From the IMG/VR virus record IMGVR_UViG_3300042386_001406, positions 1 to 64,000 of that record: 64,000 nucleotides of DNA; one strand, written 5' to 3'. This document shows, piece by piece, positions 1 to 64,000 of this stretch (the stretch's first letter is position 1; each line of letters starts with the position of its first letter). Source of the DNA: a virus. The translations under genes were made by a program, and so were the position numbers. The notes below the pieces were generated by a model. That model was not told where the DNA came from, did not search any database, and was given only the letters and a program-made list of their open reading frames with translations.

Positions 1-692
1 ATACTGATTATTATAATCCTCCTGTTATACAATCAACTATTATAACAGCGGTACTTTCAACTAGACCTTTAATTCCAGGAGGTACATCCACTCCAACTAG
101 TTATGTAACTTCTTCTATAGATAATAAACCATATTTTTCAGTACATTTAAGTTCATCAAATATATTATATGCTTCACCAGTGTTATCTAATAACTACCCA
201 GGTGTAACTAGTGCTAGTTATACTAGTGAAGGATTTTATTTTAATGGTGTTGATTATAACCAATCAATAACTCCTCCATCTGTAATATATGGAGAAGCAG
301 ATTATGTATTCCAATTAAATCCAGGTGATTTAATTAGATTATATAATACAAGTTCTTCACCAACAGGGTTTTCAATACTTGAAGAATATGAGATTTCTGA
401 AGTATTCCCTCCAACTCCAACATTCCCAACATTATCATTTGCTTTGAATCGTAATATAAATTTAAATTCTATTCAATTTACATCTAACCAAACTGGTAGT
501 ATTAGACGATATATTATTAGTAGAAGAATACCTGATGAAACAAATGTTGTTATTAACTATCAAAAACGCTCTGGACAAACATCAGCAGGAATTGTTAAAA
601 ATCCTAACTTAGCACCGGATGTTGATGCTAAGATGGCTAATATTGTGAGTGACTTGAAGAGCAAGATATTTAGTACAGTTCTCATTCCGTAA
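1..692 (+). CDS. virion structural protein, C-terminal part (5' end outside window)
   Basis: The frame is open from the first bases of the window to the TAA at 690-692, so the gene begins upstream. The GTG at 180 is internal: the reading frame before it (for example the peptide PLIPGGTSTPTSYV) has the same Ser/Thr/Tyr/Asn-rich composition as the rest. I do not recognise a domain. Composition and the following run of structural genes suggest a baseplate or tail component. The end (DVDAKMANIVSDLKSKIFS) looks helical, unlike the beta-rich body. The next gene starts 26 bases later, behind an ATATTTAT box. Confidence 0.6.
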   Translation, partial: TDYYNPPVIQSTIITAVLSTRPLIPGGTSTPTSYVTSSIDNKPYFSVHLSSSNILYASPVLSNNYPGVTSASYTSEGFYFNGVDYNQSITPPSVIYGEADYVFQLNPGDLIRLYNTSSSPTGFSILEEYEISEVFPPTPTFPTLSFALNRNINLNSIQFTSNQTGSIRRYIISRRIPDETNVVINYQKRSGQTSAGIVKNPNLAPDVDAKMANIVSDLKSKIFSTVLIP

Positions 693-702
693 CATATTTA
701 TA
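693..702 (+). promoter_or_regulatory. ATATTTAT box upstream of the 222-aa virion gene
   Basis: Reads CATATTTATA, directly after the preceding TAA stop; 16 nt separate it from the ATG at 719. One of 20 similar boxes in this window. Confidence 0.45.
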
Positions 703-718
703 TAAAACATATTAAAAG

Positions 719-1387
719 ATGTCATTTTTAAACAACCAATTAGTAACAATTGATGCCGTATTAACAAAGAAGGGCCGCGAATTAATGGCTCGTAACGACG
801 GATCATTTCAGATTACTCAATTTGCATTAGCTGATGATGAGATTGATTATACTTTATACAATCCAAATCACCCATCAGGTTCAGCTTTCTTTGGTGAAGC
901 AATTGAGAAAATGCCTTTGTTACAAGCATTCACTGATGAAACTCAAAACTTAAAATACAAGTTAGTAACTTTACCACGTGGTACTTCTAAGTTACCTGTA
1001 TTGAACCTTGGATACACAACTGTGACATTACGTCAATCAGCTGCGTTAACTATTACTCCTCAAACATTAAACTACTTAGGTGCTGTTTCAACTTTTGAAC
1101 CATCAGGTTATTTAATGACTGTGGGAGATTCAAGATTCTTAAGTACATTTACAGGTGCTGGTATTGATACAACTTCATTAGGTACAAGTATTCCTGTTCC
1201 AAACTCAAGTGGAGCTAGTTTATCAGTAAGCCAAATTGGTACTTCATTTAGTTTAATTGCTACAACAATTAACACTTTATTTGGTACTTCAGCTTTACCA
1301 GGTGCTACTATCACAACTACAATAACAACTATTGGTAGAGATAGTGGAGCTAGAGTTACTATTCCTTTAACAATTATTAAAACCTAA
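719..1387 (+). CDS. conserved virion structural protein
   Basis: A 222-residue protein whose N-terminus (LTKKGRELMARNDGSFQIT followed by a Phe-Ala-x-x-Asp-Asp-Glu-Ile-Asp-Tyr motif) is of a type I associate with structural proteins of large T4-like marine phages. That is family memory and was not searched here. The C-terminal half is Thr/Ser/Ile-rich and probably beta-structured (ATITTTITTIGRDSGARVTI). No signal peptide or membrane segment. It sits between other structural genes, 7 bases before the next ORF, so co-expression is likely. Exact position in the virion is unknown; baseplate or tail is the best guess. Confidence 0.6.
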   Translation: MSFLNNQLVTIDAVLTKKGRELMARNDGSFQITQFALADDEIDYTLYNPNHPSGSAFFGEAIEKMPLLQAFTDETQNLKYKLVTLPRGTSKLPVLNLGYTTVTLRQSAALTITPQTLNYLGAVSTFEPSGYLMTVGDSRFLSTFTGAGIDTTSLGTSIPVPNSSGASLSVSQIGTSFSLIATTINTLFGTSALPGATITTTITTIGRDSGARVTIPLTIIKT

Positions 1388-1394
1388 TTAATAT

Positions 1395-2429
1395 ATGTCA
1401 TTCACACCATTCGCTCCTGATGATTCAGTAGTAAGTTCAGATGCTTCCATATCTCCGATGTGGACAGGTGATGTAACTACATTACTTACTTACTATAGTA
1501 GCTCTGCTCAAGAATCATCTAATGCTGGTAAATTCTATTTGGATGTTTACCAAACCTCTTCTTCTGATCTAGATGCTGTAGTTCAATTTTCTGTAGCATA
1601 TGGTCATATAAGTGGTTCAGGTTCAGCTTATTTTAACGCTGCAGTACCTAGTAAAACTCCAACAAGAGATATATTTGGACAATTTAGAACTTTAATTTAT
1701 GGAGATGAAAACTCTTCATTTACTTTTGGTTCATCAACTGTATCTTCAAAAGACATTATTGTATTATCAGTCAATAGAACTTGTTTTAAAGAATCATTCA
1801 ATCCAGGCTCAATGACATTAACATTAGGTACTGGTAGTGCTGTTTTAAAATTAACTGATGATTCTACTGTAACAACAGCTGCTACTTATATTGGTACATC
1901 TCGTGTTTACCAATTATTAAGTGGTTCTTTTGATAGTGTATATTCTACAAACTATACAGTAAGTGGTTCTTATGGTATTATGATTCCTGATGAAGGATTA
2001 GTTATACTAAACCCACGTGCTCTTGCTTTATCAGTTGGTGCTTTAGGTGGTTTAAATGTAACTTGGAATGAAGATAGTTCAACAACTGTTGCTTCAGCAA
2101 ATCCATCTTACAACTATAATAATAGAAAAGTATACGAATTATTAACTACAGGAGCTAATTTCCGCTTACAAAACTACGAAACAATATCTTCACGTTACTT
2201 CTTTGTACGTGTTAAAAATGCAGAAGATAATTACACAACAAACCCAACAGTAATTGATTCTAATGGTAATTTACTATATACATCTTTAATTTATAACCCA
2301 CAAACTTATATCACAACAGTAGGTTTATATAATACCTCTGGTGATTTAGTAGCTGTGGCTAAATTAAACAAACCATTAGTAAAAGATTTCACTAAGGAAT
2401 TGTTATTACGTGTTAAATTAGATTTCTAA
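1395..2429 (+). CDS. virion structural protein
   Basis: A 344-residue Ser/Thr/Tyr-rich protein without membrane segments. The C-terminal segment ([20 protein letters not shown], ending in a basic-acidic beta strand) is clearly related to the segment before the Pro-Thr tail of the protein at 3620-4093 (STVGLYNDAQELLAVAKMAA), so the two share a domain. A central stretch ([20 protein letters not shown], then a [14 protein letters not shown] region) looks like a conserved structural core. I read it as a baseplate or tail protein; no T4 gene number can be assigned from sequence alone. Confidence 0.55.
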
Positions 2430-2439
2430 TGTTTCGCCA

Positions 2440-3606
2440 ATGTCAGCATTCAAACGAATTAACGTATCAGACTACTTTGTAGTTCCATATACAGCCAATA
2501 AAAGCTGGAATATTAAGTCGGGGTCTTTAGCTGACTATCAAATAACTGTAAATCCAGGAGTTAAATTTACTAGTTCATTATTTGATCCTTATAATGAGCT
2601 TGAAACTAATGATCAATATGATCGTTTAGTTTATGATATGGTAAATACTACTTACTATCCTGATTTTTTGCCAACATATGTAGATACAAGTTCTAAATCA
2701 AGTACTATTTTAAATAATGGTACTTTATCTACATCGTCATATTATAATGGATTTGTTGAGTTAGGTAACTTAGATACTGTAAAATTTTTTCCAACAGGAA
2801 ATGGATCAATAATTTATGTTATTAACTTCCCACGTCAGTTAACTAGTGAAAAAATATTACCAACTACATTTGAATTAAGTTTTTATAGTGGTTCTAATAC
2901 TTACACAATTTATGATGATGGAAATTATAACTTACGTTATAGTGGAAGTACTATAGGATGTTCTTTAGGTACATTTATATCTCAAAGTTCATATATTGGT
3001 AATGTATTTTATGAGCAAAACATAGCTGTATTAAGTATAATTCCTAATGGATTTATGCCTACACCTACACCAACTCCAACACCAACACCTACTGTTACTC
3101 CAACTCCAACTAATACATTTACTCCAACCCCAACACCAACAGCAACTAACACACCAACTCCTACACCAACCCCAACTAATACATTTACACCAACACCAAC
3201 ATTAACCCCAACTCCTTCTCCAACTCCAACTAACACACCAACACCAGGACCATCACCTACTCCAACACCAACTCCTACTAGCACTCCTACACCACCACCT
3301 CCAACAAACACACCTACACCAACCCCAACAAACACCCCAACGCCAACTCCTACAGCAACTAACACACCAACACCAACTCCAGATACTAATACTTACTATA
3401 ATGCAACTCAGTACTTAAACTGTGTTCAAAATAGTTCTCCAGGAGCCTTTATATTACGTGTACCAAGTGCTGTAGGTGGAAGTACATGGTGGTGTGGTGA
3501 TGATGGATTCCAATATCAGTTTGATTCTAATATATCTCCTAATCCACCATCTTTTGATATAACTGCTACATCAACAGCTATAAGTTGTGGAAGTTTATCA
3601 TGTTAA
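2440..3606 (+). CDS. virion protein with long Thr-Pro linker and Cys-containing C-terminal domain
   Basis: A 388-residue protein in three parts: an N-terminal beta-rich domain (about residues 1-206), a linker of repeated Thr-Pro with occasional Asn, Ala or Phe (about 207-314), and a C-terminal domain of about 75 residues with four Cys ([25 protein letters not shown]). The linker should be extended and rod-like and would hold the terminal domain away from the particle. Related linkers occur in the proteins at 3620, 39345 and 57950. Starting point ATG follows the previous stop by 10 bases. A tail or baseplate decoration role is inferred from context. Confidence 0.55.
3058..3381 (+). repeat. Thr-Pro coding microsatellite-like tract
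   Basis: Imperfect repeats of CCAACA/CCTACA/ACTCCA hexamers encoding (TP)n with TNT and TNTF interruptions. The + strand is almost purine-free apart from A. Such tracts can change length by slippage in frame. The opposite strand is open as a Gly-Val repeat, which I regard as a shadow. Confidence 0.8.
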
Positions 3607-3619
3607 AATAAATTAAAAA

Positions 3620-4093
3620 ATGATTAGAACTATAGTACCAAATTTTGATGTTAAGTTTAAAAACAACCACGTTGTTTATGAGACTTTTATCAAATGTACT
3701 GTAAAGGACTATGAGTTCAATGCGTCATATAACTCAACATTACTATCAGGTTCTCAAGGTGTTATGACACCATTTAGTTCATCAGTTAGTGGAAGTGTAG
3801 TTTATATTACATCTCAAGATAACTACGGTATATTAAAAGATTTCGCTACTGGTTCTATTTCAGGTTCAGAATTTTCACCTTATGTTTCAACAGTAGGTTT
3901 ATATAATGATGCTCAAGAGTTATTAGCAGTGGCTAAAATGGCGGCTCCAATGCCATTATCACCTGACACAGACCAAACATTTTTAGTGAAATGGGATTTG
4001 AATTTTGTAAGTGAATATCAACCTACTCCAACACCAACTCCTACCACAGGACCAACTCCTACCCCAACTCCTACTCCTACAGGTACTCCTTAA
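3620..4093 (+). CDS. virion structural protein with Pro-Thr tail
   Basis: A 157-residue protein. Residues about 1-134 form a domain whose last part (STVGLYNDAQELLAVAKMAA) matches the end of the 344-residue protein at 1395-2429. Residues about 135-157 are a short Thr-Pro tail that ends the protein, with no domain after it, whereas the sister protein at 2440 has one. Either the tail is the natural end or a distal domain has been lost. The ATATTTAT box overlapping its stop begins the next unit. Confidence 0.55.
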   Translation: MIRTIVPNFDVKFKNNHVVYETFIKCTVKDYEFNASYNSTLLSGSQGVMTPFSSSVSGSVVYITSQDNYGILKDFATGSISGSEFSPYVSTVGLYNDAQELLAVAKMAAPMPLSPDTDQTFLVKWDLNFVSEYQPTPTPTPTTGPTPTPTPTPTGTP

Positions 4094-4101
4094 TATTTAT
4101 A
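4092..4101 (+). promoter_or_regulatory. ATATTTAT box upstream of the GIY-YIG gene
   Basis: Reads AATATTTATA, overlapping the TAA of the previous gene; 12 nt before the ATG at 4114. Confidence 0.45.
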
Positions 4102-4113
4102 TAAAATAATGTT

Positions 4114-4542
4114 ATGAAATGGAATTACTGGGATAAATTAAATCCTGAAGATTATATCGGTTTTGTTTATAAAATCACTAACTTAACAGATGGTAAGTTT
4201 TATATCGGGAAGAAATACTTTTGGTATAATAAAAAGAAAAAACTAACCAAAAAACAACTCGCTGAATTACCATCAACACCAGGCCGTAAACCAACTCATG
4301 AAATAGTTAGAGTTGAAAGTGACTGGAAAACATATTGGGGTTCATCTAAGGAACTACTTGAATCAGTTAAAGTATTAGGTGAGGATCATTTTGAATGTAT
4401 GATACTCATGCCTTGCAAAACCAAAAAACAACTCACATACTACGAAATGCACTACCAGTGCAAATATGAGTGTCTAATTCCAGGTACTAGATCATATAAT
4501 GATAATATATTAGGTAAGTTTTTCACTAAAGACTTGGCCTAA
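4114..4542 (+). CDS. GIY-YIG family endonuclease
   Basis: A 142-residue protein with the GIY-YIG nuclease core: GFVY at residues 16-19, YIG at 30-32, then a Lys-rich helix and a WKTYWGSSKEL segment. That pattern is typical of phage Seg-like nucleases, which cut DNA through a conserved Tyr/Arg/Glu site; a Glu in the YYEMHYQ helix is a candidate metal ligand. No separate DNA-binding domain is visible, so it is small for a homing endonuclease. It may be a free-standing homing nuclease or have a role in DNA processing. It stands directly before the primase and RecB-like nuclease genes. Confidence 0.75.
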   Translation: MKWNYWDKLNPEDYIGFVYKITNLTDGKFYIGKKYFWYNKKKKLTKKQLAELPSTPGRKPTHEIVRVESDWKTYWGSSKELLESVKVLGEDHFECMILMPCKTKKQLTYYEMHYQCKYECLIPGTRSYNDNILGKFFTKDLA

Positions 4543-4569
4543 TAAAATATTTTAGTTATATTATTAGTT

Positions 4570-5505
4570 ATGATTAATGCTGCCTTACTGCATACAGTGA
4601 ACAGTGTACTAGGAAAAGGAAAAGAAACGAGTAGTAATAACTACGCGTATAAGTGTCCTTTCTGCAACCATCATAAGCCTAAACTCGAAGTGAACATGGT
4701 ACCTAACATGAAAGGAGAAAATCCATGGCATTGTTGGGTATGTAATAAGAAAGGTAGAACACTGATTGGTTTATTTAAGAAAATAAAAGTTGTTCCTGAA
4801 AAACTATCTGAGTTAAGATCAATACTTGGTTACACACAGAAAGAAGAAGTTATTAGTGATAAAACTAAAGTTGAATTACCTAAAGAATATAAACCACTAA
4901 TTAATCTCGCACGCACAGATATTATAGCTAAACACGCTTTAATGTATTTAAAAAAACGAGGTATTAATAAGGCGGACATATTGAAGTATAATATAGGTTA
5001 TTGTGAAGAAGGCAGGTATGGGGGCCGAGTTATTATACCATCATATGATGCTAATGGTGACTTAAATTACTTTATAGCTCGAGACATCAATCCAGACTCA
5101 AAGAAAAAATATGATGCTCCTAAATGTAATAAAAATGAGATTATAGGACTAGAATATTTTATTAACTGGAATGTACCTGTAATATTATGTGAAGGTATTT
5201 TTGATGCTATTGCTATTAAACGTAATGCAGTTCCATTACTTGGAAAAACATTTTCCAAAGCACTAATGTTAAAATTAGTTCAAAACAATGTTAAAACAGT
5301 ATACGTGTCTTTAGATAAGGACGCTTTAAAAGACGCTCTAAAATACGCTGAAGAATTACTCAATTTAGGTAAAGACGTTTATCTAATTGACATGAAGGAT
5401 AAGGATCCTTCAGAAATGGGCTTCGAAAAATTTACCAAATTAGTTCATGAAGCCGAGCAACTATCTCTAGGTGAACTAATATACAAAAAGCTAGAATTAG
5501 CATGA
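4570..5505 (+). CDS. DNA primase, T4 gp61-like
   Basis: A 311-residue DnaG-type primase that makes RNA primers for lagging-strand synthesis. An N-terminal zinc-binding domain has CPFC (Cys29, Cys32) and CWVC (Cys55, Cys58). The Toprim catalytic core has the acidic motif CEGIFDA (Glu208) and the metal-binding DKD (249-251). The length is close to T4 gp61 and shorter than bacterial DnaG because the helicase-binding domain is absent. It overlaps the downstream nuclease gene by ATGA, so the two are translationally coupled. It lies among structural genes, away from any replication cluster in this window. Confidence 0.85.
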   Translation: MINAALLHTVNSVLGKGKETSSNNYAYKCPFCNHHKPKLEVNMVPNMKGENPWHCWVCNKKGRTLIGLFKKIKVVPEKLSELRSILGYTQKEEVISDKTKVELPKEYKPLINLARTDIIAKHALMYLKKRGINKADILKYNIGYCEEGRYGGRVIIPSYDANGDLNYFIARDINPDSKKKYDAPKCNKNEIIGLEYFINWNVPVILCEGIFDAIAIKRNAVPLLGKTFSKALMLKLVQNNVKTVYVSLDKDALKDALKYAEELLNLGKDVYLIDMKDKDPSEMGFEKFTKLVHEAEQLSLGELIYKKLELA

Positions 5506-6287
5506 TTGATAGAAACGTCAATATAATTAAAGACCCAAAAATCAAACGCATTGTAGAGTACAATGAGGGAGATAGGCAAGTAAATGTTTTAGACTCTCGT
5601 TTTTATAGACGAGGAGAAGAATATTACCCATCAGTAACATCAGTATTAAATTATTTTCCTAAAAATCAATTTTTTCATAATTGGCTTAAAGATGTAGGAC
5701 ATAATAGTGATATTATAGCCTCTAAAGCAGCAAATGAAGGTACTCAAGTACACACTGCAATTGATCGTTTTTTAAACGGAGAAGAAATTCAATGGTTAGA
5801 TCAAAATGGTAGAGCAGAATACAGTATGGATGTATGGAAAATGATTCTTAAGTTTGCTGACTTTTGGAACACACACAAACCAGAACTCATAGTAGGTGAG
5901 TATCATTTATTTTCTGATGAGTATAAGTACGCTGGTACAGCTGACTTAGTTGTTCGTATGAATGAAAAATTATGGTTATTAGATATTAAAACATCTAACT
6001 CACTTCATACATCATATGATTTACAGTTAGCCGCTTACTCTAAAGCATGGAATGAAACACATACTGATAAAATAGAGGAAACAGGTATTTTATGGCTTAA
6101 AGCAAATACCCGTAGTGAAGGTAAAAAAGATAAAATACAAGGTAAAGGATGGGAATTAAAAGTTATAAGTGATATTGAAGCTAACTTTAAAATGTTCATG
6201 AATATATACGAGATATATAAACTTGAAAATCCTAACTTCAAACCCTCAACTGAAACATTACCTACATCAGTCAAAGTTTCTTTTTAA
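5502..6287 (+). CDS. RecB/Cas4-like PD-(D/E)XK nuclease
   Basis: A 261-residue nuclease. The visible catalytic pattern is G-T-A-D (Asp148), then D-I-K (Asp161, Lys163), then Q-L-A-A-Y (Gln175, Tyr179). This is the order seen in the RecB/AddB/Cas4 branch of the PD-(D/E)XK superfamily. No Fe-S cysteine cluster is visible, so it is not a typical Cas4. It probably acts as a 5'-3' or recombination-associated exonuclease on phage or host DNA. It is coupled to the primase (ATGA overlap), which suggests a replication/repair role. A strong terminator follows the gene. Confidence 0.75.
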   Translation: MIDRNVNIIKDPKIKRIVEYNEGDRQVNVLDSRFYRRGEEYYPSVTSVLNYFPKNQFFHNWLKDVGHNSDIIASKAANEGTQVHTAIDRFLNGEEIQWLDQNGRAEYSMDVWKMILKFADFWNTHKPELIVGEYHLFSDEYKYAGTADLVVRMNEKLWLLDIKTSNSLHTSYDLQLAAYSKAWNETHTDKIEETGILWLKANTRSEGKKDKIQGKGWELKVISDIEANFKMFMNIYEIYKLENPNFKPSTETLPTSVKVSF

Positions 6288-6295
6288 TATTTATC
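6286..6295 (+). promoter_or_regulatory. ATATTTAT box between nuclease and TonB-dependent receptor
   Basis: Reads AATATTTATC and overlaps the TAA of the nuclease gene. The next start codon is 108 nt away, with a terminator hairpin in between, so a transcript from here would have to read through it. Confidence 0.35.
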
Positions 6296-6354
6296 AGTGC
6301 AAATAAAATTGCCAAAATGTTATATAATTATATCTATATAGAATAAACTCTGTT

Positions 6355-6387
6355 AGAGGACGCCTGTGCGTCCTCTTTCTATTTTTT
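6355..6387 (+). terminator. intrinsic terminator before the TonB-dependent receptor
   Basis: A perfect 9-bp stem (AGAGGACGC / GCGTCCTCT) with a CTGT loop, followed by a T-rich tract TTCTATTTTTT. It ends only about 16 bases before the receptor ATG, so it could end the upstream operon or act as an attenuator in the receptor leader. Confidence 0.85.
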
Positions 6388-6403
6388 AACCAAAAAAACA
6401 TGT

Positions 6404-9400
6404 ATGAAAAAAACAATTCTGTTCTCGGTTTTCAGCTTGCTTGCTTTTGTTGGATTTGGTCAGATTACCACTTCAGCAATTTCAGGTATTGTAATTAACG
6501 AGAAAAAGGAAGTGTTGGTAGGTGCTACAATCCATGCAACCCACCTTCCAACAGGAACGCAGTACACTGCTACTGCAAACAAACAAGGTGTATATGTTTT
6601 ACCTGCTGTGAGAGTAGGTGGACCTTACACAATTCATTCTTCTTATGTAGGATATAAGAAGGGTGAAGTAACAGAAGTTAACACACAGTTAGGTTTAACA
6701 TCTAACGTTGACTTTGTTTTGATTGATGAAGTGAAAGCTCTCAAAGAAGTAGTTATTAGTGGTAATAGTACTTTTTCAAGACAAAAGACAGGTGCCGCTC
6801 AACAATTCGGACGTAGAGAATTAACTTCAATTCCTATTACAGGAGCTAGAACAATTGATGGTATTACCAAGTACAATCCATTTGGTAATGGTACCTCATT
6901 CGGCGCTCAAGACAGCCGTATGAACAACTTCACTATTGATGGTTCTCAGTTCAACAACAACTTTGGATTAGGATCTTCAGCTCAAGCTGGTGGCCGTACA
7001 GGTGCTTCAGCAATCTCACTTGACGCTATTGATCAACTTCAAGTTAACATTGCTCCATTTGACATTCGTCAGTCTGGATTTACAGGTGCTGGTATCAATG
7101 CTGTAACACGCTCTGGTACTAATGACATTGAGGGTAGTGTTTATGGTACTCAACGTAATAACTCATCTCGTTATGTAGGTGATAACGCACGTGGTACTAC
7201 TGTAACAGCACAAAAATTCGATGAAAAAGTATTAGGTTTCCGTTTAGGTGCTCCAATTATCAAAAACAAATTGTTTATCTTTGGTAACTACGAGCAAATT
7301 GATAGAACAGAACCTGGTACCACTTGGATTTCAGCTGGTTCACCTCTTACAGGTAGTCAAGTATCTCGTGTTAGATACTCTGCAATGGATAGTCTTTCTA
7401 AATTCATGAAAGACAAGTTTAATTATACAACTGGTCCATGGGAGGGGTACTCGAATACGAATTCATCTAATAAATTTCTCGTTCGTCTTGATTGGAACAT
7501 CGATGCTAAGAATAAACTTACTGCTCGTTATGTTCACCATAACTCATCAGCTGAGATAAACATTTCTAACTCTCAATCAGCTGGTGCTGGTAACCGTACC
7601 ACTCAGTTTAATGCTATGTCGTTCCAAAACAGTGGATACATTATCCAAGACAACACTCGCTCAGCTGTATTAGAACTTAACTCTAAGTTAACTAATACAC
7701 TTCATAATAACTTGATCGTTTCTTACGATAAGCAAATTGAAGATAGAGCTTATATGAGTAATATGTTCCCAACAATTGATATTCGTGAGGGTTCTGCTAC
7801 TTATACTTCAGTAGGATTTGATCCATTTACACCTGATAACAAGTTAAACTATTGGACATTTAACATTACTAATAACTTGACTAAGTATTTTGGCAAGCAT
7901 ACAGTAGTTGGTGGTGTGAATTTCCAAAGATATCAATCAAACAACTTGTTCTTCCCAGCATCTAATGGTGTTTATATTTTTAATAGTTTGAATGACTTCT
8001 ATACTGCCGCTAATCAATCATTAGCAAATGGTGGTCGTCCTTCAACTTTTGCACCTGCTCGTTTCCAACTTCGCTATTCTGCCTTACCAGGTGGAATTGC
8101 ACCAATGCAAACTTTAGAATCTTATAGAACCGACATTTATCTACAAGATGAATATAACGGTTTTAAAAATCTAAAGCTAACTGCTGGTATTAGAGCAAAT
8201 ATTATTGAAATTGAGAATACTGCTCTAGAAAACCCAGCTATTACAGCAATGACTTTTGCTAATGGTGAAAAATGGAATACAAGTGTAATGCCTAAAACAC
8301 AGGTATTATTTGAACCACGTTTAGGATTTAACTGGAATGTTAAAGGTACAGGTAAAACACAAGTAAGAGGTGGTACTGGTATTTTCACAGGTCGTCCTCC
8401 TCTTGTATTCTTATCTAACCAAATTGGTAATAATGGTGTATTATCAGGATTTATTGATGTATCTGGTGCAGCAGCTGCCGCTTATGGCTTTACTGCTAAT
8501 CCAAATCAGTATTTCATCCCATCAACTCCAACTTTACCATCTACATTTGATTTAGCTTTAACAGATCCAAATTATAAGTTTCCACAAGTATGGAAAAATA
8601 ACTTAGCTGTTGATCAAAAATTACCTTGGTTAGGTTTGATCGCTAGTGTTGAAGTATTGTATAACCAAACAATTAATGCTGTTCATTACTATAACGCTAA
8701 CCTAGATAAGCCAGTTGGTAATTTATTAGGTGTAGATACAAGACCCTTGTATGCAGGAAATGATAATGGTGTTCGTGTAAACGACAACGTATCAATGGCT
8801 GCTGTTTTAACAAACAGAAATGGTGCTTATAATCGTTCTATTACTTATAAATTAGAAAAACCAGTATCTAAAGGTATTTGGGGATATGTAGCATATACAA
8901 ATGCTCAAGCCGAAGACTTTATGAGTGCTGGGTCTATTGCCTCAGGTTCTTGGCAGTCAGCTCAATCGGTATTTGGTAATAATACTCTTAATTTAACAAC
9001 TTCAGATTTCGTAGTTAGAAATCGTATTGTTGGTTTATTAGGATACCGTATTGAAGGTGGTAAGAAATATGGTACTGCTACTACATTAACCTTAGGTTAT
9101 GTAGGATCACAAAACAATCCATTCTCATATATTGTTGCTGGTGATTTGAATGGTGACCGTGTAAGTAATAACGATTTGATATTTGTACCACATAAAGCAT
9201 CTGATATTCGCTTTGCCCCATTAACTGTGGGTACAGGAGCTACAGCTGTAACTTACACTGAAGCTCAACAACAAGCTGCTTTCGATGCATTTATTAATCA
9301 AGATCCATATTTGTCAACTCGTAGAGGACAATATGCTGAAAGAAATGGATTAGCATTACCTTTCTTACATAGATTTGATCTATCAGCCGCTCAAGATTTC

Positions 9401-9682
9401 TTTGTAAAGATTAAAGGTAAGCGTAACAGCTTCCAAATCCGTGCTGATATCTTGAACTTTGGTAATATGTTAAGTAACAAATGGGGTGTATCACAACGTG
9501 CTGGTGCTCCACAATTGTTGAACTTTGTTAGCCGTGACGCTGCAGGTGTTCCAACATATAGATTATCAACTCAACGTGATGCAACAAGTACTTACTTAGC
9601 AAAAGATACATATCAATACAATTCATCAGTATTTGATGTGTGGACAGCTCAGTTAGGTATTCGTTATACTTTCGGTAAGTAA
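6404..9682 (+). CDS. TonB-dependent outer-membrane receptor (Bacteroidota type)
   Basis: A full-length 1092-residue protein. Residues 1-19 are a signal peptide (MKKTILFSVFSLLAFVGFG). About 25-110 form a carboxypeptidase-regulatory-like beta domain (SGIVINEKKEVLVGATIHAT). About 115-235 are the plug (LKEVVISG, then a TIDGSQFNN region). The rest is a 22-strand-type barrel ending LGIRYTFGK. The closest type I recognise is the Oar/SusC-like receptor branch of Bacteroidota, which imports large nutrients with TonB energy. No stop or frameshift is visible, so it should be functional. The first 450 bases use more CTG, CTT and TTG for Leu than neighbouring genes, hinting at host origin. It is isolated by a terminator on each side. 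It may replace or mimic a host receptor, block superinfection or feed the infected cell; the sequence cannot decide. Confidence 0.9.
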   Translation: MKKTILFSVFSLLAFVGFGQITTSAISGIVINEKKEVLVGATIHATHLPTGTQYTATANKQGVYVLPAVRVGGPYTIHSSYVGYKKGEVTEVNTQLGLTSNVDFVLIDEVKALKEVVISGNSTFSRQKTGAAQQFGRRELTSIPITGARTIDGITKYNPFGNGTSFGAQDSRMNNFTIDGSQFNNNFGLGSSAQAGGRTGASAISLDAIDQLQVNIAPFDIRQSGFTGAGINAVTRSGTNDIEGSVYGTQRNNSSRYVGDNARGTTVTAQKFDEKVLGFRLGAPIIKNKLFIFGNYEQIDRTEPGTTWISAGSPLTGSQVSRVRYSAMDSLSKFMKDKFNYTTGPWEGYSNTNSSNKFLVRLDWNIDAKNKLTARYVHHNSSAEINISNSQSAGAGNRTTQFNAMSFQNSGYIIQDNTRSAVLELNSKLTNTLHNNLIVSYDKQIEDRAYMSNMFPTIDIREGSATYTSVGFDPFTPDNKLNYWTFNITNNLTKYFGKHTVVGGVNFQRYQSNNLFFPASNGVYIFNSLNDFYTAANQSLANGGRPSTFAPARFQLRYSALPGGIAPMQTLESYRTDIYLQDEYNGFKNLKLTAGIRANIIEIENTALENPAITAMTFANGEKWNTSVMPKTQVLFEPRLGFNWNVKGTGKTQVRGGTGIFTGRPPLVFLSNQIGNNGVLSGFIDVSGAAAAAYGFTANPNQYFIPSTPTLPSTFDLALTDPNYKFPQVWKNNLAVDQKLPWLGLIASVEVLYNQTINAVHYYNANLDKPVGNLLGVDTRPLYAGNDNGVRVNDNVSMAAVLTNRNGAYNRSITYKLEKPVSKGIWGYVAYTNAQAEDFMSAGSIASGSWQSAQSVFGNNTLNLTTSDFVVRNRIVGLLGYRIEGGKKYGTATTLTLGYVGSQNNPFSYIVAGDLNGDRVSNNDLIFVPHKASDIRFAPLTVGTGATAVTYTEAQQQAAFDAFINQDPYLSTRRGQYAERNGLALPFLHRFDLSAAQDFFVKIKGKRNSFQIRADILNFGNMLSNKWGVSQRAGAPQLLNFVSRDAAGVPTYRLSTQRDATSTYLAKDTYQYNSSVFDVWTAQLGIRYTFGK

Positions 9683-9709
9683 TATAGAACGTTAGTTTCT
9701 AATATATAA

Positions 9710-9740
9710 GTGGCTCGGAGAAATCCGGGCCACTTTTTTT
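9710..9740 (+). terminator. intrinsic terminator after the TonB-dependent receptor
   Basis: A 10-bp stem (GTGGCTCGGA / TCCGGGCCAC, one G-T pair), GAAA tetraloop, then seven T. It begins 28 bases after the receptor stop and closes that transcription unit. Confidence 0.9.
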
Positions 9741-9741
9741 A

Positions 9742-9768
9742 TTGACCGCGACTCCTGGCGTATCTTTA
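9742..9768 (+). promoter_or_regulatory. promoter-like TTGACCGC-N11-TATCTTTA
   Basis: TTGACCGC (9742-9749) and TATCTTTA (9761-9768) lie between the terminator and the 78-residue gene. The same pair with the same spacing occurs at 10030-10056. It resembles the Bacteroidota housekeeping arrangement (TTG, then TAnnTTTG), with slightly short spacing. Confidence 0.5.
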
Positions 9769-9791
9769 GTGTATAATAAAAATTGAAAGTT

Positions 9792-10028
9792 ATGAATAAC
9801 GAGATTAAAGAAATGAGTATTTGTGAGGTCATGGATATTCTTTATCCGAATTTTGAAGATCAAATTCAGTTATCGTGGGAGGAAGAGTGTGATGTTGTGT
9901 TGAATTTTTGTAAACAACATAACTATATGTTATACGAACGTGTTCGTGAACAGTTTTTCAAATGGGAAGGTTATGATTTAGCGGTCAAAGGTGGTTATAG
10001 TGGAGTTGTTTATAGTGACTTAAGCTAA
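9792..10028 (+). CDS. small hypothetical protein
   Basis: A 78-residue acidic protein starting MNNEIKEMSICEVMDIL. I take the ATG at 9792 in preference to the in-frame TTG at 9783, which would leave almost no leader after the promoter-like box. No recognised domain, signal or membrane segment; two Cys and several Trp/Tyr suggest a compact fold. It has its own promoter-like sequence and follows a terminator, so it may be expressed at a different time (for example early) from the structural genes. Function unknown. Confidence 0.6.
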   Translation: MNNEIKEMSICEVMDILYPNFEDQIQLSWEEECDVVLNFCKQHNYMLYERVREQFFKWEGYDLAVKGGYSGVVYSDLS

Positions 10029-10029
10029 A

Positions 10030-10056
10030 TTGACCGCAATTCATTTACTATATTTA
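10030..10056 (+). promoter_or_regulatory. promoter-like TTGACCGC-N11-TATATTTA
   Basis: Second copy of the arrangement at 9742-9768: TTGACCGC (10030-10037), TATATTTA (10049-10056), identical 11-nt spacing but unrelated intervening bases. It precedes the ATG at 10074 by 17 nt. TATAAATA, the T4 late core, also occurs just after it at 10059-10066. Confidence 0.5.
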
Positions 10057-10073
10057 ATATATAAATAAAATAT

Positions 10074-10235
10074 ATGCAATTAAAAGAATCAAAAACAAAT
10101 TGGCATTTTAATATTAGTTTAGCCAAATCATGTCTACGAATTATGGCTGGAGTAACACTAATTAGAGGTGAACTATTAATATCAGGTGTATTATTTATAT
10201 TAGCTGAAGTATTAGGTATTATTGAAGAATTTTAA
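10074..10235 (+). CDS. small membrane protein, 53 aa
   Basis: A short gene reading MQLKESKTNWHFNISLAKSC at its start and ending LAEVLGIIEEF. Residues about 22-50 form one or two hydrophobic segments (GVTLIRGELLISGVLFILA), which predicts an inner-membrane protein. Small proteins of this shape (short basic N-terminus with an NWHFNISLAKS-like motif, then a hydrophobic hairpin) are, from memory, common and uncharacterised in T4-like phages. It has its own promoter-like sequence and is followed 11 bases later by the AT-hook gene. Function unknown. Confidence 0.6.
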   Translation: MQLKESKTNWHFNISLAKSCLRIMAGVTLIRGELLISGVLFILAEVLGIIEEF

Positions 10236-10246
10236 AAAAATAAGTT

Positions 10247-10723
10247 ATGAAAGTAATTGACGTTGACGCCCCAATTGTACCACGTAAGGTATATGTAGTT
10301 GAAGCTGATGAACAACAATATTTAGAGTTTACTGAAGGTATTGAAGTATTACCAGCTCAATATTATGAAACTGATCCTGGATGTAAGTTTTACTTTAAGA
10401 AAAAACATGAAGATGGTGAACCAGGATGGAGTGGTGGTGGCTATGAGTGTATAGAAGAAAATGGTGCACGTCGTGCGTTTCACTTAGACTCATTAATTGT
10501 ACATCCACGTTATTTCAAACGTAAAGCTAAAGCAGAAAAAATACGTACTAGTTCAGGTAAACGTGGACGTCCAAAAATGGATCCGGCTCTTAAGAAAACG
10601 CCTGTAGTGTATGTTAAAACTGGCGGTAAACGTGGCCGTCCAAAAATGGATCCAACATTGAAAAAATCAACAGTGTATGTTAAAACTGGCGGTAAACGTG
10701 GGCGCCCAAGAAAGAACAGTTAA
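10247..10723 (+). CDS. AT-hook protein with three GKRGRP motifs
   Basis: A 158-residue basic protein. Residues 1-100 are a globular domain of unknown type (VDAPIVPRKVYVVEADEQQY, later GWSGGGYECIEENGARR). The tail has three AT-hooks at residues 104-110, 127-133 and 149-155 (GKRGRPK, GKRGRPK, GKRGRPR), spaced 22-23 residues by near-identical linkers. AT-hooks bind the minor groove of AT-rich DNA, so this protein probably binds phage or host DNA as an architectural or regulatory factor. The tail arose by tandem duplication that is still visible at DNA level. It closes the unit before an ATATTTAT box. Confidence 0.75.
   Translation: MKVIDVDAPIVPRKVYVVEADEQQYLEFTEGIEVLPAQYYETDPGCKFYFKKKHEDGEPGWSGGGYECIEENGARRAFHLDSLIVHPRYFKRKAKAEKIRTSSGKRGRPKMDPALKKTPVVYVKTGGKRGRPKMDPTLKKSTVYVKTGGKRGRPRKNS
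10556..10711 (+). repeat. tandem 66-69 bp repeats encoding AT-hooks
   Basis: The segment GGTAAACGTGGACGTCC and close variants recur at about 10556, 10625 and 10691, each followed in the first two copies by CAAAAATGGATCC. This is a recent in-frame expansion of the AT-hook array. Confidence 0.8.
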
Positions 10724-10731
10724 TATTTATC
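10722..10731 (+). promoter_or_regulatory. ATATTTAT box upstream of the internal-protein-like operon
   Basis: Reads AATATTTATC, overlapping the TAA of the AT-hook gene; 20 nt before the ATG at 10752. It is the only such box before the overlapping genes 10752-14867. Confidence 0.5.
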
Positions 10732-10751
10732 GGTAGTAAATACTATTAAAA

Positions 10752-11015
10752 ATGAAGCAAAATATCAACGAAATTAAGAAAATGCAGCGTATCGCTGGAT
10801 TAATTACCGAGAGTGAATACCAAGAATCAATAATGAAAGAAAATACAATACTTTCAGATGAGGCATATGATCGTATAGATGGTTTAGTTAACCAAAAAGA
10901 TATGGATATGTTACGTGATGGTGGTAGAAATATAGTACTTGATTTAACAGATGAGGGATTTGAAGACGATGAAATAATTGAGTATATATGCAGATATTTG
11001 AAAAATTTTCTATAA
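10752..11015 (+). CDS. small protein with targeting-like N-terminus
   Basis: An 87-residue acidic protein. The N-terminus (NEIKKMQRIAGLITE-SEYQ) resembles that of the 461-residue protein at 31678 (NEIERLKLIAGLINE) and the C-terminus of the scaffold (IRRMQQLAGIVK), and contains an I-x-E site. The rest (DRIDGLVNQKDMDMLRDGG, then acidic helices) has no recognised domain. I infer a prohead-associated or internal protein. It opens the operon, 6 bases before the kinase gene. Confidence 0.55.
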   Translation: MKQNINEIKKMQRIAGLITESEYQESIMKENTILSDEAYDRIDGLVNQKDMDMLRDGGRNIVLDLTDEGFEDDEIIEYICRYLKNFL

Positions 11016-11021
11016 TAAGTA

Positions 11022-11771
11022 ATGAAGATTAGAATCAAAGAGGCACAACAAATGCCACAGGCGATATTCATGGCCGGCCCAGCTGGGGCTGGCAAATCCT
11101 TTGTTTCTAAATCATTACCACTCTCTAAATTCCAAGTAATAAATGTCGACGACGCTTATGAGGAAATGCTCAAAGCAGCTGGTATTGGAATGAAGATTAA
11201 AGACTTTACTCCTGATGAATTGTCACAAGCCGCTAAATTAATGGCGCAGGCTCAAAAAACAACTAAGGATAAATACGCCAAAGCACTCGAAAATTTAAAC
11301 GACATTATTATTGATGGAACAGGTGCAGCATCTAAGCCTTTACTCAAGAAAAAGGCAGAATTAGAGGCTTTAGGATATGAAACTATGATGGTAATGATAT
11401 ATGTTTCACCTGTAACTTCACTTGAACGTAATGCTAATAGAGAACGTTCATTAATGCCTGGTCAAGTTTTAAATACTTGGGAAAAAGTAAATAGTAACAT
11501 CAAAACATATGAACAAGCATTTGGTGACAATTTTATTTTAATAAACAATGATCCAAAAGATGCTGACATAAGTTTTGATCCTCAAGAAATAAAGCGTAGA
11601 TTTTTTGATACTGCTAAGGCTAAAGGTAAACCAAAAACACCAGAGGAATTAGCTAAGAAAAAAGCTGAAGTAGAAGCAATGAATAAAAACATTGAACAAC
11701 TACTTAAACAAAAACCAAAATTCACTCCTAGAGATCAAGCTATCTCTAAAATAAAGGCATTTATTAAATGA
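11022..11771 (+). CDS. zeta-toxin-like P-loop kinase with targeting-like N-terminus
   Basis: A 249-residue protein. The Walker A motif GPAGAGKS is at residues 19-26, followed by VINVDDAYEEML (the acidic base/substrate segment) and IIIDGTGAAS. That order is typical of the zeta toxin / polynucleotide-kinase-like P-loop group, which phosphorylates a nucleotide or sugar-nucleotide. The N-terminus MKIRIKEAQQ has an I-K-E site just before the fold, like its neighbours. The C-terminal 50 residues are Lys-rich and probably helical. It overlaps the next gene by ATGA. Substrate unknown; there is no adjacent antitoxin-like gene. Confidence 0.7.
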   Translation: MKIRIKEAQQMPQAIFMAGPAGAGKSFVSKSLPLSKFQVINVDDAYEEMLKAAGIGMKIKDFTPDELSQAAKLMAQAQKTTKDKYAKALENLNDIIIDGTGAASKPLLKKKAELEALGYETMMVMIYVSPVTSLERNANRERSLMPGQVLNTWEKVNSNIKTYEQAFGDNFILINNDPKDADISFDPQEIKRRFFDTAKAKGKPKTPEELAKKKAEVEAMNKNIEQLLKQKPKFTPRDQAISKIKAFIK

Positions 11772-13753
11772 TAGATTTAAATACAATATTAAACGAGTTA
11801 ACTGAAGATGATGGACAAACAACTCCACCAGCTATCTGTTACTACCCAGGTGGATTTAAACCACCACATGAAGGACACTATGAGGCTCTTAAAGATTTAG
11901 TGTCACGTCCTTACATTACTAAAGTAATAGTTTTAATTGGACATAAAACACGTGATGGTATAACTAAAGAACAAAGTAAACGTATTTGGGATTTATATTT
12001 AGCCACTACACCAATGGCTAAAGTAAGTGTTAGAATAAGTGAAGATGCCTCTCCAATTAAAGATCTATTTAGTGCCTTTGACTCTGACTTAGAACTAAAA
12101 GCATATGTCGCTGGAGCTAAATCAGAGGTAGAAGAACAAGATTATTTTACCCCATTACAAAAAGCATTTAGTACAAGAGTAATGCCTATATCAATTGATG
12201 AAAAAGTTGTTACTCAAGGTAAACGCTTGTCAGGAACTCAAGTACGTGGTTTAGTAACACAACTTAAAAAAGCAGTATTACAGTTACGTTCAATAGCTGA
12301 TAAATCATCAACTGAGTATTCTAAAGCTAGAAATGCTTATTTAAACACATATGAAGAGTTAAAAGGATGCTTTCCAGAAGCAGTTGTTCAAAAAGGACAA
12401 TATGATGATATTCTTAAAATATTAGGGATACCAGTTTTAAATGTAGACCAACTTCAAGAAAATCAAGAAGATGGTAATTTAATTATACGTGTACCTTATG
12501 CTTTAACAACTAAGATTGAGAATTTTTTAAATACAATGTTAATACCATTTGAATACTCTCAACAAGCATTTGGTGGTAAAGAAAGACGTATGTTAATTCC
12601 TAATCTAAGTGATAATAACGAACAAAAAGAAAAAGTACTTAATTATTTAAGTAAACATAACATACCTGTTAATATTGAAGAAGATTTATTTACTATTAAT
12701 TGGTGGAAACAAAGTTTAGAAGAAATTCAACTTGATGTCCCTACACCAGATGAAAAAGATGTTGATCCTGAACAACTAAAAAAAGGAATTGAAGTAGAAA
12801 AAGAACACACCAACGATGAAAAAACAGCTAAGAAAATAGCGTTAGCTCATTTAGGTGAAGATCCAAAATATTATTCTAAGTTAAAAAAAGCAGGTTTAGA
12901 AGAAACATTAACTGAACCACAAGATAAGACAGACAATATTATAGCTGATTTTATTGATTTTGCCGCTAATGCTCTTGACTTACAAAAAGTACCTAAAATT
13001 ACTTTTAGTGATGATGAGAATTTAGCTAAACAAATGCACGCGTTAGGTGCTTATCAACCTAAAACTGATGAATTATTAGTTGTTAAAGGATCAAGACTAA
13101 CAGCAGATATTTTACGCACATTAGCTCATGAGTTAGTACATCGTAAACAAGCTGAAATGGGTCCATTAGATAAAGAAGATGGTAAAACAGGTTCAGAAGT
13201 AGAAAATGAAGCTAATGCCGCCGCTGGTGTATTACTAAGACAATTTGGTAAATACAGACCAGAAATATTTGAAGAAGCAGATGCGATGAAAGGTGATTAT
13301 AAGATATACTGTGATATGGATGGTGTGTTAGTTGATTTTGATAAAGGGTATGAAGAATTAACAGGTAAAAAAGCTAGTTTTGACACACCAAAAGAAGAAT
13401 TTTGGGAACCAATTTCAAAAGCAGGTGCAGCGTTTTGGATTAAATTACAATGGATGCCTGATGGAAAACAATTATGGAATTATATTAAACCATACAATCC
13501 AGATTTACTATCAGCTCCATCACGTGAAGAATCATCTAAAATAGGTAAATTTACTTGGGTGAAAAGAAACTTACCTGGTACTAAACTTATCTTACGTTCA
13601 GCTGATCGTAAACAAGAATTTGCAACACCAAACTCTATCTTAATTGATGATAGAGCAGATAATATACAACGTTGGAAAGATGCGGGTGGTATAGGTATTC
13701 ATCACACATCAGCTGCTGATACAATACAACAATTGAAAGATTTAGGGCTATGA
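11768..13753 (+). CDS. four-domain fusion: nucleotidyltransferase, DUF5661-like, HExxH, HAD phosphatase
   Basis: A 661-residue protein. It begins MIDLNTILNE-LTEDD (targeting-like). Then come: a cytidylyl/adenylyltransferase-like domain with HEGH (34-37) and SGTQVR (155-160); a DUF5661-like stretch around 336-382 (GIEVEKEHTNDEKTAKKIAL); a zinc-protease-like HELVH (454-458); and a HAD-type 5'-nucleotidase domain starting at DMDGV (516-520) with LIDDRADNIQRWKDAGG near the end. Each catalytic motif looks intact. It could transfer a nucleotide, remove a phosphate and cleave a peptide, or be a polyprotein cut at its own I/L-x-E sites (for example after IFEE before the HAD domain). Coupled by ATGA overlaps on both sides. 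Confidence 0.75.
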   Translation: MIDLNTILNELTEDDGQTTPPAICYYPGGFKPPHEGHYEALKDLVSRPYITKVIVLIGHKTRDGITKEQSKRIWDLYLATTPMAKVSVRISEDASPIKDLFSAFDSDLELKAYVAGAKSEVEEQDYFTPLQKAFSTRVMPISIDEKVVTQGKRLSGTQVRGLVTQLKKAVLQLRSIADKSSTEYSKARNAYLNTYEELKGCFPEAVVQKGQYDDILKILGIPVLNVDQLQENQEDGNLIIRVPYALTTKIENFLNTMLIPFEYSQQAFGGKERRMLIPNLSDNNEQKEKVLNYLSKHNIPVNIEEDLFTINWWKQSLEEIQLDVPTPDEKDVDPEQLKKGIEVEKEHTNDEKTAKKIALAHLGEDPKYYSKLKKAGLEETLTEPQDKTDNIIADFIDFAANALDLQKVPKITFSDDENLAKQMHALGAYQPKTDELLVVKGSRLTADILRTLAHELVHRKQAEMGPLDKEDGKTGSEVENEANAAAGVLLRQFGKYRPEIFEEADAMKGDYKIYCDMDGVLVDFDKGYEELTGKKASFDTPKEEFWEPISKAGAAFWIKLQWMPDGKQLWNYIKPYNPDLLSAPSREESSKIGKFTWVKRNLPGTKLILRSADRKQEFATPNSILIDDRADNIQRWKDAGGIGIHHTSAADTIQQLKDLGL

Positions 13754-14289
13754 TTAAATTAATAGACATATTAAAAGAAGAAATTAATTTAGAAAAATAT
13801 GTTGAAGATTGGTTAAGTAAAGGAGGAATACATGATGACTCTAATATTAATAGAGCATTTACTATTAAACTAAAACAATTAGGTTACGAAAATTATGGAA
13901 CTATATATCGAGTTTTATTTGTCAAAAAAGATAATAAAATATCCAATTTAAAATCTTATATTTGGGACAAATATAATGGAAAATATATATCTTTTTCTGA
14001 AACTTTAGAGGGAGCAAATAAATTTATGGACCTATTAATAAATGATGGTCTGCTTAAAAAAGGAGAAATACTTGTTGTTATAAAACAAAAATCTAATTAT
14101 TATAATTTACATAAATGGGTAGAAGATAAAATAAAAGAATATGGAGGTCCTTGGCAATTTGCTGATAAAAAAGGTGTTTGGGTTGGAGGGTTGTATAGAG
14201 AAACTCAAAAAACAAAAGAAGTTTTATCAACATTAGATAATAATTTTGAAATAGTAAGACAATATTCTAAAAAAGGAAAAATGTTATGA
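13750..14289 (+). CDS. possible ADP-ribosyltransferase-like protein with targeting-like N-terminus
   Basis: A 179-residue protein starting MIKLIDILKE-EINLEKYVE. The segments TIYRV (Arg54) and YISFSETLEGANKF (Ser81-Phe-Ser83) resemble the Arg and Ser-x-Ser elements of R-S-E ADP-ribosyltransferases such as T4 Alt and ModA. I cannot place the final catalytic Glu with confidence, so this is weak. T4 Alt is itself packaged in the capsid and injected, which fits the N-terminal peptide. Base composition is more AT-rich than its neighbours. ATGA overlaps link it to both adjacent genes. Confidence 0.4.
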   Translation: MIKLIDILKEEINLEKYVEDWLSKGGIHDDSNINRAFTIKLKQLGYENYGTIYRVLFVKKDNKISNLKSYIWDKYNGKYISFSETLEGANKFMDLLINDGLLKKGEILVVIKQKSNYYNLHKWVEDKIKEYGGPWQFADKKGVWVGGLYRETQKTKEVLSTLDNNFEIVRQYSKKGKML

Positions 14290-14867
14290 ATGAATCAAAT
14301 TTAAAAAAAGAGTTTTCAAAACGTGATGTACAAAGAATGAGAAATATAATCAGTGGTAATGCTAGTTCAGCCACTGGTATTCAAGTAGGTTATAGTAAAC
14401 AATCTCAAGACTACCAAGAAGGAGATGTGTGGGAAGAAAATGATAAACAATGGACCATTAAAAATGGCATCAAACAAACTGTTACTAAACATGATAAATT
14501 AAGACAGTTAGTTACTATGCCTTTAGCTTGTCCTGAATGTGATAAACCATTTAAAAATACTCCTGTAAATAAGAAAATGTGGGTTATTCATAAGATGTGT
14601 CGTGACTGTGTTATTGATATGGAGGCTAAAATTAGATTAGAAGGTAAGTGGGATGAGTATGAGCATAATATGATGAATGCTAATAAAAATGCTGATGTAG
14701 ATGAGTTTGAAAAAGCATTTAATGAATTTGTAAAAACAAGTACTGATAAAAGTTCATTTATAACTGAGGCGGGTGATATAGAAACATGGAGTGGGGGTAA
14801 AATTAATGAAGAAGAAATAAAACAAGTCAAAGAATATATAAAAAAACTGCGCGAAACAGAAATATAA
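14286..14867 (+). CDS. conserved phage protein with zinc ribbon
   Basis: A 193-residue protein. The N-terminal part (FSKRDVQRMRNIISGN, then EGDVWEENDKQWTIKNGIKQ) is of a type I have seen in many T4-like phages without a function. Residues about 82-107 hold two Cys pairs (CPEC and CRDC) that form a probable zinc ribbon. The rest is acidic and helical, with an FITE-AGD site near residue 160. Unlike most of its neighbours, it lacks the short targeting-like N-terminus. The ATATTTAT box at its end starts the next gene. Confidence 0.6.
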   Translation: MNESNLKKEFSKRDVQRMRNIISGNASSATGIQVGYSKQSQDYQEGDVWEENDKQWTIKNGIKQTVTKHDKLRQLVTMPLACPECDKPFKNTPVNKKMWVIHKMCRDCVIDMEAKIRLEGKWDEYEHNMMNANKNADVDEFEKAFNEFVKTSTDKSSFITEAGDIETWSGGKINEEEIKQVKEYIKKLRETEI

Positions 14868-14868
14868 A

Positions 14869-14878
14869 TATATTTATT
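14869..14878 (+). promoter_or_regulatory. ATATTTAT box upstream of a membrane coiled-coil gene
   Basis: Reads TATATTTATT directly after the previous stop; only 7 nt before the ATG at 14886. Confidence 0.4.
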
Positions 14879-14885
14879 TTCAGCA

Positions 14886-15197
14886 ATGGAAGCAATGGAT
14901 AACATTTATACGGTCATTATAACAGCAATTACAGTTCTAGGTAGTGCTACAGCATTTCGATTTTATGAAAAGAAATCTATGCGTAAAGAACGTGATGAAG
15001 AATTTATTCGCCACGATTGTAAAGATCGTATTGCTAAATTAGAAGCATTGCTTGTTGAATCTGCTCGTGAAAAAGATGAGTTACGTAAAATGGTATTACA
15101 GCTTACAAAAGAAGTAGCTGCGTTAAGTACTAAAGTTGAATTTTTTGAAAAAGGCGCGCCTATAGTATCTGTCAAATCTCGAAAAGCTACTAAATAA
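14886..15197 (+). CDS. single-pass membrane coiled-coil protein
   Basis: A 103-residue protein. A hydrophobic segment near the N-terminus (YTVIITAITVLGSATAFRFY) predicts one inner-membrane helix with few residues on the far side, followed by a charged coiled coil (residues about 30-90) that should face the cytoplasm or periplasm depending on orientation. Topologically it could be a holin-like or spanin-like lysis protein or a membrane tether. An alternative ATG at 14895 would remove three residues. It has its own ATATTTAT box. Confidence 0.5.
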   Translation: MEAMDNIYTVIITAITVLGSATAFRFYEKKSMRKERDEEFIRHDCKDRIAKLEALLVESAREKDELRKMVLQLTKEVAALSTKVEFFEKGAPIVSVKSRKATK

Positions 15198-15221
15198 TCA
15201 TTACCTATTATTGCCCATTAA

Positions 15222-15231
15222 TATATTTATA
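15222..15231 (+). promoter_or_regulatory. ATATTTAT box upstream of the Dps-like gene
   Basis: Reads TATATTTATA in the 54-base gap; 20 nt before the ATG at 15252. Confidence 0.5.
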
Positions 15232-15251
15232 TAGGATAAAAACTATATAAG

Positions 15252-15827
15252 ATGCCATATACTCGTAAAGGTAATTGTGTTTACAAAGAAACTGGTAAGA
15301 AAATGGGCTGCTCTAAAGACACTAAGGCAGCTGAAAAATATATGCGTGCTTTATATGCCGCTGAAGCAGGTAATATCAAGGAAGGATATGATTTAGATAC
15401 TATCAGCCCTGACCAACCTGAACTTGCTATAACTGTTGAATTGCCAAACCCTATACAGGTTATGGCTTCTTTTGTCTCTACATTAATGTCATCTCGTACA
15501 CAAGCTCACATATTCCACTGGCGTTGTAAAGGCGTAGGTGCTGGATGGATGCATACAGCATTAGGTGAGTATTATGATGGTATTGTAGATATATTAGATA
15601 AATTAGTTGAGTCAACTCAAGGCCGCTATGGTTTATTAGAAGGATATAAATGTGATGGACAATTTATGGAAGATGTAACTAAAGCAATTCCATATTTTGA
15701 AGCATTATGTTTGTATGTTGAAAAAAATCGTGGTTCATTACCTCAAGATTCATATATTCAAAATCAAATAGATGAAATAGTTGAGTTAATTGAAACAACT
15801 AAATATAAATTAGTAAACTTACAGTAA
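15252..15827 (+). CDS. Dps/ferritin-like protein (DUF5856-like)
   Basis: A 191-residue protein in two parts. Residues 1-40 are a small Cys-containing element (RKGNCVYKETGKKMGCSKDT) seen, from memory, as a separate module in marine phage proteins. Residues about 65-190 resemble the DUF5856 group, related to Dps/ferritin four-helix bundles: TQAHIFHWRCKG, then MHTALGEYYDGIVDILDKLV with the His, Glu and Asp expected near a di-metal centre. Dps proteins bind DNA and oxidise iron. In a phage it could protect DNA or be packaged. Its TAA overlaps the next ATG (TAATG). Confidence 0.6.
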   Translation: MPYTRKGNCVYKETGKKMGCSKDTKAAEKYMRALYAAEAGNIKEGYDLDTISPDQPELAITVELPNPIQVMASFVSTLMSSRTQAHIFHWRCKGVGAGWMHTALGEYYDGIVDILDKLVESTQGRYGLLEGYKCDGQFMEDVTKAIPYFEALCLYVEKNRGSLPQDSYIQNQIDEIVELIETTKYKLVNLQ

Positions 15828-16474
15828 TGCGTATTCGTATAATTAAAGAAGCTATAGCAACTGATATAACTGATATAGTAAAAAATACTATTGGACTTAA
15901 AGCCACTGTTAAACGCTTTAAGAATAATATATTAGTAGCTTCACCAGGTGGATTCTTCTCACCTAGCCGTTTACAAAATATGGCTGATGAATTGAATGAT
16001 AGAATACCTGAACCCTGGTTAGAAAGTCCTGTAAGTGTAGGTACAGGTGGTGCTACTGAAGGTTTACTTATTATAAGATTGAATGATGAGGGTATGAAAC
16101 ATACCAATTTATTTGAAGCAGAAGAGGATTTTACACCAATTGAAGATCCAAAGGAACCAAAACCAGCAGCTAAACAATTTCAAATATTAGCTTCAATGAT
16201 CACTAACACTAAAGTTAATGATCAAACTAATATATTATCAGCAATGAGAGCATTACCAGGTGTTACTATTGTTAACTCACAAGCAGCAATTCCAGGTTCA
16301 AATTCAGAAGGACAACTCCGCTATAAAACAAATGTTGACATTAAAATTGATACTTCAGCACTCAGTGGTGATATAAAAACTGCTATTAAGAAAATAATTG
16401 AAGATATTAAGAAAATTGAAGGTGTAGTTGAGTTTAAAGTATTACCAAAAGCAAAAGAAACAACTCCATACTAA
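15827..16474 (+). CDS. unknown protein with targeting-like N-terminus
   Basis: A 215-residue protein that starts MRIRIIKE-AIATDITDIV, again an I-x-E site within the first ten residues. Two alpha/beta domains seem present: about 10-90 (a small domain with SPGGFFSPSRLQNMADELND) and about 105-210 (QILASMITNTKVNDQTNIL, later VDIKIDTSALSGDIKTAIKK), the latter resembling a ferredoxin-like fold. No catalytic motif is recognised. Flanked by TAATG junctions, so translation is coupled. An internal virion protein is inferred only from the N-terminus and context. Confidence 0.55.
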   Translation: MRIRIIKEAIATDITDIVKNTIGLKATVKRFKNNILVASPGGFFSPSRLQNMADELNDRIPEPWLESPVSVGTGGATEGLLIIRLNDEGMKHTNLFEAEEDFTPIEDPKEPKPAAKQFQILASMITNTKVNDQTNILSAMRALPGVTIVNSQAAIPGSNSEGQLRYKTNVDIKIDTSALSGDIKTAIKKIIEDIKKIEGVVEFKVLPKAKETTPY

Positions 16475-17127
16475 TGAATAAGATACAATTAAAGGAGCAT
16501 ATTGAAAAAATCATTAACTATGTAGGCCAAGAATACAATCATGGTCCTAAGTTAGTTATGAATGAATCTAAAGAACCAGTCTTTATTTCTGAAGGCTTAT
16601 ATTACCATATTGAAAATAACTTACCACTAAACGAATCAATATATCGTCCTCAATCAGCAATGTTTTTAAAATTATTTGTTGAAGCAAGAAACTTATATGA
16701 TTCTAAGCGTTTAGTATTATGTGAATCAGATCAATATTATTTTGACAATACAGATATAGGTACATTTGGTGAGTATAATGGTATTAAAGTGCCACTAGAC
16801 TTACCTCTGACCGAGGAATTTCTAACAGAAGCATTAGAAGAAGAAAAAAAACAACCAGCATTAGGTAAACCTAAGCGTGGTGGTTCTAAAAAATTCTATG
16901 TGTATGTTAAAGATCCTAAAACCAAACGTATTAAAAAAGTATCATTTGGTATGGCAGGTGGTGGCTTAAGAGCCAAATTAAACAACCCAAAAGCTAGACA
17001 AGCGTTTTCTAAACGCCACAATTGTCCTCAAAAGAAAGACAAAACTAAAGCTTCATATTGGAGTTGTCGTTTACCTCGCTATGCTAAACTATTAGGATTT
17101 AAAACAACATTTAGTGGATTTTGGTAA
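16474..17127 (+). CDS. basic conserved protein, possible internal virion protein
   Basis: A 217-residue protein with MNKIQLKE-HIEK at the start. Its C-terminal 75 residues are basic and distinctive: KKFYVYVKDPKTKRIKKVSF, then AFSKRHNCPQKKDKTKASYW and a final Cys. That tail is, from memory, widespread in uncharacterised proteins of large marine phages and looks like a small Cys-containing nucleic-acid-binding domain. The middle contains several L-x-E sites (FLTE-ALEE) at the junction with the basic domain, where a prohead protease could cut. Coupled to both neighbours by TAATG overlaps. Confidence 0.55.
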   Translation: MNKIQLKEHIEKIINYVGQEYNHGPKLVMNESKEPVFISEGLYYHIENNLPLNESIYRPQSAMFLKLFVEARNLYDSKRLVLCESDQYYFDNTDIGTFGEYNGIKVPLDLPLTEEFLTEALEEEKKQPALGKPKRGGSKKFYVYVKDPKTKRIKKVSFGMAGGGLRAKLNNPKARQAFSKRHNCPQKKDKTKASYWSCRLPRYAKLLGFKTTFSGFW

Positions 17128-17744
17128 TGATTAGTCTAATTGACATATTACATGAAATGTATCCACCATATAAAGCAAATATGGTATCAAAAGTTAGATA
17201 TAAAGCATCTGATGTTTGGACTAATGACCAAGAATTAGCTGTAAAAAGAGGATACTTGGAAAGTGATGAACCTGAAAAAGGCACAGGTAAAAAACCTAAA
17301 GGATCTAGTCGTCGTTTATACACAGATGAAGATCCAAAAGATACAGTTAAAATTAAATTCAAAACCGCTCAAGATGTTAAAGATACATTATCAAAAAAGA
17401 CATTTAAAGCAAAACCACATGCTCGTAAGTCACAAATTATTAATGTAATCCATCAGCGTGTCAGAGCAGCTTATAATAGAGCTAAAGATCCAGATGTTAA
17501 ATCTAGATTAAAACGTGCTTTGGATTATATTGAAAAGCGTAAAGAAGCATCTAAAGAAAAAACTAAAAGTTTAAATAAAGAAACATCAGATCCACAATCA
17601 GGTAAAGCAGCACCATATGGTTCAGGATATGCTCCTATACAACAGAATGAAGACATATTAAATGAAAAATGCTGGCCTGGATATACTAAAAAAGGAATGA
17701 AAACAATGTTTGGAAAAAAATACCCTAATTGTGTAAAAAAATGA
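17127..17744 (+). CDS. basic protein with targeting-like N-terminus and Cys-containing tail
   Basis: A 205-residue protein. I use the ATG at 17127 (TAATG with the previous gene), giving MISLIDILHE-MYPPYK, which matches the N-termini of its neighbours; an upstream TTG at 17121 would spoil this. The middle is strongly basic (RKSQIINVIHQRVRAAYNRA). The tail (EKCWPGYTKKGMKTMFGKKY, then Asn-Cys) is a motif I associate with uncharacterised marine-phage proteins. It follows an ILNE site, so the tail could be released. DNA-binding packaged protein is the best guess. Confidence 0.55.
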   Translation: MISLIDILHEMYPPYKANMVSKVRYKASDVWTNDQELAVKRGYLESDEPEKGTGKKPKGSSRRLYTDEDPKDTVKIKFKTAQDVKDTLSKKTFKAKPHARKSQIINVIHQRVRAAYNRAKDPDVKSRLKRALDYIEKRKEASKEKTKSLNKETSDPQSGKAAPYGSGYAPIQQNEDILNEKCWPGYTKKGMKTMFGKKYPNCVKK

Positions 17745-18058
17745 TAAAACTAACTCAACTACTAACTGAAGTAAAAGAAACATTTGAAAGTTTTGCCACT
17801 ATTCGTGGTAAAGGTGCTGCTAAAATTGCCGCCACTGCTGAAGAAAAAGGTGGATTATCTCTATTAACATGGCATCATTTTAAAGTAAAAGCTCCGTACT
17901 ATAAAAAAGCAACTGAGGGTAAATTTGATAAAGAAGTTGCTAAAAAAGAATTTGAACAAACATATAAAAAGATATCATTAAACATGACTCAAACTGAATT
18001 TCAACGTGAAGTTGGTCGTTTAGAGGTATTAGGTGAACTGTTAATAGAAAATAAATAA
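17741..18058 (+). CDS. small basic protein with targeting-like N-terminus
   Basis: A 105-residue protein starting MIKLTQLLTE-VKETFESFA at an ATGA overlap; the in-frame TTG at 17729 lies inside the previous gene and is not needed. The body (IRGKGAAKIAATAEEKGGLS, then LLTWHHFKVKAPYY) is helical and rich in Lys and Ala. It is conserved in type with other large-phage proteins but has no known function. The LLTE site at residues 7-10 fits the (I/L)-x-E pattern of the cluster. Confidence 0.55.
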   Translation: MIKLTQLLTEVKETFESFATIRGKGAAKIAATAEEKGGLSLLTWHHFKVKAPYYKKATEGKFDKEVAKKEFEQTYKKISLNMTQTEFQREVGRLEVLGELLIENK

Positions 18059-18060
18059 TA

Positions 18061-18324
18061 ATGAGTCAACCTTATGTAGACTTAGTTGTGACAGATGAAT
18101 ATGTGATTAGGGAATTTGATAAAAACATTGACCCTATAGAGCTAATGTGGCATCGAGATGATGAAAACAGGATGGTTGAAGCTATAGAACCAACAGATTG
18201 GCTAGTACAACTAGACAACCAGTTACCAATGTCTATGACCCAACCAATATTTATACCACGTCATATGTGGCATAGAACTATAAAAGGCACAGGTAAATTA
18301 AAGATAAAAATATATAAATCATGA
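18061..18324 (+). CDS. cupin-like small conserved phage protein
   Basis: An 87-residue protein. The pattern MWHRDDENRMVEAI, then WLVQLDNQLP, then FIPRHMWHRTIKGTGKLKIK, with paired His residues on predicted strands, resembles a minimal cupin barrel of a kind I have seen in T4-like phages. Metal binding is plausible; the substrate is unknown. It lacks the targeting-like N-terminus of its neighbours. It overlaps the next gene by ATGA. An ATATTTAT match at 18246-18253 lies inside this gene, 67 nt upstream of the next start, and may be chance. Confidence 0.5.
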   Translation: MSQPYVDLVVTDEYVIREFDKNIDPIELMWHRDDENRMVEAIEPTDWLVQLDNQLPMSMTQPIFIPRHMWHRTIKGTGKLKIKIYKS

Positions 18325-18761
18325 AAAAATCTGAATTAAAACAATTAATCAGAGAAGCAATCGAAGAAGTAAAACCTAAAGTTGAAGAAGATGTAATCAA
18401 CGAAGGATTTGCTCCTGAAACTGATGAAGTTGGCTCATTTTGGGTGGTTGAAAAACCATCTACTAGCGCTACTTTAGATGACATTTGCTTTGAATGCGAA
18501 AATGTAATGTACTTTGCTCGTCAAATTGCTGGTGGTTTAAAACCAGAAGATATCAAAGGTGTATTCACTAAAGAAGCTAAAGCTAAAAAGTTAGCTGAAA
18601 AATTACTTAAAGCTCGTGACACTAAAAAAGAAGAAGTAAAACAAGCAGCTGAAGCTTATAAAAAAATGAAAGAAGAAACTTTAGCAAAAGTACAAGAGTA
18701 CATGAAAAATAAGAAAGCTACTAAACAAGTAGTTGACGAGTTAAAAGACGAAGTTAAGTAA
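18321..18761 (+). CDS. helical protein with targeting-like N-terminus
   Basis: A 146-residue protein starting MKKSELKQLIRE-AIEEVKP. This is the form of the N-terminal peptide that I recall most often in uncharacterised proteins of large marine phages. After it come a small domain with two Cys (DDICFECENVMYFA) and a long charged helix (KAKKLAEKLLKARDTKKEEV) to the end. No enzyme motif. Coupled to its neighbours by ATGA and TAATG overlaps. I infer packaging into the prohead from the N-terminus only. Confidence 0.5.
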   Translation: MKKSELKQLIREAIEEVKPKVEEDVINEGFAPETDEVGSFWVVEKPSTSATLDDICFECENVMYFARQIAGGLKPEDIKGVFTKEAKAKKLAEKLLKARDTKKEEVKQAAEAYKKMKEETLAKVQEYMKNKKATKQVVDELKDEVK

Positions 18762-19135
18762 TGAAGTTAACAGACATATTACTTGAAACTCTGCTTGAAA
18801 AGAAAAAAGACAGATGTCATCGTATCGCTGATAGGCGTTATGATAAACCATCTGCTTATAAGTCAGGTGCTATAGTGAGATGTCGCCAAGGTAAAATTTG
18901 GAAAGATCTTAAAGAAGATGAATCATTACGTAAATGGTTTGGTCGCAGAGGCGCAGCTGGTAAAGAAGGTGGATGGGTTGATTGTAACACATGTCGCAAA
19001 GTAGATGGTAAAACCAAATGTAAACCTTGTGGTAGAAAAGAAGGTGAAAAACGAGCTAAATACCCATCATGTCGACCAACACCTGCTGGATGTAAGAAAA
19101 AAGGAAAAGGTAAAACTTGGGGAAAAACAAAATAA
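18761..19135 (+). CDS. DUF5872-like basic Cys-rich protein
   Basis: A 124-residue protein starting MKLTDILLE-TLLEKKK, then two basic Cys modules: one with DRCHRIADRRYDKPSAYKSG and VRCRQGKIW, and a DUF5872-like one (RKWFGRRGAAGKEGGWVDCN, then CRKVDGKTKCKPCGRKEGEK and CRPTPAGCKKK). DUF5872 is known from T4-like phages but has no assigned function; the Cys pairs suggest zinc binding and the charge suggests nucleic-acid contact. It would be very basic after removal of the first nine residues. The next gene begins two bases after its stop. Confidence 0.6.
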   Translation: MKLTDILLETLLEKKKDRCHRIADRRYDKPSAYKSGAIVRCRQGKIWKDLKEDESLRKWFGRRGAAGKEGGWVDCNTCRKVDGKTKCKPCGRKEGEKRAKYPSCRPTPAGCKKKGKGKTWGKTK

Positions 19136-19137
19136 AT

Positions 19138-19596
19138 ATGCAAGACAATTTTAACATACATGGTTGGCGTTTAAATCAAGCCATTAAAGAAGTAGAAGAA
19201 GCTACATTCACAAACAAACATGATGACAATCCTAAATTAAAAGGTGGACAGAAAAAATTACCTGATGAATTACAAGCGGGAATCTTAAAGAAAGAAGACA
19301 CAACAGGATACTCTACTGATTATAAAAAAGGATATAGAGATGGATATCAAGATGGAAAAGAAGGTAAATTTGGTAAACAATTCGCTGTAAAAGAAGGTGA
19401 AGACCATGAAGTAGCAATGGCTAAATCTAGTCTACAATCTATTATGAGTTCAGCCTCAAAATTAATGGTAATGTTAGGTGATGAAGAGCGTAACATACCA
19501 GGATGGATTCAAGATCATATTACTAATGCTGAAAACTATATTGATCAAGCTGCTCAAGGCTTTCATGAATTAGAAAATAACAATGAAGAAGATTAA
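19138..19596 (+). CDS. acidic protein with targeting-like N-terminus
   Basis: A 152-residue protein. I use the ATG at 19138 rather than the in-frame ATG at 19117 inside the upstream gene. The start MQDNFNIHGWRLNQAIKE-VE resembles the MADNFD starts of two other proteins (23864, 30681) and has an I-x-E site. A short repeat KKGYRDGYQDGKEGKFG in the middle looks like the Gly-x-x-x-Gly helix-turn units that bind membranes or pack helices. The C-terminal part is a helical bundle. No enzyme motif. It overlaps the next gene by 14 bases. Confidence 0.5.
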   Translation: MQDNFNIHGWRLNQAIKEVEEATFTNKHDDNPKLKGGQKKLPDELQAGILKKEDTTGYSTDYKKGYRDGYQDGKEGKFGKQFAVKEGEDHEVAMAKSSLQSIMSSASKLMVMLGDEERNIPGWIQDHITNAENYIDQAAQGFHELENNNEED

Positions 19597-21079
19597 AATC
19601 ATAAAATCAAGACCAATAAAGGAAGAAGAAGAAGTAATTGATCAGGTACCTCAAGACACAGCTCCTGAGCAACCTGAGATTACTTATGAATCTAATCCTT
19701 TAGAGTTTATACTTCAAAAATATCCAACATTAACTGAAACATTAGTTAAATTATTAACTGATGATTTCAGAAACTATATTATTGGTGTTTATATAATGGC
19801 TCCAAAGCCAACTATATTCAAGATTGTTTTACATAACAATCGCTCATTTTATTTAACATATATGGGTAAGTGTTATGAAGCTAAAGTAAGTGGTAAGAAA
19901 TTCTGGCTATTAAAAGTAAGTGAACTTGAAACAGCCACCATTGAAATAGCTAACTTATTAATGCTAGGTACTCCTCCATCAGTTAAAGGACCTGAAGCTG
20001 AAATGACAGCGGCTCCTGAGGAAACACCAACAGAAGAAGCACCAGCAGAAGAAACTCCACCAGCAGAAGAAGAAGCACCTGAAGAATTAGCTGAAGATGT
20101 TATTAAAGAAGATCTTAACACAACTAAAAAAGAATTAACTAAGTTAGGGTATAAAGATGAAGATATTGTTCCTATAACTAAAAGTAAAATTAAGTTATTA
20201 GTACCTGCTAAAGAAAGAATGAATGTTATTAATACTTTAGTTGACAAGTTAAAATATACTTGGGATAAAGATATTAAAGGTTCTTCTATTGGTGGAGTAA
20301 TAGCTAAAGATGGTGAAACAGTAATTATACCAAAACCAAAAGAAAAACAAGGTGGTGGTAGTGCTGGTTTAGGAAATGAATCATTTTTAGCAAATAAAAT
20401 TAAATCTACTGTTGAAGAAGTAGGTGGTCCTATCACTGTTGTTGTTAAAGGCGACAATGGTAAAAGTATAAGATTTAATGGTGTTACTGACGCTGAAGAA
20501 GCAGGACGTGACACAGCTGGAAATAAAAAATCAGACATCAGATTATTAGCTGGGAGTAAAGTTGTAGGTAACTTATCATTAAAGCAAAAAAATGCTTCAA
20601 TGTGGGAAAGTGCTGACAAGCGTTATAAAGACTTGATGATTAAACTTGTAGAAAAATTACTTAAAAAACCATATAAAAATTTAGGTTTAACTAAAACTGA
20701 TAAAAAAGATATTTACAGATTATATAATCCATCTACTGGTCAAGAATATAGTGGTATTATCATAACAGATTTAGATAATAAAGATATGGCTTCTATTGTA
20801 TTTGGATCTGATAAACCACAAACAGTAGTAGTTAAAGAAACATTTGATGAAAGTGATTTTACATTAAACAGTAAAGTATTAACAATCAGTGTTGATAATT
20901 TAGCTACAAGTTTAGAAGATATTGTTGGAACAAAATATGAACCAATATTAGTAGTAAGACATGATTCAACTAGAACAGCTACAGCTGGTTTAAGACCAAT
21001 TGTATACACTAAAGAATCTGTTTACAAAGGAGACAAAGTATCTGGTAACAGAATAGAATTATCTTATAATAAAATTTAA
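19583..21079 (+). CDS. large internal-protein candidate with possible nuclease-like domain
   Basis: A 498-residue protein. The N-terminus MKKIKIIKSRPIKE-EEE carries an I-K-E site. An Ala/Pro/Glu-rich linker (about residues 137-172) separates an N-terminal domain from the remainder. Around residues 270-335 the order NESFLANKIKSTVEE, then KSDIRLLAGSKVVGNLSLKQ resembles a PD-(D/E)XK fold (helix Glu, Asp, then S-L-K), though the usual acidic residue before Lys is Ser here. If real, this would be a DNA endonuclease. It ends the overlapping operon; the ATATTTAT box and a terminator follow. Confidence 0.5.
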   Translation: MKKIKIIKSRPIKEEEEVIDQVPQDTAPEQPEITYESNPLEFILQKYPTLTETLVKLLTDDFRNYIIGVYIMAPKPTIFKIVLHNNRSFYLTYMGKCYEAKVSGKKFWLLKVSELETATIEIANLLMLGTPPSVKGPEAEMTAAPEETPTEEAPAEETPPAEEEAPEELAEDVIKEDLNTTKKELTKLGYKDEDIVPITKSKIKLLVPAKERMNVINTLVDKLKYTWDKDIKGSSIGGVIAKDGETVIIPKPKEKQGGGSAGLGNESFLANKIKSTVEEVGGPITVVVKGDNGKSIRFNGVTDAEEAGRDTAGNKKSDIRLLAGSKVVGNLSLKQKNASMWESADKRYKDLMIKLVEKLLKKPYKNLGLTKTDKKDIYRLYNPSTGQEYSGIIITDLDNKDMASIVFGSDKPQTVVVKETFDESDFTLNSKVLTISVDNLATSLEDIVGTKYEPILVVRHDSTRTATAGLRPIVYTKESVYKGDKVSGNRIELSYNKI

Positions 21080-21095
21080 TATTTATTAACACATA
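21078..21095 (+). promoter_or_regulatory. ATATTTAT box, first copy of an 18-nt repeat
   Basis: AATATTTATTAACACATA, overlapping the TAA of the 498-residue gene. The identical 18 bases recur at 23836-23853, so the two copies bracket the accessory genes 21211-23835. A terminator at 21144 lies between this box and the next gene. Confidence 0.5.
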
Positions 21096-21143
21096 CAGAA
21101 CAGATTCATTGCCTGTTTGCTTATAAAAGATAAAAATTGGAGT

Positions 21144-21176
21144 AGTGGCCCACCAAAAAGGTGGGCTACTTTTTTG
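21144..21176 (+). terminator. intrinsic terminator
   Basis: An 11-bp stem (AGTGGCCCACC / GGTGGGCTACT, one G-T pair) with an AAAAA loop, followed by TTTTTT. It lies 65 bases after the end of the large internal-protein operon. An in-frame GTG at 21145 is inside this hairpin, so it cannot be the start of the next gene. Confidence 0.85.
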
Positions 21177-21210
21177 CCTGCGCAAAATAAAGATGTTATA
21201 TTTAAACCTA

Positions 21211-21717
21211 ATGAATATATTTTACATAGACTCTGATCCAACAATTGCAGCTAAGGAAATGGTTGATGACCATATTCGTAAAATGCAAATTGAATCAGCT
21301 CAAATGTTATGTACAACATTTTGGCATTATGGTTTTGAAGCACCATATAAAAAAGCTCATTACAATCATCCATCAACTAAATGGGTTCGTGAATCAATTC
21401 ATCATTTTAATTGGTTATTGACTCATGGTTTGGTTATTTGTGATGAATTTGCTTTACGTTATGGTAAACAACATGCAACTAAAAATGTATTATTGTGGAT
21501 TAGAGACAATAAAGATATGTTGTATGGTAAAATACCTACAACACCATTTGTACCTCCACCTCAATGTATGCCTGATCAATATAAGAAAGAAGATACAATA
21601 GAAGCCTATAGAAATTTTTATATTCAAGATAAGATTGGAATTAAACAACTAAACTATAATAAATTAAATAACATACCAAAATGGATAAGCGAATCGTCAT
21701 TGTTGGAGCAGGCGTAG
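21211..21717 (+). CDS. conserved phage protein of unknown function
   Basis: A 168-residue protein. I choose the ATG at 21211 (MNIFYIDSDPTIAAKEMVDD); ATG 21193 would add six residues, and GTG 21145 lies in a terminator stem. The pattern Phe-Tyr-x-Asp-x-Asp-Pro-x-x-Ala-Ala, then KMQIESAQMLCTTFW belongs to a family I remember as frequent in T4-like phages and unannotated. His and Asp residues after it (HPSTKWVRESIHHFNWLL) are conserved-looking and could form an active site. It overlaps the downstream dehydrogenase by 37 bases. Confidence 0.55.
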   Translation: MNIFYIDSDPTIAAKEMVDDHIRKMQIESAQMLCTTFWHYGFEAPYKKAHYNHPSTKWVRESIHHFNWLLTHGLVICDEFALRYGKQHATKNVLLWIRDNKDMLYGKIPTTPFVPPPQCMPDQYKKEDTIEAYRNFYIQDKIGIKQLNYNKLNNIPKWISESSLLEQA

Positions 21718-23027
21718 CAGGTATCAACGCAGCAACCAAATTAGTAGACAACGGATACCCAGGAGAACTAATCACTATTATTGATAAAGGAAACGATCCT
21801 ATTAATCGTTTACCTGAAGAAGTAATGACAGGTATGCTTGGTGCTGGTGGTTGGAGTGATGGTAAATTAACATACCATACAGCAATTGGTGGTCAATTGT
21901 CTAAATACTGTGGTGAAGAAAAAGCAATGGAATTGATGAAACAAGTAGTAGATAACTTTACTCGTTTCCATCCTAAACCAGATGAAATATTCATGTCTGA
22001 TCCACAGGAAGAACCTGAATTTATTAAACCATACTTTGGTTTGAGAATGTTTCCTGTATGGCACATTGGATCTAATTTTCTACATGAAATTGCTAAAACA
22101 TGGTATCAATATTTGTTAGATAAAGGAGTTAATTTTTGGTGGAATACAGTAGTATCTAATATTGATTTTAATAATAATAATATATTATTTAACCCACTTG
22201 GCATATCAGGTCCTACCCTCAGATTAAAATATGATGAATTAATATTTGCAGTAGGTAAATCAGGTATTGATTTTGCTCAAAAATTAGCTGATGAATATAC
22301 ATTACCTAATGAACCTAAATCAGTACAAATTGGTGTTCGTTTTGAAGCACCACAAAAATACTTCCAAAAACTAATTGATGTATCTTATGATTTCAAATTA
22401 TATCAAAAATTTGATAATGTTAGTTTGCGATCGTTTTGCACTAACAATAATGCAGCTTATGTGGCTGTTGAGGAAACCTATGGCGACATTAGCTACAATG
22501 GTCATGCTAAGAAAGGAAAGGAATTTGAAAACCAAATGACTAACTTTGGTATATTGATGGAAATCAAGGGTATTGAAGATCCATTTAAATGGTCAAGAGA
22601 TGTAGTAGAATTATGTCAAGCTAATAAAACAGGACTATATTACTCACCTAACATGACTCGCAAACCAGGATTAACATCTGAAGGAACAACAGTATCAGCT
22701 TGGGAAATATCAGAACATTCATTAGGTAATGTTAGACATGCTATGGGTGGATATTTTGAACATATTGAAAACTTTATTGATGATATGAATAAAATATTCG
22801 AGTTTGGTGATGATTGGGGTATGTATATTCCTGAAGTAAAGTATTTAAGTCCTGAACCATTAGTGAATTACCATGACTTATCATTAAAACAATTTCCAAA
22901 TGTGCATTTTGTAGGAGATGCTTTAAGTGCTCGTGGTATTACAGTTGCTGGTTCACAAGGAATTTATGTAGCTGAATCAATTATTAGAAAAGAAGCACTT
23001 ATTGAATTAATGAACATGGGTGAATAA
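21681..23027 (+). CDS. FAD-dependent dehydrogenase (COG2509-like)
   Basis: A 448-residue flavoprotein. The N-terminal Rossmann motif IVIVGAGVAGINAATKLV (GxGxxG at residues 9-14) binds FAD. Near the C-terminus, VHFVGDALSARGITVAGSQG is the FAD-contacting motif of the COG2509 / aminoacetone-like oxidoreductase group, and the length fits that group. The sequence is complete, without frameshifts. It has no signal peptide, so it should be cytoplasmic. It may serve cofactor or electron-transfer metabolism during infection; the substrate cannot be read from sequence. An auxiliary metabolic gene of this type is unusual beside phage structural operons. A small conserved gene follows after 38 bases. Confidence 0.8.
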   Translation: MDKRIVIVGAGVAGINAATKLVDNGYPGELITIIDKGNDPINRLPEEVMTGMLGAGGWSDGKLTYHTAIGGQLSKYCGEEKAMELMKQVVDNFTRFHPKPDEIFMSDPQEEPEFIKPYFGLRMFPVWHIGSNFLHEIAKTWYQYLLDKGVNFWWNTVVSNIDFNNNNILFNPLGISGPTLRLKYDELIFAVGKSGIDFAQKLADEYTLPNEPKSVQIGVRFEAPQKYFQKLIDVSYDFKLYQKFDNVSLRSFCTNNNAAYVAVEETYGDISYNGHAKKGKEFENQMTNFGILMEIKGIEDPFKWSRDVVELCQANKTGLYYSPNMTRKPGLTSEGTTVSAWEISEHSLGNVRHAMGGYFEHIENFIDDMNKIFEFGDDWGMYIPEVKYLSPEPLVNYHDLSLKQFPNVHFVGDALSARGITVAGSQGIYVAESIIRKEALIELMNMGE

Positions 23028-23065
23028 CCTGGATTAATAACTTATATTTAATTAAATTAAATTAT

Positions 23066-23299
23066 ATGGCTAAACAAACAAGCGGAGTTAGAAAAATTAA
23101 AACACCTGATGGTACAATTATATACATGCTTGAAGGTAAACTCCATAATTGGGAAGAACCAGCTGTGATACATCCAAATGGTAAAAAAGAATATTGGTTA
23201 TTTGGATATCAATATAGTAAAGATGAGTTTATGGACCGTAAACGTGACACTAATGGTATTCCACCAGCTAAGGATCCAAAATATGATACACGTCTCTAA
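23066..23299 (+). CDS. small conserved phage protein
   Basis: A 77-residue basic protein. The centre (YMLEGKLHNWEEPAVIHPNG, then KKEYWLFGYQYSKDEF) resembles the short Gly-x-x-His-x-x-x-Gly-Pro-Ala units found in other phage proteins, here with Glu-Pro in place of Gly-Pro. It is probably a small beta-hairpin protein. The gap before it contains TATATTTAA at 23042, a variant of the promoter-like box. Function unknown. Confidence 0.55.
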   Translation: MAKQTSGVRKIKTPDGTIIYMLEGKLHNWEEPAVIHPNGKKEYWLFGYQYSKDEFMDRKRDTNGIPPAKDPKYDTRL

Positions 23300-23313
23300 C
23301 AAATAAAAATAAT

Positions 23314-23835
23314 ATGAAGATAGGATTATGTGGAACAATGTCAGTTGGTAAAACAACCTTAGTTAAGGATTTAGCTAAACTTGAGATATTTAAAGACTAT
23401 AAATTAGCAACTGAACGTAGTAAATACTTAAGAGATTTAGGTATTCCATTAAATACAGATTCAACAGTTAATGGTCAGTTTGTATTTTTAGCTGAACGTG
23501 CTAGTGAATTATTACATGAAAATGTTTTAACAGATAGAACAATATGGGATGTATGTGCGTTTACAATGCTAGCTAAATCAATCAGTCTAACTGACAAGTC
23601 TAGTTTTGTGACAGCAGCAATGACATTAAGAGAACAATATGATGTTGTGTTCTATATTGATCCTATTGGAACTATGATGGAAGATAATGGTGTACGAGAA
23701 ACAGATCTTGATTACAGATATGACATAAACCAGGAAATATTGCGCTTAATAACGCTTTATCCGCCTAAAAAACTAGTAGTTTTACGTGGTTCTACAGGTA
23801 GTCGTATAAATACTATATTAGATAATATATTTTAA
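23314..23835 (+). CDS. nucleotide kinase-like P-loop protein (AAA_28/NadR-like)
   Basis: A 173-residue P-loop NTPase. Walker A is GTMSVGKTT (residues 7-15). TERSKYLRDLG and LTDRTIWDVCAF supply the substrate-binding DR motif seen in NadR-like and thymidylate-kinase-like proteins. The end (LVVLRGSTGSRINTIL) is the usual base-recognition strand and helix. It would phosphorylate a nucleotide or nicotinamide riboside. The pairing with an FAD/NAD-type dehydrogenase two genes earlier hints at a redox-cofactor theme, but that is inference. The gene ends just before the second 18-nt repeat. Confidence 0.7.
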   Translation: MKIGLCGTMSVGKTTLVKDLAKLEIFKDYKLATERSKYLRDLGIPLNTDSTVNGQFVFLAERASELLHENVLTDRTIWDVCAFTMLAKSISLTDKSSFVTAAMTLREQYDVVFYIDPIGTMMEDNGVRETDLDYRYDINQEILRLITLYPPKKLVVLRGSTGSRINTILDNIF

Positions 23836-23853
23836 AATATTTATTAACACATA
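23836..23853 (+). promoter_or_regulatory. ATATTTAT box, second copy of the 18-nt repeat
   Basis: AATATTTATTAACACATA immediately after the kinase TAA, identical to 21078-21095. The 10-nt box ends 18 nt before the ATG at 23864. Confidence 0.5.
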
Positions 23854-23863
23854 ACAATTAAAC

Positions 23864-24832
23864 ATGGCAGACAATTTTGATCTTAGAAAATTTATTACTG
23901 AAGCGAAACTTAAAATTAAAGTTCCTGTAAAGGAAATGGCGCGTATCGCTAAAGAAAAATATAAACTCAATCCAGACTTTCCACAAATTGAAGATAGAAT
24001 TGCTAATCCTAGCAACTTTAAAACAGATAGAAAACAACAAGTAGTTAATTACTTTGTTAAAAAAGCAAAAGACGAGAGTATTGATCCAATGGAAGTTGAA
24101 TTGCTAAAAAGTGATATTGAAAAAAATTCAGCTCCTGGTATTAACTGGTCTTTCACTCCTGATATTCGTAATCAACTTTTAAAAGCCACAACTGTTAAAC
24201 CAGAAAAAGCAGCTGATGAAGAACCAGGTGAAGGTGATATATTTGGTGGCGCTGATGATGCTGAAGATTTGTTTGTAGGTAAAGGTAAACTTAAATCTAA
24301 AAAAGCAAAACCAGAAACAGGGGATGAAGAGCCAGGTGAAACAGATATCACTAAAATTAAAGCACCAAAATCAACAGCTGCTGGTTCTAAAGCTGGTGAG
24401 TGGTTTGTAGATAACAGTGACTTAATTGATCGTATTATTAAACAATATGCTCAATCAAATATTAAAACAGGACGCGCTGTTAAAGAAGCAGAAGATGGTG
24501 GTTTATCAAGTGCTGATTTCAAAGCAGCTCAAGCTAAATCTAAAGAAGCAGCTAAAGCTGGTTTACCTGACTTAGTAAAACGTCTTGTAGACAAAATTGA
24601 AGTTTTAAAAGATGAAGATTATAATGCTTATGTTAAAGTATTAAATGATCTTGACAAATATAAATTCGGAGCTACTAATACTAAAGGAGTAATGAAAATG
24701 ATCCTTAAATCATTAGGCGAAGATAAACTTCCAGCTATTGGATCTAAGAGAAAAGATAGTGAAGAAGATGAATTTAAAAAATTAGGTATTGATGATACAG
24801 ACATTGAAATTGATGGTGAAGAGGAACTCTAA
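23864..24832 (+). CDS. internal-protein candidate with T4-CTS-like N-terminus
   Basis: A 322-residue, mostly helical, charged protein. The start MADNFDLRKFITE-AKLKIK is the closest match here to the T4 internal-protein capsid-targeting peptide (MKTYQEFI-x-E-A) cut by gp21. The first seven residues recur at 30681. A low-complexity acidic linker (about residues 108-160, with repeats EEPGEGD and EEPGETD) separates N- and C-terminal domains; the C-terminal domain (AGLPDLVKRLVDKIEVLKDE) is helical. No enzyme motif. The next gene starts inside its 3' end. Confidence 0.6.
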   Translation: MADNFDLRKFITEAKLKIKVPVKEMARIAKEKYKLNPDFPQIEDRIANPSNFKTDRKQQVVNYFVKKAKDESIDPMEVELLKSDIEKNSAPGINWSFTPDIRNQLLKATTVKPEKAADEEPGEGDIFGGADDAEDLFVGKGKLKSKKAKPETGDEEPGETDITKIKAPKSTAAGSKAGEWFVDNSDLIDRIIKQYAQSNIKTGRAVKEAEDGGLSSADFKAAQAKSKEAAKAGLPDLVKRLVDKIEVLKDEDYNAYVKVLNDLDKYKFGATNTKGVMKMILKSLGEDKLPAIGSKRKDSEEDEFKKLGIDDTDIEIDGEEEL

Positions 24833-25166
24833 AACCATCGGAAAGTTATTTATTGTGATAGGTGGGGTTATATTTTTATACTTATTTATCCTATTGGTTA
24901 CATCAAAGCAAGGTATGCCTGCTGATATTAAGGCTACTATTGACTCATTAACAGCAGTTAATAAGCAATTAATTGAGCATCAACAACAAATTGACAGTAC
25001 AATTAATGCTTATGAGGCTGAAGTTGATCAAATTGACTTTCAAGTAGATAACATTAAGGAAAAAACAACTATTATTCGTGAGTATTACCATGAAGTAGGT
25101 CAACAAGCTGAGCAATATACTCCAACACAGGTAGATTCATTTTTTAAAGCTAGATACGGATACTAA
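24813..25166 (+). CDS. inner-membrane coiled-coil protein, possible i-spanin
   Basis: A 117-residue protein with one N-terminal membrane helix (KLFIVIGGVIFLYLFILLV) preceded by basic residues, then a long coiled coil (NKQLIEHQQQIDSTINAYEA) that should lie in the periplasm. This is the architecture of an inner-membrane spanin (Rz). I prefer the ATG at 24813 (MVKRNSKTIGK) over 24789, which would add eight residues and overlap the upstream gene more. It shares one base with the next gene. No holin or endolysin is recognised beside it. Confidence 0.5.
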   Translation: MVKRNSKTIGKLFIVIGGVIFLYLFILLVTSKQGMPADIKATIDSLTAVNKQLIEHQQQIDSTINAYEAEVDQIDFQVDNIKEKTTIIREYYHEVGQQAEQYTPTQVDSFFKARYGY

Positions 25167-25558
25167 TGAAATACATTTTAATTATATTAGCGTTTTTACC
25201 TATATTTGGTTACGCTCAACAAGATACTATTAAAATACCATCTCCTGTAGCTAAATTAATTGTTAAAGATTTAGTTAGTGGTGATAGTGCTAAGGCTGAG
25301 TTAAAATTATGTAATGAAAATATTACATTATTAGAAAAGAAAGTAACATTAAAAGATAGTATTATATCAGGACATGTTCAAAAAGGTATGTTATATGAAG
25401 AACGTATCAAAAATGAACAGTTAAAATTTGATGCTCAACAATTATGGGTTGATCAATTAAGAAAAGATAATAAGAAATTAAAAGCTAAATTAGTTTTCAC
25501 TAAACTATTAGGAACTGCTGTTATAGGCGGTTTAGGCTATTTATATTTAACTAAATAA
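25166..25558 (+). CDS. exported coiled-coil protein with C-terminal membrane helix
   Basis: A 130-residue protein with a signal-peptide-like start (MKYILIILAFLPIFGYAQQ), a central coiled coil, and a C-terminal hydrophobic helix (LLGTAVIGGLGYLYLTK). No lipobox Cys is present, so it is not a classical outer-membrane spanin. The combination of exported N-terminus and terminal membrane anchor recalls unimolecular spanins. Adjacent to the coiled-coil gene with a one-base overlap, so the two probably act together at the envelope. A terminator follows. Confidence 0.5.
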   Translation: MKYILIILAFLPIFGYAQQDTIKIPSPVAKLIVKDLVSGDSAKAELKLCNENITLLEKKVTLKDSIISGHVQKGMLYEERIKNEQLKFDAQQLWVDQLRKDNKKLKAKLVFTKLLGTAVIGGLGYLYLTK

Positions 25559-25580
25559 GATCCTTGCAATCCCATGCACT

Positions 25581-25612
25581 GAGGCTTAACCGGTAAGGTT
25601 AGGCCTCTTTTA
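25581..25612 (+). terminator. intrinsic terminator before the terminase gene
   Basis: An 11-bp stem (GAGGCTTAACC / GGTTAGGCCTC, one T-G pair) with a GGTAA loop and a T-rich tail. An ATATTTAT box begins at its very end. Confidence 0.85.
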
Positions 25613-25622
25613 TATATTTATA
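25613..25622 (+). promoter_or_regulatory. ATATTTAT box upstream of the terminase gene
   Basis: Reads TATATTTATA, immediately after the terminator; 13 nt before the ATG at 25636. A terminator followed at once by the box is what a unit boundary should look like. Confidence 0.55.
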
Positions 25623-25635
25623 TACAAACAGTTGC

Positions 25636-27228
25636 ATGAGCGATCAACAACAGAATATTAAAGATATTATTAAACAGGAATATGTTAAATGTGCTACTGA
25701 TCCTGTTTATTTTATGAAAAAATATTATTGGATTCAACACCCACAACGTGGTCGTATCCAATTTAATTTATATCCATTTCAGGAAGGTGTATTACATCAG
25801 TTTAAAAAGAATCGTTACAGTATAGTTAACAAGTCAAGACAGTTAGGTATCTCTACTCTAGTGTCAGCTTATTCACTTTGGTTAATGTTATTTAACAAAG
25901 ACAAAAACGTACTTTGTATAGCCACTAAGCAAGAAACTGCTAAAAACATGGTTACCAAAGTAAAATTTGCTTATGATAACCTACCCAGCTGGCTTAAAAT
26001 AAATGCTTTAGAAAACAATAAACTAAGTTTAAAACTAGCAAATGGATCTCAGATAAAAGCAATTGGTGCTACTGGCGACGCAGGTCGATCTGAAGCAGTA
26101 TCATTACTGTTACTAGATGAGGCCGCCTTTATTGAAGGTATAGATGAGATATTTGCCTCTGCTCAACAAACTTTGGCCACTGGTGGTCAATGTATAGCTA
26201 TTTCAACTCCATTTGGTACAGGTAACTGGTTCCATAGAACATTTATTGGTGGTGAAGAAGGAAAAAACGGATTTGTATCTATAAAATTACCTTGGACAGT
26301 ACACCCAGAACGAACTCAAAAATGGAGAGATGAACAAGATGCTATCTTAGGAATTAGAAACGCCGCTCAAGAATGTGATTGTGACTTTACAACTTCAGGT
26401 GATACAGTTGTTGAACCTGATATTTTAAATTTTTATATATCAACATATCAAGTAGATCCTATCTCAAAAGGTGGATTTGATGGTAACTTATGGCGTTGGG
26501 AATTTCCAGATTATACAAAACAATATATGGTTGTTGCTGACGTAGCTAGAGGTGATGGTAAAGATTATTCAGCTTGTCATGTTATTGATATAGCTGAAGC
26601 TAAACAAGTAGAAGAATATAAAGGACAAATTGGTACTCGTGACTATGGTCATCTATTAGTATCAATAGCTACAGAATGGAACAATGCTTTGTTAGTAATT
26701 GAAAATGCTAATATAGGATGGGACACAATTCAAACAGTTATAGATAGAGGATACCAAAACATGTATTACTCATCTAAATCAGACACAGCTAATATTACAA
26801 TGGATAATTTCTTAAGTCGAAACGACAGTAATTTAATACCTGGTTTTACCAACTCAACAAAAACTAGACCACTTGTAGTAGCTAAATTAGAGGCTTATAT
26901 GCGTGATAGAGCTTGTGTTATTCAATCACGTCGATTATTAGAAGAATTAAGAACATTTGTTTGGAAGAATGGTAAAGCACAAGCTAATGATGGATATAAT
27001 GACGACTTGATAATGGCTTTTGGTATTGGTATGTTTTTACGTGATACAGCTTTAAAATTCTCTCAAACAGGTATGGACTTAACTCGCGCTTCACTTGGAG
27101 GTATAGGAAAAATTTCATATAATACCGGACCAAGTGGCTTTTATACCCCACATAGTCCGCAACAAAATAATCCTTGGCAAATGGATAATGGTAGAGGACA
27201 AATGGAAGATATTAGCTGGTTGGTTTAG
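25636..27228 (+). CDS. terminase large subunit, T4 gp17-like
   Basis: A 530-residue packaging motor protein. The ATPase half has SRQLGIST (67-74) in the Walker A position, LLLLDEAAF (Walker B and catalytic Glu162) and a coupling motif IAISTPFGTGN. The nuclease half has an RNase-H-like Asp (VADVARGDGKDYS), LVIENANIGWD and a final DDLIMAFGIG. The Walker A motif lacks the usual Lys at the GK(S/T) position, a variant known among gp17-type terminases that use another basic residue. It pumps DNA into the prohead through the portal encoded next. No small terminase gene is recognised in this window. Confidence 0.92.
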   Translation: MSDQQQNIKDIIKQEYVKCATDPVYFMKKYYWIQHPQRGRIQFNLYPFQEGVLHQFKKNRYSIVNKSRQLGISTLVSAYSLWLMLFNKDKNVLCIATKQETAKNMVTKVKFAYDNLPSWLKINALENNKLSLKLANGSQIKAIGATGDAGRSEAVSLLLLDEAAFIEGIDEIFASAQQTLATGGQCIAISTPFGTGNWFHRTFIGGEEGKNGFVSIKLPWTVHPERTQKWRDEQDAILGIRNAAQECDCDFTTSGDTVVEPDILNFYISTYQVDPISKGGFDGNLWRWEFPDYTKQYMVVADVARGDGKDYSACHVIDIAEAKQVEEYKGQIGTRDYGHLLVSIATEWNNALLVIENANIGWDTIQTVIDRGYQNMYYSSKSDTANITMDNFLSRNDSNLIPGFTNSTKTRPLVVAKLEAYMRDRACVIQSRRLLEELRTFVWKNGKAQANDGYNDDLIMAFGIGMFLRDTALKFSQTGMDLTRASLGGIGKISYNTGPSGFYTPHSPQQNNPWQMDNGRGQMEDISWLV

Positions 27229-27231
27229 ATA

Positions 27232-27241
27232 AATATTTATA
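27232..27241 (+). promoter_or_regulatory. ATATTTAT box upstream of the portal gene
   Basis: Reads AATATTTATA, 17 nt before the ATG at 27259. Confidence 0.5.
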
Positions 27242-27258
27242 ACATATACTAAGATATT

Positions 27259-29148
27259 ATGGGATTATTTGATAATTTAAAACGATTATTCTCTTCAGAT
27301 GTCGTTATTCGTAATGTAGGCGGCGATGAACTAAGAGTAATTGATACAGATCGTATACAGTCATTAGGTACTTTACAAACTAATGCACTTGTAGACCGAT
27401 TTACCAAAATTTATACAACATCTGGTGCTGGTATTTACAACGTTAACAACGTTTATAACTACCAAACACTAAGAGTTCAACTTTATACTGACTATGAAGC
27501 TATGGATACTGACGCTATTGTAGCTTCAGCACTTGATATTATAGCCGATGAGTGTACTTTAAAAAATGAACATGGTGAAATGCTCCATGTTCGCTCTAGT
27601 GATGAAAATATTCAAAAGATATTATACAACTTATTCTATGATGTGTTAAATATCGAATTCAACTTATGGAGTTGGGCTCGTAACATGTGTAAGTATGGTG
27701 ACTTTTATCTTAAATTAGAAATAGCTGAGAAATTTGGTGTATATAATGTTATACCATTCTCCGCTTACTCAATTATCAGAGAGGAAGGTACTAATCCTAA
27801 AAATCCTACTTATGTAAGATTTAAATATGATCCTACATCAGTATCTGGTATCACTACTCCTCAAACACAGTACGCTTTAGGTACATCAACATCAGATATT
27901 TACTTTGAAAACTATGAAATGGCTCACTTTAGATTAATAAGTGATGTTAACTATTTACCTTATGGTAGAAGTTATTTAGAGCCAGGCCGTAAGATATTCA
28001 AACAAATGATATTAATGGAAGATGCGATGTTAATTCATCGTATTGTTCGTGCTCCTGAAAAACGTATTTTCTATATGAATGTAGGTGCTATTCCTCCAAA
28101 TGAGGTAGAAGCATTTATGCAAAAAACAGTACAAAAACTTAAGAAAGTACCTTTTGTAGATCCAACAACAGGCCAATATAACCTTAAGTACAATATGATG
28201 AACATGATGGAAGACTTTTACATTCCTGTAAGAGGTAACGACCAATCAACTCGTATTGATACAGCAAAAGGTTTAGAATATAATGGTATTGAAGACGTAG
28301 CTTACTTAAGAGATAAGTTATTCGCTGCTCTTAAGATACCTAAAGCATTTATGGGTTATGAAAAAGACTTAACTGGTAAAGCTACATTAGCCGCTGAAGA
28401 TATTAGATTTGCTCGTACAGTAGAACGTATTCAAAAGATATTATTATCAGAATTAACTAAGATTGCCTTAGTACACTTATATACTCAAGGATATGATGGT
28501 GAAATGTTAACCAACTTTGAGTTAAACTTAACTACACCTTCTATCATTTATGATCAAGAACGTGTTAACTTAATGAAAGAAAAAGTTGAGTTAGCAAGTA
28601 ACATTATGGAGTCTAATTTATTACCAACTGATTGGATTTATGATAACTTATTCCATTTCAGCCAAGACCAATATGATGAATATCGTGATTTAATTATTGA
28701 AGATAAAAAACGTAAGTTTAGATTAGCTCAAATTGAAGGTGAAGGTAATGACCCAGATGAATCAGGCCAGGTATATGGTACACCACACCAATTAGCTGTC
28801 GCTTATGGTAAGGGTAGAAAAGATGGAGCTGTGCCAACAGGATATAACGAGAAAAATCCTAATGAACCTGTACACTTAGTTGGCCGTCCTGAGGCTTCAG
28901 TATCAAATATTAATCGTCAAGATAATCCATTTGGTAAAGATAGATTAGGTACTAAATCATATAGCACAGCAGGTGTAGACCAAGAAGATACATTAGCAAA
29001 AACTCAATGGAAAGGTGGATCACCATTAGCATTAGAAACATATCTTAAAAACAAGAAAATGTTTGATGGATTACCAGTAAATCGCCGTACAACTTTATTT
29101 GAAAGTGATTTACTGAATGAAAACAACATCCGCGACGAGATCAAATAA
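27259..29148 (+). CDS. portal protein, T4 gp20-like
   Basis: A 629-residue portal vertex protein, somewhat longer than T4 gp20. The signature is in the middle: YGRSYLEPGRKIFKQMILME, HRIVRAPEKRIFYMNVG and NMMEDFYIPVRG. A dodecamer of this protein forms the DNA channel, nucleates prohead assembly and binds terminase and neck. The last 120 residues are hydrophilic with Gly/Pro, possibly cut or disordered. The gene lies between terminase and the prohead core genes, as in T4-like phages. Confidence 0.9.
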   Translation: MGLFDNLKRLFSSDVVIRNVGGDELRVIDTDRIQSLGTLQTNALVDRFTKIYTTSGAGIYNVNNVYNYQTLRVQLYTDYEAMDTDAIVASALDIIADECTLKNEHGEMLHVRSSDENIQKILYNLFYDVLNIEFNLWSWARNMCKYGDFYLKLEIAEKFGVYNVIPFSAYSIIREEGTNPKNPTYVRFKYDPTSVSGITTPQTQYALGTSTSDIYFENYEMAHFRLISDVNYLPYGRSYLEPGRKIFKQMILMEDAMLIHRIVRAPEKRIFYMNVGAIPPNEVEAFMQKTVQKLKKVPFVDPTTGQYNLKYNMMNMMEDFYIPVRGNDQSTRIDTAKGLEYNGIEDVAYLRDKLFAALKIPKAFMGYEKDLTGKATLAAEDIRFARTVERIQKILLSELTKIALVHLYTQGYDGEMLTNFELNLTTPSIIYDQERVNLMKEKVELASNIMESNLLPTDWIYDNLFHFSQDQYDEYRDLIIEDKKRKFRLAQIEGEGNDPDESGQVYGTPHQLAVAYGKGRKDGAVPTGYNEKNPNEPVHLVGRPEASVSNINRQDNPFGKDRLGTKSYSTAGVDQEDTLAKTQWKGGSPLALETYLKNKKMFDGLPVNRRTTLFESDLLNENNIRDEIK

Positions 29149-29152
29149 TATA

Positions 29153-29162
29153 CATATTTATA
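29153..29162 (+). promoter_or_regulatory. ATATTTAT box upstream of the 284-aa prohead gene
   Basis: Reads CATATTTATA, 22 nt before the ATG at 29185. Confidence 0.5.
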
Positions 29163-29184
29163 ATTAGTATCATTATACTAAACT

Positions 29185-30039
29185 ATGCGTATAAAACATA
29201 ACAAATTTCGCAACACTGGTGTATTATTTGAGCTATTAGTGCGTCAAATAGCATCAGACACATTGGCGAATACTGATTCTAAGGCGGTAAAGATTGTGAA
29301 AAAATATTTTCATAGTAATGAAATAGCAAAAGAGCATAAACTCTATCATACTATTTTAACAGCGCCACGCTTAAGTGAAGGTAAAGCTGAAGCATTAGTT
29401 AATACTACTGTTGACTTAGCTAAAAAATTAAATAAAGAAACATTACTTAAGGAAAAATACAACTTAATTAAAGAAATTAAGAAGCATTATAATCTTGAAA
29501 GTTTCTTTAAAGCTAAAGTTAACAACTATAAAGCTCTAGCTGCTGCTTACACATTATTTGAAGCCGCTATGGATAATAAGTTTGTTGAGCCTAAACAATT
29601 AGTGCTTAATAAACTTACTGTAATGGAACATATCACTAAGAAAACCTTAGTTGAAAATAAAGAAAACGAAGTTGAACAAGTATTAGCTAAAGAAGATAAA
29701 AATGTACGTTTATTAGCATATAAAATGTTAATTGAGAAGTTCAACACTAAATACTCAACATTAAGTACACGTCAAAAGTTAGTACTTAAAGAATTCATTA
29801 ACAATATTTCTAATCCTGAACACCTTAAAACATATATCAACGAGAACCTTAATAAGGTTAAAACTGAGTTAACTGATTTAGTTAAACAAGTTAATGACAA
29901 AACAACTGAAATTAAGTTAAACGAAGTTATAACGTTGATAAAGCCAATATCTAACAAGTCGTCTGTAAAAGATGAACATTTAGTAGCATTACTTCAATAT
30001 CAGCAACTAGCTGAGGAAATTAAGAAAGTAAATGGATAA
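29185..30039 (+). CDS. helical protein between portal and prohead core genes
   Basis: A 284-residue, Lys/Glu-rich, all-helical protein. The start (KHNKFRNTGVLFELLVRQIA) is of a type I recall next to portal genes in other large T4-like phages. No enzyme motif or membrane segment. By position it corresponds to the T4 67/68 region (prohead core) but I see no direct similarity. It overlaps the next gene by 8 bases. Prohead core component is an inference from order. Confidence 0.5.
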   Translation: MRIKHNKFRNTGVLFELLVRQIASDTLANTDSKAVKIVKKYFHSNEIAKEHKLYHTILTAPRLSEGKAEALVNTTVDLAKKLNKETLLKEKYNLIKEIKKHYNLESFFKAKVNNYKALAAAYTLFEAAMDNKFVEPKQLVLNKLTVMEHITKKTLVENKENEVEQVLAKEDKNVRLLAYKMLIEKFNTKYSTLSTRQKLVLKEFINNISNPEHLKTYINENLNKVKTELTDLVKQVNDKTTEIKLNEVITLIKPISNKSSVKDEHLVALLQYQQLAEEIKKVNG

Positions 30040-30679
30040 GAAAAAATTAGGAATTAAACTTAAAAAAGAAACATCGGCCACAGGAACCGGTGCTTCTGTA
30101 ACTCCAGGTGTTGGTATGGGCGTAGCTACAAAATATGCTTTTAAGAAAAAAGTAAAAGAAGATGCCCCACAACTAGCAGCTGGTAAAGTAAAAGATAACT
30201 ATGCTGTGTCTCATTTTGGTTTTACTAATGCTCCATCTAAACCAAATCGTTCTTCAAAAGCAATTGACTATAAAGAACTATGGGAAGCAGGTGAATATGA
30301 GTCTTTAGCAGATATGTTAGCACAATTAGGTGCTGAAGAAGATGCTGTTAAAGTACTTGTAAAAGCAGTTGAAATGGGAGCTTTAAAACCAACTGATGCT
30401 ATTGAAATTGTTAAAAAAACAGTTAGCTTAAATGAAGGATACGCTCAGTTTAGAAATGAAACTAAAATGCGTTCTAAACCAGATCAGTTCCATCAAGCAG
30501 TTAAACAAATAAAAAGAAAAATGAACGAAATCAATCGCATATTTGAATACGTTGATCGTTTAAAAAGTGAATTAAGTGAAGGTGAAGATTTAAAATATAA
30601 AAAATATACTGAAAATGCATTCCAACAAATTAAAGAGAGTGCAAAATCATTATTTTTAAAATCTACAAAACTAAAATAA
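30032..30679 (+). CDS. helical prohead-region protein
   Basis: A 215-residue basic protein. The first 35 residues are low-complexity (KKKLGIKLKKETSATGTGAS). A segment AIDYKELWEAGEYESLADML is reminiscent of small helical repeats, and the C-terminal half is a coiled coil (KQIKRKMNEINRIFEYVDRL). No catalytic motif. It is coupled to the previous gene by an 8-base overlap and starts the group leading to the protease. A scaffold or core role is likely from position alone. Confidence 0.5.
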   Translation: MDKKKLGIKLKKETSATGTGASVTPGVGMGVATKYAFKKKVKEDAPQLAAGKVKDNYAVSHFGFTNAPSKPNRSSKAIDYKELWEAGEYESLADMLAQLGAEEDAVKVLVKAVEMGALKPTDAIEIVKKTVSLNEGYAQFRNETKMRSKPDQFHQAVKQIKRKMNEINRIFEYVDRLKSELSEGEDLKYKKYTENAFQQIKESAKSLFLKSTKLK

Positions 30680-30680
30680 A

Positions 30681-31538
30681 ATGGCAGATAATTTTGACAT
30701 GAAACAATTCCTAGTTGAAAACAAATTAGGTGCTTATTCTAAATTAAGAGAAAATCCAGAGCAACAATATTATGTTCATGATGAAGAAGGATTAGAAGAA
30801 CCAATTGGTCCTTTCTCATTAGAACAAGCTAAAGCTGAAGTAATTAAACAAGGTGAAGGCTGGAAATTGATTGATGCTGAAACAGCTAAAGAAATTTGGT
30901 CACATTTAGGTGAAGGTGAAGCTGCTTATGAATATGAGAAAGGTAAAGCCGCTGGTGAAAAAGAAGAAAAAGAAAAATTAGCTAAAGAAGATCTAGGACA
31001 AGATCGTACTGATGCTGAAGCAGAAAAAATGATGGATTTCTTAGCTGAGAAAAATGTAGAAGAAGTAAGCCAAAATACATTCATGGTTGTTGATAGAATT
31101 GAAGAAATTGTTAGTAATTTAGCTCGCAATATCTCAACTAACTCAAATATTCCAACACAAGATAAAATTGGTTTAGTACAAGCTCTTAAAGAATTAAAAG
31201 AGTATGTTGAAGATTTAGGTGTTGAACTTGAAATGAATGAAACTAAAAAACCAGTAAAAGAAGGTGAAGATATTTTCGCTGATATTGAAGATGATCTTAT
31301 GCATGGAACTGATAGTAAGAGAGATCAAATTGAATACTTACAAGAAGTTATTGACTGGTGTCAAAATAAAATAGAGAAAATTAAAGACACTAATATGGAT
31401 GAAGCTATGGGTGGTAAAAATCCAGAAGGTGATAAATTAGTATTACGCTTTTTAAAAGGTGTAGCTAAAAAATTTGACTACCCTGTAGCACAAGCTGCTA
31501 TATTTGTTAAAGATACAATTAAAAGTTTAGGATATTAA
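30681..31538 (+). CDS. prohead core candidate with targeting-like N-terminus
   Basis: A 285-residue acidic protein. It begins MADNFDMKQFLVE-NKLGAY, matching MADNFDLRKFITE of the protein at 23864. A short domain follows (YVHDEEGLEEPIGPFSLEQA), then charged helices. The acidic helical composition fits a prohead core or internal protein that the protease would degrade or trim. It ends three bases before a 41-residue gene. Confidence 0.55.
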   Translation: MADNFDMKQFLVENKLGAYSKLRENPEQQYYVHDEEGLEEPIGPFSLEQAKAEVIKQGEGWKLIDAETAKEIWSHLGEGEAAYEYEKGKAAGEKEEKEKLAKEDLGQDRTDAEAEKMMDFLAEKNVEEVSQNTFMVVDRIEEIVSNLARNISTNSNIPTQDKIGLVQALKELKEYVEDLGVELEMNETKKPVKEGEDIFADIEDDLMHGTDSKRDQIEYLQEVIDWCQNKIEKIKDTNMDEAMGGKNPEGDKLVLRFLKGVAKKFDYPVAQAAIFVKDTIKSLGY

Positions 31539-31540
31539 TT

Positions 31541-31666
31541 ATGGCAAAAGCAATAAGAGGCGAAAGCCGCAAAGTTACATTTGGTAAACGTAAAGGCGGT
31601 AACGCTAAAAAATCATATAACAAACATAGCCCTCGCCCAAAAGCATATCGTGGTCAGGGCCGTTAA
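31541..31666 (+). CDS. 41-aa basic protein
   Basis: A very small, very basic protein (RKVTFGKRKGGNAKKSYNKH at its centre, ending YRGQGR). The ATG follows the previous stop by two bases, and the gene ends in a TAA overlapping an ATATTTAT box. The tail ending in Tyr-Arg-Gly-Gln-Gly-Arg is one I remember from similarly small genes near capsid genes in other T4-like phages. It may bind DNA or neutralise the acidic core inside the prohead. The size argues for caution, but composition and packing support a real gene. Confidence 0.6.
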   Translation: MAKAIRGESRKVTFGKRKGGNAKKSYNKHSPRPKAYRGQGR

Positions 31667-31674
31667 TATTTATT
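31665..31674 (+). promoter_or_regulatory. ATATTTAT box 3 nt before the 461-aa gene
   Basis: Reads AATATTTATT and overlaps the previous TAA; only 3 nt precede the ATG at 31678. If it is a -10-type element, the transcript would start at or inside the ATG. Confidence 0.35.
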
Positions 31675-31677
31675 AGT

Positions 31678-33063
31678 ATGAAAAAACCAATCAACGAAAT
31701 AGAAAGACTTAAACTTATCGCTGGTTTAATTAACGAAATTAATTATAATGACTCAGTATACGGCGTTAAAAGAACAACATTAACTGAGGGTAAAAAGAAA
31801 AAAGAAGTTAAAGAATTATCTATAGACGTTGCTAACCCATACGAATACCGTATGGGTCTTCAATATGAACTAGAGCAAATGGATGACTATAGTAATGAAT
31901 CTTTAGAAAAAGCTAAATCAATTGTATTGAAGAACTTAGCTAAAGATGTTAACTTCTATACTACTTTACTTAACCAAGATCAATCACCTTATAAGTTTGA
32001 AGCTCCTGAAACAGACAAACCAGGTATGCAAGCTAAAGCTGATGGTTATTTAAAGAAAGAATTAAAGAAAGATGCTAAAGCTAATGTACAAGATACATTA
32101 GGTAAAAAAGAAGCAGGTTCTAAAAAACCTAAAGGTGTTAAAGTAATGCCTGATAAAGGTGTAACTGGCTCTGAAAAAACCATTAAAGAGAATCTTATTA
32201 ATGAGGTAATATTAAAAGTATATCATTATGATCCATCATCAGGTGATTTAGAAGATGTGGATGTTGAATATTTTAGTTCTGAAGAAGAAGCTAAAAAAGC
32301 TGCTTTAGCTCATCATTGGCAAGTAGCTTTTGATAATGGAGATACAGATCTTAGTAAAGAAGATTTTATATCTCAAACTAACTTTGATGACTTTGAACCA
32401 TATAACAACTACGATTATAAAATAGTATCTGATAAAGGTAATATTAAAGAAGGATTAGAAGAAGCTTCAAAAGATCCACATGACAAAGCTAAGGTAATGA
32501 AAGTGGATGGTAAATTCGAAGTTTATACAACTCAAGATGGTGAAATAAAAACATTCGATAAAGAAGCTGATGCTAAAGCATTTGCTGATAAATATAACAG
32601 TGAGAATGTTAAAGAAGGTTCATTCATGGGTGGTGTTGATTTAGGTGCTTCATTTGATAAAATGAAAGGACAAATGAATGCTGAAGATGAATTTAATTCA
32701 TTAATGTCTAAGTATGACTGGTATTATGAAATGAGCGATGATCCACGTGCTTATGATCGTGGAACAGCTATGAATAGTAAATTAAAGATGTTAGGTAAGC
32801 AAATTGGTGTTGATAAAGCTATTGAATTATTCAACTCTAAAGCTCCATCTGATAGAAAAATAACATCTTCTTTCTTTATGGAAGGTGAAGATAAGCATTC
32901 TAAAATTAAAGAAGCATTAAAAGCTGCTTTAAAGAAAGCTTTAAAAGAAGAAGATCCAGCTATGGCTAGAATAGAAAAAGACGAAGAAGCCGCTGAAAAA
33001 GCTTTAGCACAAATATTAACAAAGAAAGCAGCTGTATTAGCTAAACCAGGAACCCAAGGATAA
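31678..33063 (+). CDS. prohead core/internal protein candidate
   Basis: A 461-residue Lys/Glu/Ala-rich protein. The N-terminus (NEIERLKLIAGLINE-INYND) matches the pattern of the 87-residue protein at 10752. Internal features: a domain around 175-260 (VYHYDPSSGDLEDVDVEYFS), a short segment FEVYTTQDGEIKTFDKEADA, and a basic-acidic helix near the end (KEALKAALKKALKEED). Several (I/L)-x-E sites (LINE, GLEE) separate these parts, so it might be processed. It overlaps the protease gene by TAATG. Confidence 0.5.
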   Translation: MKKPINEIERLKLIAGLINEINYNDSVYGVKRTTLTEGKKKKEVKELSIDVANPYEYRMGLQYELEQMDDYSNESLEKAKSIVLKNLAKDVNFYTTLLNQDQSPYKFEAPETDKPGMQAKADGYLKKELKKDAKANVQDTLGKKEAGSKKPKGVKVMPDKGVTGSEKTIKENLINEVILKVYHYDPSSGDLEDVDVEYFSSEEEAKKAALAHHWQVAFDNGDTDLSKEDFISQTNFDDFEPYNNYDYKIVSDKGNIKEGLEEASKDPHDKAKVMKVDGKFEVYTTQDGEIKTFDKEADAKAFADKYNSENVKEGSFMGGVDLGASFDKMKGQMNAEDEFNSLMSKYDWYYEMSDDPRAYDRGTAMNSKLKMLGKQIGVDKAIELFNSKAPSDRKITSSFFMEGEDKHSKIKEALKAALKKALKEEDPAMARIEKDEEAAEKALAQILTKKAAVLAKPGTQG

Positions 33064-33692
33064 TGAACAAACAAGTATTAATAGAATATTATTCATTTAC
33101 ACCTTCGCCTCGTGCTTTGCATGAGGCAAAGTTGTCTCCATCTAAAAACTTAATTGTTGAAGGTGTAGTACAACGCGCAGATGCTAAAAACCAAAACGGA
33201 CGTGTTTATCCTAAAGACACATTGAAACGTGAAGTTGAAAAATATATCCTTGGTCCAATAGCTGAAAACAGAGCATTAGGTGAACTAGACCACCCAGACT
33301 CATCAATCATTAACTTAAAGAATGTATGTCATAACATTAAATCTTTATGGTGGGATGGTGATGATTTAATGGGTAAAATTGAAGTATTACCTACACCAAG
33401 TGGTAATATATTAAAAGAATTATTTTTAAATAATATAACTGTTGGTATTTCTTCTCGTGGTATGGGTTCAGTAAAACCACTAGGTGAAGGAACAATGGAG
33501 GTACAAGATGACTTTGAATTATTATGTTGGGATTTTGTTTCAACACCATCAACTCAAGGCGCATTTATGAGACCAACAGGACTAAGTGAAAGTTATGTAC
33601 CTGGTACTCGTTCATTTGGTAAGTATACTAAAGTAAATAATCTAATCTCAGAAATTATTTGTAGTCAAACAGGTGTTTGCTGCATTAGATAA
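33063..33692 (+). CDS. prohead maturation protease, T4 gp21-like (peptidase S80)
   Basis: A 209-residue serine protease. The triad is visible as His77 (GELDHPDS), Ser in GISSRGMGS (130/131) and Asp157 (CWDFVSTPSTQG). The herpesvirus-protease-like S80 family cuts scaffold, capsid and internal proteins after (I/L)-x-E during prohead maturation. That cleavage rule makes the shared N-termini in this window meaningful. The first 30 residues may be a self-cleaved pro-segment. A terminator follows and separates it from the scaffold gene. Confidence 0.9.
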   Translation: MNKQVLIEYYSFTPSPRALHEAKLSPSKNLIVEGVVQRADAKNQNGRVYPKDTLKREVEKYILGPIAENRALGELDHPDSSIINLKNVCHNIKSLWWDGDDLMGKIEVLPTPSGNILKELFLNNITVGISSRGMGSVKPLGEGTMEVQDDFELLCWDFVSTPSTQGAFMRPTGLSESYVPGTRSFGKYTKVNNLISEIICSQTGVCCIR

Positions 33693-33723
33693 GCCCCGCT
33701 ATAGTCTCAGCATTATAGCTCTG

Positions 33724-33755
33724 AACCCAGCCCCGTAAGGCTGGGTTTCATTTTT
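33724..33755 (+). terminator. intrinsic terminator after the protease gene
   Basis: A perfect 9-bp stem (AACCCAGCC / GGCTGGGTT) with a CCGTAA loop, followed by TCATTTTT. Confidence 0.85.
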
Positions 33756-33775
33756 ATCGCTTTGAGCACTTTTCA

Positions 33776-33785
33776 CATATTTATG
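33776..33785 (+). promoter_or_regulatory. ATATTTAT box upstream of the scaffold leader
   Basis: Reads CATATTTATG, 20 nt after the terminator and 100 nt before the scaffold ATG; it would produce a structured leader. Confidence 0.5.
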
Positions 33786-33797
33786 AACATCCCACAT

Positions 33798-33877
33798 ATG
33801 AGATCTCCAATATCTCATTAATTTAACGTTTTTAATCTTATATTGCTTCCCCTACTAATAAGCAATCAAAAAGGAGA
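33798..33877 (+). promoter_or_regulatory. structured leader and strong ribosome-binding site of the scaffold gene
   Basis: Two hairpins: 33798-33818 (ATGAGAT / ATCTCAT, 7-nt loop) and 33842-33866 (ATTGCTT / AAGCAAT, 11-nt loop). Then AGGAGA at 33872-33877, 8 nt before the ATG. This is one of the few good Shine-Dalgarno sites in the window. It precedes a protein needed in large amounts. Confidence 0.6.
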
Positions 33878-33885
33878 AAATTCAG

Positions 33886-35223
33886 ATGACAAATCAAGAA
33901 TTATTCAGTCAAGCAATTGCTGATGCTAAAGCTGTTCGCGACGCTGCGGTAGCAAATGCTAAAGCCGCTCTTGAAGAAACATTTACTCCAAAAATCATGT
34001 CTATGCTTTCAGCTAAATTAAATGAGTTGGAAGAAGAAGGATTAGAAGAGAAAATGGAAAAAGAAGAAGAAGGCTACAAAAAAGAAGAAGGCCATGAAGC
34101 CGAAATTGGTTATGGAGCTGCTTCACAAAAACCTCAAATTGAAGGTGAAATGGAAGAAGCTGACAACATGGAAGAAGCTGATCTAGAAGAAATCTTAGCC
34201 CAACTTGAAGCTGAAGAAAAAGGCAAGAAAGAAGAAGGCAAAGAAGAAATGGAAGAGGCTAAAAAAGACATGGAAGAAGGTAAAAAAGAAGTTGAAGAAG
34301 CTAAGAAAAAAGACAACGACAAAAAAGAAAAAGTTGAAGAGTCTTTAGAAGAAGCTGAAGGTGACGACGAAGTTACTGAACTCACTGTCGATGAGCTTAA
34401 AGACATTATCCGTGACGTATTAAAAGACGTAATGGGTGGTGGAGAAGAAGCTGGTGAAGAAGAACTTGAAATGGATGATGAAGCTGGTGAAGAAGAGGAA
34501 ACTGAAGATGAAGAATCTATCAGCCTCGATGAATTATTAGCTGAATTAGACAAAGAAGAAGGTAAGAAAGTTGAAGAGAAAAAAGAAGTTGAGGAAAAGA
34601 AAGAAAAAGTTGAAGAAGCCACAGAAGTAGAAGAAGGCATCTCTGATGTTAAAAATTTCTTCTTAAAAGTAGCTGATGACATTAAAAAAGGACTTGGTTT
34701 AGCATGTGTTCAAGAATACAATGCTGCTATCAAAGCTGGTAAATCAGACAAAGAAGCAAGAATCATATATGACACTTGCTTATCTGGTGAAAAAGGCGGA
34801 TTCCAAGGTCCATCTGTTACTAAAGCTACATCTGGTATTGCTGAAAAGAAAGATGAAATGGAAGAAGCTAAGAAAGACTTAGAAGAAGCTATTTCTACTA
34901 TCAAGACTTTGCAAACTGAACTTAACGAAGTTAATCTCTTAAATGCGAAACTTCTTTATACAAATAAGATCTTCAAAGCTAAGTCTTTAAATGAAGCTCA
35001 AAAAGTTAAGGTATTAAAAGCTTTTGATAAAGCTACAAATGTAAGCGAAGTTAAAACTGTTTACAACACTTTATCTGAGTCTTTTGAAACTAAAACTAAA
35101 ACTACAATTAAAGAATCAGTTGGATTTGCTTCTAAAGCAGTAGGTGTTGCCCCTGCCCAACCGATTGTAGAAGGTGATGCTGCTATTCGCCGTATGCAAC
35201 AATTAGCGGGAATCGTAAAATAA
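33886..35223 (+). CDS. prohead core scaffold, T4 gp22-like
   Basis: A 445-residue protein made mostly of Glu/Lys/Ala coiled coil (KEEMEEAKKDMEEGKKEVEE), expanded well beyond T4 gp22 by acidic repeats between residues about 45 and 250. The C-terminal 110 residues (TIKTLQTELNEVNLLNAKLL, then ATNVSEVKTVYNTL) look like the conserved gp22 core, and it ends IRRMQQLAGIVK. It sits between protease and capsid genes, the T4 position. It would fill the prohead and be digested by the protease. A short Cys-containing insertion (GLACVQEYNAAIKAGKSDKE) is unusual for this family. Confidence 0.8.
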   Translation: MTNQELFSQAIADAKAVRDAAVANAKAALEETFTPKIMSMLSAKLNELEEEGLEEKMEKEEEGYKKEEGHEAEIGYGAASQKPQIEGEMEEADNMEEADLEEILAQLEAEEKGKKEEGKEEMEEAKKDMEEGKKEVEEAKKKDNDKKEKVEESLEEAEGDDEVTELTVDELKDIIRDVLKDVMGGGEEAGEEELEMDDEAGEEEETEDEESISLDELLAELDKEEGKKVEEKKEVEEKKEKVEEATEVEEGISDVKNFFLKVADDIKKGLGLACVQEYNAAIKAGKSDKEARIIYDTCLSGEKGGFQGPSVTKATSGIAEKKDEMEEAKKDLEEAISTIKTLQTELNEVNLLNAKLLYTNKIFKAKSLNEAQKVKVLKAFDKATNVSEVKTVYNTLSESFETKTKTTIKESVGFASKAVGVAPAQPIVEGDAAIRRMQQLAGIVK

Positions 35224-35252
35224 ACAATTTAAAAAACAAAAATTCATTCAAA

Positions 35253-36920
35253 ATGAGTCAAATTCAATCTTTAATCGAATCTGCTAACCCATGGCAGTCA
35301 CAGCAAGGCGAGGCTTCTCGTTTAGCTAACAAGTGGGAAAAATCAGGTTTGTTAGAAGGTCTTACTGACTACAACAAATCTAATATGGCTGTAATGCTTG
35401 AGAACCAAGCTAAGCAATTAGTTGTTGAACAGTCAAACACTGGAACTGGTGGTACTTTTACTCCAGGAACTGGTGAGCAGTGGGCTGGCGTAGCTTTACC
35501 ACTCGTTCGTAAGGTATTCGGACAAATCGCTTCTAAAGAATTCGTTTCTGTACAACCAATGAGCTTACCAGCTGGTTTAGTGTTCTTCTTAGATTTCCAA
35601 TACGGAACTAATAAAGATCCATTCACTTCTGGTAATTCACTTTATGGTACAGCTTACACTCAAGGTGATTCTGGCTTTGGTAACTTAGCTCAGGGTGGTC
35701 TTTATGGTGCTGGCCGTTGGGGTTATTCAGTTAACCAATTCTCATCTTCATTAACTGGTGCTACATCTGCAGCTGCTGCTACATTTGATGCTATCAACTG
35801 GGATTCTGATTATTCTCAGTCTATTGTTAATAGCAAGATCATTCAAATTGCTTTCACAACTGGTTCAGCTGGTTTCCCAACTAACTTTGATGTGAATGGT
35901 GTTCGTGATCTTTATTTGATCGATGGTACTCCTGCTTCTCCAGGAACTGTTATCACTTCAGCTACATTATTACCTCAGTTTACTACAATTGCTGGTGGTA
36001 CAGTTAAGTTATTCGTAACTGCTTCTGGTGTTGCTGCTGTTAACGCTATCACAGGTGGTATGACTTTATTCTTCAACAAGAAGACTGCTGATAACGCTCG
36101 TGGTGATTTTGAAAATGCTGCTGGTGCTGGTTATCCAAACGCAGAAAGCAATACAGAAATCGTAATCCCAGAGATCAATGTACAATTACGTTCTGAGACT
36201 ATTGCTGCTAAAACTCGTAAGTTAAAAGCACAATGGACTCCAGAATTCGCTCAAGACTTAAACGCTTACCAAAACTTGGATGCTGAAGCTGAATTAACTT
36301 CTATGTTATCAGAGTACATCTCTTTAGAGATCGACTTAGAAATCATGGATATGTTAATCCAGAACGCTCCAATCGTTGAACAATGGTCAGCTAAAGTGGG
36401 CGGTACTGTAACTGCAGGTTCATCTAACATTGCTTACAACACATCAGGTGTTTATTACACTCAGATGACTTGGTTCCAAACTTTAGGTATCAAATTACAA
36501 AAAGTTTCTAACCAAATTCACCAACGTACTTTACGTGGTGGTGCTAATTTCATGGTAGTTTCTCCAACTGTAGCTACTATCCTTGAGTCAATTCCAGGAT
36601 TTGCAGCTGATACAGACGGTGCAGCTGACAACATGAAGTATGCATTCGGCGTACAGAAAATTGGTCAATTAAACAGCCGTTACAAAGTTTACAAGAATCC
36701 TTACATGATCGAGAATACTATCTTAATGGGATTCCGTGGTAACCAATTCTTAGAGACTGGTGCTGTTTATGCTCCATACATTCCGTTAATCATGACTCCA
36801 TTAGTGTACGATCCAAATACCTTCACTCCAAGAAAAGGTATCATGACTCGTTACGCGAAGAAAATGGTACGTCCTGAATTCTACGGTAAGGTATTTATTG
36901 CTGACTTACAAGTTATCTAA
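35253..36920 (+). CDS. major capsid protein, T4 gp23-like
   Basis: A 555-residue HK97-fold capsid protein. The N-terminus (WEKSGLLEGLTDYNKSNMAV, then MLENQAKQL) parallels the T4 gp23 pro-region. The likely protease site is after VVE59, in the place where gp23 is cut after Glu65. The EFVSVQPMSLPAGLVFFLDF segment is the conserved gp23 core. The mature shell protein would start at about residue 60. A terminator lies 26 bases after the stop, so the scaffold-capsid pair forms a unit. Codon choice is relatively rich in C-ending codons, as expected for a highly expressed gene. Confidence 0.93.
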   Translation: MSQIQSLIESANPWQSQQGEASRLANKWEKSGLLEGLTDYNKSNMAVMLENQAKQLVVEQSNTGTGGTFTPGTGEQWAGVALPLVRKVFGQIASKEFVSVQPMSLPAGLVFFLDFQYGTNKDPFTSGNSLYGTAYTQGDSGFGNLAQGGLYGAGRWGYSVNQFSSSLTGATSAAAATFDAINWDSDYSQSIVNSKIIQIAFTTGSAGFPTNFDVNGVRDLYLIDGTPASPGTVITSATLLPQFTTIAGGTVKLFVTASGVAAVNAITGGMTLFFNKKTADNARGDFENAAGAGYPNAESNTEIVIPEINVQLRSETIAAKTRKLKAQWTPEFAQDLNAYQNLDAEAELTSMLSEYISLEIDLEIMDMLIQNAPIVEQWSAKVGGTVTAGSSNIAYNTSGVYYTQMTWFQTLGIKLQKVSNQIHQRTLRGGANFMVVSPTVATILESIPGFAADTDGAADNMKYAFGVQKIGQLNSRYKVYKNPYMIENTILMGFRGNQFLETGAVYAPYIPLIMTPLVYDPNTFTPRKGIMTRYAKKMVRPEFYGKVFIADLQVI

Positions 36921-36946
36921 TAAATAACCCTTAGAGTTAAAGAAAG

Positions 36947-36972
36947 ACCCGAGCGCAAGCTCGGGTTTTTTC
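36947..36972 (+). terminator. intrinsic terminator after the capsid gene
   Basis: An 8-bp stem (ACCCGAGC / GCTCGGGT) with a GCAA tetraloop, followed by TTTTTTC. Confidence 0.9.
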
Positions 36973-36975
36973 TTT

Positions 36976-36985
36976 CATATTTATA
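36976..36985 (+). promoter_or_regulatory. ATATTTAT box upstream of phoH
   Basis: Reads CATATTTATA just after the terminator; 14 nt before the ATG at 37000. Confidence 0.55.
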
Positions 36986-36999
36986 GCAAATAATGTTAT

Positions 37000-37668
37000 A
37001 TGCGTGAACCAAATCGTGAGAGGAAGAATGACATTAAATCTATTAATGCGTTACAGTTAAATGAAGAACAAAAAGAAGCAAAACGATTAATAGTAGAAAA
37101 TCAAGTAGTAATTATAACAGGTAGAGCGGGATCAGGTAAATCATTAGTATGTGCTCAAGCCGCCTTAGATTTTCTTAAGAAAAAACAAATTAGTTGTATT
37201 TACAACACACGAGCAGCTATTGAAGTAGGTAAATCATTAGGATTTCTACCAGGTGATATTAATGGTAAGTTTGATCCATACATGGAAGCATTAGTTGAAA
37301 ATCTAGTTAAATGTTGTTCAAATAAAAATGAAGTACCTGAATTAATTGAGGAAGGTAAAGTTAAAGCTATGCCTGTACAATTTATTAGAGGTAAAACTAT
37401 AGACGACATACTAATTGTAGAAGAGGCTCAAAACCTAACTAAAGGCGAAATGTTAGCTATATTAACTCGTTTAGGTAAAACAGGTAAAATAGTGATTAAC
37501 GGCGATAATGAGCAAACTGATATCAAAACACCTACTGGTGAAATAAACGGGTTATCTTACGCTATTGAATTATCTAAAAAGATTGAAGAAATTAAGTGGA
37601 TTAAACTAAAAGAAAACCACAGATCTGATTTAGTAGGTAAAATACTTGAATACGAATACGGGAAATAA
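37000..37668 (+). CDS. phoH: PhoH-like ATPase
   Basis: A 222-residue P-loop ATPase. Walker A is GRAGSGKS (41-48), Walker B is ILIVEEAQN, then VINGDNEQTD (sensor) and an Arg in LKENHRSDL. The order and length match the PhoH family, common in marine phages and linked in bacteria to phosphate starvation and RNA metabolism, though the phage function is unresolved. It forms its own unit between a terminator and the next ATATTTAT box. Confidence 0.85.
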   Translation: MREPNRERKNDIKSINALQLNEEQKEAKRLIVENQVVIITGRAGSGKSLVCAQAALDFLKKKQISCIYNTRAAIEVGKSLGFLPGDINGKFDPYMEALVENLVKCCSNKNEVPELIEEGKVKAMPVQFIRGKTIDDILIVEEAQNLTKGEMLAILTRLGKTGKIVINGDNEQTDIKTPTGEINGLSYAIELSKKIEEIKWIKLKENHRSDLVGKILEYEYGK

Positions 37669-37669
37669 T

Positions 37670-37679
37670 AATATTTATA
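37670..37679 (+). promoter_or_regulatory. ATATTTAT box upstream of the neck genes
   Basis: Reads AATATTTATA, 20 nt before the ATG at 37700. Confidence 0.5.
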
Positions 37680-37699
37680 TTAGAATAATACTAATATAA

Positions 37700-39340
37700 A
37701 TGGCGCAAAACCTTACACAATTATACGGAGCTGGTAACATATCAACTGGATTTGGTTCTTTAACTACAGTTAAAGGCAATACCCCGTTTGGATATTTTGA
37801 CAATGATACAGAGTTTGTTAGAGATGCTAAAAACTGTACTGTATTTGTAGCCCAACGTTTAGGAATTACATCTGGTATTGGTGCTGGTTTATTTTTAAAT
37901 TTAAGTGATATTGGTGTTTATGCCGCATTTGAAGAAGCAGTATTAACATATGGTAACATGGTTTACCAATATAAAATCAGAGACAACTATATTAACTTAG
38001 AAGGTTCTGAAACAGATGTATTTAACCAATCTAGTACAACTTTAATTAATAGTGTTTCTAACAGAACACCTATATTCTGGTCTCCAGCTCGTACTGCTAA
38101 ATGGGATGAAATTGGAAATGATACTTTCTATTCTCAATCTATTGTAGATAGTGAGGTATTTGTAATGTCAGCTTCATTAAGTGACTTTGTTGCTCCAAAT
38201 TTAGATTTTTTAAATAACTTTACTTTAGCAGGTGATGCTTTTTATAATGGTAGTAGTAATGTCAATTTATCAAGAGTTGTATTAAATCAATTTAATAAAG
38301 TAGCTGGCCCAACTTCTGGATCAAACAATATTATAACTAATGGTAGTGACTTTATTTATTTCTTTACTGTTGATCCAGGTGTGAGTGGAGGATATCCATC
38401 TCGTTTTAATAACTATTCTACAAATGGTATTCCAACAGTTTATTATCAAGCTCGTTTACAAAACGAATTGAATAATAAAGTATTAAATAATAACTTAGCA
38501 GCTCAAATTAGAATAGCTGACACTTATGGAGGTGAAGCTAGTGTAGGTGGTACAGTATTAGAATATACTGGATCACTTACTTTAATTCCTAACCAACAAA
38601 ATTATGACTTAAATGCTTGGGCCGCTGATTCTGCCTCATTACAAGATGGAGATTCAATAGAAGTAAGACAAATATTTTATCAAGAACCTCCAGCAATTGT
38701 AAGATACTTTGATCCATATGCTGGTACAGGTACTGGTGTTCAAGGATTACTTGAAACATTTGGATTTGGTTCTTACTCACCTGGTATTAACTTTATGTTA
38801 ATGCCTGTATATTGGGACATTCAAAAGATTCAAGCAATTGAATTTAACGACCAAGTAAGAAAATCAGCTTTTAGCTTTGATTTAGTTGATAATCAACTTA
38901 GATTATTTCCTGTACCTGGTGACATATATATAGGGCATAAATTATGGTTTAGATATGTTAAGAAAATGGATAAAAACAAACCTACAGTTAGTACTGTGAG
39001 GAATGTTGTATCTGATGTAATGAGAGTTCCTTATCGTAATCCAATTTACTCTAATATTAACCATGTAGGTAGAATGTGGGTTTATAGATATACTTTAGCT
39101 ATCTGTAAAGAAATAGAAGGACAAGTTAAAACAGCCTTAGATACAGGACAAATTCCAGGTATGTTTAAAGGTACTGAATTATTAACTGATGCTAGACAAG
39201 AAAAACAAGACTTAATGACTGAATTAAAAGAGATGCTTAATGAAGTTTCTCGTAGAGCTCAATTAGAGCGTAAACAACAAGAGGCTGACTTTACTCGTCA
39301 ATCAATGAATCAAGTACCATTATTAATTTACGCTTTATAA
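37700..39340 (+). CDS. neck protein, T4 gp13-like
   Basis: A 546-residue protein. Its last 150 residues ([20 protein letters not shown], then [20 protein letters not shown] and [12 protein letters not shown]) follow the pattern of gp13 neck proteins in T4-like cyanophages, which close the head after packaging. The N-terminal 350 residues are longer than gp13 and contain a beta-rich insertion. It begins a run of neck and tail-connector genes. The assignment rests on the C-terminal pattern and the gene order. Confidence 0.6.
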
Positions 39341-39344
39341 TATT

Positions 39345-40112
39345 ATGTTTTCAAATACTTATCCAAGAAGATTTTTCATGCCTGATGATCCAAATGATGG
39401 AAATGGACCTATAAACCAAGCTACACCAACACCTACCCCAACACCAGGACCAACATCCACTCCAACTCCAACTCCTACAGCAACACCAACTGGGGCTCCT
39501 ACTTTTACACCAACCCCAACTCCATTACCAACATCTACACCTACACCAACTGAAACTCCTATACCTACAGATACACCAACTCCAACACCAACTCCAACAC
39601 CAACACCACAATGTATTGACTTTGCTAGTCCACAACTAGTACAAGCATCACTTGTATCATTTTTAACTGATAGAGTACTTTACTATAAGTTAAATTTAGA
39701 GCAAACTCAAAAGAATATATATGGTGAATCATTAGAAAAATGGTATTATGAGGCTATAGAAACAAAAGGAGCTGTAACAAGAGATCCTGAAACTATAGAT
39801 AATGAAATGTTTGGACCTGATATAATGCAGCATATCACTATTCAGTTACCTGAGGCTGTATTAAATCCAAATAATCCATTTAATATAATAGTTCCTATAA
39901 ACATAATACCAGAAATAGGAGATATAATTTTTGATATTGGTAGAGAAAGATATTATGAAATACATAACATAGTAATAGACTATTATCCTATAGTTTCAAA
40001 TATTGGTGTTACAAGTCTAAGTTGCCCTCCAGTTAAAATACTGAAGTATGATTTAGATTGTTATATGACAAGAGTAAGTAGACTTAATTTATTACCTTAT
40101 AAATTATTATAA
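39345..40112 (+). CDS. neck protein, possibly gp14-like, with Thr-Pro insertion
   Basis: A 255-residue protein. A short N-terminal part ([20 protein letters not shown]) is separated from the main domain by a Thr-Pro tract (about residues 26-88). The main domain ([20 protein letters not shown], later [20 protein letters not shown]) resembles T4-like gp14 in the IPxxGDIIFD element. Placement after the gp13-like gene supports this. The Pro-Thr insertion in a connector protein is unusual and could protrude from the neck like a whisker. The stop overlaps the next ATG. Confidence 0.5.
39420..39608 (+). repeat. Thr-Pro coding tract in the neck protein
   Basis: CCAACA/CCTACA/CCAACT repeats interrupted by codons for Gly-Ala, Leu and Glu-Thr-Pro-Ile. 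Same repeat type as at 3058, 4022 and 58384. Confidence 0.8.
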
Positions 40113-41350
40113 TGCCTAAAACTAGAAAACCAAGACCAAAAAATCTTCGTGAGATATATGATGAAGCATTAGGCACTAATGCTCAAGATCCTAATTTAGG
40201 ATTAAGAGCATCAGATAACTTTGTCAATAGAGGAAACGAAGTATCTACAAAAGGTGATAGAACAAAAGATATATCCATTAGTATAATGGATATTGATACT
40301 TCTATTATTAAATATATTGAACAAAAAGTTAAACCATCTATAATGCAAGATGGTAATCGACTTCAAGTACCTGTAATGTATGGTTTCCCAGAGCGTTGGG
40401 CAACAATTCAAGAAAAAGGATTTTTAAGAGAATACTCAGGAAGATTTGTAGCACCTGTTATTGTATTGAAACGTGATAGTTTAGAGGCAAATAGAACTTT
40501 AGGAACTAAAATTGATGCTAACCGACCACAAAATATATATGCATTTGAAGTACCATATACAAAGAAAAATCAATACGATAATTTTGCAGCTCTCTCAAAT
40601 AGAATCCCTGTTAAGGAATATAGGATGGTTGTAATGCCTGAATATGTTACTTTAAAGTATAGTGCTGTTGTGTTTACAAATCATTTAGAACAAAATAATA
40701 AAATTATAGAGGCATTACAATATGCCGCTAACACATATTGGGGTGAAGAAGGTAGATTTCAATTTAGAGCTAATATTGGTTCTTTTACTACATCAACAGA
40801 ATATAGTGTAGGACAAGATAGAACAACAAGAACTAACTTTGATATCACTTTAAATGGATACATCATTCCAGACACAGTAAATAGAGATATTTCTTATCCT
40901 AAAAAATATTTATCAAAAGCACAATTAGTATTTAATTTAGAAACTGATGATGTAGATATATTCACTATTGGAACTACACCATCAAATACTGTTAAAAAAC
41001 AAGCTGTTAACTTCCCAACACCAGCTCAAAATATTGAGATTGTAGATGCTTCAAATGCTGTTGTAGCTTATTTAGCAGGTATTGTGACTAAAACTGGAGG
41101 TGACTTACAAATTATGAGTTACAACACTTTACGTGTATTAAATAGTACCATAACACCAGCACCACCTCCATTACCTCCTACTGATAAAACTGCTTTTGAG
41201 GTGGTAATCAACGCAACTTATATACCTAACAACCTTATTGTATCTGTAACACAAAATGGAGCTAATGTTGATATAGTTATTGACACAGTAGGATTAGGGT
41301 ACAATTTAACAACAACAAATGGAGTTTCAGTAGTTGGTAAATTCTCGTAA
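40112..41350 (+). CDS. conserved connector/tail structural protein
   Basis: A 412-residue protein. Its core (VPVMYGFPERWATIQEKGFL, then REYSGRFVAPVIVLKRDSL and NRIPVKEYRMVVMPEYVTLK) belongs to a family I remember as widespread in T4-like marine phage structural clusters without a T4 name. The C-terminal 110 residues form a separate beta domain after a Pro-rich hinge (PAPPPLPPTDK). Its place after the neck genes suggests a tail terminator or sheath-stabiliser role, but I cannot show it. Coupled to the previous gene by a TAATG junction. Confidence 0.55.
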   Translation: MPKTRKPRPKNLREIYDEALGTNAQDPNLGLRASDNFVNRGNEVSTKGDRTKDISISIMDIDTSIIKYIEQKVKPSIMQDGNRLQVPVMYGFPERWATIQEKGFLREYSGRFVAPVIVLKRDSLEANRTLGTKIDANRPQNIYAFEVPYTKKNQYDNFAALSNRIPVKEYRMVVMPEYVTLKYSAVVFTNHLEQNNKIIEALQYAANTYWGEEGRFQFRANIGSFTTSTEYSVGQDRTTRTNFDITLNGYIIPDTVNRDISYPKKYLSKAQLVFNLETDDVDIFTIGTTPSNTVKKQAVNFPTPAQNIEIVDASNAVVAYLAGIVTKTGGDLQIMSYNTLRVLNSTITPAPPPLPPTDKTAFEVVINATYIPNNLIVSVTQNGANVDIVIDTVGLGYNLTTTNGVSVVGKFS

Positions 41351-41355
41351 AAAAC

Positions 41356-41628
41356 ATGGCAAATTTAATACAAGGATATCAGTTAGACATACCATTTTAC
41401 CTGAGCGGAAGTTCAGGTACATTTTTATTTAGTGGGAGTTATGTTGAAATTAATTCTATAACTTCTAGTACTGATTTCTTTATTATTAAAGATAATGGAC
41501 AACAAGTATTTAAAGTTAACAAACAGGGTGTTGTTGAATTTAAAGAGATTTTAAACACACCAACAGTTGTAACTGGAGGTTTATTTTATAGTGCCTCAGA
41601 TGAATGGTTTTTATATCATAGACAATAA
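41356..41628 (+). CDS. small structural protein with fibre-module-like segment
   Basis: A 90-residue protein. The segment ITSSTDFFIIKDNGQQVFKV resembles the repeating beta elements of the long fibre at 43432 (ITSSTDYVTG), which suggests a small tail or fibre-base protein. No other domain. It follows its neighbour by 5 bases. Function unknown. Confidence 0.45.
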   Translation: MANLIQGYQLDIPFYLSGSSGTFLFSGSYVEINSITSSTDFFIIKDNGQQVFKVNKQGVVEFKEILNTPTVVTGGLFYSASDEWFLYHRQ

Positions 41629-41634
41629 TTAATA

Positions 41635-42054
41635 ATGGGTACTTTTTTAAAAATAGCGCCCCAATACAGTAATGTTACCTTTAACTCTGTAGAAGCAAGT
41701 ACAATTATCTCTGCTACTTCAGCTTCATTTTCTTCAGCATCAGGTTACTTTACAGGTACATTTAGTGGATCATTTATTGGTTTACCTACTAGTAGTAATT
41801 TAACACCATTTAGTGTCACCGCCTCTAAAGGTTATTTAACATATACTAATACATCAACTTTAACAATAGTTAACACTGGGTCTACAGACAATATATTATC
41901 TATACAAAACTCAACAGGAAGTGCGTTTACTATTAATAATCAAGGAGTAGCTATTATGAAAGTATGTACAGGCTCAGCACCTACTCCAGTATTAGGTGGT
42001 ATTTACTTTGATTCTTACGATATGTATATTGGAATAGAGGACATAGCTCCTTAA
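41635..42054 (+). CDS. structural protein with fibre-like beta repeats
   Basis: A 139-residue protein. After MGTFLKIAPQYSNVTFNSVE come Ser/Thr-rich strands (SATSASFSSASGYFTGTFSG) like those of the fibres downstream, then a terminal element (STGSAFTINNQGVAIMKVC) related to the FKVNKQGVVEFKE element of the previous protein. These small proteins may be short fibre or attachment subunits. No enzyme motif. Confidence 0.45.
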   Translation: MGTFLKIAPQYSNVTFNSVEASTIISATSASFSSASGYFTGTFSGSFIGLPTSSNLTPFSVTASKGYLTYTNTSTLTIVNTGSTDNILSIQNSTGSAFTINNQGVAIMKVCTGSAPTPVLGGIYFDSYDMYIGIEDIAP

Positions 42055-42073
42055 AATTAAAATATAAAACGCC

Positions 42074-43051
42074 ATGGCAGGTTGGAAAAAAATAATAGTA
42101 TCAGGTAGTAACGCGATACTTAATCAATTAAATGTTGGAACTAATCAACAAATTAGTACCTCTCCATCAACTACATTTTTAAGTGGTTCATTTAGTGGAT
42201 CATTTAGTGGTGTTTTTAGTGGTTCTACCAACTTACCTGACTTAACTCAAGGTACTGGCATTGTGCCATTTATATATGATGGTAATACTACAGCTACAGT
42301 AGCTGTTAGTGGTGCCTCTAGTTTAAATACTAATGCTATTACAAAGTGGACTGGTGATGCATTTGCTAATTCAAGTTTAACAGATAATGGTACTGTAATA
42401 TCTGGTTCTACTTCAATTGTATTAACCGGCGCTAATTCAAGTTTAACTGGTTCATTTAGTGGATCATTCAAAGGTGATGGTTCAGGATTAACTGGCTTAG
42501 CAACAACTTTAACTATAACTGGTTCAAACGGTTCAAGCGGCTCAGTTAGCTTAGTAACTCAAGGTTTAACAATTACAGGTACAGCTAATGAAATTGAAAC
42601 TTCAGTTTCTAACCAAACTGTAACTATTGGATTACCTAATGATATTATTGTTTCAAATGATTTAACTGTATTAGGTGACTTAACAGTTGCTGGTACAGCT
42701 AGTTTTAATAACCAAACATCACTTTTAATAGCTGATAGATTTGCTTTATTAGCTTCTGGTTCTAACACATTAACAGATGGTGGTTTAATTATAAGTTCAG
42801 GTCCAGGATTATCAGGTTCAGCTTGGTATTTAGAATCAACTTCAACTGGTGATTACGGAAGATGGGCTGTAGCTCCAAATGTTAATGCTGGTGAATCATC
42901 AGTAACAGCTGATGAATATGCTGTAACAGCTAAATTATCAGCTACTTCAGCTCCATCAGATGGTACACCTCCAACATGGGGTGGATCAACAAATGGTAAA
43001 GGTAATATCTGGATTAAAGAAGATACAGGTGATATTTATATATGGGCTTAA
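42074..43051 (+). CDS. tail-fibre or fibre-base protein with shared WKK anchor
   Basis: A 325-residue protein. The N-terminus MAGWKKIIVSGSNAILNQLN matches the first 20 residues of the 1458-residue fibre at 43432 (MPNWKKVIVSGSNATLNSVN), so both probably attach to the same site. The body has repeated GSFSGSFSG and LTGSFSGSFKGDG strands, and the C-terminal domain ends NGKGNIWIKEDTGDIYIWA. Shorter than a fibre, it could be a base or a short fibre. The next small gene begins inside its end. Confidence 0.55.
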   Translation: MAGWKKIIVSGSNAILNQLNVGTNQQISTSPSTTFLSGSFSGSFSGVFSGSTNLPDLTQGTGIVPFIYDGNTTATVAVSGASSLNTNAITKWTGDAFANSSLTDNGTVISGSTSIVLTGANSSLTGSFSGSFKGDGSGLTGLATTLTITGSNGSSGSVSLVTQGLTITGTANEIETSVSNQTVTIGLPNDIIVSNDLTVLGDLTVAGTASFNNQTSLLIADRFALLASGSNTLTDGGLIISSGPGLSGSAWYLESTSTGDYGRWAVAPNVNAGESSVTADEYAVTAKLSATSAPSDGTPPTWGGSTNGKGNIWIKEDTGDIYIWA

Positions 43052-43329
43052 TAAATAAAATTACAAATACAGTTATGGGATTTAAGTTTAATAAGGTTTC
43101 AATTAAAGGTGAAACAGATAATAAAGAAAATATAGCAGAAGAGACAATTAAGTCTCAACCTGAAGTGGTTCAACAAGCATTGTTTGAACCACCATCTGTT
43201 CATTTAACTAAAGCTGAAGTTGAGACATTACTAATCATGGTTCGCCAAGCTTCATTTAAAGGTGAACATGTACAATTAGTATATGATCTTGTTTCAAAAC
43301 TTCAAAAATACTATACTCAGTTACCTTAA
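43042..43329 (+). CDS. small conserved phage protein
   Basis: A 95-residue protein, or 84 residues if the ATG at 43075 (MGFKFNKVSIKG) is used. I keep 43042 because it lies just after a box-like ATATTTATA at 43031-43039 within the previous gene, but the choice is open. The C-terminal half (HLTKAEVETLLIMVRQASFK, then GEHVQLVYDLVSKLQKYY) is a small helical module that I remember from many T4-like phages. Function unknown. Confidence 0.55.
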   Translation: MGLINKITNTVMGFKFNKVSIKGETDNKENIAEETIKSQPEVVQQALFEPPSVHLTKAEVETLLIMVRQASFKGEHVQLVYDLVSKLQKYYTQLP

Positions 43330-43335
43330 TTTTTT

Positions 43336-43345
43336 CATATTTATT
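43336..43345 (+). promoter_or_regulatory. ATATTTAT box upstream of the long fibre
   Basis: Reads CATATTTATT, 86 nt before the ATG at 43432. The leader contains an 8-bp hairpin at 43378-43400 (ATATACAC / GTGTATGT, one G-T pair). Confidence 0.5.
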
Positions 43346-43431
43346 ACAAATATACTGTTGGCCGAAAGGAAGTAGGCATATACACGGCATAAGTGTATGT
43401 ATCTAACCACAGTTAAAATTTGTAATATACT

Positions 43432-46400
43432 ATGCCAAATTGGAAAAAAGTCATTGTTAGTGGCTCAAATGCTACTTTAAACTCTGTAAATGTTACAACA
43501 AATGTTGTAGCTCAATCATTCACAGGCTCCTTACAAGGTACATCAAGTTGGGCTGTAAATGCTTTAACAGCATCTTATGCTGACAACTTCACAGTAGCAG
43601 GTACTTTAACAGCCCAAACAATTGTTGTCCAAACAATAACTTCCAGTACAGACTATGTTACTGGTTCAACCATATTTGGCTCTCAATTATCTAATACCCA
43701 TCAGTTTACAGGTAGTGTATCAATTACAGGTTCATTAACTGTTAATGGAGTAAGTAACTTAACAGCATCAAATGCTATAACAGCATCTTATGCTATAAAT
43801 GCTTTAACAGCATCATACGCTTTAACTGCTTCATTTTCTCAAAATGCTCAAACAGCATCTAATATTCAAGGTGGTGCTACTAACTATATACCTGTATTTA
43901 AAACACCTACCTCATTATCTAGTAGTGTAGTATATCAATCAGGATCTCACATTGGTATTAACATAACTAACTTTACAAGTGGTGACCCTGAAGCATTATA
44001 TGTTTTCCAAACACATCCTACATCATTCAATGTTATAACAGGTAAAGGTAACTCAAATAACTACTTACAACTTAACATACAAAATACTAACACTGGTACC
44101 ACTGCTTCTTCAGATATTGTAGCTACAGCAGACAACGGTACTGAAACTAGTAATTATATTGATATGGGTATCAATGGATCTAATTTCTCAGGTCCAATTG
44201 GTGATCCAAATGATGCTTATTTATATTCTGCAGGTAATCACTTACATATTGGTAATATAACACCTGGCCAACCATTACAATTCTTTGTTGGAGGTGATGA
44301 TACCAATTTAAATAGAAAATTACAATTAAACGATAATAACCAGCATAACATGACTGGTTCGTTAAATGTAAGTGGAAGCATTACAGCGTTTAGTTTTACA
44401 GGTTCACTACAAGGTACATCTAGTTGGGCTGAAAATGCTATAACAGCCTCTCACGCTGTAAATGCTTTAAGTGCCTCATATGCTTTAAACGCTACAAATG
44501 CTATAAGTGCATCATATGCTATAAGCGCCTCTCATGCTAACAACGCTACTAGTGCATCATATGCCTTAAATGCTACAAATGCCTCTACAGCATCATATGT
44601 TTTAAACGCAGTATCAGCATCATTTGCTACTACAGCTATAACTGCGTCATATGCTGATAATTTCACAGTAGCAGGTACATTAACTGCTCAAACTATTGTA
44701 GTTCAAACAATAACTTCATCTACTGATTATGTTACTGGTTCAACTATATTTGGTTCTTTACTCTCTAATACTCATCAGTTTACAGGATCTGTAAGTATAA
44801 CAGGTTCATTATCTGTAAATGGTTCAAATGTAATTCTTACTAACCAGACATCTTCAATGACTGTGTTAAGTAGTAGTTATGCTATTTCAGCATCATATGC
44901 TATAAATGCTGATTTCTTAGATGGACAAAATGGTTCAGCATTTGCAACTACTGGTTCAAATATCTTTATTGGTAATCAAACAGTAACTGGTAGTTTATTT
45001 ACTAATGGATCAAATACATTAGTTGGTTCTACTACATTAACTGGTAGTTTAAATATAACTGGATCTACTACTCAAACAGGTAATAATACTTTAATTGGTA
45101 ATACAACATTATCAGGTAGTATTATAATATCAGGATCTACTGGACCTGGTGCTGCAACAGCATCAGTACAAATATATGGTGATATTAGACAAACAGGTTA
45201 TCATAGATTTGATCCTGTAACTACAAATATAGATACTTCAATAACTGCATCTTATATTTTTGTAAGTGGATCTACAAACGACTTATATTTTTCTCAAAAT
45301 AGTGCTGGGTATAGTAACGTAACTCGTTTACGTTGGTTAGAAGGTAACTTATATACTGGTTTATTAAATGGAGGTTTAATTACAGCTGCTACAGGATCTA
45401 CTGTTTATCAAGTAAGTAGTGGTAGTGGTATTATTGTAAACTTAAATGCATCATTAAATGATAATCCGTACCCAACTATTCAGTATCTTAACTGGGGTAA
45501 TTTATCAGCTAGTATTGCTCCTTTAACAGCATCATATCAACAAGCTTTCGTTTCTATTGATTCAAGTGGTAATATTTACCAACAAGGAACACCTTATGCC
45601 GCAGGACAATTTGACACAGAAATTAACATAGGTGTTGTATTATTTCAAAACGGATCTACAATTAACGGTGTTAAAACACAGCCTACTGTAGCATACGGTT
45701 TTGAACAACAACAAAATATATTTAATAGAGCATTTGGACCTTTAAAATTATCAGGATATACTTTAGCACCAAGTGGCTCTTCAACAGGTAGTTTAATAGT
45801 AGCAAGCGGTACAGCTTACTCACCTGGTTCTAACTATCCTATAGATCCAAATAATCCATCCTACACTACTGATAGTGGAACTAATGTATCTAAAATCTTT
45901 AGATATAGACAATCAGGTTCTACTTGGGTATATGATACAAATGCCGGTTTAGGATATGGTGCAATAGACCCAACACAATACTCAGATAATGGTGTACTAA
46001 CAGCAGTACCAGGAACGGGTATTAATAGAGAATTTTCTATTCAAAGAGTATTTTATTTCCCTAACTCAGTTGCAAAAGCTATAGTCGTTTATTATGGTAA
46101 TGCTACATATGCAAGTCTAGTAGATGCAACATCAAATATTGCTTTTGAATCGTTTGTTGAAGCACCAAATACAGCAGCAAACGCAATCTATTTAGGAGCA
46201 ATTATTGTAAGAAATGACGCTAATTTTACAGTTACTGACTCATATGCTATTCAGGCAGGAGGTCTATTTAGATCAGTAGGAGGATCAGGAGGTGGAGGAT
46301 CAACAATAACTCAAACTCTATCCAGTTTATCTGATGTACTAATCTCAGGACCTACAAATGGTCAAGCATTAGTTTATGATACAACTGCTGCTAAATGGAG

Positions 46401-47808
46401 AAACTTATCATCTATTAGTGCTTCTATTTCAGGAAACGCTGCTACAGCAACAACAGCATCTTATGCTTTTACTGCCTCATTTGCTCAAAATGCTCAAACA
46501 GCATCATATGCTTTAACTGCTACAAGCGCCTCATATGCTTTAAATGCTCTAAGTGCTTCATATGCTTTAAATGCTACAACCGCCTCTCACGCTGTAAATA
46601 CATTAAGTGCATCATATGCCTTAACTGCTACAACATCATCCCACGCTATAAGTGCTTTAAGCGCATCATATGCCTTAACTGCTACAAGTGCATCATATGC
46701 AGCTACCGCCTCATCAGCAGATAACTTTACCGTTAGAGGTACTTTAACTGCTCAAACAATTGTAGTCCAAACTATTACATCATCTACTGACTTTGTAACT
46801 GGCTCTACACGCTTTGGAAGCTTATTATCAAACACTCACCAATTCACTGGTAGTGTTAGTATAACTGGAAGTTTAACTGCTATAGGAAATACTAATATTA
46901 CTGGTTCTTTAGGAGTAACTTCAACTGTATCAGCTTCACTTATATATCAGTCTCCAAACACAGGTAATGCTTTTACATCATTAGCAAGCAGTGGAAATAC
47001 TGCTTTAGTTACTATTTCTAGTACAGGAGCTACCATCAACATGGGTAGAGTAGGAGCAATAGGTTTACTTGCTAACTCTACTGATGGTGGTATTATAATG
47101 AATGATGGAGCATATCTTGGAGTATCATCAGGCACACTTAGAATTGGTAGTAACCTTGCTGCTAATAATGTTGTCATAGGTAATTTTGCTGGTTCAACAG
47201 CAACAATAAATGGTAATACTACTATAAGTGGTTCACTAACAGTATTCACAGGTAGCGCAGTTGAATTCCAAGTCACAAATACTGGTGTTAAAATAGGTAA
47301 TATAATTACCGATGTTCATACAGTAACAGGTTCATTAAATATCAGTGGAAGCGTAACCGCAACTAACTTTACAGGCAGTTTGTTTGGTACTGCAAGTTGG
47401 GCTAATAATGCTACTACAGCATCATACGTTTTAAATGCTGTAAGTGCATCGTTTGCATCTACTGCCTCAACAGCGAATAATGGGTTTACTATTGGTATCA
47501 CACAAACATACACCAATACAGTAGCATCATCAGTAGTAGGTTCAAATAATGTATTTACTCAAACAACAGGTTCTTACACATCCGCTTTCTACAAATACAC
47601 TGTGTCAAATGGTGCTAATGCTAGATCAGGTGAAGTAATAGCTGTATGGAATGGATCTTCAGCTCAATATACTGATTATTCAACATTAGATATTGGATCA
47701 ACATCAGGTGTTACACCATCAGTTTCTGTGGTTGGCTCAGATATTTTATTTAACATTACTACAGGTACATCAGGATGGAGATTAAAATCAACAGTAACTT
47801 ATTTATAA
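43432..47808 (+). CDS. long repeat fibre (ASYA-repeat tail fibre)
   Basis: A 1458-residue protein. The N-terminal anchor WKKVIVSGSNATLN is shared with the protein at 42074. Then come arrays of short Ala/Ser/Tyr repeats (SASYALNATSASYAL-like) in three clusters, each followed by a module with LTAQTIVVQTITSSTDYVTG and [17 protein letters not shown]. These modules also occur in the collagen fibre at 53983. Between them lie unique beta domains (a region with QRVFYFPNSVAKAIVVYYGN and one ending NGFTIGITQTYTNTVASS). The repeats probably form a trimeric beta-helical or coiled shaft. No S74-like chaperone is seen at the end, and the small gene following may help folding. Confidence 0.75.
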   Translation: MPNWKKVIVSGSNATLNSVNVTTNVVAQSFTGSLQGTSSWAVNALTASYADNFTVAGTLTAQTIVVQTITSSTDYVTGSTIFGSQLSNTHQFTGSVSITGSLTVNGVSNLTASNAITASYAINALTASYALTASFSQNAQTASNIQGGATNYIPVFKTPTSLSSSVVYQSGSHIGINITNFTSGDPEALYVFQTHPTSFNVITGKGNSNNYLQLNIQNTNTGTTASSDIVATADNGTETSNYIDMGINGSNFSGPIGDPNDAYLYSAGNHLHIGNITPGQPLQFFVGGDDTNLNRKLQLNDNNQHNMTGSLNVSGSITAFSFTGSLQGTSSWAENAITASHAVNALSASYALNATNAISASYAISASHANNATSASYALNATNASTASYVLNAVSASFATTAITASYADNFTVAGTLTAQTIVVQTITSSTDYVTGSTIFGSLLSNTHQFTGSVSITGSLSVNGSNVILTNQTSSMTVLSSSYAISASYAINADFLDGQNGSAFATTGSNIFIGNQTVTGSLFTNGSNTLVGSTTLTGSLNITGSTTQTGNNTLIGNTTLSGSIIISGSTGPGAATASVQIYGDIRQTGYHRFDPVTTNIDTSITASYIFVSGSTNDLYFSQNSAGYSNVTRLRWLEGNLYTGLLNGGLITAATGSTVYQVSSGSGIIVNLNASLNDNPYPTIQYLNWGNLSASIAPLTASYQQAFVSIDSSGNIYQQGTPYAAGQFDTEINIGVVLFQNGSTINGVKTQPTVAYGFEQQQNIFNRAFGPLKLSGYTLAPSGSSTGSLIVASGTAYSPGSNYPIDPNNPSYTTDSGTNVSKIFRYRQSGSTWVYDTNAGLGYGAIDPTQYSDNGVLTAVPGTGINREFSIQRVFYFPNSVAKAIVVYYGNATYASLVDATSNIAFESFVEAPNTAANAIYLGAIIVRNDANFTVTDSYAIQAGGLFRSVGGSGGGGSTITQTLSSLSDVLISGPTNGQALVYDTTAAKWRNLSSISASISGNAATATTASYAFTASFAQNAQTASYALTATSASYALNALSASYALNATTASHAVNTLSASYALTATTSSHAISALSASYALTATSASYAATASSADNFTVRGTLTAQTIVVQTITSSTDFVTGSTRFGSLLSNTHQFTGSVSITGSLTAIGNTNITGSLGVTSTVSASLIYQSPNTGNAFTSLASSGNTALVTISSTGATINMGRVGAIGLLANSTDGGIIMNDGAYLGVSSGTLRIGSNLAANNVVIGNFAGSTATINGNTTISGSLTVFTGSAVEFQVTNTGVKIGNIITDVHTVTGSLNISGSVTATNFTGSLFGTASWANNATTASYVLNAVSASFASTASTANNGFTIGITQTYTNTVASSVVGSNNVFTQTTGSYTSAFYKYTVSNGANARSGEVIAVWNGSSAQYTDYSTLDIGSTSGVTPSVSVVGSDILFNITTGTSGWRLKSTVTYL
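43531..47470 (+). repeat. repeat array: ASYA units and three copies of the fibre module
   Basis: Repeats of GC-A-TCA-TAT-GCT type encode Ala-Ser-Tyr-Ala units at about 43550-43860, 44420-44660 and 46440-46720. Fibre modules with TCTAATACTCATCAGTTTAC-like sequence occur at about 43590-43740, 44650-44810 and 46730-46870. A fourth related copy lies at 54085-54235 in another gene. Confidence 0.75.
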
Positions 47809-47820
47809 AAATATTAAATT

Positions 47821-47994
47821 ATGTTTGAAGTACAAATGCAATTTATCCCAGGAAATGATATGATTTGGGTTGCTAGATTAAATCCAGATGATCCTATCTA
47901 TCAATATGATAATGAAGCTGAAACACAAGCTAAAGCTGATGAATTACAAGCTAATGATCCAACAGGTAGAAAATATAGAGTAGTAAAAATATAA
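47821..47994 (+). CDS. 57-aa protein downstream of the long fibre
   Basis: A short acidic protein starting MFEVQMQFIPGNDMIWVARL and ending RKYRVVKI. No signal or membrane segment. It is well placed: 12 bases after the fibre stop and 6 bases before the next gene. Its size and location fit a fibre-assembly helper, but there is no direct similarity to known chaperones. It is real rather than a shadow because it fills the only gap in this tightly packed strand. Confidence 0.5.
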   Translation: MFEVQMQFIPGNDMIWVARLNPDDPIYQYDNEAETQAKADELQANDPTGRKYRVVKI

Positions 47995-48000
47995 TTATTT

Positions 48001-48711
48001 ATGGGATTAAATTATGGACCAGTGTATACAAGTGTTTCCCAAATTAAGGGACCATCTGGATGGTACAATGTCCGAATAAATGGAGTTGTGGTTATTGTTT
48101 ATGTAAATCAAACTTATAGTGGAGGCGGATGGGTGATGGTATTAGCAAATAGTGCTAGTACTGGAGGAATGAATAATTTAACATACACTAACGCAGTGTC
48201 AGGAGTTAATTATAGATTAAGTGGAACAACAGTGACACCTGAGAGTCGTATAAATACTTCTTTAGCTAGCACTAATTGCTGGATTGGAGTAAGCTATTGG
48301 TTTGCTTTAGCAGGTAGATTAACATCAAATACTGTGACAGTATCTCAATTTGTATCTACTGTCAATGGTGATAGTATAGGTGGATCTAATACAAAACGAT
48401 ATAGATGGAGTTTTAATAGTTTTAACGCTACATATGGAATGGGAGGTGTAACAGCTATAAGTGATGAAACTGGAACTGGATCTCCTGGTTTTTATAGTTA
48501 TCATGCCGCTAATGGATTTTCATTAACAACTTATGATAATGATCAAGACGTTTATGGAGCTAACTGTTCTAATTTATATAATAATAATCCTTTCTGGTAT
48601 GGTGCTTGTTGGTCAGGAAACTATTTTGCAGGTGGAGGTTATGCTGATGCCCCTTATTGGGATGGTTCAGGAGGAGATTATCATAACTACGGAGCAGTAT
48701 ATATAAAATAA
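48001..48711 (+). CDS. fibrinogen-like domain adhesin
   Basis: A 236-residue protein. SGGGWVMVLANSAS near residue 40 and FSLTTYDNDQDVYGANCSNL, then FWYGACWSGN near the end, reproduce the main landmarks of the fibrinogen C-terminal (FReD) fold: the GGGW entry strand, the Asp-rich calcium loop, and the Trp-Tyr-x-x-Cys segment with its disulphide Cys. In animals and some bacteria this fold binds acetylated sugars. No signal peptide, as expected for a virion protein assembled in the cytoplasm. It is likely a receptor-binding tip protein. No FReD gene is usual in T4-like phages. Confidence 0.75.
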   Translation: MGLNYGPVYTSVSQIKGPSGWYNVRINGVVVIVYVNQTYSGGGWVMVLANSASTGGMNNLTYTNAVSGVNYRLSGTTVTPESRINTSLASTNCWIGVSYWFALAGRLTSNTVTVSQFVSTVNGDSIGGSNTKRYRWSFNSFNATYGMGGVTAISDETGTGSPGFYSYHAANGFSLTTYDNDQDVYGANCSNLYNNNPFWYGACWSGNYFAGGGYADAPYWDGSGGDYHNYGAVYIK

Positions 48712-48715
48712 AAAT

Positions 48716-48940
48716 ATGGGAAATTTATCATTACCACCAATGAAATTAATAATGTCTTTAAACCAAGATAATACTTGGAATAAGATTGTAACTTATATAT
48801 CTGATGGAAGTGTTGTGTCTGAAGAATTAAATTTATTTTTATCACCAGATGATATGAATAAAGAATATTTTGATACTTGGGAAACTCAAATGAAGTCTCT
48901 CCCTCTTTATAATATTGTTGAAGTAGAAAGATTTATATAA
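48716..48940 (+). CDS. small hypothetical protein in adhesin array
   Basis: A 74-residue acidic protein (MKLIMSLNQDNTWNKIVTYI, later YFDTWETQMKSLPLYNIVEV). No signal or membrane segment. It is 4 bases after the fibrinogen-like gene and 1 base before the first LamG gene, so it belongs to the adhesin operon. It could be an assembly helper. Function unknown. Confidence 0.5.
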   Translation: MGNLSLPPMKLIMSLNQDNTWNKIVTYISDGSVVSEELNLFLSPDDMNKEYFDTWETQMKSLPLYNIVEVERFI

Positions 48941-48941
48941 T

Positions 48942-49577
48942 ATGCCAATAGCATCAGGACCAAATATAACAACAGACGGATTAATACTAGTATGGGATGC
49001 AGCTGACAAAAACTCATACCCGGGATCAGGTACTACTATATACGATGTAAGTGGAAATGGATACCATGGAACTTTATATAATGGAGTAGGATATAGTACA
49101 GCAAATGGAGGTGTGTTAGTATTTGATGGTTCAAATGATTATGTGTTTGGTGGTCCTAATATGTCTTCAACTAATTACACTGTTATAGGAGCTGCTAAAT
49201 ACGTCTCTATAAGTGGTAGAGTAATAGCAGGAGCAAATAACTGGTTATTAGGACACTGGGCCGGTTACACAAACGATCATTACGCTGAAGGATGGGTTTA
49301 TTATAATCCTTCTATTTCAAATACAGCATGGGCAATATATACTGCTACAGGAAATATAGGTGCAGATAGCTATGGGTTTTATATGAACAATGTTTTATTA
49401 GCTCAAAATAATGGAGGTTCACAAGGACCTAATGGAATATCACTTGGTGCTGGAGGAGCTGGTGGATATGAATTTAGTAATGCACAAGTTAGTTTTATAT
49501 ATGTTTACAACCGTGTATTAACAACAGAAGAAATAACTCAAGTATATAATACACATAAAACACGTTACAATTTATAG
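48942..49577 (+). CDS. LamG/concanavalin A-like adhesin, paralogue 1
   Basis: A 211-residue lectin-like protein. It begins SGPNITTDGLILVWDAADKN, then SYPGSGTTIYDVSGNGYHG, the standard start of phage LamG-like jelly-roll proteins, followed by FDGSNDYV and ending with the helix TEEITQVYNTHKTRYNL. The fold binds polysaccharides or glycoproteins. It is the first of five related genes (this, 49582, 51491, 52209, 52941). Likely a receptor-binding or decoration protein. Confidence 0.75.
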   Translation: MPIASGPNITTDGLILVWDAADKNSYPGSGTTIYDVSGNGYHGTLYNGVGYSTANGGVLVFDGSNDYVFGGPNMSSTNYTVIGAAKYVSISGRVIAGANNWLLGHWAGYTNDHYAEGWVYYNPSISNTAWAIYTATGNIGADSYGFYMNNVLLAQNNGGSQGPNGISLGAGGAGGYEFSNAQVSFIYVYNRVLTTEEITQVYNTHKTRYNL

Positions 49578-49581
49578 TAAT

Positions 49582-51120
49582 ATGGCAGTAGGAACAGGAT
49601 ATAGCAAAATAATAACAGATGGGTTAGTATATGCCCATGATGTATCTGATGTTTTAAACTCATACATAGGAGAACCTACTACAAATCTTATACCAGATGC
49701 CCCTAACAATGGTCAATTTACATTATCTAATAGTTGGGCTACTTATAACACAAACCAATATTGTGGAAATAATGGATGTGGAACATATTGGGCTATACCT
49801 GCTATTGCTAGTGTGTCAAACAATATTGTTACAACAGTAAGTGCTCACCAAATTAGAACATATGATGTTATTCAACCAAACGCTACAGGTGGTGGTGTAA
49901 ATGCAGGCCAAAACTATTTTGCAAAGAAAATATCTGACACACAATTTTCTCTTCATGAATATAATGGATCACAAGATGGATCTCAAGGATATATAAATTC
50001 AGCTACATTGTTGCCTAAAGTATGGGACAGCATAGGATATGATCAAAGAGTATCAGTTAATGCTTCCAGTTTCCCTACAGGATGGTGGGGTTATCCTCAC
50101 TTACCAAATTCAGGTTTGGTTAAAGAAGTAGTATCAGGAGGTGGAAGAAGACCAGGAACAAACTGTATGAGATTTAATGTATGGAGAGGAGATGGAGTAG
50201 CAGATGGTATGGCTTATGGAGTTTATACCCCAGTAACAGCCGGAGATATTATTACTGTTTCCTTCTACGCAAGAGCTGCTACGCCAACGGCTGTTGGTAA
50301 AGGAGGATATTATTCAACATATTTTGGAGGATATGGATCTGGTGGCGGATCATGGGTTACTGGAGCTTATGGAGAATGGGTAAGAAATGTATTTACTTGG
50401 ACAGCATCAGTGACATTTAGTTTTTATTCATATTTCTTCCCAGATGGATCTGGAGATCGATACTCTATGGATATAGCAGATTTACAAGTTGAAGTAAATA
50501 AAGGACATGCTACTCCATTTACAACAGGAACTAGATCTAATACACAAGCATTATTAGACATATCAAGTAAAAATAATACTTTAACTTTAAATAATTTGTC
50601 TTATGATAGTAATGCTCAATTCTTTTTTGATGGAACTGATGATGATATAAGAACATTAGTGAGCAATTCAAAAACTAATGTAACTATGGAAGGAATAGTA
50701 TATGTTAATTTAGGTACAATAGGAACTTTTTTAAGTAATGGAGATGATCCTGGAGGATATTGTATAGGAATAGGACAATATTTTGGTAGTACTGATAATC
50801 AAATAGTAGCATTATTTGGTTATGTCAGATGGATTTTAACAGGAGTTTATTACCAATATACAGGTTATCATCATATAGTGATGACTCTAGATAGTACTTC
50901 AACTCCTTCAATATACATTAATGGAAATCTTATAGGAACATACCCTGGTTCAGCACCTAATAATATATCAGCAGGTACAGGTTTTTGTTTAGGTTCACAA
51001 TGGGGTATTAGATATGCTAATACAAGAATACCTGTGGCAAAATTTTATGATAGTGCTCTAACAGCAGCAGAAATACGTGACAACTACTCTCACTACAAAA
51101 CTCGCTTTAATCTACCATAA
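49582..51120 (+). CDS. LamG-like adhesin with extra N-terminal domain, paralogue 2
   Basis: A 512-residue protein, twice the length of its paralogues. It starts ITDGLVYAHDVSDVLNSYIG (variant of the shared start), then has a long extra beta domain (about residues 35-320; VNASSFPTGWWGYPHLPNSG, later TVSFYARAATPTAVGKGGYY, a carbohydrate-binding-module-like pattern). A typical LamG domain lies at about 325-512, ending LTAAEIRDNYSHYKTRFNL. Two different sugar-binding folds in one chain suggest bivalent recognition. The TAA overlaps an ATATTTAT box. Confidence 0.7.
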   Translation: MAVGTGYSKIITDGLVYAHDVSDVLNSYIGEPTTNLIPDAPNNGQFTLSNSWATYNTNQYCGNNGCGTYWAIPAIASVSNNIVTTVSAHQIRTYDVIQPNATGGGVNAGQNYFAKKISDTQFSLHEYNGSQDGSQGYINSATLLPKVWDSIGYDQRVSVNASSFPTGWWGYPHLPNSGLVKEVVSGGGRRPGTNCMRFNVWRGDGVADGMAYGVYTPVTAGDIITVSFYARAATPTAVGKGGYYSTYFGGYGSGGGSWVTGAYGEWVRNVFTWTASVTFSFYSYFFPDGSGDRYSMDIADLQVEVNKGHATPFTTGTRSNTQALLDISSKNNTLTLNNLSYDSNAQFFFDGTDDDIRTLVSNSKTNVTMEGIVYVNLGTIGTFLSNGDDPGGYCIGIGQYFGSTDNQIVALFGYVRWILTGVYYQYTGYHHIVMTLDSTSTPSIYINGNLIGTYPGSAPNNISAGTGFCLGSQWGIRYANTRIPVAKFYDSALTAAEIRDNYSHYKTRFNLP

Positions 51121-51128
51121 TATTTATT
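51119..51128 (+). promoter_or_regulatory. ATATTTAT box 3 nt before the 115-aa gene
   Basis: Reads AATATTTATT, overlapping the previous TAA; 3 nt before the ATG at 51132. Same extreme spacing as at 31665 and 60257. Confidence 0.35.
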
Positions 51129-51131
51129 TAC

Positions 51132-51479
51132 ATGACAGATAATTTATACCCAGATCGCCGTTGGTTAGTAATACCAACAACAATTACAAATTCAATTGAT
51201 TTTAATCAAGTTGAAGAATCATCTATTGACACACTACGTTTGTCTATAGATAAATCAGAGACATTTGTGAAATATCCTGTCACTGTAGTTACAGCATCTT
51301 ACACACAATCTTATTGGAATCCTGAAACAATGGAATCAGGAAGCTACATAGTAGAAGCAGGAACATATGGACGTCCAGATATATATTCTCCAGCATATCC
51401 AGAATATGAATATCCACCAATGCTTGAATTATTAGCTACACCAGCTTGGACTTCAGGTAGTATGCCAACAACAATATAA
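51132..51479 (+). CDS. small protein in adhesin array, related to 53653
   Basis: A 115-residue protein. The pattern IDFNQVEESSIDTLRLSIDK, then TFVKYPV, then LELLATPAWTSGSMP repeats in the protein at 53653 (IDFTQVLETSADTVRKSVDE, TFVKWDG, LAILATPEWSNPDTGSM), so they are paralogues. One precedes the last three LamG genes and the other follows them. The middle (SQSYWNPETMESGS-like stretch) is unique. They may be fibre-attachment or assembly proteins. Function unknown. Confidence 0.55.
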   Translation: MTDNLYPDRRWLVIPTTITNSIDFNQVEESSIDTLRLSIDKSETFVKYPVTVVTASYTQSYWNPETMESGSYIVEAGTYGRPDIYSPAYPEYEYPPMLELLATPAWTSGSMPTTI

Positions 51480-51490
51480 AATTTTAAGTT

Positions 51491-52195
51491 ATGGCATTTA
51501 CCAATGGACCAAAAATAGGAGGAATAACATTAAATCGTCAATACTTTCAAGACCCAGTATTAGGTAAATCTTTTACTGGAGGAACTACTACTACTAATTT
51601 AGTAGAAAATTCATCATATAACGCCGCTAACGCAACTGGTAAATTAACTAATGGTACTTATTTTTCATCATTAGGAGCTGGTTCTTTTTATTTTGATGGA
51701 AGTGATGATCAGATTAGATATGATCAAGGAGCTAACACTTATGATCCTTTATTGTTACCTACTGTTTGTACAGTTTATGCTTGGGTATATCCTTTGTCTT
51801 CAACAGGAGGTATATTTTCACATTGGAGTGGAGGACCAGTAAATTTAGGATATTGGATAAATGGAGGAAAAATAGCTGTTTATCAATATGATGGTGTTTG
51901 GACCAATTATGATAGTTCAGGAGCATCAGTATCAACAAATGCATGGTCTCAAATTGCTTGGGTTAGATCAAGTTCATCCAGTATGAGTTTATATTTAAAT
52001 GATAGTTTAAATGGAACTTTAACAGCTACTTCTCCAAGAGTTTTTGGAGGTGGAAATAATGGTGTGTTAGGATCTTTATGGGGATGGCAGTTTTTTAATG
52101 GTTATATGGGTGTATTTATGATATATTTTGAAGCTCATAGTTTATCTCAAGTACAACAAACGTATAACATATTTCGTGATCGTTACGGAGTATAA
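51491..52195 (+). CDS. LamG-like adhesin, paralogue 3
   Basis: A 234-residue jelly-roll protein. The N-terminus (NGPKIGGITLNRQYFQDPVL) differs from the other paralogues, lacking the DGLVLNLDAS element. The body (FYFDGSDDQIRYDQGANTYD, then AWVYPLSSTGGIFSHWSGG) and end (SLSQVQQTYNIFRDRYGV) are clearly LamG-like. Divergent strands probably carry a different glycan specificity. Same operon as its neighbours, with 13-base spacing to the next. Confidence 0.7.
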   Translation: MAFTNGPKIGGITLNRQYFQDPVLGKSFTGGTTTTNLVENSSYNAANATGKLTNGTYFSSLGAGSFYFDGSDDQIRYDQGANTYDPLLLPTVCTVYAWVYPLSSTGGIFSHWSGGPVNLGYWINGGKIAVYQYDGVWTNYDSSGASVSTNAWSQIAWVRSSSSSMSLYLNDSLNGTLTATSPRVFGGGNNGVLGSLWGWQFFNGYMGVFMIYFEAHSLSQVQQTYNIFRDRYGV

Positions 52196-52208
52196 AACAA
52201 ATTAATAA

Positions 52209-52922
52209 ATGGGAATATCAGCTGGACCAGATATAATACAAGATGGATTAGTACTAAATCTAGATGCTAGTGATAAGAATTCTTATCCTGGGTCAGGTAC
52301 TACTTGGTTTGATATATCTCAAGGATTAGTATTTAATTCTTATGGAACTACAACTTCTTGGGATATTGTTGGAGGAAGTAGAGCATTTACATTTAATGGC
52401 TCAGGTTATTGGGAATGTGGCTCAGGATTCAGTAATGTTAATTTAGGAGGTGATTGTACAATAATATTATGGTTATATGAAGTAGGGCATAGTGTTAGAA
52501 AAACTATTTTTGAAAAAGCAGGAACAACATATGCCTCTTATCAACAAGAGGTAGCTATGACTTGGGAAGTAGGACAAGATATATCTTGGTATAGTAGAGC
52601 TATACCAGATTATGACTATGCTAGTACTAATGCGTGCACAACTAATGCTTGGAATATGATGGCTATTAAAATGTCTACAGGATTAACTTCTACATCTAGA
52701 ACAGGATTTTATAGTAAAAATGGAGGACCTTTTATATCAACTTATACTTCACGTAGTAATACAGCATTAATACCTGCTGGCGCTATAAGAGTAGGGACAG
52801 GATATGCTGGAACTGTAGATAATGGGAGTATATCTAGTGTATTATGTTATAATAGAATGTTAAGTGATACTGAAATTTCCCAAAACTACAACGCTCAAAA
52901 ATCCCGCTTCGGCCTCAAATAA
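52209..52922 (+). CDS. LamG-like adhesin, paralogue 4
   Basis: A 237-residue protein starting GISAGPDIIQDGLVLNLDAS with the SYPGSGTTWFDIS element and ending MLSDTEISQNYNAQKSRFGL. The concanavalin-like core is complete. Four Cys residues in the middle (GECGSGF-like, NACTTN) are not shared by the paralogues. Closest to paralogue 5 in its start and end. A sugar-binding virion protein is the likely role. Confidence 0.72.
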   Translation: MGISAGPDIIQDGLVLNLDASDKNSYPGSGTTWFDISQGLVFNSYGTTTSWDIVGGSRAFTFNGSGYWECGSGFSNVNLGGDCTIILWLYEVGHSVRKTIFEKAGTTYASYQQEVAMTWEVGQDISWYSRAIPDYDYASTNACTTNAWNMMAIKMSTGLTSTSRTGFYSKNGGPFISTYTSRSNTALIPAGAIRVGTGYAGTVDNGSISSVLCYNRMLSDTEISQNYNAQKSRFGLK

Positions 52923-52940
52923 TCAAATAGTTATACCCGT

Positions 52941-53645
52941 ATGGCAACACAATTCGCAAATGGTAAAATAGTAACAGACGGTTTAGTATTAAATCTAAAC
53001 GCAGCTGATAGAAATTCATATCCTGGATCAGGTACGACGTGGACTGATATGAGTAGTGGAGGCTACAATGGTACCCTGACTAACGGGCCTATGTATTCAA
53101 CCGGAGACGGCGGTAGTATTGTTTTCGACGGAAGTGATGATTACGTTCAAGTAACATCCCCGTTTGGAAACGTAGATTGGTCTTCAAGAGCATGGTCTTT
53201 TAGTGCTTTTATGAAGTTAGACGTTTTAGGAGATAGATGTTTAGTAAATTTAAATTCTGCAAACAGTAGTGATTATGTTGTAACAAACGTGTTTTACACA
53301 GACGGAAAGAGCTATTGGTATTTTATAAAAAACTCAACTGCAGTACAGACAAACTTTGTCCAAACGACTAGTAATTTTTCAACTGGTCAAATTTTTCATT
53401 TCGTAATGACCTATAACGGAAATGGTCTATCTACAGGAAATATATTTTTCTATAAAAATGGAGTTCAACTAACAACAACAAACGGAGGTAGTGCAGGATT
53501 AGCAAATCAAACCGGATTACAAATAGGCGGAAATTATTTTCTTGATGGAAACGTCTACAACTTTATCATGTACAATAGAGCACTCTCAGCCTCAGAAGTA
53601 CTACAAAATTTTAACGCCCAAAAATCACGCTTCGGATTAATATAA
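52941..53645 (+). CDS. LamG-like adhesin, paralogue 5
   Basis: A 234-residue protein with the shared start (GKIVTDGLVLNLNAADRNSY), then FDGSDDYVQVTSPFGNVDWS, and the shared end ALSASEVLQNFNAQKSRFGL. Codon use differs from neighbours: more C- and G-ending codons in the first 250 bases (for example GACGGCGGT and CCCGTTT), while the end returns to phage-typical codons. This suggests a recently acquired or recombined 5' part. It is the last LamG gene, 8 bases before the small paralogous gene. Confidence 0.72.
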   Translation: MATQFANGKIVTDGLVLNLNAADRNSYPGSGTTWTDMSSGGYNGTLTNGPMYSTGDGGSIVFDGSDDYVQVTSPFGNVDWSSRAWSFSAFMKLDVLGDRCLVNLNSANSSDYVVTNVFYTDGKSYWYFIKNSTAVQTNFVQTTSNFSTGQIFHFVMTYNGNGLSTGNIFFYKNGVQLTTTNGGSAGLANQTGLQIGGNYFLDGNVYNFIMYNRALSASEVLQNFNAQKSRFGLI

Positions 53646-53652
53646 TAAAAAT

Positions 53653-53931
53653 ATGGAAACACAATTACAAGAGTATGACAACAGAGAATTCATGATATTT
53701 AATGTATCTGAATTACCACAAATTGATTTTACCCAAGTATTAGAAACATCAGCTGATACTGTTAGAAAATCAGTTGATGAAACAAAAACATTTGTTAAAT
53801 GGGATGGCACTATACCTCAATGTGTAGCTGATTTAACTACTAAGGAAGGACCATATAATTATGATGAAATTTTAGCAATTCTTGCTACACCAGAATGGTC
53901 AAATCCTGATACAGGTAGCATGAAACCTTAA
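53653..53931 (+). CDS. small protein in adhesin array, related to 51132
   Basis: A 92-residue acidic protein, paralogous to the 115-residue protein at 51132 (shared IDF-QV-E-S-DT-R-S-D, TFVK and LATP-W-GSM elements) but without its central insertion. It lies between the last LamG gene and the collagen-like fibre. It could be a chaperone or connector for these fibres. Its TAA overlaps an ATATTTAT box. Confidence 0.55.
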   Translation: METQLQEYDNREFMIFNVSELPQIDFTQVLETSADTVRKSVDETKTFVKWDGTIPQCVADLTTKEGPYNYDEILAILATPEWSNPDTGSMKP

Positions 53932-53939
53932 TATTTATA
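53930..53939 (+). promoter_or_regulatory. ATATTTAT box upstream of the collagen-like fibre
   Basis: Reads AATATTTATA, 43 nt before the ATG at 53983. The leader holds a 7-bp hairpin at 53950-53973 (ATCTCAG / CTGAGGT, one T-G pair). Confidence 0.5.
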
Positions 53940-53982
53940 CCAAACCCGTATCTCAGGGACAGTGAACTGAGGTAATATAAGT

Positions 53983-56900
53983 ATGGCTAATGAATTTGTT
54001 GCTCGCAATGGTATCATTGCGTTGAATGACTCTCAAATAACCGGATCGTTAAGTGTTGGCAGTAATGTTACTGCCTCTAATGCGCTTATCACAGGTACAA
54101 TAACTGCCCAAACTTTATTAGTACAGAATATTACCTCATCTAGAGATTATGTGACGGGTTCTACTGTATTTGGATCATCACTTTCTAACACACACCAATT
54201 TACAGGTTCTGTTTCAATAACAGGAAGTTTAACTATACCTTCTATTCCACAAGGTACTACTGAAACTAATATATTAGTAATAGATGGTGATGGTGGATTT
54301 AAATATAGAAATAATTTAAGTTTACAAGGTGCCCAAGGTGCCACTGGACCTCAAGGTGCCCAAGGTGCTGTTGGACCACAGGGAGCTCAAGGAGCCCAAG
54401 GTGCTGTTGGTCCACAGGGTATTCAAGGTATACAAGGAGCCCAAGGTGCAGTTGGGCCTCAAGGTATTCAAGGTATACAAGGAGCCCAAGGGGCTACTGG
54501 ACCGCAGGGAGCACAAGGCGCTCAAGGCGCTCAAGGTGCAACAGGACCTCAAGGAGCCCAAGGCGCCCAAGGAGCTACAGGACCCCAAGGTATACAAGGT
54601 ATACAAGGTATACAAGGCGCACAGGGTGCAACTGGACCTCAAGGTGCCCAAGGCGCTCAAGGTGCTCAAGGAGCTACAGGCCCACAAGGAGCTCAAGGAG
54701 CTACAGGACCCCAAGGTATACAAGGTATTCAAGGTATTCAAGGTATTCAAGGCGCACAGGGTGCAACTGGACCTCAAGGTGCCCAAGGCGCACAAGGTAC
54801 ACAAGGCGCAACAGGACCTCAAGGTATTCAAGGTATTCAAGGTATTCAAGGTATTCAAGGCGCCCAAGGTGCTACAGGTCCTCAGGGTGCCCAAGGCGCT
54901 CAAGGAGCTCAAGGAGCTACAGGTCCACAAGGAATCCAAGGTGTACAAGGAGCTCAAGGAGCTACAGGTCCACAAGGAATCCAAGGTGTACAAGGAGCTC
55001 AAGGTGCTACAGGACCTCAAGGTATTCAAGGTATTCAAGGTGCCCAAGGTGCTACAGGCCCTCAGGGTGCCCAAGGCGCCCAAGGTGCTCAAGGTGCAAT
55101 TGGACCACAAGGCGCCCAAGGTGCAACTGGACCAAACGCTGGAATTACTTCATATACAAATCCAGGTGATAATCGTGTTATCACTTCAGTTAACTCATCT
55201 ACTATTAATGGTGAGGCTAACTTATTATTTGATGGTTCAACCTTAAGAATAACAGGATCTTTAATACAATCTGGATCAACAGGTGCTTCATTATATGGAA
55301 GTGGTTCAGGTGTATTTACAGTAGATGGTACTGTAGGTAGATTATTCCAAGTAGATGATTCACTTACAGGATCATTATTCTCAGTTAATACAGCTGGTGG
55401 TTTACCTGTAATAGAAGCCTTCTCAGACAATACAGTTAAAATTGGTAAATATGGATCTGAAGCGATTGTAATATCTGGTAGTAATAATACAACCCAAATC
55501 AGTGGTTCAATTAAATTACCTTCATTAGGTTCAACTTCAGACACAACTGTAGTAACATTTAATACTACAACTAAAACAATAGGATATAATACAGTAGCAG
55601 GACCTCAGGGAGCCCAAGGCGCAACTGGACCTCAAGGCGCCCAAGGTGCTACAGGTCCTCAGGGTGCCCAAGGCGCTCAAGGTGCTCAAGGCGCAACAGG
55701 ACCTCAAGGTATTCAAGGTATTCAAGGTGCCCAAGGCGCCCAAGGCGCAACAGGTCCACAAGGTGCTCAAGGTGCCCAAGGCGCTCAGGGCGCGACTGGA
55801 CCTCAAGGCGCTCAAGGAGCCCAAGGAGCCCAAGGTGCTCAAGGAGCAACTGGGCCTCAAGGTGCACAAGGCGCTCAGGGAGCCCAAGGCGCGACTGGAC
55901 CTCAAGGCGCTCAAGGTAACCAAGGCGCTCAGGGAGCCCAAGGTGCACAAGGTATTCAAGGTATTCAAGGTATTCAAGGAGCTCAAGGTTCACAAGGTGC
56001 CCAAGGTTCTCAAGGTGCACAAGGTGCAACTGGGCCTCAAGGAGCTCAAGGTGCTACTGGTCCAAATGCAGGTATAACTTCATATACAAATCCAGGCGAT
56101 AATAGAGTATTAACTTCAGTTAACTCATCTACTATCAATGCTGAGACAAATTTAACATTTGATGGATCTACATTAACTGTATCTGGAAGTACAGCAAATA
56201 AAGTATCAGTTATAGGTTCAGGTAGTGGTGTAAATACAACTCTATTCTCAGTAGATGGAGCTAATGGTAGATTATTTGAAGTATCAGATGATTTATCTAA
56301 CTCACTATTTTCAGTTAATACTATTGCAGGTATTCCTGTAATTGAAGCATTCGCTGATAATACAGTTAAATTAGGTAAGTTTGGAGCTGAAGCTATTGTA
56401 ATATCAGGAAGTAACAATACAACTCAGATTAGTGGTTCTATTAAATTACCGAGTTTAGGATCTACATCTGATACTACAGTTGTTACTTTTAATACAACAA
56501 CAAAAACTATAGGATATAATACAGTAGCAGGTCCTCAAGGTGCACAGGGTGCTCAAGGTGCACAGGGTGCTCAAGGTGCTCAAGGTGCTCAAGGTATTCA
56601 AGGTATTCAAGGCTCTCAAGGAGCCCAAGGCTCTCAAGGTGCCCAAGGAGCCCAAGGTGCAACAGGCCCTCAAGGTGCCCAAGGTGCTCAAGGATCTCAA
56701 GGTGCACAAGGCGCCCAAGGCGCTCAAGGCGCGACAGGCCCTCAAGGTGCCCAAGGTGCTCAAGGATCTCAAGGTGCACAAGGCGCACAAGGAGCCCAAG
56801 GCGCGACAGGCCCACAAGGTGCTCAGGGTAGCCAAGGCGCTCAAGGAGCACAGGGTGCCCAGGGAGCATCTGGCGCCACTATCTTAGGTAGTGCTAATAC

Positions 56901-57942
56901 ATGGACTGGTGCTAACTATTTCCAAAGCAATCTTGGTGGATATGCTGGTGTTTTAAGTAGTCCTCCTCTTCAAGCATATTCAACATCTAACAACTCAGCA
57001 TTTATGTCTTTTCATAAAGGAGGAGTATATGCTGTTAATATGGGATTAGATGCTGATGATGTTTTAAGAATTGGTGGATGGAGTGCTTCAGCTAATAGAT
57101 GGCAACTTGACATGAGCGGTAATAATACTGTTGCTAGTTCTTTCAGAGCCCCAATATTCTATGATTCGGATAATACAGGATATTATTTAAATCCAGCTAG
57201 TACATCTAATATAAATCAAACCCAGTTAGACTATAATATGGCTACTGGTGTTGGTAATAATAGTTTTAATGTATCTAAATCTTTACTAGGTAGTATTCAT
57301 ATAGTAAATGGAGCTGGTCCTTCATCTGGTGATGGAAGACAAGCAGGTATTACTTTTATGGGAAGTTCAGCTTCAGAAGCTCAAGCTGGTATATATGTTG
57401 GTAATAATAACAGTGCTGGTACTTACATGGGATTTGCTACAACAGATTCTTATGCTACTGGTCCTCAATTATTCATGTCAGCTTATAATGGTGGATATGT
57501 TTACTTTCATAGATCATATGTTGAAGCTGCGGGTTCATTCCGTGCTCCAATATTCTATGATTCAGCTAATACAGCATATTACTTTGATGGTTCAGCTACA
57601 GGTGACTCAATTCGTGTAGCTGGTGATGTAGTAGCTTATTACTCAGATGAACGTTTAAAAGATATTAAATGTAATATATCAGATGCTTTATCTAAAGTAA
57701 TGACTTTAAATGGTTTCTATTATGAACCAAATAAAATAGCTCAGTCATTTGGATATGAGAAAAAATTACAAATAGGTTTATCAGCCCAACAAGTAGAAAC
57801 TGTTTTACCTGAAGTTATTAAAGATGCTCCTATAGGAAATGGATATAAAACATTAGATTATTCTAAATTAGTACCATTACTTATTGAAGCCATCAAAGAA
57901 CAACAAAAACAAATTGATGAGTTAAAAACTAAATTAAAATAA
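53983..57942 (+). CDS. collagen-like tail fibre with S74 intramolecular chaperone
   Basis: A 1319-residue fibre. Residues 1-85 hold an anchor and a fibre module shared with the long fibre ([16 protein letters not shown], then [17 protein letters not shown]). Three collagen-like blocks (GPQGAQGAQ-type triplets) lie at about 115-384, 541-696 and 850-963, separated by two duplicated beta domains. Then come head/knob repeats ([17 protein letters not shown] and [17 protein letters not shown]), then the S74 endosialidase-type chaperone. The latter begins at Ser1221 (YYSDERLKD), where self-cleavage is expected, and ends in a coiled coil. It should be a trimeric host-recognition fibre. Confidence 0.88.
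54328..56868 (+). repeat. collagen-like triplet repeats in three blocks with duplicated spacer
   Basis: Blocks at about 54328-55134, 55602-56067 and 56529-56868 consist of repeated CAAGGTGCCCAAGG-like 9, 18 and 27 bp units encoding Gly-x-y. The two spacers between them (about 55135-55601 and 56068-56528) are about 465 bp and clearly duplicated (for example both encode [20 protein letters not shown]). The array is prone to recombination. Confidence 0.85.
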
Positions 57943-57949
57943 AGTTTTT

Positions 57950-58873
57950 ATGGCTTTACCAGCTAGTGGACAAATATCAATGAATAATATTAGAACTGAG
58001 TTAGGGATATCTACTCAATCACCTTTCTCTCTAGATACTGCTATAGATGGTGGATATGTTTATCTTAATGAATGTAGCGCTGCTAGACCAAACGCTGCTA
58101 CCCCACAAACAATAAGTGAATGGTATAGCTATAATCATAGCGCTGTTTGTACAAATAGAGGTAGTTTTAAATTTAGCAGCACTAGTTGTGCTGATGCTTG
58201 TACTGGACCTTTTACAACAACTCTTTATTCTTGTGGATTATCAATTGGAAATATTCTTAGATCAGGATTAATATCTCCAGGTAACTACTGTGGAGGTCCT
58301 GTTATTAATATTGTTGGATATTATAGCAATGGAACAACATGTTATCAAGTTACTGATCAAACTATTGTAGCTATATCTTCTTGTCCTACTCCAACACCTA
58401 CACCAACACCAACCCCTACTCCAACACCAACACCTACTCCAACACCTACACCAACACCTACACCAACACCTTCATCAGGTGTTACTATTACAGTATATAC
58501 TAAACAAAATACTAATGGTGTTGGAAATGGATATAGTGTTTATTATCGTCTAAACGGATGTAGTGGAAAGGGTGCATGGCAACAGTTATCTTGTGGTAGT
58601 TGCCCAACTAGTGATAGCTGCTCAGCTTGCTCTGGTACTATCTCAGCTAATTCAAACCAAGATATATCAATCGCTATACTAGATTGTAGTCTTGGAACAG
58701 GTATATCATTTAATGCTAGTGATAATACAAGTACTTGTCCTTCAAACGCAGCTAACTATTGTGATAATGCTGACTGTACAGGTACACCATTCACATTTAA
58801 TTCTGGTACATCAAATAAAAATATAGCAATTAATGTTTATACAGGTAAACTTGGATATTTGTATTGCTTATAA
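57950..58873 (+). CDS. Cys-rich virion protein with (TP)n linker
   Basis: A 307-residue protein. The first 60 residues (MALPASGQISMNNIRTELGI) are a phage virion anchor motif. Then comes a Cys-rich domain (about 65-143), a nearly pure Thr-Pro linker (about 145-174), and a second Cys-rich domain (about 176-307; SCGSCPTSDSCSACSGTIS-like). The Cys residues should form disulphides only outside the cell, so folding may finish after release. Likely a tail-tip or capsid adhesin. Confidence 0.6.
   Translation: MALPASGQISMNNIRTELGISTQSPFSLDTAIDGGYVYLNECSAARPNAATPQTISEWYSYNHSAVCTNRGSFKFSSTSCADACTGPFTTTLYSCGLSIGNILRSGLISPGNYCGGPVINIVGYYSNGTTCYQVTDQTIVAISSCPTPTPTPTPTPTPTPTPTPTPTPTPTPTPSSGVTITVYTKQNTNGVGNGYSVYYRLNGCSGKGAWQQLSCGSCPTSDSCSACSGTISANSNQDISIAILDCSLGTGISFNASDNTSTCPSNAANYCDNADCTGTPFTFNSGTSNKNIAINVYTGKLGYLYCL
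58384..58473 (+). repeat. near-pure Thr-Pro coding repeat
   Basis: About fifteen consecutive ACN-CCN codon pairs (CCTACACCAACACC-type), the purest of the four Pro-Thr tracts in this window. Confidence 0.85.
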
Positions 58874-58887
58874 TAAATTAATTAATT

Positions 58888-59730
58888 ATGCCATATAGTG
58901 AAGGTACAAAACAATATGTTGGAAGAAGTACAGTAACAAATTATTCAATACCAAGTCCAAATCCTTTTGCTGAAGGTAGTATATCAGTACCTAGAGTATT
59001 AAATTACACAAATGGTATAAGAACTGTTCCTATAATGCATAGAGCATTTAGAAATTTAGAGATAAAATATGCTAATGCTTTAGTAGCCACAGCTTGTGAA
59101 TATAGAGGTGTTAGTGCTGGTAGTTTAAGAGTTTTAGATATTGGATATGGATTAGGATATAGTACCCAAAGATTCTATGAATTAGGAGTTGGTACTTATC
59201 ACTGTGTTGAATTAAATGAAAGTATATGGAATGACGCTAATAGCCATGATTATGCTCAAGGCAGTGGTGCAGCAGTGGCTATCCCTGAAAGTTATCAGTT
59301 TTTTTGGACTAGTTTTGAACAATACGCTGATGGCTATGAGGGGGGAAAAGGTGAGGAGGCACAATGGTATGATATAATATATTATAGTCCAAGTGATGAT
59401 TTTGGTAATATGGGAATATTTAATATCCTTAGACGAGTAAGTAAACAAGGCACTATATTAGGTGTTCAAGGTATCCCTTTATTTGGTAGCGCGGTGAATA
59501 TAGGTGACTTTGTTGTTCAAACACCAAGTGGAGTAGCTCCAGATGCTGATGTTTATGATTCTTCTTTTACAGTTGGTATGTATAATGCTCTAAATAATAT
59601 AGGATATTTTAGTGTATATTTTCAATACTTAAATTGTGATGGAGGAGATGGATTCGGTCTTCCATTCCCTATTGAGGTTGGAAGTCCATGCGGTAATGGA
59701 ACATGGATGTCTGATCAACCACGTTTATAA
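58888..59730 (+). CDS. SAM-dependent methyltransferase-like protein
   Basis: A 280-residue protein. LRVLDIGYGLGYSTQRFYEL (motif I GxGxG-like at residues 82-90) followed by YHCVELNES (the acidic residue after strand 2) is the cofactor site of class I methyltransferases. DIIYYSPSDDFG takes the motif IV place. The N-terminal 60 and C-terminal 70 residues are extra, and the end (GYFSVYFQYLNCDGGDGFGL) is Gly-rich. A substrate on the adhesins, on glycans or on DNA is equally possible. It lies between a fibre gene and the glycosyltransferase region. Confidence 0.6.
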   Translation: MPYSEGTKQYVGRSTVTNYSIPSPNPFAEGSISVPRVLNYTNGIRTVPIMHRAFRNLEIKYANALVATACEYRGVSAGSLRVLDIGYGLGYSTQRFYELGVGTYHCVELNESIWNDANSHDYAQGSGAAVAIPESYQFFWTSFEQYADGYEGGKGEEAQWYDIIYYSPSDDFGNMGIFNILRRVSKQGTILGVQGIPLFGSAVNIGDFVVQTPSGVAPDADVYDSSFTVGMYNALNNIGYFSVYFQYLNCDGGDGFGLPFPIEVGSPCGNGTWMSDQPRL

Positions 59731-59763
59731 AAATTACAATTTGGTTACCTTACAAATCTAATA

Positions 59764-59773
59764 TATATTTATA
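59764..59773 (+). promoter_or_regulatory. ATATTTAT box upstream of the 152-aa gene
   Basis: Reads TATATTTATA in the gap after the methyltransferase gene; 18 nt before the ATG at 59792. Confidence 0.5.
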
Positions 59774-59791
59774 TATAACAATAAATAAATT

Positions 59792-60250
59792 ATGGGAAAA
59801 ATCACATTAAAGTTACATGAAATTTATTCACTACATGGTGAATTAAACGGTTTAGTAAATAATCAAACTGGTGAAGTTGTTTCAAAAGGATTATTAGCTG
59901 AAAAACTTAAACTAAGTACCAAATACTATGTTACTGAATTAGCTAAAACCGTTGATAAAGAAAGAGAAATAGTTGATAAAGTAAAAGAAGAATTAATTAA
60001 AAAACATGGTGAAGTAGATGAAAATGGAGGTGTTTTCATTTCACGATTTATCAACACTGTAAAAAATGAAGAAGGTAAGATCATATCAGGAGATATTAAT
60101 CCTAAGATAATATCTTTTGAAAAAGAATTTAATGAGTTTCTTCAAGATGAAAAAACCATTGAATATAAAGAATTTAAACTATCTGATTTTGATGGTATTG
60201 AAACTGAAGGTATTTACACTACTTTTTTTAAACTTGTAAAACCTGAATAA
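59792..60250 (+). CDS. conserved helical phage protein
   Basis: A 152-residue protein. The N-terminal half (LHEIYSLHGELNGLVNNQTG, then KLSTKYYVTELAKTVDKERE) is a charged helical hairpin of a type found in other phage proteins similar to DUF1617. The C-terminal half is acidic with beta strands. No signal or catalytic motif. It has its own ATATTTAT box and is followed by another. Function unknown. Confidence 0.5.
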   Translation: MGKITLKLHEIYSLHGELNGLVNNQTGEVVSKGLLAEKLKLSTKYYVTELAKTVDKEREIVDKVKEELIKKHGEVDENGGVFISRFINTVKNEEGKIISGDINPKIISFEKEFNEFLQDEKTIEYKEFKLSDFDGIETEGIYTTFFKLVKPE

Positions 60251-60256
60251 TTTTTA

Positions 60257-60266
60257 AATATTTATT
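60257..60266 (+). promoter_or_regulatory. ATATTTAT box 3 nt before the 116-aa gene
   Basis: Reads AATATTTATT in the 19-base gap; 3 nt before the ATG at 60270. Confidence 0.35.
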
Positions 60267-60269
60267 ATT

Positions 60270-60620
60270 ATGAATATGACATATACTTTTAGTGTAACTT
60301 CATTAGACATTGCTCCAACTGGAAGTGATGACCATAATGATGTTGTAACTCGCGTACGTTACAACTATAATGGTGTTAGTGACACTGGATATAGTGGATC
60401 ATTTGCTGGTGTAACACCAATGCCTACTCCATCTGGAAGTTTTATTCCATTTGAGGATTTAACTGAGGAAGAAGTTATTGATTGGTTAGAAGTTGTTACT
60501 ACTGGTTCTCAACAACATATGCAACAACAAATTCAAAAACAAATCAACAACCAAATAAATCCACAATATGTCCCAGCTCCATTACCATGGCCAACTGGTT
60601 CAGTATCTCCAACTCCTTAA
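60270..60620 (+). CDS. small conserved phage protein (DUF7936-like)
   Basis: A 116-residue protein. The pattern TYTFSVTSLDIAPTGSDDHN, then RVRYNYNGVSDTGYSGSFAG and FEDLTEEEVIDWLE, with a Gln-rich helix and final Pro-rich tail (YVPAPLPWPTG), matches a family I remember as frequent near phage tail genes and described only as a domain of unknown function. Probably a small virion or assembly protein. Confidence 0.55.
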   Translation: MNMTYTFSVTSLDIAPTGSDDHNDVVTRVRYNYNGVSDTGYSGSFAGVTPMPTPSGSFIPFEDLTEEEVIDWLEVVTTGSQQHMQQQIQKQINNQINPQYVPAPLPWPTGSVSPTP

Positions 60621-60637
60621 TGTTAAAATAATAAGTT

Positions 60638-61546
60638 ATGGCTCATGAATCTAACAATGAAAATGTACTATGGTACATTGACTCAATTAATCCAAATGGG
60701 GCTACTTATGAAGTAGCTGGATGGATTTCTCATAAAACATCAGAAATTATTAGTTTATCATTAGGTGATAAAGATATTAAATACAGTATTGTTTATCGCC
60801 CTGATGTGATAGCAGTTTATCCATCTTTTAATACTTTTGGTTTTAAATTTACTGCAAATAAAGATGATATTAAAAAACCAATAAATGTTCATTTAAAAAA
60901 TGAAATAATATATAATGTTGGTAATTTAGAATCTCAAGTTATTTTAAAATCAGGTTTTACAAACTCTCCTAAAAGTTTAATTATTGTAGATAATTTTTAT
61001 AATGATCCTGATATGATCAGAGATTATATTATAAAAAATGTAAAATTTGATTTCTCAACATATCATACAGGTAGAAGAAGTTTAGATCGTTTTATATTAG
61101 AAGGAACAAAAGAAAAATTTGAAGAACTTTTAGGTAGACCTATACATAATTGGAATCATCCAACTTATGCAAATGGAAAATTCCAATATTGTACTTCACA
61201 AGACCGAGTTGTATATCATATAGACACACAGAATTATGCGGCCATGGTGTATTTAACACCAGATGCCCCATTACAAACAGGTACTGCCTCTTATAGAAGT
61301 AAATTAACAGGAGCTACTCGTTTTGAAAATGGAGAGGAAGGAGAGTTATATCAAAAAACATTTAAAGGAGTTAGTAATGAACTAAACTTCTATGATAAAT
61401 CAACTTGGGAAGAAGTAGATAGAATAGCAAATGTATATAATCGTTTAGTTATGTTTGATGCTAAAAGGTTACACTCAGCAACAGAATATTTTGGTGATGC
61501 TCTAGAAAATGCTAGACTGTTCCATTTATTCTTCTTCGATATTTGA
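60638..61546 (+). CDS. 2-oxoglutarate/Fe(II) oxygenase-like protein with extra N-terminal domain
   Basis: A 302-residue protein. Residues 1-90 resemble a small beta domain found beside glycosyltransferases (AGWISHKTSEIISLSLGD, then IVYRPDVIAVYPSFNTFGFK). The C-terminal part is oxygenase-like, with His194-x-Asp196 (VVYHIDTQNY), His279 (KRLHSATEYF) and Arg293 (NARLFHLFFF) in the order of the 2OG/Fe(II) facial triad and 2OG-binding Arg. The length matches the DUF6445-like group. It would hydroxylate a protein or sugar. Coupled by location to two glycosyltransferases. Confidence 0.6.
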   Translation: MAHESNNENVLWYIDSINPNGATYEVAGWISHKTSEIISLSLGDKDIKYSIVYRPDVIAVYPSFNTFGFKFTANKDDIKKPINVHLKNEIIYNVGNLESQVILKSGFTNSPKSLIIVDNFYNDPDMIRDYIIKNVKFDFSTYHTGRRSLDRFILEGTKEKFEELLGRPIHNWNHPTYANGKFQYCTSQDRVVYHIDTQNYAAMVYLTPDAPLQTGTASYRSKLTGATRFENGEEGELYQKTFKGVSNELNFYDKSTWEEVDRIANVYNRLVMFDAKRLHSATEYFGDALENARLFHLFFFDI

Positions 61547-61565
61547 TCGATACTTAAAAATTGTT

Positions 61566-62702
61566 ATGACAAATCCAACTATTTGTTTTGCAACTATTTG
61601 CAAAAATGAATCTCACATCATTAAAAGAACCTTAGAATCTGTATACAAGTATATAAGTTACTGGGTTATATGTGACACTGGCTCTACAGATAATACTAGA
61701 GAAATAATTACTGAGTTTTTTAAAGAAAAAAACATACCAGGAGAACTCCATATTGATGAGTTCAAAGATTTTGGTTATAATAAGAGCTTGTTAATGAAAC
61801 GAGCTCAATATAAAGCAGATTATATTTTACAAATTGACGCTGATGATCCTCTAATTGGTGAGTTTAAATTTACTCAACAAGATGTTGGTCATGATGTTTA
61901 TTTAGCTAATGTAAAGAGAGGTACAACTAATTATAAAGCATTTACTTTATTTAACGCTAAACGCTTATGGAAATTTTGTAGTGTAGCTCATACAGTTATT
62001 AAAACTATAGATAATCCTTATTTTACAACAGGTGACTTAACCCATTATGATTTTTATGTTTCATCTGAAGATATAGGAGCCAGAAAAGCAGATCCAGAAA
62101 AATATCTTAAAGATGCTAAAAAACTTAAAAAACAATTTTTTGACACCTTACTTGATGATCCAGATGATTTAAATCTTCGTTCTATTTTCTATACAGCGCA
62201 AAGTTATATGGACTATGGAATGCATGAAGAAGCAATTAGATGGTATAGATTATATACTAAGATAAGAGGTAATTGGCTTGAAGAACATTTTGAAGCACAA
62301 TTAAGAATAGCTAATTGTTATATTAGACTAGATGCTGGTTCTAATTTAATAGAACATGAAATGAAAAAAGCCATTGACATTTATCCAGATAGAGCAGAAC
62401 CATATTTTATTTTAGGTAATTATTTTAATAATAAAAAACAATCAGAAAAGGCATATTATTATCTTAAACAAGCTCAATCTAAAGATGTAGAGTTAGTTAA
62501 ACAAAAATACTTACTATTCATAAATGAGTTTAACTATGGAAAGTATGTGAATGATGAATTATCAGTGGCTTGTTATTGGACAGATAGATATGATGAAGGA
62601 ATAAAACTAATAGAAGAAATCATTGATGATCCTAAACACAATCATGATAACAAACGATTACTAGATAATTTGAATTTCTTAAAACAAAAAATTAATAAAT
62701 GA
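61566..62702 (+). CDS. family 2 glycosyltransferase with TPR-like repeats
   Basis: A 378-residue protein. I start it at ATG 61566 (MTNPTICFATICKNESHIIK), after the preceding stop; ATG 61509 lies in the previous gene. The GT-A fold is shown by the entry strand, by YWVICDTGSTDNTREI and by the metal-binding ILQIDADDPL (DxD). The C-terminal half has TPR-like helices (AQSYMDYGMHEEAIRWYRLY, then YFILGNYFNNKKQSEKAYYY). This fusion is known from glycosyltransferases that modify peptides or proteins. It shares ATGA with the next gene. Confidence 0.8.
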   Translation: MTNPTICFATICKNESHIIKRTLESVYKYISYWVICDTGSTDNTREIITEFFKEKNIPGELHIDEFKDFGYNKSLLMKRAQYKADYILQIDADDPLIGEFKFTQQDVGHDVYLANVKRGTTNYKAFTLFNAKRLWKFCSVAHTVIKTIDNPYFTTGDLTHYDFYVSSEDIGARKADPEKYLKDAKKLKKQFFDTLLDDPDDLNLRSIFYTAQSYMDYGMHEEAIRWYRLYTKIRGNWLEEHFEAQLRIANCYIRLDAGSNLIEHEMKKAIDIYPDRAEPYFILGNYFNNKKQSEKAYYYLKQAQSKDVELVKQKYLLFINEFNYGKYVNDELSVACYWTDRYDEGIKLIEEIIDDPKHNHDNKRLLDNLNFLKQKINK

Positions 62703-64000
62703 TAAAGTTACATTTATTAACTCGTTGTACTAGATTAAGCAATTTAAGAATCATTAGAGACACTGTATTCCCTAGTCCCTTAGATGTGACATGGCATATA
62801 ATTTTTGACACTAGTATTGTAAAAAGTTTTAATAAGGTTTTAATAAATGAATTAAAACAACTTCCAACAAAAATTTATTACATAGAAAGTAATGGTACTG
62901 ACTATTTGTATCCTCAACTAAGTGATATTATAGGTACTATTGATGAAGGATTTGTGAGTATATTAGATGATGATAATATTATACATTCTGATTTTTACAA
63001 TAAAATTAAAATAGCAATTGAACAAAATCCAGATAAAAAAGCATTTGTTTATAAACAATATATTGGAGGTAAAGATTTTACAGGCTTAAAAGTTAGAGAT
63101 ATAGGTCCTGAACATATGAAACTCCAACATATAGATTCAGCTCAATATATAATTGAAGCTAATTTATATAAGACAAGACGATATGAAGAAGGATATGATG
63201 CTGATGGTAGATTTATAGAACCATTCTATAAAGAACATGCTGATAAATTTTGTTTTGTAGATGAGATATTATGTTATTATAATCATTTAACATTTTCTAG
63301 AAAAGCTAATTTACCAAGAATATTATATATAGGCCCAGGTTTGCCAGAGCTTAGATCTAAACAGCTTTATAATTATGAGGAAGATAAATTAGATGTTTTT
63401 TATACAACAAATGATAACAATATTGATTCTATTTTAATAAATTATGATCCAAATGCTATTGTCACTATAGGTGAAAAAGATAGTGATTTTCCTAACTTAT
63501 ATAGACAACCAGCTGAAGTAAGAAAAAAATGGATTCATGCTAAAGATGTTGATTTAGATTTAGGCACTAAAGCATACTATTGCGCTATGATCCAAATGTT
63601 AGAAGATAACACATCTGAATTAATATCGTTTTTTACTCCAATTTATAAAACTGGAGAAAAATTATATAGAACATATCAATCATTAGTTGACCAAACTTAT
63701 AAAAATTGGGAATGGGTTTTAATAGATGATTCTACAGATGAATTAACAACAAAAATAGCTGAAGAAATAGCGTCAAAAGATCATAGAGTAAAAGTATATA
63801 GTTTTAAAGAAAAGAGTAATGGTAATATTGGTGATGTAAAATACAGAGCAGCTATGTTATGTAGAGGTTACTTATTAGCCGAATTAGATCATGATGATAT
63901 ATTAACTGAAAAATGTGCTGAGTATCTATACATTGCTAGCGAAACATATCCAGATGCTGGTTTCTTTTTTACAGACTGGGCTGAAGTAAGTGAACATATG
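62699..64000 (+). CDS. tandem glycosyltransferase, cut by the window end
   Basis: An open frame starting at an ATGA overlap with the previous gene (MIKLHLLTRCTRLSNLRIIR) and still open at base 64000, so the 3' end is missing. Residues about 1-200 form a GT-like domain with SILDDDNIIH (DxD). After a linker, a second GT2 domain begins near residue 305: LISFFTPIYKTGEKLYRTYQ, then WVLIDDSTDE and LAELDHDDIL (DxD). Two catalytic sites in one chain could build a disaccharide. With the previous gene and the oxygenase-like gene, it suggests a glycan-modification operon, probably acting on virion proteins or host surface. Confidence 0.75.
   Translation, partial: MIKLHLLTRCTRLSNLRIIRDTVFPSPLDVTWHIIFDTSIVKSFNKVLINELKQLPTKIYYIESNGTDYLYPQLSDIIGTIDEGFVSILDDDNIIHSDFYNKIKIAIEQNPDKKAFVYKQYIGGKDFTGLKVRDIGPEHMKLQHIDSAQYIIEANLYKTRRYEEGYDADGRFIEPFYKEHADKFCFVDEILCYYNHLTFSRKANLPRILYIGPGLPELRSKQLYNYEEDKLDVFYTTNDNNIDSILINYDPNAIVTIGEKDSDFPNLYRQPAEVRKKWIHAKDVDLDLGTKAYYCAMIQMLEDNTSELISFFTPIYKTGEKLYRTYQSLVDQTYKNWEWVLIDDSTDELTTKIAEEIASKDHRVKVYSFKEKSNGNIGDVKYRAAMLCRGYLLAELDHDDILTEKCAEYLYIASETYPDAGFFFTDWAEVSEHM

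Follow-up and report, generated by a model that had tools for sequence, protein, structure and literature searches.

A phage multi-enzyme chain with a capsid-type leader and candidate prohead-protease sites between its modules

Introduction

Why would a T4-like phage place several enzyme-like modules in a single chain, behind an N-terminus that resembles a capsid-targeting signal? Little is known of the early infection biology of uncultured T4-like phages of Bacteroidota. The open reading frame that raises the question lies on the forward strand at 11768-13753 of our window (the whole stretch of DNA analysed), which is 64 kb out of a 76.5-kb IMG/VR virus record and encodes a T4-type terminase, portal, head maturation protease, major capsid protein and DNA primase. 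The frame runs from an ATG start through 661 codons without interruption, in agreement with the single 661-residue reading frame of a first-pass annotation. The same annotation suggested that the product might be a polyprotein, separated by the prohead protease into several injected enzymes. Given a capsid tag in front and candidate protease sites between the parts, we conclude that one chain is probably packed, split within the head and its enzymes injected together in this T4-like virus group; no cutting has been observed.

Results

Modules and catalytic residues

The feature map is given in Table 1. All four domains of the first-pass annotation are present, with the HEGH/SGTQVR, DUF5661, HELVH and DMDGV sites intact as claimed, and only the count has to be revised, to include a fifth, small alpha/beta module at residues ~235-303. 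In the AlphaFold model of the 661-residue protein, confidence is high for the nucleotidylyltransferase and HAD folds, whose absence would have spoken against the annotation, and fair for the zincin; low-confidence stretches fall at residues 7-17, 232-234, 265-268, 304-325, 365-387 and 503-508.

Table 1. Features of the multi-enzyme locus and of the head genes relevant to it, in window coordinates.
Feature	Coordinates	Strand	Remarks
Multi-enzyme ORF P0001, predicted capsid-targeted polyprotein	11768..13753	+	661 aa; relatives
Leader MIDLNTILNE, 10 residues, capsid-targeting-like, ending L-N-E	11768..11797	+	T4 IPIII position pattern
Second leader-side motif LTE, residues 11-13	11798..11806	+	
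Nucleotidylyltransferase module, residues 20-228	11825..12451	+	GGFKPPHEGH, SGTQVR; 1f9a profile; Foldseek
Candidate prohead-protease site LQE, residues 229-231	12452..12460	+	Nucleotidylyltransferase / small alpha/beta module joint
Small alpha/beta module, residues ~235-303	12470..12676	+	Structure model, comparison with relatives
Candidate site LEE, residues 317-319, codons TTAGAAGAA	12716..12724	+	DUF5661 insertion, left border
DUF5661 module, residues 328-374	12749..12889	+	PF18905 E=6.8e-13
Candidate sites LEE (377-379, codons TTAGAAGAA) and LTE (381-383)	12896..12916	+	DUF5661 insertion, right border
Zincin metallopeptidase-like module, residues 388-500	12929..13267	+	HELVH, later Glu 479
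Candidate site IFE, residues 500-502, ahead of HAD module	13265..13273	+	
HAD 5'(3')-deoxyribonucleotidase-like module, residues 508-661	13289..13750	+	PHROG 2643; 4mum; motifs
Upstream P-loop kinase/zeta-like gene, short leader MKIRIKE	11022..11771	+	
Downstream gene, own leader MIKLIDILKE	13750..14289	+	
T4-type head maturation (prohead) protease, proposed processing enzyme	33063..33692	+	PHROG 207 E=6.8e-54
Major capsid protein	35253..36920	+	PHROG 138 E=1.6e-71

Searching the PDB with the single sequence gave no matches, and profiles were required. The nucleotidylyltransferase, only weakly matched by its single sequence, was related by profile to archaeal NMN adenylyltransferase 1f9a (E=1.9e-5) and by Foldseek to NaMN adenylyltransferases and PPAT (NMNAT/PPAT fold), and PF01467 exceeds its cut-off in relatives L167, L125 and Melnitz. 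With HEGH at residues 34-37 and SGTQVR at 155-160, the module has the (H/T)xGH and SGTxxR/ISxTxxR motifs and the Rossmann-like fold of the cytidylyltransferase-like (NMNAT/PPAT) superfamily, followed by a helical C-terminal extension that reaches residue ~228. GGFKPPxxGH and SGTxxR are nearly invariant across these nucleotidylyltransferases, SGTxxR being lost in L060. The DUF5661 match, at residues 330-374, scores 49.2 bits against a Pfam cut-off of 27.

In the zincin module HELVH occupies residues 454-458, and H454, E455, H458, Q461 and E479 are invariant in 25 sequences, which supplies both the HExxH and the third zinc ligand Glu expected of a zincin. It matched PF20573 weakly and IrrE-like phage models, and its sequence profile found no significant relative among solved structures. 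The HAD module, with DMDGV from residue 516, matches PHROG 2643 (5'-3' deoxyribonucleotidase) over residues 507-660 (E=3.7e-28) and, by profile, the mitochondrial 5'(3')-deoxyribonucleotidase 4mum (E=7e-4). Its DxDG nucleophile (D516, D518), downstream Lys and DD, which together with the family match define this enzyme type, are invariant or nearly so. Catalytic motifs are thus retained in nearly all relatives, as the annotation required, and judged by them the modules look like working enzymes, in the absence of enzyme assays.

Relatives keep the order and exchange whole modules

A scan of viral contigs yielded 131 distinct proteins in which a nucleotidylyltransferase or zincin module is present, or in which a HAD lies within a longer chain. 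The order nucleotidylyltransferase-zincin-HAD is kept in ~54 distinct viral proteins, with other modules inserted or missing, so the search for this order that the annotation had recommended led us to reject the idea that the combination is unique to the window's phage. Writing NT for nucleotidylyltransferase and MP for zincin, the architectures comprise 37 NT-MP-HAD, 48 NT-MP, 11 complete NT-small-MP-HAD and three complete NT-small-DUF5661-MP-HAD chains including the window's own. The nearest relatives differ by whole modules, the majority lacking exactly DUF5661; L011 lacks DUF5661 and part of the small module and L012 and L013 lack both, the small module being absent or shortened in all three. 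Longer relatives carry a Pol-beta nucleotidyltransferase and DUF6934 (Pfam), as well as stretches that resemble, by eye and from the sequence only, zinc ribbons and ADP-ribosyltransferases. Bacterial genomes are nearly devoid of the family (3 weak loci), and a host origin was set aside for this reason.

A capsid-type leader in a head-protein context

MIDLNTILNE has the layout of the T4 IPIII capsid-targeting sequence, with hydrophobic residues at 4, 7 and 8 and Glu at 10. The ten-residue leader of IPIII is reported to be sufficient, with positions 4 and 7 mattering for targeting and positions 8 and 10 for processing; T4 gp21 cleaves after L/I-X-E (PMC9026906). The chain accordingly shares two marks of a T4-type processed head protein, a 10-residue leader with L/I-x-E at position 10 and a matching type of protease in the same phage; the targeting-like N-terminus proposed earlier fits, targeting itself being an inference.

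Across the fetched loci, the pattern M..h..h[IL].E stands at the start of 299 of 2453 ORFs, against 4.6 in shuffles, and (I/L)xE is most often placed at residue 10 (253 cases, versus 50 at residue 8, 65 at residue 9 and 51 at residue 11). Within the window an early (I/L)xE is present in 20/31 genes between 10.7 and 35.3 kb and in 6/33 elsewhere (P=3e-4), a count that is supportive only, because the boundary of the region was picked after the sequences had been seen. The major capsid protein has LIE at residue 9 of its propeptide and (V/L/I)xE with an invariant Glu near residue 63. Across the lineage the propeptide retains motifs, and most relatives share the Glu at about this position, close to the 65-residue propeptide of T4 gp23. 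The leader is missing in some chains, namely L065-L068, the nucleotidylyltransferase-zincin proteins of L177-L188 and a 907-aa protein of phage immuto.

Many small genes at 10752-24832 and 29185-35223 also have leaders ending in L/I-x-E, among them MIKLIDILKE, MISLIDILHE, MIKLTQLLTE and MADNFDLRKFITE, which suggests a putative large set of injected head proteins.

Protease motifs concentrate at module junctions

Eleven (I/L)-x-E motifs occur in the chain. Nine lie in linkers that are modelled with low confidence, or at most one residue from them (P=3e-5 with all 55 Glu residues taken into account), so that their placement between domains, pointed out in the first-pass annotation, exceeds chance; two fall within the nucleotidylyltransferase fold. 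The 1021-aa relative L051 gave a model too weak for this test (mean pLDDT 63). Among non-redundant linkers of the family (<45% identity), L/I-x-E is found ahead of the zincin in 18 of 21 cases, behind the zincin in 16 of 22 and ahead of the HAD in 14 of 16, and none of these counts was reached in 2000 shuffles (0/2000 each). The mirror motif Ex(I/L) is much less enriched at linkers than (I/L)xE, and module cores are poor in the latter, the HAD core most of all (2.1 per 1000 residues versus 10.0 for the mirror). The motif is short, and the shuffles leave some effect of shared ancestry despite redundancy filtering. Before the HAD it is missing in L150, L169 and L181, and FTE or FSE is found in L005 and L008.

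A second test used fusion boundaries, defined as internal segments that match the N-terminus of a separate ORF. L/I-x-E is present at 39 of 52 non-redundant boundaries, where 14.1 would be expected at random positions; other leader-bearing fusions have only a small excess (48/90 versus 36.6), and fusions without an early motif in either partner have none (8/65 versus 8.4). These filtered sets and controls were used because a test over all 637 boundaries, weakened by the inclusion of tail fibres and other unrelated proteins, was dropped. The leaderless L177-L188 proteins failed as a negative control, since motifs persist at their nucleotidylyltransferase/zincin joint.

Split genes, fused genes and a repeat at the DUF5661 joint

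A HAD encoded by a gene of its own usually follows directly after the nucleotidylyltransferase-zincin gene and starts with a leader, e.g. MIKLTDILNE or MKKTPTLLDLYE. Among distinct stand-alone HADs the leader is present in 39 of 41 from loci with the partner gene and in 0 of 10 from loci without it; many of these proteins are related (four clusters at 45%), so the effective number is below 41. Other modules likewise have split and fused counterparts that correspond at the proposed site, as in SLNE|GKQVGLLY (L015) against MIKLLDILNE|SKQVGPLY (L099), and DKITE|GRKKKKDPKKGTGKKPEGS (L015) against MIKLVDLLKE|SLNE|ADPKVGTGKKPKGS (L057). A relative of the kinase-like gene at 11022-11771 is fused to a HAD in L177, L178, L185, L187 and L188, with LAE|A or LAE|G at the joint in L177 and others.

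DUF5661 in the window is flanked by two copies of the 9-base TTAGAAGAA, which encodes LEE, and relatives without DUF5661 have a single TTAGAAGAA in the matching context. The module is inferred to have been gained or lost between the copies, the pattern expected from exchange at a site-encoding repeat.

Further modules of this kind were seen nearby. The leader-bearing gene at 17121-17744 has a body (GTGKKPKGSSRRLYTDEDP...) that recurs as a module inside the chains of L015 and L181 and, in L057, as a separate 119-aa gene. The C-terminal part of 16474-17127 resembles a separate gene of Pelagibacter phage HTVC008M as well as the module that ends a 650-aa nucleotidylyltransferase fusion of Methylophilales phage Melnitz, a likeness by which modular cargo may reach Kyanoviridae.

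Other genes of the window

A 1092-aa outer-membrane beta-barrel protein with a signal-like N-terminus is encoded within a phage operon at 6404-9682 (+). It has a carboxypeptidase-regulatory domain (PF25183, E=4.5e-47) and is TonB-receptor/Oar-like; copies are 85% identical in phage locus L138 and 28% in L039, with almost no counterparts in the cultured-phage collection. This receptor-like protein is possibly used in superinfection exclusion. The 448-aa protein encoded at 21681-23027 resembles NAD(P)/FAD-dependent oxidoreductases (Pyr_redox_2, E=3.6e-7) and has no evident leader, and long TPTPTP repeats occur within several probable structural genes (2440-3606, 39345-40112 and 57950-58873).

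Discussion

We consider it likely that the chain is a capsid-targeted polyprotein, cut by the prohead protease into enzymes that are packaged and injected, each of these steps, from targeting to injection, being inferred. The proposal builds on modules, motifs and motif positions, a conserved order and a correspondence of split and fused genes that are all directly observed. The N-terminal ten residues would work as a T4-like capsid-targeting sequence, carrying the chain into the core of the prohead during assembly, where the T4-type prohead protease would cleave after L/I-x-E at the leader and the linkers. Five products are predicted (nucleotidylyltransferase, small alpha/beta protein, DUF5661 protein, zincin and deoxyribonucleotidase); they would be packaged and then injected along with the DNA. 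Related phages would reshuffle modules at these sites, and some modules stay separate genes with their own leader. The polyprotein idea of the first-pass annotation has gained strong comparative support, from the leader, the junction statistics with their negative control, the split and fused genes and the insertion at a repeat; proteomics and biochemistry are lacking.

The chain could instead lose its leader alone and be injected as one multi-enzyme protein, in the manner of the phage N4 virion RNA polymerase or T4 Alt, the junction motifs being incidental to flexible linkers. N4 virion RNA polymerase is packaged unprocessed (PMC5512222), and the motif is missing at some junctions. We nevertheless judge this unlikely, since the motif is in excess at junctions and not in leaderless fusions, and split homologues bear a leader at the equivalent place. 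Another protease is also conceivable: the internal zincin (HELVH), intact in nearly all long family members, might do the cutting, whether ahead of injection or afterwards. Such a role was proposed for the MPTase domains in polyvalent proteins, with autoproteolysis suggested for P1 DdrB (PMC5512222). Against self-cutting, which we hold to be quite improbable, L/I-x-E also stands at the end of leaders in small proteins that contain no zincin, joins kinase to HAD in L177-L188 and is the known gp21 motif; zincin action in trans remains possible.

Least of all do we credit an ordinary cytoplasmic, multifunctional enzyme of nucleotide metabolism, unpackaged and uncut, with motifs arising by chance in Glu-rich linkers. 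A HAD and a nucleotidylyltransferase make metabolic sense together, and leaderless stand-alone HADs exist, but such an enzyme would not account for a leader pattern some 300 strong where shuffles give ~5, for HAD leaders that depend on the neighbourhood, or for the lack of comparable enrichment of the mirror motif. Returning to the polyprotein, we lean towards regarding these chains as true cargo polyproteins, imported under one leader and released in the prohead by the capsid protease, with the site-encoding repeats serving as exchange joints at which effector modules move from chain to chain and from fused to separate genes or back. Their purpose can only be guessed at: probably an early hold over nucleotide or NAD metabolism of the host and over its defences, perhaps with an NMNAT-resembling enzyme restoring NAD (its substrate inferred without an assay) and a deoxyribonucleotidase, likewise of inferred activity, altering nucleotide pools.

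If this is correct, dsDNA phages have multi-enzyme polyproteins matured by the capsid protease, which we have not found described for them. Such chains would explain how several enzymes are loaded in fixed proportion under one address tag, and would account for the wide variation of module content among them. The leader and the L/I-x-E joints may then serve as a sequence signature for injected proteins of uncultured T4-like Bacteroidota phages.

Our literature search found no paper on phage polyproteins cleaved by a prohead protease and none on DUF5661, and those parts of the T4 internal-protein and polyvalent-protein literature that were available describe no chain whose enzyme domains are separated by prohead-protease sites. 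In phiKZ and SPN3US, S80 proteases cut head and ejection proteins after x-x-Glu, often at multiple sites (PMC10052503, PMC5694885); the multiple cuts remove propeptides, the motif is S/A-x-E or A-x-E, and the accessible parts of these papers describe no multi-enzyme chain. Flavobacterium phage immuto, which like the window has primase and exonuclease genes upstream, encodes in genes 182 and 183 a 907-aa Pol-beta-like/nucleotidylyltransferase/zincin chain followed by a leader-bearing HAD; it differs in that the start of the long chain has no recognisable leader and its HAD is encoded on its own.

The polyvalent proteins found in phages and conjugative elements (Iyer et al. 2017, PMC5512222) are likewise multi-domain, with a zincin and other catalytic domains. 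The window's chain fits their description, since it unites a number of catalytic domains in a single phage protein and has the zincin that is common among them, and its relatives extend the likeness by adding a Pfam-supported Pol-beta nucleotidyltransferase and the ADP-ribosyltransferase and zinc-ribbon look-alikes. For polyvalent proteins, zincin autoproteolysis or a C-terminal assemblin-like peptidase was proposed (PMC5512222), and no T4-type leader or inter-domain prohead-protease site is described in the part of that paper available to us. The gp21-processed internal head proteins of T4 (IPI-III and Alt) share the 10-residue leader with its hydrophobic residues and Glu 10 in L/I-x-E, and the likeness extends to a T4-type protease within the window's own genome. 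The T4 proteins are described as losing the N-terminal propeptide only, whereas in the window's chain a single leader precedes several enzyme modules, and a candidate site lies at each joint between them. By analogy, then, the chain would be imported and processed like the T4 internal proteins and is composed like the polyvalent proteins, the two nearest known kinds.

Follow-up and report, generated by a model that had tools for sequence, protein, structure and literature searches.

Five genes for lectin-like LamG proteins (A to E) lie in the tail-fibre block of the window, by which we mean the whole 64,000-nucleotide stretch of viral DNA analysed here (positions 1 to 64,000 of IMG/VR record IMGVR_UViG_3300042386_001406, an incomplete virus record of 76.5 kb). 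We showed that LamG genes of this kind follow a constant-variable-constant pattern in which the interior is replaced wholesale, and comparison of their sequences indicates that the interiors are exchanged by recombination. The explanation that we consider probable is that the array provides successive slots for tail adhesins that are stand-alone, lectin-fold and interchangeable, and whose interiors would be swapped through shared junctions by homologous recombination. In our judgement the array is a widespread form of the known exchange of tail-adhesin modules.

The terminase, portal and capsid genes of this phage are T4-related. Judged by portal and capsid, it is closest among isolates to Flavobacterium phage immuto (portal 58%, capsid 56%) and Microcystis phage Mel-JY01 (portal 52%, capsid 50%), so that either a flavobacterium or a cyanobacterium may be the host. 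The relatives are mostly metagenome assemblies; L001 is from the same population as the window (2 differences in 20.7 kb), L188 is another copy (1 difference in 7.6 kb), and arrays in relatives reach up to 9 LamG genes per locus. The genes of the block are as follows.

43432..47808, + strand: FIB1, a fibre-like gene of 1458 aa, long and repetitive, lying upstream of the array
47821..47994, + strand: 57-aa gene between FIB1 and the first slot, conserved in L005
48001..48711, + strand: first-slot gene, Fibrinogen_C-like (FReD; Pfam PF00147, 1.3e-5, above cut-off)
48716..48940, + strand: 74-aa gene that travels with the FReD gene, as judged from L190
48942..49577, + strand: LamG gene A (211 aa)
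49582..51120, + strand: LamG gene B (512 aa)
51132..51479, + strand: s1, a small LamG-linked protein (115 aa) between B and C, paralogue of s2
51491..52195, + strand: LamG gene C (234 aa; Pfam Laminin_G_3, 8.7e-14)
52209..52922, + strand: LamG gene D (237 aa)
52941..53645, + strand: LamG gene E (234 aa; Pfam Laminin_G_3, 2.1e-13)
53653..53931, + strand: s2, a small LamG-linked protein (92 aa) directly after E
53983..57942, + strand: FIB2, a fibre gene with collagen repeats and, at its C-terminus, a Peptidase_S74 chaperone

A sequence-only reading of this DNA had proposed five tandem LamG-like genes beside fibres. All five open reading frames are present at the positions it gave and on the same strand, with gaps of 4-19 nt except for one inserted gene, and the block is flanked by FIB1 and FIB2, a position similar to that in L005 and immuto. 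The isolate immuto 2-6A has three LamG genes followed by s between its fibres. The array is not uninterrupted, since s1 sits between B and C. Absent from that reading were s1 and s2, which belong to the array, and the Fibrinogen_C-like gene, which occupies a further slot. FIB1 is related to FIB2 (130 bits by phmmer, in the near-identical copy L001) and is kept at the same position in L005; its repeats and position point to a fibre role. Similarity between L190 and the window is 66% across the FReD gene and the 74-aa gene and ends where A starts.

The five LamG genes are homologous. Identity is 36% between E and A (E-value 8e-29), 32% between E and D (4e-21) and 29% between A and D (2e-18), and the C-terminal 200 residues of B match C (8e-10). 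In B the LamG domain is C-terminal, spanning residues about 324-511, and some 260 residues are inserted near the start. A LamG profile made from relatives only, with no rows from the window, found all five when the search space was just the five window proteins (best domain: E 1.6e-69, A 9.6e-44, D 6.8e-42, C 4.8e-24, B 6.2e-22). Only B, C and E passed the Pfam Laminin_G_3 cut-off; A and D gave no Pfam match and were both found by this phage profile. Of the start and end motifs said earlier to be shared, A, D and E have both ends in common, while B and C have little of the start motif.

The AlphaFold model of E, the one protein modelled, is a two-sheet LamG/ConA-like beta sandwich (mean pLDDT 77.5, pTM 0.82, from a 29-sequence alignment), and its best-defined parts include the N-terminal region of residues about 11-70 and the last 34 residues. 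Among its best matches, which are concanavalin- or LamG-type domains, is 5hon (Z 20.0, rmsd 2.6 over 191 residues), the lectin-like domain 4 of an arabinanase, solved with arabino-oligosaccharide. The model and these matches support the lectin-like nature that had been proposed. The predicted fold suggests that the LamG proteins could bind carbohydrate, although a fold by itself is no proof of it.

To compare relatives, LamG genes from viral contigs were each cut into three parts: an N-block covering roughly the first 68 codons, a middle, and a C-block. Clustering of 277 LamG genes at a cut-off of 35% identity gave 2 clusters of N-blocks and 3 of C-blocks but 229 of middles. In 179 pairs the N-blocks were at least 80% identical; the middles of these pairs were below 30% identical in 172 and at least 60% identical in 7, with none between 30 and 60%. 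The same gap was seen in 57 same-slot comparisons with a close s gene (mean s identity 0.86; not all independent), where middle DNA identity was below 0.6 in 54, at least 0.8 in 3 and never in between. Since point mutation would yield intermediate values and none are present, we argue that the middles are replaced and have not drifted.

The limits of the replaced segments can be read from related pairs. Homology at about 80-95% begins 46-100 nt (about 75) upstream of a LamG gene's end, spans the junction and stops at nt 200-220 (about 205) of the next LamG gene, for example in L048/L060, L051/L052/L065 and L044/L172; it stops earlier in L068/L092 (135 nt) and in L027/L036 (103 nt). Ends and middles also part company in both directions. 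L135 and L166 have the same ends with another middle (51/53 N-block codons in common versus 24/114 middle residues), and L140 and L108 have the same middle with diverged ends (113/114 middle residues identical versus 48/61 N-block residues). Moreover, the middle found in slot 1 of L052 matches that in slot 2 of L065 at 94% identity, and interiors therefore occur in different slots.

Codon sharing was greater within a genome than across genomes at 76/87 loci for the N-block and at 69/87 loci for the C-block. For the middle there was no clear difference (49/87, p 0.06), although with few same-residue sites the middle is a weak synonymous control. Pairs with close middles gave no significant result in a sign test (10/16, p 0.23), and the class in which N and C are both high and the middle is low had 0 members at strict DNA cut-offs. 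An apparent recombinant, L057, was excluded, as its gene begins 22 nt from a contig edge.

The window itself was compared with its syntenic relative L005, and the DNA homology between them covered six junctions.

47517..48020, + strand: end of FIB1 to +19 of the first-slot gene, 74.8% to L005
48937..49006, + strand: junction into A, to +64, 84.3% to L005
51046..51451, + strand: B from -74 into s1, 69.0% to L005
51138..51518, + strand: s1 to +27 of C, 77.0% to L005
52870..53048, + strand: D from -52 to +107 of E, 85.5% to L005
53568..54927, + strand: E from -77, through s2, to +944 of FIB2, 76.4% to L005

No LamG interior aligned between the two, and other matches to LamG genes lay only within about the first 200 nt. 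The 5' tracts shared with L005 are 20-107 nt long, shorter than the 205 nt of closer pairs. The first slot of L005 holds a LamG gene whose start, MGLNYGP, is identical to that of the fibrinogen-like gene in the window; the slot can therefore hold a different fold.

The earlier proposal of a recombination-driven repertoire is supported as far as variation by recombination is concerned, both in relatives and at the window versus L005, and the alignment of related phages that it had called for shows junctions kept and LamG interiors replaced. Gene amplification, which it had also proposed, is not supported as a recent event in this genome. Recent copies would encode identical residues by identical codons. 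In the N-block, the three pairs among A, D and E share codons at 16/40, 14/29 and 15/26 positions, about the random expectation from codon usage (18.0, 12.8 and 12.2), and recent tandem duplication in the window genome is rejected on account of this synonymous saturation. Other phages carry the closest relatives that were found for E (L002, 77-78% identity), and E scores 390 bits to the L002 gene versus 83 bits to its paralogue A (measured in the identical copy L001). The codon counts indicate that the shared ends of A, D and E are not the signature of recent duplication.

How the interiors may be exchanged is suggested by where homology is kept. Homologous recombination through the conserved junctions would be the best-fitting mechanism, with the recombination enzymes presumed. 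Each slot would retain its junctions, which extend from the 3' end of a gene through the intergenic stretch into the start of the gene that follows, often with an N-terminal leader typical of the slot. The gene interior, most of the LamG beta sandwich, would be replaced as a cassette via these junctions, and cassettes may travel both between phages and between slots. Matches to the RecA family were found in 5 of the 8 records searched (4 above cut-off), with no match in the window's own, incomplete record.

In some relatives a GIY-YIG homing endonuclease adjoining a LamG gene may assist the exchange. A GIY-YIG/NUMOD3 protein is encoded between two LamG genes in L057/L059/L060; the related L048 has no endonuclease at this site, and its preceding LamG gene differs from nt 207 onward. 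Related endonucleases adjoin LamG genes in L061 and L078/L130. As endonucleases are found beside LamG genes in these relatives, homing with co-conversion could move cassettes in some of them; the window's own incomplete record gave no GIY-YIG match. A scan for the late promoter TATAAATA found no excess (20 found versus 16 expected by chance).

Two other accounts of the variation have to be considered. The conserved ends could reflect constraint on the LamG fold alone, with the middle drifting fast by point mutation and no cassette exchange, and it is consistent with this that the conserved blocks are the best-predicted parts of the E model (pLDDT about 90) and that synonymous sharing among A, D and E in the window is not above random. 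However, intermediate middles occur neither in the 179 close-N pairs nor in the 57 same-slot pairs, near-identical middles exist with diverged ends, one middle occurs in different slots, and homology spans intergenic DNA and ends inside genes. We regard fold constraint alone as highly improbable, and for the relatives it is already contradicted. That a diversity-generating retroelement acts on the LamG genes is more improbable still, to the point of being negligible: variable proteins of lectin type encoded beside fibres are what such elements typically target and would fit, but the variation is by block replacement and not by scattered substitutions, and no reverse transcriptase was found in the window's record or in those of seven relatives, several of which are fragments.

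The linkage of the s genes to LamG genes was shown by a search run independently of LamG. This search reached at least 484 viral contigs; in the best 80 loci, a LamG gene was present in 79/80, and 80/83 s genes lay within 100 nt of a LamG gene. The two s proteins of the window are paralogues (30% identity, E-value 5e-11). N-terminal leaders of the LamG proteins vary by slot, with MST/MSN starts after s in 21/29 cases (p 9e-14, for classes chosen after inspection). The s proteins had no Pfam or PHROG family match, no PDB sequence match and no PDB fold match with an E-value below 1, and their good fold matches were only uncharacterised or unnamed viral proteins. They form a common family of small phage proteins, one that the family libraries searched do not list. 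Their position and conservation lead us to guess that they act as assembly or adaptor factors.

Taken further, and put forward here only tentatively, the array may be a multi-slot adhesin system of aquatic T4-related phages. Junctions and leader peptides would be fixed by slot, lectin cassettes would be freely exchangeable (mostly LamG, but in the first slot a fibrinogen-like gene that stands in for LamG), a small s protein dedicated to the task would install or attach the cassettes, and homing endonucleases would sometimes drive their replacement.

What do the LamG proteins bind? Their location in the fibre block, the lectin fold and the turnover of the interiors make receptor binding likely; the proteins would probably sit on fibres or the baseplate of the virion and bind surface glycans. 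The LamG genes of immuto are annotated as structural protein and that of S-PM2 as virion structural protein, annotations whose basis we have not seen, and in S-PM2 the LamG domains are at the C-terminus of the large protein so annotated. A gene block of S-PM2d has been described as potentially encoding adhesin components, and an allele in one of its ORFs rose from 38% beforehand to 100% in three chemostats (PMC9910659). By our own coordinate conversion, this block includes the LamG gene, and the swept ORF is a neighbour of the LamG gene and not LamG itself. A search for binding, proteomic or host-range data on these LamG proteins found none.

The proteins might instead be lectins of the virion whose targets are host slime or polysaccharides of environmental or algal origin, serving foraging or adherence and not infection through a receptor. 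Such a role is unlikely but deserves weight, in view of the fold shared with the lectin-like domain of a polysaccharide-degrading enzyme (the arabinanase of 5hon), the several different lectin-type genes per phage and the collagen-repeat fibre alongside; complete replacement of interiors among close relatives fits an arms race over host receptors more easily. It is much less probable that they are non-virion lectins freed at lysis, for example to block receptors on debris or on competing phages. Being stand-alone and without an obvious attachment domain, they could be released in this way, but their genes are positioned in the fibre block, relatives are annotated as structural, and the S-PM2 LamG domains are C-terminal on a large virion structural protein by annotation.

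Receptor-binding adhesins exchanged in parts are familiar from T-even phages, where gp38 is encoded by separate small adhesin genes beside T4-like fibre genes and recombination between conserved motifs swaps variable segments. The conserved motifs that flank its hypervariable segments were reportedly described by Trojet et al. in 2011. The array likewise has small putative adhesin genes beside fibres, with variable interiors swapped between conserved flanking blocks. It differs from gp38 in its fold, a LamG beta sandwich, in its series of paralogous slots where gp38 has one gene, in a linked small s gene, and in a swapped unit that is most of a domain. Given the LamG match, a relation to gp38 in sequence or fold is unlikely.

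Marine phages have metaviromic islands, or host recognition clusters, in which the host-recognition genes next to the tail fibres are hypervariable and carry lectin-like or concanavalin A domains (PMC3909814, PMC7029224); the variability can be limited to parts of genes (PMC3909814). The array resembles them as a set of variable lectin-type genes beside fibres, but constant-variable-constant blocks in each gene, slot-conserved junctions and an s family are not among the features described in the excerpts of these papers available to us. Laminin G3 domains occur on jumbo-phage tail fibres (PMC7824862), which again ties concanavalin-fold lectin domains to fibres and other virion components; in the available part of that report they are domain occurrences, and arrays and exchange are not described there. 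In Alteromonas phages a host-recognition module is shared together with a chaperone (PMC10579305). Exchange of receptor-binding genes along with a helper gene would be common to both systems, with s as the putative helper in the array; as far as the excerpt goes, the Alteromonas helper is a fibre chaperone moved by whole-module transfer. A literature search of partial coverage found no earlier description of the multi-slot arrangement, its conserved junctions or the s family.

The host-recognition parts of uncultured aquatic phage genomes, and the speed of their turnover, are poorly known. The array would offer a readable code, with constant junctions by which to locate it and a variable interior to type. 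As the LamG pattern was found in at least 536 viral contigs and s in at least 484, it could help to connect strains of phage with types of host surface in metagenomic data.

A pair of neighbouring LamG genes (the lectin-fold type that makes up the array of the window) in Synechococcus phage S-SKS1 (locus L023) is a mosaic, here in a cultured isolate. A 259-nt block (88%) is common to the two genes and occupies identical gene coordinates in both, while the remainder is mostly diverged.

In the related viral contig L060, a GIY-YIG / NUMOD3 homing-endonuclease-like gene (3720-4460) is inserted between or next to LamG genes. The same gene is also present in L057 and L059, and relatives of it are carried by L061, L078/L130 and L102.

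Within the array of the window, LamG gene B (49582-51120) has an insert of ~260 residues N-terminal to its LamG domain. No Pfam family was matched by this insert, which may be a second binding domain. The first slot of the array is taken by a phage-borne Fibrinogen_C-like gene (48001-48711), which was without a match in the phage record collection. Among viral contigs it was found at six loci, of which two belong to copies of the window's own virus.

Other genes of the window include:
11768-13753, 661-aa protein, its C-terminal part matching a 5'-3' deoxyribonucleotidase family (3.7e-28)
57950-58873, gene downstream of the fibre block that contains a tract of proline-threonine repeats (PTPTPTP)
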